The position numbers were made by a program, and so were the translations under genes. Below, in pieces: positions 1 through 30,036 of a stretch of DNA of 30,036 nt. The stretch's first letter is position 1, and every line of letters starts with the position of its first letter. The DNA is from a virus, in IMG/VR virus record IMGVR_UViG_3300049846_000156, positions 1 to 30,036 of that record; one strand, given 5' to 3'. The notes below the pieces were generated by a model. It was not told the DNA's origin. It ran no database searches and was given only the letters and a program-made list of their open reading frames with translations.

Positions 1-194
1 TCTAGGTATTATATAATACTATATAATTATTATAATCTATAGTATATATATATATAATACTCTAATACCTTATTGCACTCTTTCTTTATTTCTTTCTTTA
101 CTTATTTTCTCTTTATTGATCTCCTTATTGAACTTTTTAATACTTAAGAATGTCTAAGGTCCTATTATCAATCTCCTATTGAGGATCTTCTTAC
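1..194 (+). promoter_or_regulatory. AT-rich leader upstream of the late operon
   Basis: No gene is visible here. The first 70 bases are almost pure A/T and contain TATAAT at 12-17, 31-36 and 53-58. They also hold a perfect 14-base palindrome (6-19) and an inverted repeat, AGGTATTA at 4-11 with TAATACCT at 63-70. Bases 79-118 are a pyrimidine-rich tract with repeated CTTT/TTAT units. No convincing -35 box sits at the right distance from any TATAAT, so a sigma70-type promoter is only a suggestion. This is the only sizeable non-coding stretch upstream of about 29 kb of same-strand genes, so a promoter for the operon is expected here or further upstream. An origin or DNA-unwinding element would look similar. 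Confidence 0.4.
6..19. repeat. Perfect 14-base AT-rich palindrome
   Basis: GTATTATATAATAC reads the same on both strands. It sits inside a larger imperfect inverted-repeat region (4-70). Such a site could bind a dimeric regulator or be a melted DNA element. Nothing in the window identifies a binding protein. Confidence 0.5.
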
Positions 195-2057
195 GTGGCA
201 GCACCAACCCTTGTAGGGAAGAACCGTCGTGTGGCACGACGAGCTAACGGCACCCTGAACAGCCTAGATATCTCTACAAACACCAGCGTCCATTGGTGGA
301 CCGGCCTCCCCGTCGACGAAAACGGCTGGCACGATATCGATGCGATCCTGATGGCAGACGGGAAGTACCAGAACGCCCGGTTCGTGTACGTCGATAGCGT
401 GAACGGCTCGGATACCCCGAGCGTCCTGTACTACACCAAAGACGACGGCCGATTCGATACCGTCATCGGTAGTACACCCACGAACCCGGTCGGGACCCCC
501 TCTGCATTCCAGACCGTCGGCGCAGCTCGAGAGTACATCCGGTACGGGTACTCGGACGTTCTCCTCCTGAAACGAGGCGGGACGTACACCGAGTGGCTCC
601 GCGCTGGTACCACTAACGGCGAAGCGTACGATGAACCCGGTATGGTTACCGCATACGGTACCGGCGCTCGTCCGATTCTCAAAGCTCCGATGTCGTGTTC
701 GATTGCATACAGGACCGGAGAGACCACTGTAGTCGATGGAATTACTCTGTACGCAGACTCCAGTACCCTGAATTATTTCTTTATCTCGCATCTCCACTAC
801 AAGCCCGTTAAGATCTACGACCCGACTGATCCTCTGTGGGATTACAACACGCCGATAGGCGTAGACGATGCTGGGAACGCCCGGAACCTCGGAACAGATA
901 TCTGGTGGGAAGGCTGTCAGTTCGATTACTCTATCCTCCCGCTCGATAACAAGATCTACGACCGTACTGATACGTACTCGTACCGACGCATGGTCCGTAG
1001 GTGTGGATTCCACGAGCACTACGCTCTCGGTTTCATCGCAGGCGGGGCGCTCCATATCCTTGGTACAGCAGACTCGCTATTCGAAGAAGTCGTCTCGTAC
1101 CGTGGTGGTTGGCTCGGCGAAGATTACACCTCGTACCACGGTGGCCTCACACGAACTGGTGGTCATAACCACGGGTTCTACCTCTCCCGTGATTGCCCCG
1201 GACTTCAAGTCGTTGAGTGCATGCTCGGAGATTCTTCTGCAACTGGCGTTCAGATGCGGCACGGTGGGAAACTCAAGAACACGTTCTTCTGGCGGTGCAT
1301 GTACGGCGCGGCCCTCGATGGCCCGGTATGTGAATCCTCGTATAACGTATTCACAGAACCACCGGCAGCGGACGGCGCTGAGGTCGATTACGTATATGCA
1401 TTCTGGCTCCGTGGGAACGGATGGCTCCAGAACTCTCAAACACCTATGCCCTCGGTAACTCACTTCTGCCACCATAACTTGTTCACCGCATTCAACGTAG
1501 AGAGCGTCCCACTGGATGCGAATTACACCATTCGGCTCGGAACGGGTCAGCCAATAGTCGGCGCTACTTTCGATGTTACTTCCGAAGATAATGTCTTCTA
1601 CAACTGGGTATCAACGAATGCCGATTTCTCGCTTCGAGATGGAAATGCAGATGTTGTCAAAACAACAGTCCATCGGCGTAACAAGCATCATAACACTAAC
1701 AGTACTGCGCTAATCGGACGCATCAACGGTCAGTCCTCATGGGCCGACACGTGGGAAGATAACGAATACGACGTAGTAGCTACGAAACCGTATCGACTGG
1801 ACTCAACGCTTTCTACGCATGCCGAGTGGGTTACGGCAACAAACGATACAAGCCAGAACACAACCCTCACATTCCCTAGTCCAGATAGGACTGTGGCACA
1901 ATACATGACATCCATTGGATTCGATGGCGAGGATGGACACGATCTGTTCGTTCGTGCGTACCAGAACAACAAGGTGAACTGGAACCCGAACCTCACCGCG
2001 TCCGCAATTAATACTTACTTCCGTGCCGGGTTCGGCATGCTGGAGCCCACAGAATGA
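195..2057 (+). CDS. Beta-helix tail spike-like protein
   Basis: A 620-residue protein starting at GTG 195, with GAGG at 181-184 ten bases upstream supporting that start. Residues about 66-135 (YVDSVNGSD, then AFQTVGAAREYI and LLLKRGGTYTE) match the opening of pectate-lyase-type right-handed parallel beta-helices, where a GSD-type turn leads into LKPGTY-like strands. The centre is rich in Asn, Gly, His and aromatic residues (TGGHNHGFYLS near 320-330), as in polysaccharide-binding or -cleaving spikes. Catalytic residues cannot be assigned by eye. It is the first gene of the cassette, and its stop overlaps the next start (ATGA). The likely role is binding or digesting capsule or O-antigen. A non-enzymatic fibre tip is the alternative. 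Confidence 0.7.
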   Translation: MAAPTLVGKNRRVARRANGTLNSLDISTNTSVHWWTGLPVDENGWHDIDAILMADGKYQNARFVYVDSVNGSDTPSVLYYTKDDGRFDTVIGSTPTNPVGTPSAFQTVGAAREYIRYGYSDVLLLKRGGTYTEWLRAGTTNGEAYDEPGMVTAYGTGARPILKAPMSCSIAYRTGETTVVDGITLYADSSTLNYFFISHLHYKPVKIYDPTDPLWDYNTPIGVDDAGNARNLGTDIWWEGCQFDYSILPLDNKIYDRTDTYSYRRMVRRCGFHEHYALGFIAGGALHILGTADSLFEEVVSYRGGWLGEDYTSYHGGLTRTGGHNHGFYLSRDCPGLQVVECMLGDSSATGVQMRHGGKLKNTFFWRCMYGAALDGPVCESSYNVFTEPPAADGAEVDYVYAFWLRGNGWLQNSQTPMPSVTHFCHHNLFTAFNVESVPLDANYTIRLGTGQPIVGATFDVTSEDNVFYNWVSTNADFSLRDGNADVVKTTVHRRNKHHNTNSTALIGRINGQSSWADTWEDNEYDVVATKPYRLDSTLSTHAEWVTATNDTSQNTTLTFPSPDRTVAQYMTSIGFDGEDGHDLFVRAYQNNKVNWNPNLTASAINTYFRAGFGMLEPTE

Positions 2058-3256
2058 CATATCCTACAATAGTATCAACTACCGCGAACTTCCTCGGAAG
2101 CGCAGGATCGCACTCCATTCCGATCCCCAGTGGGACGGCTGGGGATATCGCGGTTATCCTGATCAACCAGAACAACGGTTCTGTTACAGGCTCGGTTAGC
2201 GGATGGAGTACTGTTTACAACACTAGCAGATTCCATGTATTCAAAAAGACCACAACCACAGCGTCTGAGTCTAACGCTACTGTTACGTGGTCCGGCGGCG
2301 GTCCTCCTATTTCGTACATAGTCCTGCGATCTGACGCGCAGGACTTCGAAGTTACTCAGACTACGGTAACGTCTGTAGATCCGCCTTCTCTCACCGCTTC
2401 GTGGGGTGCCGCAGACAACCTCTGGATCGCGGGTATTCATGCGAACTCTGACAACTTCACTATCACAGGGAATCCGACAGGGTATTCCACTTTCGTAGCC
2501 CAATCCGGCGCTTCTGGCGGCGGTACTGACCAACGAATGGTGCTGTACTCCCGCCAATACAATACAACTGATACCCAAGATCCTTCCCCCGCGTTCACTT
2601 TCACCGGGACGGCTAGTAACCGCCGCGGAATTACTGGCGTGTTCCGCGCCCCGGCGGCAACCAACCCGATCATTGATAGCACAACTAAACTTGAAAACGG
2701 TCAAGCTCTTACAATCACAGGTACTACGTTCGGCGCAAGTGCTGGTACTAATGGGCGTGTAACTATCAGCCCGAGCAGCTCGAATAGTACTGCTGCTGGG
2801 TACGTTGCTCAGACAGTGGATACGTGGAGCGATACGAGTCTTGTAATTAACTCGCTTGATTTGACCGGCTTCGACCCTGCAGAAACTGTGTACGTGTTCG
2901 TTCGGAACGATTCGAACCATGAGAACACAACGGGGTTCACGGCGCAGGTAGCTGACTTCGTACTCCGTCTTGGATCTGGTGTACTAACGGATACTCTGAA
3001 GGATATCGATACTGGATCGGATATCGCATCCGAAGCTTGTGCAAGGATGATCGTGATGAGTGGCGTAGCTGGGTCAGAAGTGATCGAGACTAGCTACACG
3101 AACGCGACTGTTACTTCTGGCGTGATGGAATACGCTGACTCCTCTGTGTTCAATCTTACCACAGAGGGTGATGAATACCTTGTAGCTGTACAAGGGAATA
3201 CCTCGACGAGACGGTGGTTCCTTCCCGGCTTCGTTGTAGATAGGAATGATGACTGA
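2054..3256 (+). CDS. Virion surface protein with Ig/TIG-like segment
   Basis: A 400-residue protein rich in Thr, Ser and Asn, starting in an ATGA overlap with the spike gene. Residues about 10-195 look like an all-beta domain common in phage virion proteins (GTAGDIAVILINQNN followed by alternating beta strands). Residues about 200-295 look like an IPT/TIG immunoglobulin-like domain (ITGTTFGASAGTNGRV, then VFVRNDSN). There are no membrane segments and no signal peptide. The position between spike and fibre genes points to an accessory adhesin or a fibre-associated protein. The precise role is unknown. Fold assignment is by sequence feel and needs a profile search. Confidence 0.55.
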   Translation: MTYPTIVSTTANFLGSAGSHSIPIPSGTAGDIAVILINQNNGSVTGSVSGWSTVYNTSRFHVFKKTTTTASESNATVTWSGGGPPISYIVLRSDAQDFEVTQTTVTSVDPPSLTASWGAADNLWIAGIHANSDNFTITGNPTGYSTFVAQSGASGGGTDQRMVLYSRQYNTTDTQDPSPAFTFTGTASNRRGITGVFRAPAATNPIIDSTTKLENGQALTITGTTFGASAGTNGRVTISPSSSNSTAAGYVAQTVDTWSDTSLVINSLDLTGFDPAETVYVFVRNDSNHENTTGFTAQVADFVLRLGSGVLTDTLKDIDTGSDIASEACARMIVMSGVAGSEVIETSYTNATVTSGVMEYADSSVFNLTTEGDEYLVAVQGNTSTRRWFLPGFVVDRNDD

Positions 3257-4365
3257 TGAGCGACTACCGCGCTGATAGTATCCTTACGGGGTCCGACTAC
3301 CGCGTCGGGTCAATCATTTATGTCGCAGTCGGAGTAAGATCTGTAGGAAGCGTATCGGCGGATATCGGGTATCCCGGCGATCTCGTTGAAATATCTCTTA
3401 ACGGTACTTGGGATGCCGGCGGTAAAACGGCTACTCTTAATGGCGTTTCGCTGAGCATCTATCAACAATCAAGTACCTACATTCGGTTCTATGTTCCTAC
3501 CCCGTACGCAGATGGCTCGTCCTTTAGTGGATTGAATCTTGATACTGCGTATACACTTACTGTGGATGACTCCACAGTGAACCCTAAGTCTAGCCAGTTC
3601 GTTATCTCCTCTCCCGACGCTCCGACGTACTGGTACATCAGCTCTATAGCTGGGAGCCCGTGGGGCGAATCTTCGATCTTCTACGAATCCACTGGCCTCT
3701 CTAACGGGGACTCTGCATTTGTGGAAGTCCTTGAAGGTGGCCCGATGACCTCGATGCTTTCGGATGGAACATTCGTATCCGCGAACGCTATCAGGTTCCG
3801 CGCTAAGGCGTACAACGTAGATGGTTGGGGAACTAGCTGGGATACGTGGGATTTCAGGGAAACTCCTGCTCTGGAATTCGTGGCTACGATACCAGAGGTA
3901 ATCGACCTCCCCGTTGGCGTACCCGTTACTCTCCAGTACGACGATGAATTCGTCGGCGAGATCCAATCGTACTCTTTGACCGGTACACTCCCGAGTGGAT
4001 TAACTTTCGATACTGTCCTCGGTACTATCTCAGGTACCCCAGATACAGTCGAAACGGCTTCCGGCCTCGTGATCACTGCAACGGATGGAATCGATACTGT
4101 TGATTCTAATACGTTCAGTATCTCTGTTCTTTCATACGGCGGCCCTGGGTACTCCATTCCGCTGAATGATTACATCCGGTACTTAGCGAATAATGACTCA
4201 AGTGCTGGCGGAATCAACGACTCATGGAAGGCGTACCTCACCGCTGAAGGGTACAGTACCGGAACTATTAATGATAGACAGTTCCTGTGGCTTCGTGCTC
4301 TGGGGTATACTGGCTCTCTCTCAGATATGCTCACAGCGTACAAAGCTGATAATCTAATTCTCTGA
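3256..4365 (+). CDS. Ig-domain virion protein with C-terminal phage module
   Basis: A 369-residue protein whose ATG shares one base with the previous stop (TGATG). Residues about 35-118 resemble a TIG-type Ig domain (GYPGDLVEISLNGTW). Residues about 218-292 fit the putative-Ig (He_PIG) family, with the signature LPSGLTFDTVLGTISGTP at 245-262. The last 70 residues are different: an alpha-helical module with YLTAEGY, WLRALGY and GSLSDMLTAY. Similar short helical tails occur at the C termini of many unrelated phage structural proteins and may anchor them to the virion. The likely role is surface decoration or an adhesin that works with the neighbouring spikes. This is inference from domain type and position. 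Confidence 0.55.
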   Translation: MSDYRADSILTGSDYRVGSIIYVAVGVRSVGSVSADIGYPGDLVEISLNGTWDAGGKTATLNGVSLSIYQQSSTYIRFYVPTPYADGSSFSGLNLDTAYTLTVDDSTVNPKSSQFVISSPDAPTYWYISSIAGSPWGESSIFYESTGLSNGDSAFVEVLEGGPMTSMLSDGTFVSANAIRFRAKAYNVDGWGTSWDTWDFRETPALEFVATIPEVIDLPVGVPVTLQYDDEFVGEIQSYSLTGTLPSGLTFDTVLGTISGTPDTVETASGLVITATDGIDTVDSNTFSISVLSYGGPGYSIPLNDYIRYLANNDSSAGGINDSWKAYLTAEGYSTGTINDRQFLWLRALGYTGSLSDMLTAYKADNLIL

Positions 4366-4377
4366 CGTACTAATACT

Positions 4378-5511
4378 ATGGCATTAAACTATACACCTCA
4401 AACTGTACAATCTGGATACCAGAGCACAGAAACGCTGAATCAGAACTTCAGCGATATCGAGGAAGCACTTGCCGACGGCCTTTCGCGTTCTGGCGCTAGT
4501 CCAAACGCGATGGCCGCCGACATCGATATGCAGGCGAATCGGATCTTTAACCTGCCGAACGCTGTCAGCAACGGCGAACCTGTAACGTACCAACAGCTCA
4601 TATCCCAGTTCGCGGGCGCTGTAGAATTCACTGGATATCTTCAGGAGCTCCAAGTTGCGGAAGAAGGTCAGACTTCGTTTACTCTGGGTAATCAGTATAC
4701 TCCTGGGCTTGGCGCACTTCGTGTATTTGTTAATGGCCTTCACTATCCTCCTTCTGAGTACAGTGAGGTAGACGAAGAGACGGTACTGTTCAGCGCAGCA
4801 ATGACGGAAGGAGATGAGGTAGCATTCATCATCACGTCGTTCTCGGAAGCGAACTACGATACCGCAGCCACGGTGACGTACACAGATATCGATAATAACA
4901 ACACGAACCTTCAGGTGTACATCGATGCATTAGCAGGTGATGTACTCCAGTACTACGATGCAACAGATGGTAACATCCTTGTAGGGAACGGTACCACGTT
5001 TGTAGAAGAATCTGGAGCGACAGCTCGAGCAAGTCTCGGTCTGACCATCGGTACGAACGTACAAGCGTACGACGCAGATCTGACAACTCTCGGATCTCCG
5101 GGCTCTATGTCTGAACTCGATGCTAGCACGTTAGCAGCAGATGACCTCCTTGTGGTATACGATACCTCAGGTACTGCGTACAAGAAGATTCAACTCCAAT
5201 CTGTCGGCGCTCGTATCCAAGCTGCATCCACGCAGACGCTTGCTCTTGATGATGGGAACTCTCTGTTCGTTAATACCGGCGCAAGCACGTACACGATCAC
5301 TGTTCCTCCGAATTCGTCTGTAGCATTTCCTGTGGGGACCGAACTCGGCTTCCTCTGTCAGTCCACGGGCAAGATCACTCTCGCTCAGGGTTCTGGCGTC
5401 ACAATCACGTCGCTCTCCTCTTACAAGAGTGTGAAGGCTAGCGGCGGCGCGGCGTACCTTGTTAAGACTGCTACGAACACGTGGCACCTCGCTGGGGACC
5501 TTGAAGCGTAA
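4378..5511 (+). CDS. Tail fibre protein
   Basis: A 377-residue protein. The N terminus holds NAMAADIDMQANRIFNLP at 43-60, a motif shared by many phage tail fibre and collar proteins. A small beta module follows at about 85-155 (GQTSFTL, LRVFVNGLHYPPSEY, EGDEVAFIITSF). At about 208-235 is the widespread fibre motif ATARASLGLTIGTNVQAYD. The C terminus (about 275-377) is a beta domain with repeated ITVPPNSS and ITLAQGSG patterns. No lyase or peptidase motif is seen. No strong Shine-Dalgarno precedes ATG 4378, so it may rely on translation from upstream. A second fibre gene lies at 27533-29224, so the virion may carry two fibre types. Confidence 0.7.
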   Translation: MALNYTPQTVQSGYQSTETLNQNFSDIEEALADGLSRSGASPNAMAADIDMQANRIFNLPNAVSNGEPVTYQQLISQFAGAVEFTGYLQELQVAEEGQTSFTLGNQYTPGLGALRVFVNGLHYPPSEYSEVDEETVLFSAAMTEGDEVAFIITSFSEANYDTAATVTYTDIDNNNTNLQVYIDALAGDVLQYYDATDGNILVGNGTTFVEESGATARASLGLTIGTNVQAYDADLTTLGSPGSMSELDASTLAADDLLVVYDTSGTAYKKIQLQSVGARIQAASTQTLALDDGNSLFVNTGASTYTITVPPNSSVAFPVGTELGFLCQSTGKITLAQGSGVTITSLSSYKSVKASGGAAYLVKTATNTWHLAGDLEA

Positions 5512-5978
5512 TGCGGCTGAAGCAACTTATACCTGGACATGCAAAGTCTACTGACCCCAGCGGCCCAGTAATTGCGTATTCGAATAGAACTATTACGGCA
5601 AGTCATGTGGGCCCCGGTGGTCGTCAGTTCGCAATGACGTATCAAGGCGACGGCACGATCTACTATAACACGTGGGACAACTTTGATCCGGGCGATTCTC
5701 TAGTCCTCTCCCCCGCACATCTAGCAACTGAGTGGCTAGTTAATACAGAAGACCCAGCCGACTGGGAGATCAAGGCCACTTGGACGGGCACTGCCCCAGA
5801 CAGCCATTTTTCAAACACCTGGGAAGATATTGCGGGCGGCGGACTTTTTGCATGGACTCGTGGGAGTCCGGGCACTACTACTTGTACTCTTGCGATTTCT
5901 TTTAGAAGTACGCTTGATCCAGGCACTGTATACACTTTTTCAAATATTCAAGTTAGCTACACGCTGACTGCTGGTTAA
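5511..5978 (+). CDS. Hypothetical protein in the tail fibre cassette
   Basis: A 155-residue protein coupled to the fibre gene by TAATG. I do not recognise it. It is rich in Trp, Thr and Gly, with alternating hydrophobic patterns near the C terminus (TTCTLAISFRST, VYTFSNIQVSYTL) that suggest a compact beta-sandwich. There is no signal peptide or membrane segment. Position suggests a fibre-tip or assembly accessory protein. By hand count it has only two GTAC sites in 468 bases, roughly chance level, whereas the flanking fibre and spike genes are strongly enriched. This may mean recent acquisition. Confidence 0.5.
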   Translation: MRLKQLIPGHAKSTDPSGPVIAYSNRTITASHVGPGGRQFAMTYQGDGTIYYNTWDNFDPGDSLVLSPAHLATEWLVNTEDPADWEIKATWTGTAPDSHFSNTWEDIAGGGLFAWTRGSPGTTTCTLAISFRSTLDPGTVYTFSNIQVSYTLTAG

Positions 5979-5983
5979 TACAT

Positions 5984-7651
5984 ATGACACAAGCAAGAAC
6001 TAATGTTAACAGGCTTCGGTACCAAGAGTCTCTGAATCTAAAAGATTACGGAGCTACTGGGGATGGAGTAACTGATGATTCGCTGGCTGTTCTCGCGGCT
6101 ATTACTGATGCAGGCGGTATGCGGATCTACGTACCCCCGGGCACGTACAATGTAGAGACGTTAAACTCTACCGCCATTGATGCTCCGTTCTATATTTACG
6201 GCGATGGTACCTTTGATGGGAGCTCTACTGGGTACTTCAATATTGGCGGGGATATCGATTTCCTGCGCATCGAAGGCCTTAAGTTCACTAATATGCTTGC
6301 TCTCGCTAAAGCTTCTGCGGGCACGATCACTATTGATCGAGTTGAGATCGTTGATAACGTGATGACTGGATGCCTCGATGGGGTGAACCTAGCATGCGAA
6401 GTGCTTGAAGCTACTTGTCATGGCAATAAGTTCTATAATTTCACTAGTACCTCTAGCATTCATGGGATTCGCCTTGGCGATAACGACTTCGATACCACTG
6501 GTACCCAGACTAATTATCGAATCTACGATAACTGGATGGAGGATTTCGATAAGACTTCCGCTAGTGGCGAGTGTCATGGGATTCTGGCTTATGGCTATCG
6601 GATGTCCATCTGGGGGAATACTGTAAAGGATATCGTCAATAGTTCTAATGCTGTTGGCGCTGAAGGGATCTACGTTAAGGCTGTTGATGGTAATGTATAC
6701 GGCAACACGTTAGTTGATGCTGGTACGTACCAAGGTTATCTCGCTATTAAAGGCGTTTCGAATGGAGCTGAACGTATTAACGTCTTCGGGAATACATTGT
6801 ATTCCTCGTCCGGCGCTTATGATGGGATCTATATCGAGACTCCGAATACTAATTGCTTCGGCAATACTCTCGAGAATTTCGGCTCTCGTGCGATTGTAAC
6901 CGGAAGCTATGATCTCGGTATGATTCGTATTGCAGAGAACCATATCAAGAGTCATCGTGGACAATACGCTATTCTTACGCAGCATGCTGGCGTAGGGGTA
7001 GATATCTGTAACAACGTAGTTAATGGATTCACGAACGCAGTATCCTCGTCTAACCCGTCGAGTGCAATCTATGTAGCGGTATTTGCTGCTGGGAACCTCG
7101 ATAATGTTAAGATCCATGATAATACTATTGTATGTCCGAGCAACAGTGCGGGCACTAGGGTTTCTGGTATTAACGTACGAGTAGATACGGGCAACACTGT
7201 GAAACGGCTATCCATTGATGGGAACTCTGTGGACTTCACTGGGTGTGCTGTGACTAACCGTAACGATCTTCAACTCCAAGTTGACGGTGCGGTAACGCGT
7301 GCACATATCATGGGTTCTCAAGGGAATAACGTGACCGCCTCGTTTAACTGGACGAACCAAGCTAACGTGGTAGCACTAGCACTGGATTGGTTCGTGGGCT
7401 CTGCAAGTACTACTTGGGACCCGGGCTCTCTCGCGGATGGCGCAGGAGAGACGAAGTCTATGACGGTAACCGGAGCTTCGCTTGGCGATCAAGTTCTGGT
7501 ATCCTTCGATAAGGATCTTCAGGACATGACTCTGACAGGGTACGTAGTCTCGACGAATACTGTTGAAGCAAGGATTCAAAATGAATCCGGCGCCGGCCCT
7601 ACCGATCTCGCATCTGGTACGCTGAGAGCGAGCGTTAAAAAGATTTACTAA
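5984..7651 (+). CDS. Pectate-lyase-like tail spike
   Basis: A 555-residue protein. Residues 19-32 (LKDYGATGDGVTDD) and PPGTY at 51-55 are the classic entry signature of the pectate lyase superfamily 3 beta-helix found in phage depolymerases. A long solenoid follows to about residue 460, with many repeated Asn-Gly-Asn turns (YGNTLVD, FGNTLYS, IDGNSVDF). The last 75 residues (LADGAGETKSMTVTG through LASGTLRASVKKIY) form a small beta domain that I recognise as common at the C terminus of phage spikes and fibres. It probably helps trimerisation or capping. The role is host polysaccharide recognition and probably cleavage. Substrate and active-site residues cannot be read. It closes the adhesin cassette immediately before the packaging genes. 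Confidence 0.75.
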   Translation: MTQARTNVNRLRYQESLNLKDYGATGDGVTDDSLAVLAAITDAGGMRIYVPPGTYNVETLNSTAIDAPFYIYGDGTFDGSSTGYFNIGGDIDFLRIEGLKFTNMLALAKASAGTITIDRVEIVDNVMTGCLDGVNLACEVLEATCHGNKFYNFTSTSSIHGIRLGDNDFDTTGTQTNYRIYDNWMEDFDKTSASGECHGILAYGYRMSIWGNTVKDIVNSSNAVGAEGIYVKAVDGNVYGNTLVDAGTYQGYLAIKGVSNGAERINVFGNTLYSSSGAYDGIYIETPNTNCFGNTLENFGSRAIVTGSYDLGMIRIAENHIKSHRGQYAILTQHAGVGVDICNNVVNGFTNAVSSSNPSSAIYVAVFAAGNLDNVKIHDNTIVCPSNSAGTRVSGINVRVDTGNTVKRLSIDGNSVDFTGCAVTNRNDLQLQVDGAVTRAHIMGSQGNNVTASFNWTNQANVVALALDWFVGSASTTWDPGSLADGAGETKSMTVTGASLGDQVLVSFDKDLQDMTLTGYVVSTNTVEARIQNESGAGPTDLASGTLRASVKKIY

Positions 7652-7652
7652 A

Positions 7653-8144
7653 GTGGATAAGTCGAAGTTCTACTACACTGACGGCGTTCCTTTCCACGGG
7701 ATCTTTCGAGAGATCCCTATGAGTGGACAATGGATCAAAGAGGAGCCAAAGGATCCTGTGTATACCATCGGGTACGACGACACAGATCTTCCCTCTGCAC
7801 GTAAAATTTACATGGACTCTGTGAACGAATACGAGGCCGCTGTCCGGTTGACCCCCTCGTGGGAATACTGGAAGGGTATGCTCAAGACTTGTATCAAGAT
7901 CCGCCGAGAGATCGATAAGTGGCGTGAAGAGAAATATCAAAAAGACCAAGCAGAGGCCCGCCGGCTTCTCTGGGAAGCTGCCCAAAAGGGCAATGTATCT
8001 GCTCAGCGTATCCTTTACGAAGCCCGTAAAGAAGAGAAGGCTCAGCAGCAGCGCGCAAAACAAGAAGAACATCAGAACCAGAAAGAGACTGAGATGCTTC
8101 AGGACCGTCTGGCTCGCCTTACGGAATTGAAGTTAGCTAAATGA
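7653..8144 (+). CDS. Probable small terminase subunit
   Basis: A 163-residue protein starting at GTG 7653, two bases after the preceding stop, and overlapping the large terminase start by ATGA. The N-terminal half contains WEYWKGMLKTCIKIRREIDKW, broken here as WEYWKGMLK and IRREIDKW at about 69-90. The C-terminal half is a long, charged, helical, probably coiled-coil region (RRLLWEAAQKGNVSAQRIL, then Gln/Glu/Lys-rich). The small, helical, charged character and the coupling to the large terminase fit the DNA-recognition subunit. No helix-turn-helix is certain, so the assignment rests mainly on position. In this family it would bind viral concatemers and load the motor. Confidence 0.6.
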   Translation: MDKSKFYYTDGVPFHGIFREIPMSGQWIKEEPKDPVYTIGYDDTDLPSARKIYMDSVNEYEAAVRLTPSWEYWKGMLKTCIKIRREIDKWREEKYQKDQAEARRLLWEAAQKGNVSAQRILYEARKEEKAQQQRAKQEEHQNQKETEMLQDRLARLTELKLAK

Positions 8145-9760
8145 CTCCGGATCTTCAGGCGCTTCACTCGAAGAAGCGTGCGTACCAGCAAGAGATCATT
8201 GAGGCATGCGAGGGAAACCTGTACGCATTCGCCACGACGATCAACCCTGCGTACCTGTACGGTGATATCCACCGAGAGATCTTCTCGTGGCTCGCTGATC
8301 CTGAGGCTAATGAACGGCAACTCCTTCTACTTCCGAGGGGACATCTGAAATCGCACTGCATCGCAGTGTACTGTGCGTGGAAGATCACATACGAACCGTG
8401 GACCACCATCGTGTACCTCGCTTCGCAGGACGATCTAGCGAAAGCTCAGCTCTTCGCTATTAAACAGATGATGACTTCGGATATCTACACGTCCCTTTGG
8501 CCCGAGATGTTCACAGAACAGCGCGGTGTCAAGGGAGAACGTGGGACATGGTCCGCTTTCGCTTTCGATGTTGACCACCCGTCGCGTCGTGAGCGGAGCG
8601 TACGGGATCATACAATGCTCATTAAGACGGTAAAGAGTAATGCTCAAGGTCTGCATTGTGATGGGCTTGTGTTCGACGACGTTGTGGTCCCTCAATTCGC
8701 TGATTCCGCTGCCGGAAGAGGTGAACTTTCTCGTTCTCTGGGTTACTATTCTAGTATTCTCAATGCGGGCGGTTGGATTAAAGCCGTCGGTACTCGGTAC
8801 CATCCGGAAGATGCTTATCAATCGATGATCGATGCTACCATTCCTCAGTGGAATGAAGAGCTAGAAGACTTCGAAGGTGAAGTTCCGGCATGGGATGTGA
8901 TGGAAAGAGTCGTTGAGGACTCTCCTCAGCGCGCAGGAACTGGTAAGTTCCTTTGGCCGCGGACGGAATGCCCTAGCACTGGCAAAAGATTCGGGTTCGA
9001 CATCCGAGAACTCGCTAAGATCAAGGCGGACTACGTATCGCACCAAGGGTTGATTCATTTCTTTTCTCAGTACTACAACGATCCGAACGACGTTGGTACT
9101 CAAAGAATAGCTAGGAGCAGCTTTCAATACTATGACGAGAAGTTCCTTACCGTACGGACTGACAAGGTATATTTTAAAGGGAATAAACTCAACGTCTACG
9201 CCGCAATGGATGTGGCGTGGTCTGAGAGCGAGCGGGCTGATTATACAGCTATCGCTGTTATCGGTATTGATTCCGATGGCTACATTTATATTCTGGACCT
9301 TGATCGTTTTCGAACGAGCGACTTCCTCACTTACTACGAACGCATCGAAGCGTTGCATCAACGATGGTTCTTCCGCCAGCTCATTGTCGAGACGAATGCG
9401 GCAGGATCTCTTGTTGCACAGGAAGTTGAGAATCATGTCCGTAGAAACGGAATCACTCTTACTGTGGTTAGACGCGCCAAGAATAGCAGAACAGGTAGTA
9501 AGGTGGAGAACTGGGCAGCAGTCCTCGAACCGAGGTACCACAGCAAAAGTGTACTACACTTCTCCGGAGGATTGGTCCCGACCCTCGAAGAAGAACTGAT
9601 GTCGGCTAAGCCTCGACACGACGACCTCAAAGATGCTCTATGTGCCGCCGTAAGCATAGCTAAACCTCCATCAGCAGGACGCTCGGTGGACTACGACCAA
9701 CTGAACGAACGCTCTAACGTGGTGGTTGGGCGATTCGGTGGCAGAGTGAGAATCAGATGA
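8141..9760 (+). CDS. Large terminase subunit (packaging ATPase-nuclease)
   Basis: A 539-residue protein. The N-terminal ATPase shows a deviant Walker A, LPRGHLKS at 64-71, and Walker B LVFDD at 176-180. A coupling motif, GTRYHPED, follows at 217-224. The C-terminal RNase H-like nuclease shows acidic positions in AAMDVAW (Asp357), IVETNA (Glu417) and RHDDLKDAL (Asp494/495), which together would bind the metal ions. The length is typical for the family. It drives DNA into the prohead through the portal and cuts genome lengths from concatemers. The genes on both sides overlap it by ATGA, coupling the packaging proteins in translation. Confidence 0.93.
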   Translation: MTPDLQALHSKKRAYQQEIIEACEGNLYAFATTINPAYLYGDIHREIFSWLADPEANERQLLLLPRGHLKSHCIAVYCAWKITYEPWTTIVYLASQDDLAKAQLFAIKQMMTSDIYTSLWPEMFTEQRGVKGERGTWSAFAFDVDHPSRRERSVRDHTMLIKTVKSNAQGLHCDGLVFDDVVVPQFADSAAGRGELSRSLGYYSSILNAGGWIKAVGTRYHPEDAYQSMIDATIPQWNEELEDFEGEVPAWDVMERVVEDSPQRAGTGKFLWPRTECPSTGKRFGFDIRELAKIKADYVSHQGLIHFFSQYYNDPNDVGTQRIARSSFQYYDEKFLTVRTDKVYFKGNKLNVYAAMDVAWSESERADYTAIAVIGIDSDGYIYILDLDRFRTSDFLTYYERIEALHQRWFFRQLIVETNAAGSLVAQEVENHVRRNGITLTVVRRAKNSRTGSKVENWAAVLEPRYHSKSVLHFSGGLVPTLEEELMSAKPRHDDLKDALCAAVSIAKPPSAGRSVDYDQLNERSNVVVGRFGGRVRIR

Positions 9761-10038
9761 ACGAATCCCCTACCCATTCGGATATCATCCGACGAGTAGA
9801 GAAGATCGAAATAGATGTGGCAGTACTGGATAGCAAATCGAACAGACTTCATCAAGATGTGAAAGATGTCAGGCAGGATGTCAAGGACGTCGATGTCAAA
9901 ATGGATAAGATCCTTGAGAAAGTAGATGAGGCTATGCTAGTCGCAAAGAAGAACCAGATGTATCTTCTAGCTTTCGGATCTGTCGTCGGTGGACTCTATA
10001 CCATAATTCAAATCATTAAGAACATACATATCCTATGA
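9757..10038 (+). CDS. Coiled-coil single-span membrane protein, holin-like
   Basis: A 93-residue protein sharing ATGA junctions with both terminase and portal. Residues about 8-62 form a heptad-like helix (RRVEKIEID, then repeated DVKDV, DVKMDKILEKVDEAM). Residues about 68-87 are one hydrophobic span (MYLLAFGSVVGGLYTIIQII), ending in a short basic tail. This layout matches XhlA-type hemolysin/holin-associated proteins. It could take part in lysis, membrane attachment of packaging, or superinfection control. A three-helix holin gene lies at 29436-29864, so this one may be an accessory or an unrelated membrane factor. Confidence 0.6.
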   Translation: MNESPTHSDIIRRVEKIEIDVAVLDSKSNRLHQDVKDVRQDVKDVDVKMDKILEKVDEAMLVAKKNQMYLLAFGSVVGGLYTIIQIIKNIHIL

Positions 10039-11804
10039 GCGGTGCAAATACAGTAGACTTTGATCTTATTCCGGAACAGCCGATTGCGACTGAGATCGCT
10101 GGCCTCTGGAATACTTGGAATGGCGCACGCTCTGAGTGGCGAGCACGGGTAGAAGAGAACAAGAAGTACGTGTATGCTACTAGTACTCATGAAACTACGA
10201 ACGTAGTGAACCCGCATAGCCATAGTACACACATCCCGAAGATCTCTCAGATCTTTGATAACCTCTCTGCGAACTACACCAGCGCTCTGTTCCCACATGA
10301 AGACTGGCTGAAGTTCGAGGGGCATGACCCACAAGCAGAGCAGTTCGACAAGAAGCAAGCAGTCCTTGCTTATATCAATACGAAACATCGTCTTAATGGG
10401 TTCCAGAATGTTATGCAGGAACTCGTTAATGACTGGATCATTTACGGTAACGCCTTCGCAGGTGTTACGTACGTTAGCGAATTCCATCAGAATCCGGAAA
10501 CTGGAGAAGTTATCCCCGGATATGTTGGTCCGAAAGTTTATAGAATTTCCCCAGATGATATTGTTTTTAATCCTTTGGCAACTGATTTCATACATTCGCC
10601 AAAGATCACACGCTCGATCAAAACTCTTGGAGAGCTCCACCGAGACCTAGAAGAGAACCCTAGCCTTGGGTACTCTGCGGATGTAATTGATACTCTCACG
10701 AAGCACCGTGAATCCCTTAGGAATTACACGGATACAGAGATCAATAAGCATATCCAGATGCAGTACGATGGCTTTGGCTCGGCTTCTGTGTACTTCAAGT
10801 CTGGGTACGTCGAGATCCTTGAGTTCTATGGCGATATCTACGATACCAGTGAAGGCGTTTGGTACAAGAACCACGTAATCACTATCGCAGATCGGCAGTA
10901 CGTGATCAGGAACCAGCCCTTGAACACGTGGTCTGGTCGTCCGCATATCTATCAAGTAGGTTGGCGGCTCCGTCCGGACAATCTGTGGGCGATGGGCCCG
11001 CTTGATAACCTAGTTGGGATGCAGTACCTCATCGATCATCTCGAGAATGCTCGAGCTGATGCGTTCGATCAGATGATTGACCCTGATCGAGTGATCAAAG
11101 GGGACGTAGACATCAAGATCCGTGGCTCTGCCGTGGATTATTACGTGAATGACCCGAGTATTGGCGGCGATGTACGGTACTTAGCGCCCGATACTACGGT
11201 AATGAATGCTGATTTCCAGATCCAACGGAAAGAACAGCAGATGGAAGAGTACGCAGGCGCCCCCCGCGAGGCGATGGGCATCCGTACCCCTGGCGAGAAG
11301 ACCGCATTCGAGGTCAGCTCGCTTCAGAATGCGGCTTCGAGGATCTTCCAGAACAAGATCACGTACTTCGAATCTGCATTCATGGAGAAACTTATTAACG
11401 CGGAGGTGGAAGTTGCCCGTATTAATCTCGATGGTACTGATATCGTACGCATCCTTGATGACGATTACGGGGTTACTGAATTCCTGCGTATTACTAATGC
11501 TGATTTGATGTCGAATGGCACGTTGATCCCCATTGGGGCTCGACATTTCGCACGTCAAGCTACATTAGTACAGAACCTGATGCAGTTCAGTCAAGCAATG
11601 ATCCAAGATCCGATGCTGATGCAGCATTTCCCCGCAGAGAACCTTGCTCGTGCGTGGGAAGATCTCCTTGGGTTCAAGCGCCTTGAGATCTTCCGGAAGT
11701 ACGGTCGACTCGAAGAGGAACTTGAGCTTGCCAGACTCCAATCTGTAGCACAAGAACAACTAGCAGCTGAACAAGCAGCTGTACCGCCGGATCAAATGGT
11801 ATGA
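10035..11804 (+). CDS. Portal (head-tail connector) protein
   Basis: A 589-residue protein, in the size range of podovirus portals. The N terminus has the usual helical start with SEWRARVEENKKYVYA and the HIPKISQIFDNLSANY segment. The centre contains the conserved WIIYGNAFAGVTYV and YRISPDDIVFNPLA strands typical of portal wing and stem domains. The later DNLWAMGPLDNLVGMQYLID and TPGEKTAFEV stretches fit the clip and crown-proximal helices. The protein would form the twelve-subunit ring through which DNA enters and leaves. Its position between the terminase and scaffold genes supports the call. The C terminus is Gln/Ala-rich, probably flexible. Confidence 0.87.
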   Translation: MSGANTVDFDLIPEQPIATEIAGLWNTWNGARSEWRARVEENKKYVYATSTHETTNVVNPHSHSTHIPKISQIFDNLSANYTSALFPHEDWLKFEGHDPQAEQFDKKQAVLAYINTKHRLNGFQNVMQELVNDWIIYGNAFAGVTYVSEFHQNPETGEVIPGYVGPKVYRISPDDIVFNPLATDFIHSPKITRSIKTLGELHRDLEENPSLGYSADVIDTLTKHRESLRNYTDTEINKHIQMQYDGFGSASVYFKSGYVEILEFYGDIYDTSEGVWYKNHVITIADRQYVIRNQPLNTWSGRPHIYQVGWRLRPDNLWAMGPLDNLVGMQYLIDHLENARADAFDQMIDPDRVIKGDVDIKIRGSAVDYYVNDPSIGGDVRYLAPDTTVMNADFQIQRKEQQMEEYAGAPREAMGIRTPGEKTAFEVSSLQNAASRIFQNKITYFESAFMEKLINAEVEVARINLDGTDIVRILDDDYGVTEFLRITNADLMSNGTLIPIGARHFARQATLVQNLMQFSQAMIQDPMLMQHFPAENLARAWEDLLGFKRLEIFRKYGRLEEELELARLQSVAQEQLAAEQAAVPPDQMV

Positions 11805-12043
11805 AATTCCCCGTAGCACTTATTAAGGATCTTGATGAAGATCAAATGAAGCAACTTGGAGCTGAGATCAGAGGCTCCCTCCTTGCTAAGTGTCTGCGGA
11901 AGTTCCTGCGTGAAGAAATTGAAAGGTCTTATAGGGCAGAAGAGCAACTTGATCAATCGCATGATGCTCTTCCGTTTTATCTCAAGGAAGTCGGTGAGAG
12001 ACGAGGCTACCGACAAGTCCTTCATATGATCCTCGAGGAGTAA
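11801..12043 (+). CDS. Small hypothetical protein between portal and scaffold
   Basis: An 80-residue, charged, all-helical protein starting in an ATGA overlap with the portal gene. I do not recognise it. It contains IRGSLLAKCLRKFLREEIE and has no membrane span or signal. Position suggests a role in prohead assembly, but nothing in the sequence proves this. The strong GAGGAG that serves the next gene lies at its 3' end (12035-12040). Confidence 0.6.
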   Translation: MKFPVALIKDLDEDQMKQLGAEIRGSLLAKCLRKFLREEIERSYRAEEQLDQSHDALPFYLKEVGERRGYRQVLHMILEE

Positions 12044-12050
12044 TCTTTTT

Positions 12051-12815
12051 ATGACCGATGACAATCGGACCCCGGTGACCCCGGGAATAGGTAGCATGAC
12101 GTTTGGATCTGACCAAGGTACCAGCACGGACACAGCTACTTTCACCAAGGACGATATCGAAAAGGTTCTTAATCAGAACCGGCACGCACAGGACCACATC
12201 AGGACTCTCGAGTCCGAGACGGCTCAGATGCGGGCAGAACTCGAGCGGATGCAAGCCGAGCTTGCTCAAGCTAGGAGCATCGATGACCTCCTTGATGTTA
12301 TGAGGCAACAAGATCCGAATCAGCCTGGGCCGACAGCCCCGCAGTTCGATCAAGAACGCCTAATTAAAACGCTCAAAGAAGAAGTATTCCGTGATCTTAC
12401 TGCTGCTCAACAGGCAACAGTGCAGGTCCAGAATTGGAATAAATCTATCGAGATGCTTCGTCAGAGGCATGGAGATGGGTACTCTGAGTACGTTACTCGA
12501 CGTGCACAAGAGTTGAACCTTCCGATTGAGAAGATGGAAGATCTTGCGAAGACGTCCCCGGACGCTTTCATGGAGCTTGTATCTACTCGTGGTACTACTT
12601 CTGCGGCACCTACCACAGGATCCGTCGTATCTCCTCTCAGGGGTGCGGGCGATACTGATGCGATGTACTCCAAGATCAACACACTACGTTTCCGTAACAC
12701 CCCGGAAGGGCGCGAAGCGAAGCGGATGTGGGAAGATCCGGAGTTCCAACGTCAGTACCGTATCCACATTCTTACTAAGATGGAGAAACAAGGATCTTCT
12801 TTCAGCAATAAATAA
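12051..12815 (+). CDS. Capsid scaffold protein
   Basis: A 254-residue acidic, Gln-rich protein directly before the capsid gene, as expected for scaffolds. Residues about 28-82 form a coiled coil (DDIEKVLNQNRHAQDHI, then ETAQMRAELERMQAELAQA). A flexible Pro/Gln linker (DPNQPGPTAPQ) separates it from further helices. The basic C terminus (RQYRIHILTKMEKQG) resembles the helix that binds capsid subunits in other scaffolds. GAGGAG at 12035-12040 lies ten bases before the ATG. It would guide prohead assembly and then leave or be degraded. No protease motif is seen in it. Confidence 0.82.
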   Translation: MTDDNRTPVTPGIGSMTFGSDQGTSTDTATFTKDDIEKVLNQNRHAQDHIRTLESETAQMRAELERMQAELAQARSIDDLLDVMRQQDPNQPGPTAPQFDQERLIKTLKEEVFRDLTAAQQATVQVQNWNKSIEMLRQRHGDGYSEYVTRRAQELNLPIEKMEDLAKTSPDAFMELVSTRGTTSAAPTTGSVVSPLRGAGDTDAMYSKINTLRFRNTPEGREAKRMWEDPEFQRQYRIHILTKMEKQGSSFSNK

Positions 12816-12826
12816 GGAAATAAACC

Positions 12827-13795
12827 ATGGCACTTGATAGCACATGGGGTGACAATCATTTTAAGCGGAACGAAATCTTCAACACCACGTTGAAAGAAGT
12901 TCTGCGGGATGATGTTTTTGCTGAGCAGTGGGTCAACTACATCGGCGACTTCACCGACGGGGCGAACTACAAGATCAACTCGGTTGGTGAACTCACGATT
13001 GACCAGATGGCTGAAGCAACCAGCCTGCCTGATCGTCGTCCGGATTCGGGTCAGTTCGTATTTAATATCAACGAATACGTTGGTATCAAAGTACCGTTCA
13101 CTGACGTCTTCCTGGAAGATGACTTCATGGCTCCGCAGGTTCTGGCCACGCTGCCTGATCGGATGACTCGTGCATTCCAGGAATACCTGGAAACTCGCGT
13201 TCTCCATCTGCAAGCAGAACAAACCTCGAACAACGGTAACACGATTAACGGCGCATACCACCGCTTCACGGCGAACGGTTCGTCGAGCGTCATTACCATC
13301 CAAGACCTTGCATACGTGAACTATGCTCTGAAGAAAGCAAACGCTGGCAACAACGGTATCATCGGTATCGTCGACCCGTCGTTTGAATTCAACACGAACA
13401 TCAGCTCGCAAGTCGTAACCAGCGAGAACCCGATGTACGAAGGTATCATCACTTCGGGTATCGGTTCTGGGTACCGCTTCATCCGTAACATCTACGGCGT
13501 GGATCTGTACACCTCGAACTACCTCGACGTGCTCACCGCGGCAGAATCGTCTCTGACGGACTACCAAGGTAACACGACCGCTGGCGCGATTGGCAACGTC
13601 GTTAACGTCTTCTTCTCCGCATCGGATCGCCAGAACCTGCCGTTCATCGGCGCATGGCGTCGGCGTCCCACGATCAAATCGTGGCGGGATGATGACAAAG
13701 AGACCGAGTACCACCAGATGTCCGCACGTTTCGGCCTTGCGCTGTATCGTCCGGAGAACCTGGTATGCATGGTTTCTGGCACCACTCTGAGCTAA
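12827..13795 (+). CDS. Major capsid protein
   Basis: A 322-residue protein following the scaffold gene, with AAGGA upstream and a GCC-free but good ATG context. Size and character fit an HK97-fold capsid of a podovirus: an early extended arm with DDVFAEQWVNYI, a long helix with RMTRAFQEYLETRVLHL at about 114-130, and a C-terminal beta part (YHQMSARFGLALYRPENLV). Codon choice differs from neighbouring genes, with frequent CTG for Leu and few rare codons, consistent with very high expression. No cleavage site for a maturation protease is obvious. The assignment rests on synteny plus these features. Confidence 0.88.
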   Translation: MALDSTWGDNHFKRNEIFNTTLKEVLRDDVFAEQWVNYIGDFTDGANYKINSVGELTIDQMAEATSLPDRRPDSGQFVFNINEYVGIKVPFTDVFLEDDFMAPQVLATLPDRMTRAFQEYLETRVLHLQAEQTSNNGNTINGAYHRFTANGSSSVITIQDLAYVNYALKKANAGNNGIIGIVDPSFEFNTNISSQVVTSENPMYEGIITSGIGSGYRFIRNIYGVDLYTSNYLDVLTAAESSLTDYQGNTTAGAIGNVVNVFFSASDRQNLPFIGAWRRRPTIKSWRDDDKETEYHQMSARFGLALYRPENLVCMVSGTTLS

Positions 13796-13796
13796 T

Positions 13797-13802
13797 AGGA
13801 GG
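13797..13802 (+). promoter_or_regulatory. Strong Shine-Dalgarno site AGGAGG
   Basis: AGGAGG lies five bases before ATG 13808 and directly after the capsid stop. It is the best ribosome-binding site in the window and implies heavy translation of the protein after the capsid, consistent with a stoichiometric head component. Confidence 0.8.
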
Positions 13803-13807
13803 CTATT

Positions 13808-14374
13808 ATGGCACGTGCAGCAACGTGGACTAATAACGATGGCCTCAGCGTTGGTTTCGGCCGTCGGAACTCGCAGAGCAAGAACGCTGCCACTGTTCGT
13901 ACCACTGGTAACGAAGAGATGGTTGTTATGGAAATCAACTATGCCCAGATGCCTCTGGCTTCGGGCACGGCTCGTATTTCCAAAGACGCAGCGATCCCTG
14001 CTGGTTCGTACATCACGAAAGCTACCCTGAACGTACTCTCGACGTTCGCAGACGCAGACGCTAACCCGACGATGACCATTGGTCTCGTTAACAGCGCCGG
14101 CACTGCGATTGACGTTGATGGTCTGTTCGCAGGTCTGACGGAAGCGTCGGGCCAGCTCACGGCTCCTCAAGTAGTTGAGGGTGACGTGGGTACGTACGGT
14201 GGCGCCCTCGTGAATGGCGTCGACCACATCGGCTCGTCCGATGGGTACATCAACGTGGACCTCGATACGGGCGCTTGGGACTCTGGCCTGGCACAGCTGA
14301 CGGTATGGTACCTGAAGCCGACGCCGGACAGCATTCCGACTGAACCGCTCGACTCCATCGTAGGTACGCTGTAA
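13808..14374 (+). CDS. Probable capsid decoration protein
   Basis: A 188-residue protein directly after the major capsid gene, with the strongest ribosome site in the window and the same expression-adapted codon use. It ends in tandem stops (TAA TAG). The N terminus (MARAATWTNNDGLSVGFG) and a following beta-rich body (AAIPAGSYITKATLNVLS-like strands) match a protein family often found beside podovirus capsid genes. The exact function is usually unstated, but a head decoration or cement role is expected from abundance and position. No enzyme motif is visible. Confidence 0.6.
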   Translation: MARAATWTNNDGLSVGFGRRNSQSKNAATVRTTGNEEMVVMEINYAQMPLASGTARISKDAAIPAGSYITKATLNVLSTFADADANPTMTIGLVNSAGTAIDVDGLFAGLTEASGQLTAPQVVEGDVGTYGGALVNGVDHIGSSDGYINVDLDTGAWDSGLAQLTVWYLKPTPDSIPTEPLDSIVGTL

Positions 14375-14386
14375 TAGCGTACTAGT

Positions 14387-14441
14387 GGTCAAACGGGGGT
14401 CGCAGCTTAGCTGCCTCGGACTTCAGGGTCGGCCCCCGACC
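14387..14441 (+). ncRNA. Structured RNA after the capsid genes, possible partial terminator
   Basis: This GC-rich stretch lies in the only internal gap above about 15 bases. One hairpin is GCAGC-TTA-GCTGC (14402-14414). A second is GGTCGG-CCC-CCGACC (14427-14441). Alternatively, CGGGGG (14394-14399) can pair with CCCCCG (14433-14438), and GGTCG (14398-14402) can pair with CGACC (14437-14441), so several folds exclude one another. The downstream sequence ATTCATTGAG is not a proper U tract, so this is not a textbook intrinsic terminator. T7 has a partial terminator just after its capsid gene, and this element sits in the equivalent place. It may reduce transcription of later genes or set mRNA 3' ends. 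Confidence 0.55.
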
Positions 14442-14459
14442 ATTCATTGAGAATTAAAT

Positions 14460-14954
14460 ATGGCTGAACATTCTACCTTGACTGGCGCTTCTCTTCACGA
14501 GAACAAGCACATCGACACTGCTGGTACTAGCGACGCCGGCAAGGTCGTCACTCCCTCGAGCACTGATGCTGGAGAGGGTGAACTTCGGTATCTGACTGAG
14601 TCTGAGATCTCTGGGCGTACGTACGCACTGACGGCAAAGATCACCGATATCGGAGGTACTAATGCAGCTTATGTGGTTGCCCCATTTGATGGCACCATCA
14701 CTACTGTATATTCTGTAATCGATCAGGCTATTGCCACTGCGGATACTGTACTTACTGTATCTATTAATGGCGTAAGCACTACCCCGAGCACGCTCACTAT
14801 AGCGTATAGTGGCTCTGCTGCTGGAGATGTTGACTCGGTTACTATCACGAACAATAACGCTGTATCTGCTGGGGACTACGTCAAGATCGTATCTGACGGC
14901 GCTACCAGTACTGCAGCTAATGCGTATTGCACTCTGATCTTCACGAAGGCGTAA
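14460..14954 (+). CDS. Virion surface protein, possibly head fibre
   Basis: A 164-residue Thr/Ser/Ala-rich beta protein. The N terminus SLTGASLHENKHI-like pattern (TLTGASLHENKHID at 6-19) is shared by many small phage virion proteins located near capsid genes. The remainder consists of predicted strands (TITTVYSVIDQAIAT, TLTVSING-like segments) as in a jelly-roll or fibre head. No known enzyme motif. It is the first gene after the RNA element, so its dose relative to capsid may be set by that element. Decoration protein or head fibre are both reasonable. Confidence 0.5.
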   Translation: MAEHSTLTGASLHENKHIDTAGTSDAGKVVTPSSTDAGEGELRYLTESEISGRTYALTAKITDIGGTNAAYVVAPFDGTITTVYSVIDQAIATADTVLTVSINGVSTTPSTLTIAYSGSAAGDVDSVTITNNNAVSAGDYVKIVSDGATSTAANAYCTLIFTKA

Positions 14955-14956
14955 TC

Positions 14957-15781
14957 ATGGCCCGGAACAGGATGTCTCTTCTCGAGATCGTACAACGCAC
15001 ACTGGATGCTATGAACCATGATTCGGTGAATAGTATATCCGATACTGTCGAATCCCGGCAGATCGCAGACGAAGCTCGTGTGGTGTACTACGAACTCCTA
15101 GATCGTGAGGATTGGCCGCACCTGATGCGCCTCCTTCCTCTCGATGCAGGCCCGGGTATCGATTACCCGAATTACCTACAGATCCCTGAGGATGTAGTAC
15201 GTATCGACGACATCAAGTACGAGTGTACTACAACTGATGATACTCGTCGGCAATTCCGACAGGTGAAGTACCTTGATCCGTACGATTTCCTTACGTTGGT
15301 TCACATCCGTAACACGGATGATGATAACGTAGAAGTTGTTGAGGATCTTAACGGGACTCCGTTGTTCATCATTAACGACGAAGCTCCCACGTACTGGACC
15401 ACCTTTGATGATTCGTACATCGTATTCGATTCGTACGATTCGGAGATCAGCGATACTCTTCTCTCTGCGAAGTCTCTCACCCTAGTGAAGCAGATCCCTA
15501 CGTGGACGGAGAGTGATACATTTGTTCCGGATATCCCGGATCAGATGTTCAGCACATTCCTTGCAGAAGTAACTGCCGCCGCATTCACTTACTGGAAGCA
15601 AGGACAATCTGTTAAGGACGAGCAACGTGCATCCCGCGGGATGTCCCGCCTTCGGAACGAAGCTCGTAAAATTAGCGAACCAAGGAGCAAGGCACATTAT
15701 GGAAAACCAAGACCTCAATATTACCCCCGAAGTGAAGATGGAACCCGAGGAAGTATCCGAGATTCTCTCGCAAGATACTGA
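14957..15781 (+). CDS. Head-tail adaptor (T7 gp11-like)
   Basis: I start this at ATG 14957, not the in-frame ATG at 14927. Position 14957 is two bases after the preceding stop and GAAGG (14944-14948) sits at a good distance; the earlier start would overlap the upstream gene for no gain. The protein has 274 residues. Its N terminus (MSLLEIVQRTLDAMNHDSVNSISD) opens, in pieces such as LLEIVQRTLDAM and SDTVESRQIADEA, like the podovirus adaptor or tail tubular A group. The later ARVVYYELLDREDWPHL and a beta domain follow the same pattern. It would form the ring under the portal that stabilises packaged DNA and receives the nozzle. Confidence 0.72.
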   Translation: MARNRMSLLEIVQRTLDAMNHDSVNSISDTVESRQIADEARVVYYELLDREDWPHLMRLLPLDAGPGIDYPNYLQIPEDVVRIDDIKYECTTTDDTRRQFRQVKYLDPYDFLTLVHIRNTDDDNVEVVEDLNGTPLFIINDEAPTYWTTFDDSYIVFDSYDSEISDTLLSAKSLTLVKQIPTWTESDTFVPDIPDQMFSTFLAEVTAAAFTYWKQGQSVKDEQRASRGMSRLRNEARKISEPRSKAHYGKPRPQYYPRSEDGTRGSIRDSLARY

Positions 15782-16175
15782 GGTGGAATATGATTTTCTT
15801 CCCAAAGAAGAAGAAGCCTCCGGTGAAGAGGCCCCCGCCCAGGAAGAAATCACAATCGGCGAAACGAAGGTGATCTTCCGCGAACCTACCGAGCAAGAGC
15901 TCCCGATTGAGCGCGTCCCGCGTGAGGACGGTGGCTTCATCGGTCAGGACTTCTTTACTGAAGATCAAGAGTGGAAGAAGACCACCATCGGTAAGACTCC
16001 GGGTGGAATGGAAATCGCTGTCATCAAGCGACGCGATGGAGTTGGGTACGAGCTCAGCTCTGGCGTTAACGGCGGCCGTCTCCCTTCTCGACTCGAGGGC
16101 TGGTTCACCACGTACGACAAAGCGGAGGTAGCAGCTCGCACGTACCTCCATGAACTCTGGGATCAGAAGGGTTAA
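15699..16175 (+). CDS. Acidic hypothetical protein overlapping the adaptor gene
   Basis: I prefer ATG 15699 over an in-frame ATG at 15627. AAGGAG (15682-15687) and GCAAGG just upstream support 15699, and the reading before it lacks any domain-like composition. The 158-residue protein overlaps the adaptor gene by 83 bases in another frame. The N-terminal third is strongly acidic and Pro/Glu-rich, probably disordered (PKEEEASGEEAPAQEE). The C-terminal half is a small compact domain (GKTPGGMEIAVIKRRDG, then WFTTYDKAEVAARTYLHEL). I do not recognise the function. Being between adaptor and nozzle genes, it may be a tail assembly factor. Confidence 0.6.
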   Translation: MENQDLNITPEVKMEPEEVSEILSQDTEVEYDFLPKEEEASGEEAPAQEEITIGETKVIFREPTEQELPIERVPREDGGFIGQDFFTEDQEWKKTTIGKTPGGMEIAVIKRRDGVGYELSSGVNGGRLPSRLEGWFTTYDKAEVAARTYLHELWDQKG

Positions 16176-16177
16176 TA

Positions 16178-16855
16178 ATGCCCCGGCAAGCTACAAGAAA
16201 GAATGTTATCACCTTTGTGGGAGGCCTCAATACTGAGGCTTCTCCGCTTTCGTATCCTGAAAATACCGCTAAGGAAATCCAGAACGTAGATCTGTACCGA
16301 GACGGTAGTCTCCGTCGTCGGCGTGGATTAGAGTACGAGACATCGTACGAGATGAGCTCGAACTCCTTCACGGAAGAGCAGATCAGTACGTACGCTATCA
16401 CGAACCACAAGTGGGAATCGGTACAAGGTGATGACTCGTTGAACTTCCTTGTACTGCAAGTCGGACATTACTTGTACTTCCACAAACTTGGAAGTGATTC
16501 TATCTCTGGTACGTACCTTGGTAAGATCGATCTTACTCCTCTACGTATCAGCGACACATACGATCATACCTCGCCTATCAGCGCAGCTGCTGGTAAGGGG
16601 AAACTCTTTATCGTCAGTCGTGGGATCTCTCCTGCGTACATCCAGTACGATCAGGATACGGGCCTGTTTCAAGGCGTGAAGCTCACGCTGAAGATCAGGG
16701 ACCTCGATGGTATCCCTGAAGACGAAGATAGCCCGATTGTATTCGGCGACGAGATCACACCTCCCGCTCCGTTGAACCCGGAAGATAACTATTACGATGT
16801 CTTGAGTCCCGGGGAAATTCCAGACTTCGGCGCGTTCATCATCTACGGACTGTAA
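16178..16855 (+). CDS. Tail nozzle protein, N-terminal part (T7 gp12-like)
   Basis: A 225-residue protein with the standard N-terminal features of podovirus nozzle or tail tubular B proteins: FVGGLNTEASPLSYPENTA at 13-31, then DLYRDGSLRRRRG. In relatives this continues in one chain of roughly 800 residues. Here a stop TAA (16853-16855) follows IIYGL, and the next gene starts two bases later at 16858 in another frame, with sequence that looks like the direct continuation. This is either a true two-gene nozzle, a recent single-base deletion, or a sequencing indel. The nozzle forms the distal tail tube below the adaptor. Confidence 0.72.
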   Translation: MPRQATRKNVITFVGGLNTEASPLSYPENTAKEIQNVDLYRDGSLRRRRGLEYETSYEMSSNSFTEEQISTYAITNHKWESVQGDDSLNFLVLQVGHYLYFHKLGSDSISGTYLGKIDLTPLRISDTYDHTSPISAAAGKGKLFIVSRGISPAYIQYDQDTGLFQGVKLTLKIRDLDGIPEDEDSPIVFGDEITPPAPLNPEDNYYDVLSPGEIPDFGAFIIYGL

Positions 16856-16857
16856 GA

Positions 16858-18570
16858 ATGGCTGTTGATACTAGACCTACATCTCTAACCGCCGCACATA
16901 ACTATAACCTCAGGAACCAGGGGTGGCCTACTCGGTGCTCCCTTCCTAACAAGATCGATGGCGACAACGGTCTCTTCGAGGGCGATCCTGTAACGTACAC
17001 GAAGACCATCAATGGATGGTACCCTTCGAATGCGGACATCATGTACTACGCCAGGATGTCAGCCGCCACTGATCCGCAAGCTCTGAACGTGTATTCTCCG
17101 TGGGAACTAAGGAAGAGTATCTTTGGCAATACGCCTGCAGCTAAAGGACATTTCATTCTTCCGGCGTTCGATAGGAATCGACAGATCGCTTCGAATATCG
17201 ACAACGTCTACAAGCCCTCGAGAGATAAGATAGATATACGTCCAATCTCCGTAGAGTTCTACGCAGGACGTGTGTGGTACCTGATGCCTACGGGCGAAGT
17301 GTATTACTCACAAGTGTTGACTGATATTTCTAGAGCAGATCGGTGTTATCAAGATGCGGATCCCACTGCCGAGGATATCAACGAACTCGTAGCAACTGAT
17401 GGCGGATACCTCGACATCGTCGGGATCTCCAAAGCTAAGAGGCTCCTGCCAGTGGGCGTAGAGATCCTAGTGCTCGCTAGCAATGGTGTATGGAGTATCT
17501 CTGGTTCAGCTGACGAAGGATTCTCTGCTACCTCGCAAGAGATCAGAAAAGTGACTAGTGTAGGCTGCATCGGTGATGATACTGCGATAGAAGCAGAGAA
17601 CGCCGTGTTCTACTGGAGCAATGGCGGGATCTACGTTCTTACTCCTGACAAGGTCACCGGGAATCTGTACGCACAGAATCTCGCTGAGAGCACAATTCTT
17701 ACGTACTACCTAGATATCCCCCCTGTCTCGAGAGAGCATGCTCGTGCATTCTACGATTCTGAAACCAAGAGGATCTTCTGGTTCTACAATAGTGATCCGG
17801 ACTTCGATGGCGAGACGTGGCGGTACCGGTACGATTCTGCATTGATCTTCGATATCGCCCTCCAAGCATTCTTTACGTACTCGATGGATACTGCTGTCGG
17901 GTACCCGTTTATCTCGGCGATGCTTAAGAAGTCCGCTAAGAGTTTGGATGTTACTGAAGAAGATCTGGTAGACTCCGATGTTCCTGTCACTGATAGCGGA
18001 ACTCAAGTCACTGTGACTCTCCGTACTCCTGTTACTGCAGAGGTGAAGGCGAAGTTCCTGACGTTCGTGGAACAAGAGGATGGTACGTACAAGTACACGT
18101 TCTCAGAGTACAAGAGCAACGATCTCCTTGACTGGGTAGAAGAAACTGGCGGCGTAGACTACGATTCATACATTGAAACTGGTCACGATCTAGCTGGCGA
18201 TCTGATCTCTGAGAAAGAAACCAATACGATCTATACGTTCTTTAAACGTACCGAACAGAACACGACCACGAATGAGTTCGGTGAACTCGAGTTCGATTAT
18301 CCTTCGTCCTGTCTGATGCGCGCTAAGTGGCAATGGTCAGACGATTCAGGATCTGGTCGGTGGTCTGAGGTACAACAAGTGTACCGTCTGCAGCGGAACT
18401 GGATCCCTGCTGGCGAGGATACTTATAACTACGGATACGAAGTAGTACAAACAATTAACCAGGTTCGAGGGAAGGGGAGAGCTGTCTCTCTAAGATTCGA
18501 ATCTGAAACCGGGAAAGATTTCCACCTCCTCGGGTGGGCGATTCCTTACACAATGATAGTGGCAGCATAA
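16858..18570 (+). CDS. Tail nozzle protein, C-terminal part (T7 gp12-like)
   Basis: A 570-residue protein beginning ATG 16858, two bases after the stop of the N-terminal part. Its first residues (VDTRPTSLTAAHNYNLRNQG) are a conserved internal segment of nozzle proteins, not a usual N terminus. The rest is a beta-rich propeller-like body (GRVWYLMPTGEVYYSQV, VLASNGVWSISG, NGGIYVLTPDKV), ending in a domain with WQWSDDSGSGRWSE. No Shine-Dalgarno of strength precedes it, so it may depend on re-initiation after the upstream stop. It would complete the nozzle if both halves assemble together. Confidence 0.75.
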   Translation: MAVDTRPTSLTAAHNYNLRNQGWPTRCSLPNKIDGDNGLFEGDPVTYTKTINGWYPSNADIMYYARMSAATDPQALNVYSPWELRKSIFGNTPAAKGHFILPAFDRNRQIASNIDNVYKPSRDKIDIRPISVEFYAGRVWYLMPTGEVYYSQVLTDISRADRCYQDADPTAEDINELVATDGGYLDIVGISKAKRLLPVGVEILVLASNGVWSISGSADEGFSATSQEIRKVTSVGCIGDDTAIEAENAVFYWSNGGIYVLTPDKVTGNLYAQNLAESTILTYYLDIPPVSREHARAFYDSETKRIFWFYNSDPDFDGETWRYRYDSALIFDIALQAFFTYSMDTAVGYPFISAMLKKSAKSLDVTEEDLVDSDVPVTDSGTQVTVTLRTPVTAEVKAKFLTFVEQEDGTYKYTFSEYKSNDLLDWVEETGGVDYDSYIETGHDLAGDLISEKETNTIYTFFKRTEQNTTTNEFGELEFDYPSSCLMRAKWQWSDDSGSGRWSEVQQVYRLQRNWIPAGEDTYNYGYEVVQTINQVRGKGRAVSLRFESETGKDFHLLGWAIPYTMIVAA

Positions 18571-18573
18571 GAT

Positions 18574-19185
18574 ATGGAACCAGCATCCTGGGCCGCGATA
18601 GCGGCGTTAGTACTAGCAGCAGTCAGTGCCGGTACTAGTGCGTACGCTACAAAAAAGCAGAATGATGCGCAAGAAAAAGCGCGTCGAATGCAGAACCGAC
18701 AAGCTTCTCTCGAGAATCAACGGAGAGCGCGCCTTGCTGTAGCCCAGCAGAGACGTATCAGGGCTGAGATGATTCAATCTACCGAATCAATGGGGGTTGG
18801 ATCTAGTTCATCCCTCGCAGGCTCTACGGGAGCTTTGGCAACACAGACCGCAGCTAATATCGGTGCAGCTAATACTCAATTAGCTGGAGACTTCGGCATC
18901 AACCGAGCTTTGTCTGAAGGGGCTAAGACTGCAGGGCAGTGGAATACGTACAGTAGCATTGCTAGCATAGGCTCACAGTTCGCAGGATTCGCTTCTAATC
19001 GATTCTACGATCAGCAACAAGCTGCGGCGCAAGATAATGCATTCCAAAGGCAAATGAATGCGCAGATGTACGAATGGAATAAGGCGATGGGTGGCCCGGC
19101 GATGCAATCCCCGGCGCCTATGAATGCTCCGGCTATGCGACCGAAGGTGCTCCTTTTTGGTCAGCCTCAGATGTCTCCGTTCTAA
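18574..19185 (+). CDS. Internal core/ejection protein with N-terminal membrane span
   Basis: A 203-residue protein. Residues about 6-25 are hydrophobic and Ala-rich (WAAIAALVLAAVSAGTSAYA) and are followed by a long helical, Gln/Arg-rich region. The C terminus is Met/Pro/Ala-rich. Size, span and position after the nozzle gene fit the T7 gp14 type of core protein, which leaves the virion first and forms a pore in the outer membrane. Sequence similarity to gp14 itself is not obvious by eye, so the analogy is positional. It opens the block of ejection proteins. Confidence 0.6.
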   Translation: MEPASWAAIAALVLAAVSAGTSAYATKKQNDAQEKARRMQNRQASLENQRRARLAVAQQRRIRAEMIQSTESMGVGSSSSLAGSTGALATQTAANIGAANTQLAGDFGINRALSEGAKTAGQWNTYSSIASIGSQFAGFASNRFYDQQQAAAQDNAFQRQMNAQMYEWNKAMGGPAMQSPAPMNAPAMRPKVLLFGQPQMSPF

Positions 19186-19195
19186 GAGTTAGTAC

Positions 19196-22100
19196 ATGAA
19201 TATTTTTGAAGATCTGCAGAAACCGAAGCCGGATTACAGCTACCTCTTTCAGAGAGAGAACCCCGTACTCCCTGCCACCGACATGGAGGCTATGCGGGCG
19301 GCGGCAAAGGTCGGACTCCTGGCAGGAGAGCAGCAATCTGCTGCTGCATTTCAAGAACTTCGCACAACTGGTAAATCTGATACAGTTCAGAGTATCTTGC
19401 TTGATTCCATGCGGGAGCAGGCGGATCAACTCCGCGCTCAGGCAGAGAATCTTGCGGCCGACAGATCTGTACCTTCTCAGCAAAAGGTAGAACTCATGAG
19501 GGAAACTGCTCTCCAAATGGAAGTTATCCCTATGCCGACGTTGACAGACCTTGTTCAACGTAAGGCCGCCGTTGAGGCTAGCACTGACTCGGCAAATGCT
19601 GAGCAGATCCAGAACATGATCGCTTCGAAGTACGATAAGATAGTACAAGCAGAGCGAGCTCCTATTAATGGAGCGCAGTTCCTGACCATGGATGGCGGCC
19701 CTGTTCGTCAGGTTCTTGATCTAACAGCGTCTGCGTTCATTCCCGGTCGTACCTGGAACATCGCCGAAGTTATTGACGAAGCATTCCCAGGGTTTGTATC
19801 TTGGAATGAGTACTTTCCGTATCCTATGGGAGGCGGTGGCGATCTTGTCGTTCGGTTTAAAGGGTACCTGAATACTCTTTCTCCCGACGAGCGAGACGTG
19901 GCTATTAAGAAGCTTGCTAAAGCTATCGATGAAAATAATCTTCTGACTTCTAATAACCAGTACCAGAAGTACGATCTGATGAGTACGCTCACAGATGATC
20001 TCACTCCCGGGAACTGGGAGCGTACTATAGAGAACATCTTCAGCGTTCTCGATGTTCTCCCCGTGGTCGGGGCCGTTGGAGACGGCTTAATGGGGCTGGC
20101 TAGAAAAGCATTTAAGAGTCCAATCGCTAAAGCTTTTGACGCGAAAGCTCAAGAGGCGGCTAGCGGGCTTGGCTCTCAACCGTTCAAGAAGAGGCCTAAT
20201 CCTACAGATCAGAAGGGTATTTGGGTTTACGATGCTGTTCGTAAAGTATATGAGTACATTGATAACCTGAACGAGATCCGACCGAGCGGAAGTACCGCAT
20301 CAGCAGTAGTTCGTGTGGCTCCTCGCGAAGGGCAACGACTTCTGAAAGCCGCAGTTGAGGATGAGACTGGGAAGGCTGCAGAGGCAGTAGGAACTACGCG
20401 CGAACAGATCACCGCAGATGATATCATGCCTAAGCAAGAGGGCAGCACGTCTCGCCCGTTTGCTGATCTGAACGATATCAATGATACTGTTGTAGATTAT
20501 AAAGGGAACCTTGGATTCTTCACTGATGAGGAAATCAAGAGTCATGTTAATCTCGTAGAAGATACGCTTCGACAAACTACCCCAAATGCTATCCACTCTA
20601 GGATGGAAGTTAGCTTCATACCTGGCGGATACGTTGGTAGGATGTTCATCTCCGATACTACGACTCACGGGTACAGCACGTTCCAACTTGCAGAGGATAC
20701 TGCTAAGTCTTTCCACGAGTACGACCCAGCTACGACTAGAATCCTTGCTAGAAAGCTTGAGACTGATGAATACGTACCAGTAGAGCAGGCAAAGAAGGAA
20801 GGCTGGTTCGACCCGGAGGAAGGCGATTTCGTAGTACAACTTGATGTAGTCGAGATGCTAGATCACAGGGCAGCTCTCGCTAACACTGGGATTTTCCATG
20901 AGAACTCTCTTGTGGGGAAAGCTGCTGCGTGGGTGGATAAGAGTGCGACTTTCCTTGGCTGGCTTACTAGTGCTGGAAACATCGCTTCCGATCTTGAATC
21001 AGCTAAGATCAAAGCCCTTAACCAGACTCTCAAGCCTCTTACTAAACTCTGGGCGAAAGACCAACAGAAGGTAATCAGCGTACTTGATCAAGGTGATCGC
21101 GAAACTAAGTGGTTCACTACCGAAGATCTTGCTGATATCTGGAAAGATGAAAAGAATGTCGACGATCTTATCGCAGGGTACCGCTCTGCAGTACGACACC
21201 AGCAATTAGTTCGCCGACTTCTGAATGATAGAACGAGATCACAGCTCGTAGCTGACGGATGGAAGCATGTAGTTCTGCCTCGCGGACAATTCCAAGAGAT
21301 GGCGGATCAACTTGGAAAACAAGTTTCTATTTCCGATCTGAAGGTACGCGGGAAAGATTACTTCGACAAAGACATCGAAGCAAATGTAAGTAGAATCTAC
21401 GACTCCGAACTTAACAGAATGGTTAAGACGGACATCGACGAGATCTCCAAACTTATTGATGCAAACCCGGGCAATATTAAAATCATCGAGCTCCAGAAAC
21501 CTGTCAAGGTTGGAAAGGAGTGGACGAAGTTCGTATTGTACAAAGAGGGCAAAGGCGTAGAATTCAAGAAACTCCCTGATGAAGTTATTCGTGATATACC
21601 TGGGTACATATCTCGGATATATGATGCCCCGTATATCTTAAAAGTAGAATACAATAGCCTTGTGAATGGTGTAAGAGTCAAGGGTCTTAAGGCTGTTCGG
21701 ATGTACGCCACAAAAGGAGAGGCTCTTAGGGATAAGGCACGCCTAGACCTTGAGTACGAAGCAAATAAGAATTCAGTATATGAAGATCTTGGTCTCCCTC
21801 TCCCTGAAAGGGACGATCAAGTTCTGAAGTACATGGTTACCGAAGCTAAAGAACTTCAACGGGATATCGAATACGCAAATAGAACCTCTCTTGAGTACCT
21901 TGAGAACTCTGGCCAACTCTTCACATCGCACCGTGGCGTAGAGGTTAAAGGCCTTAACGGTAAGCGTCGTCTGAAGTCTGTATCGGATAGTATGGCAGCA
22001 GCTCGCGCCCGTGCAGCTCGAGCTGGCACAATTGACCCCCTTGTCGATAAGCTCAAAGCTAACTGGGATAAGAAATACGGAAAGGATTTTGGAGTCAATG

Positions 22101-24181
22101 GGCAGATGCCTCTTGAAACCAGTCAGATCCGTCGCCCAACTGAAGTTACTCCGAATTCGGAACGGGCGTACCAAGAGGCTGTCGCGTTCCAGCGTCATAT
22201 CACGCACATCGCTGGCATCGATGAAACGATGTTCAGTGCTGTTAGCCGTAGTACTGCTATCAATCTGTCTAATTATCTAAGCAGATATGATAACGTATGG
22301 CTGAATCAATTAGCAGAAGGTGTGATGAGGAACCGTCATCGGAACCTGATCAATGCTGCCAAGGGTGCGAACTTCACTGTTCGTATCATCTTTAACCCGC
22401 TTAGACAGCTTCCCCTTCAGGCCATGCAGATGTCGATCTATCTTGGCTTAGACCACGGAGCGAAATACTTCCTATCCAAGCAGGGGATGAATGACTACCT
22501 CGGCCTGATCTACGGCACGATGTGGCGAAACACAGATCAATGGGAGCAATTCGGCTTGAAGCAAGGCGCCAAGTTGATGGGCGTCTCCGAGGCGGAATAC
22601 ACTAAGTTCATTGATATCTATCAACGACACGGTCTGCCTGCGTCAGTGGATTCTCACATGTACGCAATCTTCGCTAATGTGGACCGAGTAGTTGGCAAGG
22701 CGCCAGTGTATCAGGGGGCTGTTAATACTTTTAACACGTTCAGGAAATACGCCCGTCGAATTGGCTTTGACGCAGGCGAACAGTTCCAACTCATGGGCGC
22801 GTTCCTTGCTGTGCGAAACAAATGGATGAAGAACAATCCTAAGATCGCACACAAATGGGCAGAGCCTGGGAATATAGAGAAGATTTTTGGAGAAGCTCGG
22901 GTAGTTTCGTACAACATGAACAAGACTGGAGCGATGCAGTTCCAAAAAGGAATTCTCGGTCTGATCTTCCAGTTCCAAGCGCATGCTGTTAAGAGCATGC
23001 AAACGCTTCTACCGAACGAGTTCAAGCTCCTCGGAGATAAAACCAATACTGCGTATAAGAGGACTATCGGCAAGCTTTCTAACAAAGCGTTCTCAGATGC
23101 AGAGAAAGCTAGGATCGCATGGCAACAGTTCGCCCTGTTCGGTACCGGAGCGTATGGCGTAGGCCAGATGTGGGACAAGTTTCAAGAAACTACAGGTGTT
23201 GATACTCCTCCCGAAGTGGACCGCTCTATTCGGGAAGGCATCACTGGTACTCTCCTGAACATGCTGTTCGAAGCTTGGAATCAAGACGGCGAACAGATGG
23301 CCGATATCGAGTTCTCCGGCAACGCTGCTCCGTTCTCCGGAATCAGCGGCAGGAACCAAGTCTTTGGTACCGGTAACCCGATAGCAGCATTCCTTACGGG
23401 CATTGTACTCGAAGACAAGACTTCTCTCGAGTTCGGGTTAGGCCCGAGTTACGCCCTTGGCAAGGATGTATACGAAGCTTGGAAGTTCACCACGGCTGCA
23501 CTAGGTACCCCGTTTGAGCCTATCTCAGGACCCGAGAAGGGGATCGTTGTGGCTAACGAGTGGATGAAGACGTTCTTCCCGATCTATGGGAACTTCATGC
23601 GTGGGCGTGTAGCCCTCGAGCTGAACAGGTACGTTGCAGCGACAGGTGATGTCGGGGCTGAAGTTACCACTGGAGAAGCGATGGCTCTCGGCACTATGGG
23701 ATTGAATGCTCATAGTAACCGATGGCTCCAAGATGAACTTATCCAAATCAAAGGTCTGATCGGGAACCCGAAACAAGATAAACTCGGAGCCGAGATCGAT
23801 GCAGAGGCTGCGAACTTCTACAAGTTCTTGAAAGCGCATGCTGAACTTCTCGGAGAAGGGAAACTCGATCCTGTGGAGGGTACTCGCCTAGTTGAACTCA
23901 ATGCTCAGATGCTCAGCGACGCCCTGTCTGATGACGAACATCGTCGGTTCTTTAACAGAGTTCGGGATTTGATCCTTAATGATGTAACAAAAGATGGGCT
24001 TGAGACTCAATTCATTAATGCGGTTATCTCTGGGTATGCCGCTTATATCCCGGACATCAGAGACCCAGAATTCATTAACCGAATCCGCTCCGGCCCCGAG
24101 TTCTCCACTAAAGAAGAAACAATTAAATTCCTTGAAGAGATGAATCAATGGCAACGTATAGACCAGAATCCCCAGATGTAA
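19196..24181 (+). CDS. Giant internal virion (ejection) protein
   Basis: A 1661-residue protein, the largest in the window, after the gp14-like gene. It is mostly helical and charged, with Gln/Glu-rich coiled regions in the first 200 residues. Weakly hydrophobic stretches occur near residues 1080-1110 (VRIIFNPLRQLPLQAMQMS) and 1250-1275 (ILGLIFQFQAHAVKS). Order and size match T7 gp16-like ejection proteins, which extend through the cell envelope and pull DNA in. I do not see the Glu-containing lytic transglycosylase signature at the N terminus that T7 gp16 carries, so peptidoglycan cleavage may be absent or done by another protein. Its end overlaps the next gene by 34 bases. Confidence 0.68.
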   Translation: MNIFEDLQKPKPDYSYLFQRENPVLPATDMEAMRAAAKVGLLAGEQQSAAAFQELRTTGKSDTVQSILLDSMREQADQLRAQAENLAADRSVPSQQKVELMRETALQMEVIPMPTLTDLVQRKAAVEASTDSANAEQIQNMIASKYDKIVQAERAPINGAQFLTMDGGPVRQVLDLTASAFIPGRTWNIAEVIDEAFPGFVSWNEYFPYPMGGGGDLVVRFKGYLNTLSPDERDVAIKKLAKAIDENNLLTSNNQYQKYDLMSTLTDDLTPGNWERTIENIFSVLDVLPVVGAVGDGLMGLARKAFKSPIAKAFDAKAQEAASGLGSQPFKKRPNPTDQKGIWVYDAVRKVYEYIDNLNEIRPSGSTASAVVRVAPREGQRLLKAAVEDETGKAAEAVGTTREQITADDIMPKQEGSTSRPFADLNDINDTVVDYKGNLGFFTDEEIKSHVNLVEDTLRQTTPNAIHSRMEVSFIPGGYVGRMFISDTTTHGYSTFQLAEDTAKSFHEYDPATTRILARKLETDEYVPVEQAKKEGWFDPEEGDFVVQLDVVEMLDHRAALANTGIFHENSLVGKAAAWVDKSATFLGWLTSAGNIASDLESAKIKALNQTLKPLTKLWAKDQQKVISVLDQGDRETKWFTTEDLADIWKDEKNVDDLIAGYRSAVRHQQLVRRLLNDRTRSQLVADGWKHVVLPRGQFQEMADQLGKQVSISDLKVRGKDYFDKDIEANVSRIYDSELNRMVKTDIDEISKLIDANPGNIKIIELQKPVKVGKEWTKFVLYKEGKGVEFKKLPDEVIRDIPGYISRIYDAPYILKVEYNSLVNGVRVKGLKAVRMYATKGEALRDKARLDLEYEANKNSVYEDLGLPLPERDDQVLKYMVTEAKELQRDIEYANRTSLEYLENSGQLFTSHRGVEVKGLNGKRRLKSVSDSMAAARARAARAGTIDPLVDKLKANWDKKYGKDFGVNGQMPLETSQIRRPTEVTPNSERAYQEAVAFQRHITHIAGIDETMFSAVSRSTAINLSNYLSRYDNVWLNQLAEGVMRNRHRNLINAAKGANFTVRIIFNPLRQLPLQAMQMSIYLGLDHGAKYFLSKQGMNDYLGLIYGTMWRNTDQWEQFGLKQGAKLMGVSEAEYTKFIDIYQRHGLPASVDSHMYAIFANVDRVVGKAPVYQGAVNTFNTFRKYARRIGFDAGEQFQLMGAFLAVRNKWMKNNPKIAHKWAEPGNIEKIFGEARVVSYNMNKTGAMQFQKGILGLIFQFQAHAVKSMQTLLPNEFKLLGDKTNTAYKRTIGKLSNKAFSDAEKARIAWQQFALFGTGAYGVGQMWDKFQETTGVDTPPEVDRSIREGITGTLLNMLFEAWNQDGEQMADIEFSGNAAPFSGISGRNQVFGTGNPIAAFLTGIVLEDKTSLEFGLGPSYALGKDVYEAWKFTTAALGTPFEPISGPEKGIVVANEWMKTFFPIYGNFMRGRVALELNRYVAATGDVGAEVTTGEAMALGTMGLNAHSNRWLQDELIQIKGLIGNPKQDKLGAEIDAEAANFYKFLKAHAELLGEGKLDPVEGTRLVELNAQMLSDALSDDEHRRFFNRVRDLILNDVTKDGLETQFINAVISGYAAYIPDIRDPEFINRIRSGPEFSTKEETIKFLEEMNQWQRIDQNPQM

Positions 24182-26097
24182 CTCCTGTACAGATGAACCC
24201 GTACATCGGGATGTACCAAGATGGGTACGACCGTAGTATAACTGGGTTCGCTAGGGATGCAGCGAATGCATTCGAGTCTAGGCTCGGTCTGAATGGATCT
24301 GGCTCTAGCTCTGCTGCTAATCAATTAGCGATGCAGCGGTACGTGGACGAGAAGTCGGGCAAGATGGCACTCTCTCGGGCAGCTGTCGAGCAGTTAGATA
24401 TTTCGAGGGAGCAAGCGGTCCAAGCTCTTAGTTCTGTTCTTGGGTACAAGCCTAATGATCAAGAACTGGATGCTCTGATTCAAGGGCAAACGGATAACTT
24501 GAAGTTCCTGAATGCGGATATCCAACGCCCTCGAGCAGCATTGAATGTTCTTCGGAGAACTGCAGCAGTACGGGAACAGATCGCACGGAACCCCATGATT
24601 GGGCCAGAACTCCTGACCCTGTATAAAACTAGCATGGGGCGTGGCGCTCAGCAAGACCTAGCTACAGTTGAAACTCAAGTAGAAGATCGTCGTGCGAGCT
24701 TCATGAAGACTGTCGACGATACGAGCATGAGCTTGGGGATCGATCCTCGTCTCCCGTTCGAACAGCGCTCTGCTCTTGTTATGAAGCACTTCCAAGATGT
24801 AGAACGTGCTAGCGCTTTCCTGCGAGATAAGCAGGTACTTGATGCCCAAGTGGACCAAGATAAAGATAGTACTCTAACAAACCTGCGAAATATTGTAGGT
24901 GGACGCTGGGAGTACGTAGATGGTGTCATGAGGAACGTGGTCCCCGGCGTTATGGGGATGTTCAATCAGGCGAGAACTCAAATCCTGAACGAACTCGGAG
25001 TAACAGATATCTCTCGGATGACGCCTGAGCAACAACAGCAAGCGACCGAGAAGCTTGATCAATGGTGGGTTAATACTAACCTCGGCATTCGTGGCATTGG
25101 GAACCACCCCGATATCACTCAGGCAGACTATGACACCATGATCGCTCCGCTTAAGATCATGTATGATTCCACTCGGCTGGCGTTTTCAACCAAGGGGAAT
25201 GCTGATACGCTTAAAGCTGGCGAAGAGCAAGCTAATGCTCTGGCCACGATGGAATTGTTTAGCAGGAACCCCGAACTCCGGCAAACTAGGGCTGTCCTTC
25301 AAGTACTGAAGGATGCTCCAAATACCATGGCTGAAGCTGCAGGTAGCACCGAGTACGGCCGTCGATTGATAGGCACGCTTCGTGTGGCTGCTAGTGCATC
25401 CCTTAGTCAAGCTGAAGCGCAAGCCGGCATGGCTCAGGTAGTCAGGGATCCGACAAAAGCCGATGGGTATGTCAGAGAGAACACTCAGGGATTCCGTGAC
25501 ATGGCAGTGAATCCGAACATCACTGATGCAGAATTCAGTAAAGCCCTTGATAACTTCTTCGGGGCGTACGATCCTAGCAATCAAGATCTTGCTCGACTGT
25601 ACCACAACCAACTGCCTATCATGGCAGATCCTGCTGTTCGTGAACGTCTGACCAGAGCTGACCCTGCTGTTCGTGCACACCTTACTGATGCTATGGATAC
25701 GTATCTAAGTACTGTGATACAGCAGGCAAATGGTATCGTGCGCGACTCGCTTGGCCCTCGCATACCAGCTCTTGCTAGCTTTGAGAACGTACTTCAGGAT
25801 AGCATGAATATAAATTACACTCAAGACGGTCTCCCCGTCTTCCGTCCGATGCCAGATCAGGCTGGGAACTCCCGCGCTATCGCTGTGGCAGAGAAGTTAA
25901 ATGCTATTGCCCCCAGGATCAAGCAAGCAATTGATGTGTATCAATCTCTTGGACTGTATACAAACTTTGACAGAGCGGAAATGGCTAAAGTTATGATTGA
26001 GCAAGGGAGAACTCCTGATTATCTTGAAGCTCAAATGCGTCAACGCCAAGATAGTCTTGGAGTTAATACCCTTGACTTGAATAGAATTACATTCTAA
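24148..26097 (+). CDS. Internal virion (ejection) protein
   Basis: A 649-residue helical, Gln/Ala/Asp-rich protein starting at ATG 24148, 34 bases inside the preceding gene; AAGAGA-like purines lie upstream. An alternative in-frame ATG at 24193 would remove the overlap. No membrane span, signal or catalytic motif is visible. Composition (SRAAVEQLDISREQAVQAL, VRDPTKADGYVRE) and position fit a T7 gp15-like core protein that lines the ejection channel. Homology to gp15 is not claimed. Confidence 0.6.
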   Translation: MATYRPESPDVTPVQMNPYIGMYQDGYDRSITGFARDAANAFESRLGLNGSGSSSAANQLAMQRYVDEKSGKMALSRAAVEQLDISREQAVQALSSVLGYKPNDQELDALIQGQTDNLKFLNADIQRPRAALNVLRRTAAVREQIARNPMIGPELLTLYKTSMGRGAQQDLATVETQVEDRRASFMKTVDDTSMSLGIDPRLPFEQRSALVMKHFQDVERASAFLRDKQVLDAQVDQDKDSTLTNLRNIVGGRWEYVDGVMRNVVPGVMGMFNQARTQILNELGVTDISRMTPEQQQQATEKLDQWWVNTNLGIRGIGNHPDITQADYDTMIAPLKIMYDSTRLAFSTKGNADTLKAGEEQANALATMELFSRNPELRQTRAVLQVLKDAPNTMAEAAGSTEYGRRLIGTLRVAASASLSQAEAQAGMAQVVRDPTKADGYVRENTQGFRDMAVNPNITDAEFSKALDNFFGAYDPSNQDLARLYHNQLPIMADPAVRERLTRADPAVRAHLTDAMDTYLSTVIQQANGIVRDSLGPRIPALASFENVLQDSMNINYTQDGLPVFRPMPDQAGNSRAIAVAEKLNAIAPRIKQAIDVYQSLGLYTNFDRAEMAKVMIEQGRTPDYLEAQMRQRQDSLGVNTLDLNRITF

Positions 26098-27536
26098 TGG
26101 CTAACTATCTTAAGTACGTTAGGGAGTTGTTGTTCAGCCCTGAAACAAGAGTTTTAGCTGAGCAGAAAAGAGCAGCTGTTGAGTCGGTTAATAGATTGCA
26201 ACTTAATAATGCTGCAACGCTTCGACAGATGAAAGAGACAGGACTTCCGCAAGCAGAAACTGAGCAGCTTGCTCGAGATCTCGTTGTTTTGCGGAGAATA
26301 CGTGGAAATAATCTCCGCATTCCTCTTGCCCGTCAAGCTAAAGAGGTTGGAGATTGGCAAACAATTTCTAAAATTGCAAGACGACACGTAGAAGGATCAT
26401 TTTTCTCTAGTGATTTTAAGACTGGTCGTTCTAACTACGATGACGATTTGGGAATAAGAAGTCAAAAGTTTGATCTTACCCATGAAGTTGTCGACATGAC
26501 CCCGGATCAATACATAGATGAGGCATCAAAGCTCCTTCATTCCACAAGAGAGAATGTTCTTTCTACTAGGCCTTTAGATAACGATCTAGTTCAGACATTC
26601 CTTAACAAGGGGAACATGGATATTCCTTACCTAGATTACTCAAGGGAAGGCTTCGGTCAGGAGGGTCTCAACAGGGCGGTCGCCGCTAAAGAGCTGGGAA
26701 TAGAAAAGATTCCAGTACTGCGAGTTCGGAACAGATTCCCAGCCGGCGGAGCAGTTGAACCTTGGTATAAGATCGGTGAAGACTCATATTTCGTCCCGTA
26801 CTATAAGATGAACTCTAAGGTTGTATCAAAGGAGGATTGGGCTCGGGCAATTCTCTCTAGGGCCTATAACGACCCAAACGCTGTAGAGTACGTAATCCAA
26901 AATAATCTTAATGATTTAGTTAAGACGGTAGATAAAGCATATAGAGATTCTATTGGAAATCCTGAATACTTCGATTTTCCTTGGGGATTCACGGACGACT
27001 TAGAAATAACGTACGATTTTCTTCCAAGCGAAGAAAAATTAAATAGGTTCAAGTCTCCCTTCAAGGGAGATTTCAACGCCCTTGCTACACAAGATAACCC
27101 AGCCCTCTTTGATCAGGATAAGCGCTTAGTAACCGAAGTAGATAACATGCTCGACGAAGTTAAACATCGTGGGGATGTGGCGAATCAGGTCGCACACGGC
27201 ATTATCATGAAGGCCCAAAGGAACTCATCTGCGAAGTACAATATGAGTACTAAAGTAGATCAGATTGACGAGTTCTTTTCTGATTCGAATAACTACAAAG
27301 ACAATGTAGATAAAGTTATTGAGCTCTTGCCAGAAGATAGAGTTCTTAAAGCTAGACTTCAAGAGGCTGTTATTCAGGATCAAGGCGCGTTTAAACAACT
27401 GGTCTCCGATGCCTCCCAAGCAGATCTGACTATGGAAGATCTTAGTAGGGTCATCCTTAACATCTATGAAGATAATAATAGAGAGTTCAAGTACGAGTCG
27501 GGAGACTTCTTGAAGTACGTAGGACGACGTAGATGA
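26097..27536 (+). CDS. ParB/sulfiredoxin-like protein in the ejection block
   Basis: A 479-residue protein coupled to the ejection gene by TAATG. Residues 134-140 (MTPDQYI) and 188-207 (QEGLNRAVAAKELGIEKIPV) match the ParB/sulfiredoxin-like pattern in which EGRHRA-type residues bind nucleotide or phosphate. The expected first Arg is Leu191 here (EGLNRA), so activity is uncertain. The rest is helical with no span. Codon use is clearly different: many AGA/AGG Arg and A/T-ending codons, and a lower GTAC density than neighbours, suggesting transfer from elsewhere. In phage polyvalent proteins such domains are injected and act on host DNA or proteins. A structural role in the core is the alternative. 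Confidence 0.5.
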   Translation: MANYLKYVRELLFSPETRVLAEQKRAAVESVNRLQLNNAATLRQMKETGLPQAETEQLARDLVVLRRIRGNNLRIPLARQAKEVGDWQTISKIARRHVEGSFFSSDFKTGRSNYDDDLGIRSQKFDLTHEVVDMTPDQYIDEASKLLHSTRENVLSTRPLDNDLVQTFLNKGNMDIPYLDYSREGFGQEGLNRAVAAKELGIEKIPVLRVRNRFPAGGAVEPWYKIGEDSYFVPYYKMNSKVVSKEDWARAILSRAYNDPNAVEYVIQNNLNDLVKTVDKAYRDSIGNPEYFDFPWGFTDDLEITYDFLPSEEKLNRFKSPFKGDFNALATQDNPALFDQDKRLVTEVDNMLDEVKHRGDVANQVAHGIIMKAQRNSSAKYNMSTKVDQIDEFFSDSNNYKDNVDKVIELLPEDRVLKARLQEAVIQDQGAFKQLVSDASQADLTMEDLSRVILNIYEDNNREFKYESGDFLKYVGRRR

Positions 27537-29224
27537 AACGCCGTAAACCGCAGAACTCTCGGTTGATCAGGGCTGGCATGATGTACGCCCCCCCGAGTAC
27601 AACCACAGGTACTGGGTCTGGGCATGAGATCCAAGAGGAAGGGGTAGCCCTTACTCAACGGGATACGTTGAACTTCACTGGCTCGGGTATTACCGCTTCT
27701 GATACTGGATCCAAGACGAATGTCGCTGTGCCAGCTGATACTCTATATGATGGGAGTACTGCTGTAGTTACCACTAATGCCGACTCTGTCGACATCGATG
27801 AACGACGCATCAAGGTAACTGAGACTGACTTAGTTGAGTACGCATCAGTAGAGTTATATAGCCCGACAGGCGACTCGTTCGTATTCAACAAGGCAGCAAG
27901 TACTGCTAGCGCATTCTATCAGAATCATGCGATTGATCAGATGCTATTCGAGAGTTACGTCGGGGATGTAGTACTTAATACTACAACCGCTGGGGACTCT
28001 ATCATTCTAAGTGAGAATGATACAGAAGTCATGAGCACAGAGGCTGACGGAGTTAAGGTAACTCGTCGAGTTAATATCTCCCCTGCCGCAGGAGATCTAG
28101 CATCCCCCGTTAATGGGGATGTGTGGTACAATAGTACTAGCGGTAAGTTCAAAGCTAGGCAAGCTGGTAGTACGTACGATGTACTACATGATGCCGTTAC
28201 TGTAGCTGATAGTACCACAGTAGATATGTCCCTGACTGGGCAACAAGTTAGCGCTGCTGTTATCAGTCAGATGTCTATTACCTCTGATGCCTCGGGTATC
28301 AAACTCAGTGGGGACTCTGCCTCTCCTGGCAACACGATGTTGTACGGGACGAACGGCAGTGGTACTAAGGGGTGGTACTCTCAGCCAAGCGGAAGCTTAA
28401 CTGATGGGGACAAGGGGGACATCACTGTCTCCGCTTCCGGGGCTACGTGGACCATCGATAACGATGCAGTTACGTACGCTAAGATCCAGAACGTATCCGC
28501 TACAGATAAGCTCCTAGGACGCAGCACAGCGGGCGCTGGGGATGTCGAAGAGATCACCTGTACTGCAGCAGGCAGGGCCTTGATAGACGACGCAGACGCA
28601 GCGGCACAGCGTACTACGCTAGGCCTTGGATCATTTGCTACAGTTACTCCTGGTAACTGGAAGGTGATCTATACTGACGGATCTGGCGTTATCACAGAGC
28701 TTGCTCTCGGCGGATCAGGTACCGTTCTCACTAGCAACGGCGCTAGCTCAGCGCCCACATTCACAGCTCCTACTGGAAGTGGATTCACTCAGCTAATAAA
28801 GACTAGCAGCACAGCTAAGACCAGCGATAACACGCTAGCTAACGACTCCGTGATGCAGTTCAGCGCTGCTGGTAGCACACAGTACGTGATCAGAGGATTG
28901 GCTGTGTTCTCTACAGCGAACGCTACGCCCGACTTCAAGTACATGTTTAACTACACAGGCACTATCACTGAATGTTCATGGCATATTGGAGAAACCGTAT
29001 TAGGTAACACTTCCTCCGTTACATGGGTTCTCGGCGGAGGCACCGCCTTCCCCGCCTCGAAGTCAGTAACATCAACCTCCACGGGCAGAGGCTTTGTGAG
29101 GTTCGAACTAACTCTAAAAACTAACGCATCGGGTACGTTCTCGTTCCAATGGGCACAGAATACATCAGACGCTAACGCAGTGAACCTTGTTCAAGGTAGC
29201 TACATGGAGTACAAGGCAGGATAA
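27533..29224 (+). CDS. Tail fibre or collar fibre protein
   Basis: A 563-residue protein starting in an ATGA overlap. The N terminus is basic (MKRRKPQNSRLIRAG). The middle contains VNGDVWYNSTSGKFKARQ, a motif of fibre and head-fibre proteins. At about 290-360 is the widely spread module DGDKGDITVSASGATWTID, then LLGRSTAGAGDVEEI and AAAQRTTLGLG. The C terminus (about 415-563) is a beta domain, probably a trimeric binding head. It differs entirely from the fibre at 4378-5511. A tail or collar fibre is likely; its place next to ejection and lysis genes is like T7 gp17. Confidence 0.68.
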   Translation: MKRRKPQNSRLIRAGMMYAPPSTTTGTGSGHEIQEEGVALTQRDTLNFTGSGITASDTGSKTNVAVPADTLYDGSTAVVTTNADSVDIDERRIKVTETDLVEYASVELYSPTGDSFVFNKAASTASAFYQNHAIDQMLFESYVGDVVLNTTTAGDSIILSENDTEVMSTEADGVKVTRRVNISPAAGDLASPVNGDVWYNSTSGKFKARQAGSTYDVLHDAVTVADSTTVDMSLTGQQVSAAVISQMSITSDASGIKLSGDSASPGNTMLYGTNGSGTKGWYSQPSGSLTDGDKGDITVSASGATWTIDNDAVTYAKIQNVSATDKLLGRSTAGAGDVEEITCTAAGRALIDDADAAAQRTTLGLGSFATVTPGNWKVIYTDGSGVITELALGGSGTVLTSNGASSAPTFTAPTGSGFTQLIKTSSTAKTSDNTLANDSVMQFSAAGSTQYVIRGLAVFSTANATPDFKYMFNYTGTITECSWHIGETVLGNTSSVTWVLGGGTAFPASKSVTSTSTGRGFVRFELTLKTNASGTFSFQWAQNTSDANAVNLVQGSYMEYKAG

Positions 29225-29439
29225 TGAACATACTATTTGTGAATGGAGACGATTGTCTTCTTCTTAACAGGCGGCAAGCTGCTATCCGAAAGGAGAAACT
29301 CCTTAGCGCGGGCTGGTTACCCTTCGAGGTAGATACATCGGGGGTACGACCGGTACTACGTAGGCTCCAGGTGCAAGCGGGAACTGAACAGTACACTCAG
29401 GTACTAACATCTGTGACGCTAGAGAGGGTTGCGCAGTGA
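29224..29439 (+). CDS. Small hypothetical protein before the holin
   Basis: A 71-residue protein coupled on both sides (TAATG upstream, GTGA downstream). I do not recognise it. It contains LLLNRRQAAIRKEKLLSAGW and no membrane span or signal. Translational coupling to the holin makes a lysis or fibre-chaperone role possible, but nothing shows this directly. Confidence 0.5.
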   Translation: MNILFVNGDDCLLLNRRQAAIRKEKLLSAGWLPFEVDTSGVRPVLRRLQVQAGTEQYTQVLTSVTLERVAQ

Positions 29440-29864
29440 GTTCACCTCTGACATGGATCAAAGAGCTGATATCCCCTGTATCAGAGATGATCAGTGAGGT
29501 AGTAACAGATAAGGATAAGGCGAACGAGCTAAGCGCTAAGCTGTACGAGGTAGAAGCTAACCTCTCTTCCAAGGTTCTCGAGTACGAGGGGAAACTGGTT
29601 GAAGCGCAGAGTGCCGTAATTGTAGCAGAAGCTAACAGCGAAAGCATAATCACCAAGAACTGGCGGCCTGTTACAGCTCTGACGTTCGTTGCTCTAGTGG
29701 TAGCGAAGTGGCTAGGGTACACAGCCCCTGGGATATCTGAAGCTGTAGAGCTCCAGCTTATGGAAATCATCAAGGTTATGATCGGCGGGTACGTGGTAGG
29801 TAGGTCAGTAGAGAACTCTCTCCCTGCTATCGCTGACGCGATCAAGGCCTTCAAAAAGAACTAG
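29436..29864 (+). CDS. Holin of the GTA 3TM type
   Basis: A 142-residue protein starting at GTG 29436 in a GTGA overlap. The N-terminal 70 residues are helical and amphipathic (TDKDKANELSAKLYEVEANL). The family signature ITKNWRPVTALTFVALVVAK lies at 72-91, with a hydrophobic segment at about 78-92. A second segment is at 107-122 (LMEIIKVMIGGYVVGRS). This pattern is that of holin family GTA_holin_3TM (PF11351). It would form inner-membrane lesions that trigger lysis. No endolysin gene lies in the window. It is the last gene of the operon, directly before the terminator. Confidence 0.8.
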   Translation: MSSPLTWIKELISPVSEMISEVVTDKDKANELSAKLYEVEANLSSKVLEYEGKLVEAQSAVIVAEANSESIITKNWRPVTALTFVALVVAKWLGYTAPGISEAVELQLMEIIKVMIGGYVVGRSVENSLPAIADAIKAFKKN

Positions 29865-29905
29865 CACGGCGGAGCTAGTATAGTCTGGATCGGCTCCATC
29901 CAGAC
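29861..29905 (+). ncRNA. Tandem hairpins with possible pseudoknot before the terminator
   Basis: CTAGC (29861-29865) pairs with GCTAG (29874-29878). GTCTGGAT (29883-29890) pairs perfectly with ATCCAGAC (29898-29905) around a 7-base loop. The loop GCTCC (29893-29897) is complementary to GGAGC at 29871-29875, which lies upstream of the stem, so a pseudoknot is possible and would compete with the first hairpin. The element follows the holin stop and precedes the terminator. It could protect or process the 3' end. Confidence 0.5.
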
Positions 29906-29907
29906 GT

Positions 29908-29946
29908 AAAAAACCCCGGTTGGTGATAAGCCTTCCGGGGTTTTTT
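29908..29946. terminator. Strong intrinsic terminator
   Basis: Six A's plus CCCCGG (29908-29919) pair with CCGGGG plus six T's (29935-29946) around a 15-base loop. The stem ends in a run of six U's in the + strand transcript, and the symmetric A run lets it work from the other side too. It closes the long operon that ends with the holin. Confidence 0.92.
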
Positions 29947-30036
29947 ATTGGGCGGCGTTTGAGCTGCCCGTCGGCGTAAACTGGGGGAGCGCACCAGAGC
30001 GTGCTAGGGGACACGGTCTAAGGTTGGTTATGCGTC
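29947..30036. other. Non-coding stretch after the terminator, with one hairpin
   Basis: No supported gene. GGGCGGC (29950-29956) pairs with GCTGCCC (29963-29969), including one G-U pair, with a 6-base loop. The rest is G-rich and runs off the window. It may be the start of the next unit, a structured RNA or part of a genome end. The window does not show which. Confidence 0.3.

Follow-up and report, generated by a model that had tools for sequence, protein, structure and literature searches.

A ParB/Srx-like domain protein encoded directly behind internal-virion-type genes of a Zobellviridae-like podovirus: a candidate ejected effector

Results

Gene position and composition

The window analysed here is the 30,036-bp virus record IMGVR_UViG_3300049846_000156. 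Judged by its gene content, the phage is a Zobellviridae-like podovirus of marine type. PHROG matches identify a portal (phrog_332), a major head protein (phrog_267), a tail appendage (phrog_8094) and a holin (phrog_3427), and the tail appendage matches those of Zobellviridae such as CVT22, CW02 and MEP401. Relatives share the gene order: the tail appendage is followed by a small and then a giant internal protein, a protein of about 650 amino acids and, finally, the gene under study, here called the slot gene. In the window, the corresponding stretch on the plus strand encodes a 203-aa internal-virion-type protein in a gp14-like position (18574-19185; phrog_8168, E 4e-13; internal virion protein phrog_805, E 0.006), a 1661-aa internal virion or ejection-type protein with syntenic homologs in Zobellviridae (19196-24181; internal virion protein phrog_12003, E 3e-21) and a 649-aa protein between the latter and the slot (24148-26097). 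The family scans gave no match for the 649-aa protein, which is syntenic with genes of 599-726 aa in relatives and 24% identical to its ortholog in the sister phage L109 (E 1e-20).

The slot gene (26097-27536, plus strand) is an open reading frame of 479 codons with an ATG start, and an ortholog occupies the same slot in L109. Its start codon overlaps the stop codon of the gene before it (TAATG, 26095-26099), and its end shares an ATGA overlap (27533-27536) with the next gene, which encodes a 563-aa, probably fibre-like protein (27533-29224, plus strand) with a partial match to L122 and no PHROG match. The gene belongs to an uninterrupted late operon whose genes overlap at their junctions and lies directly 3′ of the internal-virion-type genes, in agreement with the original prediction, which placed it among ejected proteins.

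The slot gene has a GC content of 0.425 versus 0.498 for the window, the lowest among genes longer than 100 aa and the 0.9th percentile of sliding windows of the same length. Its GC3 of 0.402 is the lowest of all genes in the window, and AGA or AGG make up 21 of its 36 arginine codons versus 125 of 480 in the other genes. These values bear out the AT-rich codon set and the abundance of AGA/AGG on which the original prediction had relied. The low GTAC density that it also invoked is a weak signal: the gene has 6.3 sites per kb, compared with 9.7 in the window and 7.6-8.2 in the three adjoining upstream genes, and the deficit (9 sites versus about 14 expected) is within chance. Moreover, low GC is common to the slot genes of the sister phages L109 (0.425) and L108 (0.430), so that "foreign" may just mean "typical for this slot". 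The low GC of the gene is real, but the argument from composition for a foreign gene is weak.

The slot protein contains no cysteine throughout its 479 residues. It is divided into an N-terminal helical region (residues 1-126; 26097-26474, plus strand), a ParB/Srx-fold domain (residues about 127-212; 26475-26732, plus strand) and a C-terminal helical region (residues 213-479; 26733-27533, plus strand). Both outer regions are helical in a full-length AlphaFold2 model. Residues 70-126 of the first are conserved in the L109 ortholog (BLASTP); the second is modelled with low confidence at residues 218-242 and 288-333, is missing from the L109 ortholog and yielded no relatives. An internal repeat was unsupported (z −0.2). 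The two motifs that had drawn attention to the protein, MTPDQYI at residues 134-140 and QEGLNRAVAAKELGIEKIPV at residues 188-207 with leucine as residue 191, were confirmed in the translation.

Detection of the domain family and predicted fold

Scans of the single slot protein sequence against Pfam, PHROGs, NCBIfam and PDB sequences returned nothing useful. A sub-threshold Pfam match, CYRIA-B_Rac1-bd, fell on the helical C-terminus and was taken as chance. No significant match was obtained by tblastn, either with the whole protein against phages or with the domain alone against phages and plasmids; two weak matches, L010 and L011, are true relatives by HMM. When IMG/VR was scanned at the DNA level for the pattern [HQ]EGx[NH]RAxAxxxLG, 92 stretches were retrieved, and about 90 loci have the same domain of approximately 95 amino acids. 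Almost all of the stretches also have an MSPDEYI-like upstream block and a downstream IPV strand, both outside the scanned pattern; with strict patterns for these two features, they were found in 46 and 63 of 66 non-redundant matches, as opposed to 0.1% and 0.5% in shuffles, respectively. A profile built without the window recovered the slot protein at 73.8 bits with zero reversed-decoy matches. When the scanned motif was deleted from both model and target, the slot protein still scored 46.8 bits, whereas none of 2,000 shuffles exceeded 6.7. Together with the flanking blocks, the leave-one-out and motif-masked scores show that the domain is real and homologous rather than a motif coincidence.

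The profile of the family alignment (A1, 32 sequences) matched SbnI among PDB sequences at E 0.0011, and 13 of the 32 family members match a ParB-like PHROG. P1 DdrB was not matched by the family profile with HMMER, nor by hhalign against the one DdrB sequence, a comparison that has little power with a single sequence. With the DdrB-like ParB profile PF18763, neither the window nor the records of 20 relatives were matched up to E 10, and membership in DdrB-ParB was dropped. By the tests available, the domain appears to be a separate family within the ParB/Srx superfamily. This family escapes single-sequence Pfam, NCBIfam and PF18763 searches and recurs in phage virion-linked proteins.

AlphaFold2 run on A1 produced a domain model with a pLDDT of 80 and a core above 90. 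In a Foldseek search of the PDB, ranks 1-31 were of the ParB, Noc, sulfiredoxin, SerK, SbnI or PadC type, with an unnamed Pyrococcus protein at rank 11 that was also among the VIA neighbours. Individual matches were weak (best E 0.03, TM 0.38), with no clear outsider in the list. The structural neighbours found by VIA belong mostly to the ParB/Srx superfamily (Z up to 6.5) and include OSA. In BFVD, two matches were below E 0.001, an uncharacterised siphovirus protein and a protein annotated as acetyltransferase; many of the matches below them are named ParB/Sulfiredoxin. The assignment is based on the consistency of the matches, each single one being weak. Taken together, the modelling and profile data make a ParB/Srx fold of the domain almost certain. 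A confident fold lacking this architecture would have spoken against the original prediction; the confident model is of the ParB/Srx type, and HMM profiles, AlphaFold2 model, Foldseek, VIA and BFVD agree.

Relatives of the domain in polyvalent and MuF proteins

ParB/Srx domains have been described in polyvalent proteins, with P1 DdrB as prototype and with delivery alongside the DNA as an inferred property (Iyer et al. 2017; PMC5512222). The anticipated link to such proteins was borne out by the domain architectures of the relatives. In the Phage_Mu_F (MuF) proteins of L085 and L088, the ParB/Srx-like domain is located C-terminally, and in L019, L067 and L083 it is fused to ART-PolyVal. Fusions to LPD38 and RadC occur as well, the latter in L067. 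L019, L067 and L083 thereby combine the two or more disparate domains that characterise polyvalent proteins, whereas family scans and the full-length model recognise only one domain in the slot protein. From bacterial genome contigs, the sole relative returned was a large methylase/helicase-like polyvalent protein. As this is again a polyvalent-type protein, there is no sign of a housekeeping function in cells.

The phosphate motif

The columns of alignments A1 and A2 and the ParB register place the P-motif (Box II) GxxR at Gly190-Leu191-Asn192-Arg193 (26664-26675, plus strand), preceded by Gln188-Glu189. The motif is in ungapped register with GHRR of a cellular ParB; the score of this single alignment is low and its register alone was used. 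Arg193 is invariant in the 32 sequences of A1, and Glu189, Gly190 and Arg193 are invariant in the family alignments. Position 191, in contrast, is naturally variable: among 66 relatives it is Arg in 51, Leu in nine, Ile in three, Met in two and Asn in one. At positions 191-192, the family consensus is Arg-His, compared with Leu-Asn in the slot protein and Leu-Thr in the L109 ortholog.

According to the original prediction, Leu191 replaces the usual first Arg of EGRHRA, which may alter chemistry. That Leu191 stands in for the essential Arg of the ParB P-motif was rejected because the ungapped register assigns this role to Arg193. Since the essential residue is kept, Leu191 does not remove the P-motif Arg. 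In the ParB-fold proteins tested, NTP binding is lost when the GxxR arginine is exchanged for alanine, and 17 of 28 purified ParB-fold proteins displayed no detectable nucleotide binding (PMC12704722). On sequence grounds, Leu191 and Asn192 (Thr in L109) mark a variant phosphate motif, and the changed residues could alter or abolish activity.

Slot contents in related phages

A profile-guided scan for the tail appendage provided 80 relatives. In L109 (tail appendage 55%), the identical slot contains a 233-aa ParB-fold ortholog that ends just after the domain, shares 36% identity with the slot protein over 150 aa and is likewise encoded with an overlapping junction. In L108 (tail appendage 71%), the slot protein is 811 aa long and carries an ADPrib_exo_Tox domain at its C-terminus. 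ADP-ribosyltransferase domains are present in the slots of three further relatives, namely L121 (ADPrib_exo_Tox), L111 (ART-PolyVal, below gathering score) and the annotated phage MW202697.1 (SLT plus ART-PolyVal). Other slots contain a phage lysozyme (L139, L157, L169, L129), an SLT domain (L144, L153, L167), GH108 (L166), a peptidoglycan-binding domain (L145) or a phage tail lysozyme (MEP401), and no family match was found for the slot proteins of L146, L160, L180 and L182. ADP-ribosyltransferases, peptidoglycan enzymes and a ParB-fold ortholog in sister slots support the effector-type setting proposed earlier.

In some relatives, the slot is the boundary between virion and lysis genes; in CVT22, holin and endolysin come next. 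Consequently, some of the peptidoglycan enzymes may be lysis genes, and the position by itself is no proof of ejection. A common N-terminal delivery tag was not found among the slot proteins, the comparison of the slot protein with that of L108 reaching a z of only about 3.2. Apparently, the proteins in the slot are exchangeable and function in entry or at the cell wall; the holin-adjacent ones may be lysis enzymes.

Discussion

With DdrB-like ParB (PF18763; PMC5512222) the slot protein shares the fold class, the virion-gene neighbourhood, relatives fused to ART or other polyvalent domains and the Asp ending strand 2 (YLD), a feature described for DdrB-ParB. Unlike DdrB, it is a single-domain protein, no metallopeptidase was recognised in it and PF18763 is unmatched. 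SbnI and SerK are ParB-fold kinases of free serine that depend on ATP or ADP. SbnI is the best PDB sequence match of the family profile; in this alignment the [DE]G-x-[HN]-R motif and the following LG..IPV strand line up, and position 191 is likewise non-Arg (Val in SbnI). They differ in that His192 is replaced by Asn in the slot protein, in which there is no sign of the C-terminal domain of SbnI. The region of E20, the catalytic Glu of SbnI, is unconserved in A1 as judged by inspection.

Sulfiredoxin resembles the domain in its fold (VIA Z 5.0-6.0) and in a GxxR at the same place, GCHR in sulfiredoxin. Leu191, however, stands where GGCHR has the catalytic Cys. As the protein is free of cysteine, sulfiredoxin identity and chemistry are ruled out. 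Canonical ParB/Noc CTPase clamps have the fold and the P-motif Arg in common with the slot protein but differ in having GERR instead of GLNR, and the ParA-binding LG[KR]GL does not occur in the translation. In the family scans, no HTH, dimerisation domain or ParB family match was recognised. The ADP-ribosyltransferases of the sister slots (ADPrib_exo_Tox, ART-PolyVal) are encoded behind the same pair of internal-virion-type genes, on their 3′ side, yet they are of unrelated fold and chemistry and have no sequence similarity to the slot protein.

Our best reading, held tentatively and at a little less than even confidence, is that the slot protein is an ejected, NTP-using effector. Of its two parts, delivery at entry seems somewhat probable, and an NTP-dependent activity would be likely once delivery is granted. 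The slot gene would encode cargo that Zobellviridae-like podoviruses can swap. Its product would be made late together with the virion proteins, would most likely join the internal (ejection) proteins in the particle and would enter the host with the DNA at infection. There, the domain would most likely bind a nucleotide via Glu189 and the GLNR P-motif with Arg193 and act as an NTP-dependent enzyme on a host target, be it as phosphotransferase, NTPase or nucleotide-driven switch. Its role would match that of the ADP-ribosyltransferases which sister phages encode at this position. The main idea of the original prediction, an injected effector with a ParB/Srx domain, thus survives with partial support, corrected in its arguments from Leu191 and from composition. 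We are more doubtful about a broader proposal, namely that Zobellviridae-like podoviruses reserve the position behind their ejection genes for cargo and exchange unrelated entry effectors there (ADP-ribosyltransferases, ParB/Srx-fold enzymes, peptidoglycan hydrolases), and that the ParB/Srx family represents a novel kind of injected enzyme that modifies the host in an NTP-dependent way and has an unusual GLNR/GLTR phosphate motif.

The domain leaves approximately 390 of the 479 residues uncovered, and these are for the most part helical in the full-length model. They could belong to a virion-associated structural protein, whose helical ends plug or chaperone the ejection complex and whose ParB-like domain has no catalytic function and persists as a remnant that binds nucleotides or DNA. 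The change from Arg-His to Leu-Asn or Leu-Thr at positions 191-192 would fit a remnant, but the invariance of Glu189, Gly190 and Arg193 would not. Moreover, the L109 ortholog consists of little beyond the domain and the N-terminal region, which makes the domain the conserved part, and clear enzymes occupy the same slot in sister phages. We therefore regard a purely structural role as fairly unlikely.

It is also unlikely that the protein acts late inside the cell without being ejected; such a protein might, for instance, take part in packaging or nucleotide metabolism, exclude superinfecting phages or time lysis. A lysis module adjoins the slot in several relatives, as expected for such a function. 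On the other hand, polyvalent-type ART domains are found in sister slots, and the relatives of the domain reside in MuF and ART-PolyVal/LPD38 proteins, for which a virion route is known or inferred (PMC5512222).

An injected DNase degrading host or rival DNA, as implied by the frequent annotation "ParB-like nucleases", is improbable. Doubt has been cast on calling ParB a nuclease (PMC3482391), the slot protein showed no additional nuclease motif, and nucleotide binding and phosphotransfer are the best-supported activities of close structural neighbours. These points stand against the listing of DNase as one possible activity of the ParB domains of polyvalent proteins (Iyer et al. 2017; PMC5512222) and the reported DNase/ATPase activity of the VIA neighbour OSA (cited in PMC5512222). 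A recently acquired foreign moron lacking a fixed role, with low GC as the mark of transfer, is scarcely credible: the gene does have the lowest GC among the larger genes and a doubled AGA/AGG usage, but the diverged L109 ortholog in the identical slot with its overlapping junction largely refutes recent transfer and, together with the equally low GC of the L109 and L108 slot genes, indicates that the gene or the slot is old in the lineage.

In summary, returning to the tentative reading as an ejected effector, this work adds a ParB/Srx-domain family to the phage virion-linked proteins and describes a defined genomic slot whose entry effectors seem to be exchanged among sister podoviruses. Should this be confirmed, the slot would be a simple address for new injected effectors in an abundant family of aquatic phages, and the domain would offer a test of whether the ParB fold serves as an injected NTP-dependent enzyme.

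Loci elsewhere that have the ParB/Srx-like domain include the following two. On the bacterial MAG contig L186 the domain (QEGRHRALAAERLG) belongs to a polyvalent-type protein, encoded at 2231-8215 and 1995 aa or more in length. Octadecabacter Antarctic DB virus 2 (L010) contains the same ParB-like domain in gp6 (2752-4233). Judged by eye, the domain is followed by a methylase/SNF2-helicase-like region in the L186 protein and by an ADP-ribosyltransferase-looking stretch (LYHGARDPF...GVYTTPS) in gp6.

Across the window (1-30036), no palindromic tetramer is more over-represented than GTAC, whose 292 sites amount to 2.5 times the mononucleotide expectation; GATC follows at 2.1 times. The over-representation is also seen in L109 and L110 (2.0-2.4 times) and is weaker in L107 and L108 (1.5-1.7 times), and tetramer counts compared with expectation revealed no GTAC enrichment in L111 or L004. 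Upstream of the terminase, a putative Ig domain (He_PIG, E 2.6e-10) occurs in a protein of 369 aa (3256-4365), whose gene has other probable fibre genes as neighbours.

In the slot downstream of the internal-virion-type genes, the closest sister contig, L108, encodes an 811-aa product (19196-21631) with an ADPrib_exo_Tox (ADP-ribosyltransferase) domain at its C-terminal end, the domain assignment being confined to the part beyond the first 640 residues. The slot protein of the window contains SYFVPYYKMNSKVVSKEDWARA (residues 230-252; 26784-26852) C-terminal of its ParB/Srx-like domain, whereas the similar SRYVPYYKKNKNKISGEELANI (z 5.6) lies N-terminal of the domain in the L109 ortholog (gene 16923-17624). 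These opposite positions may reflect a local rearrangement.
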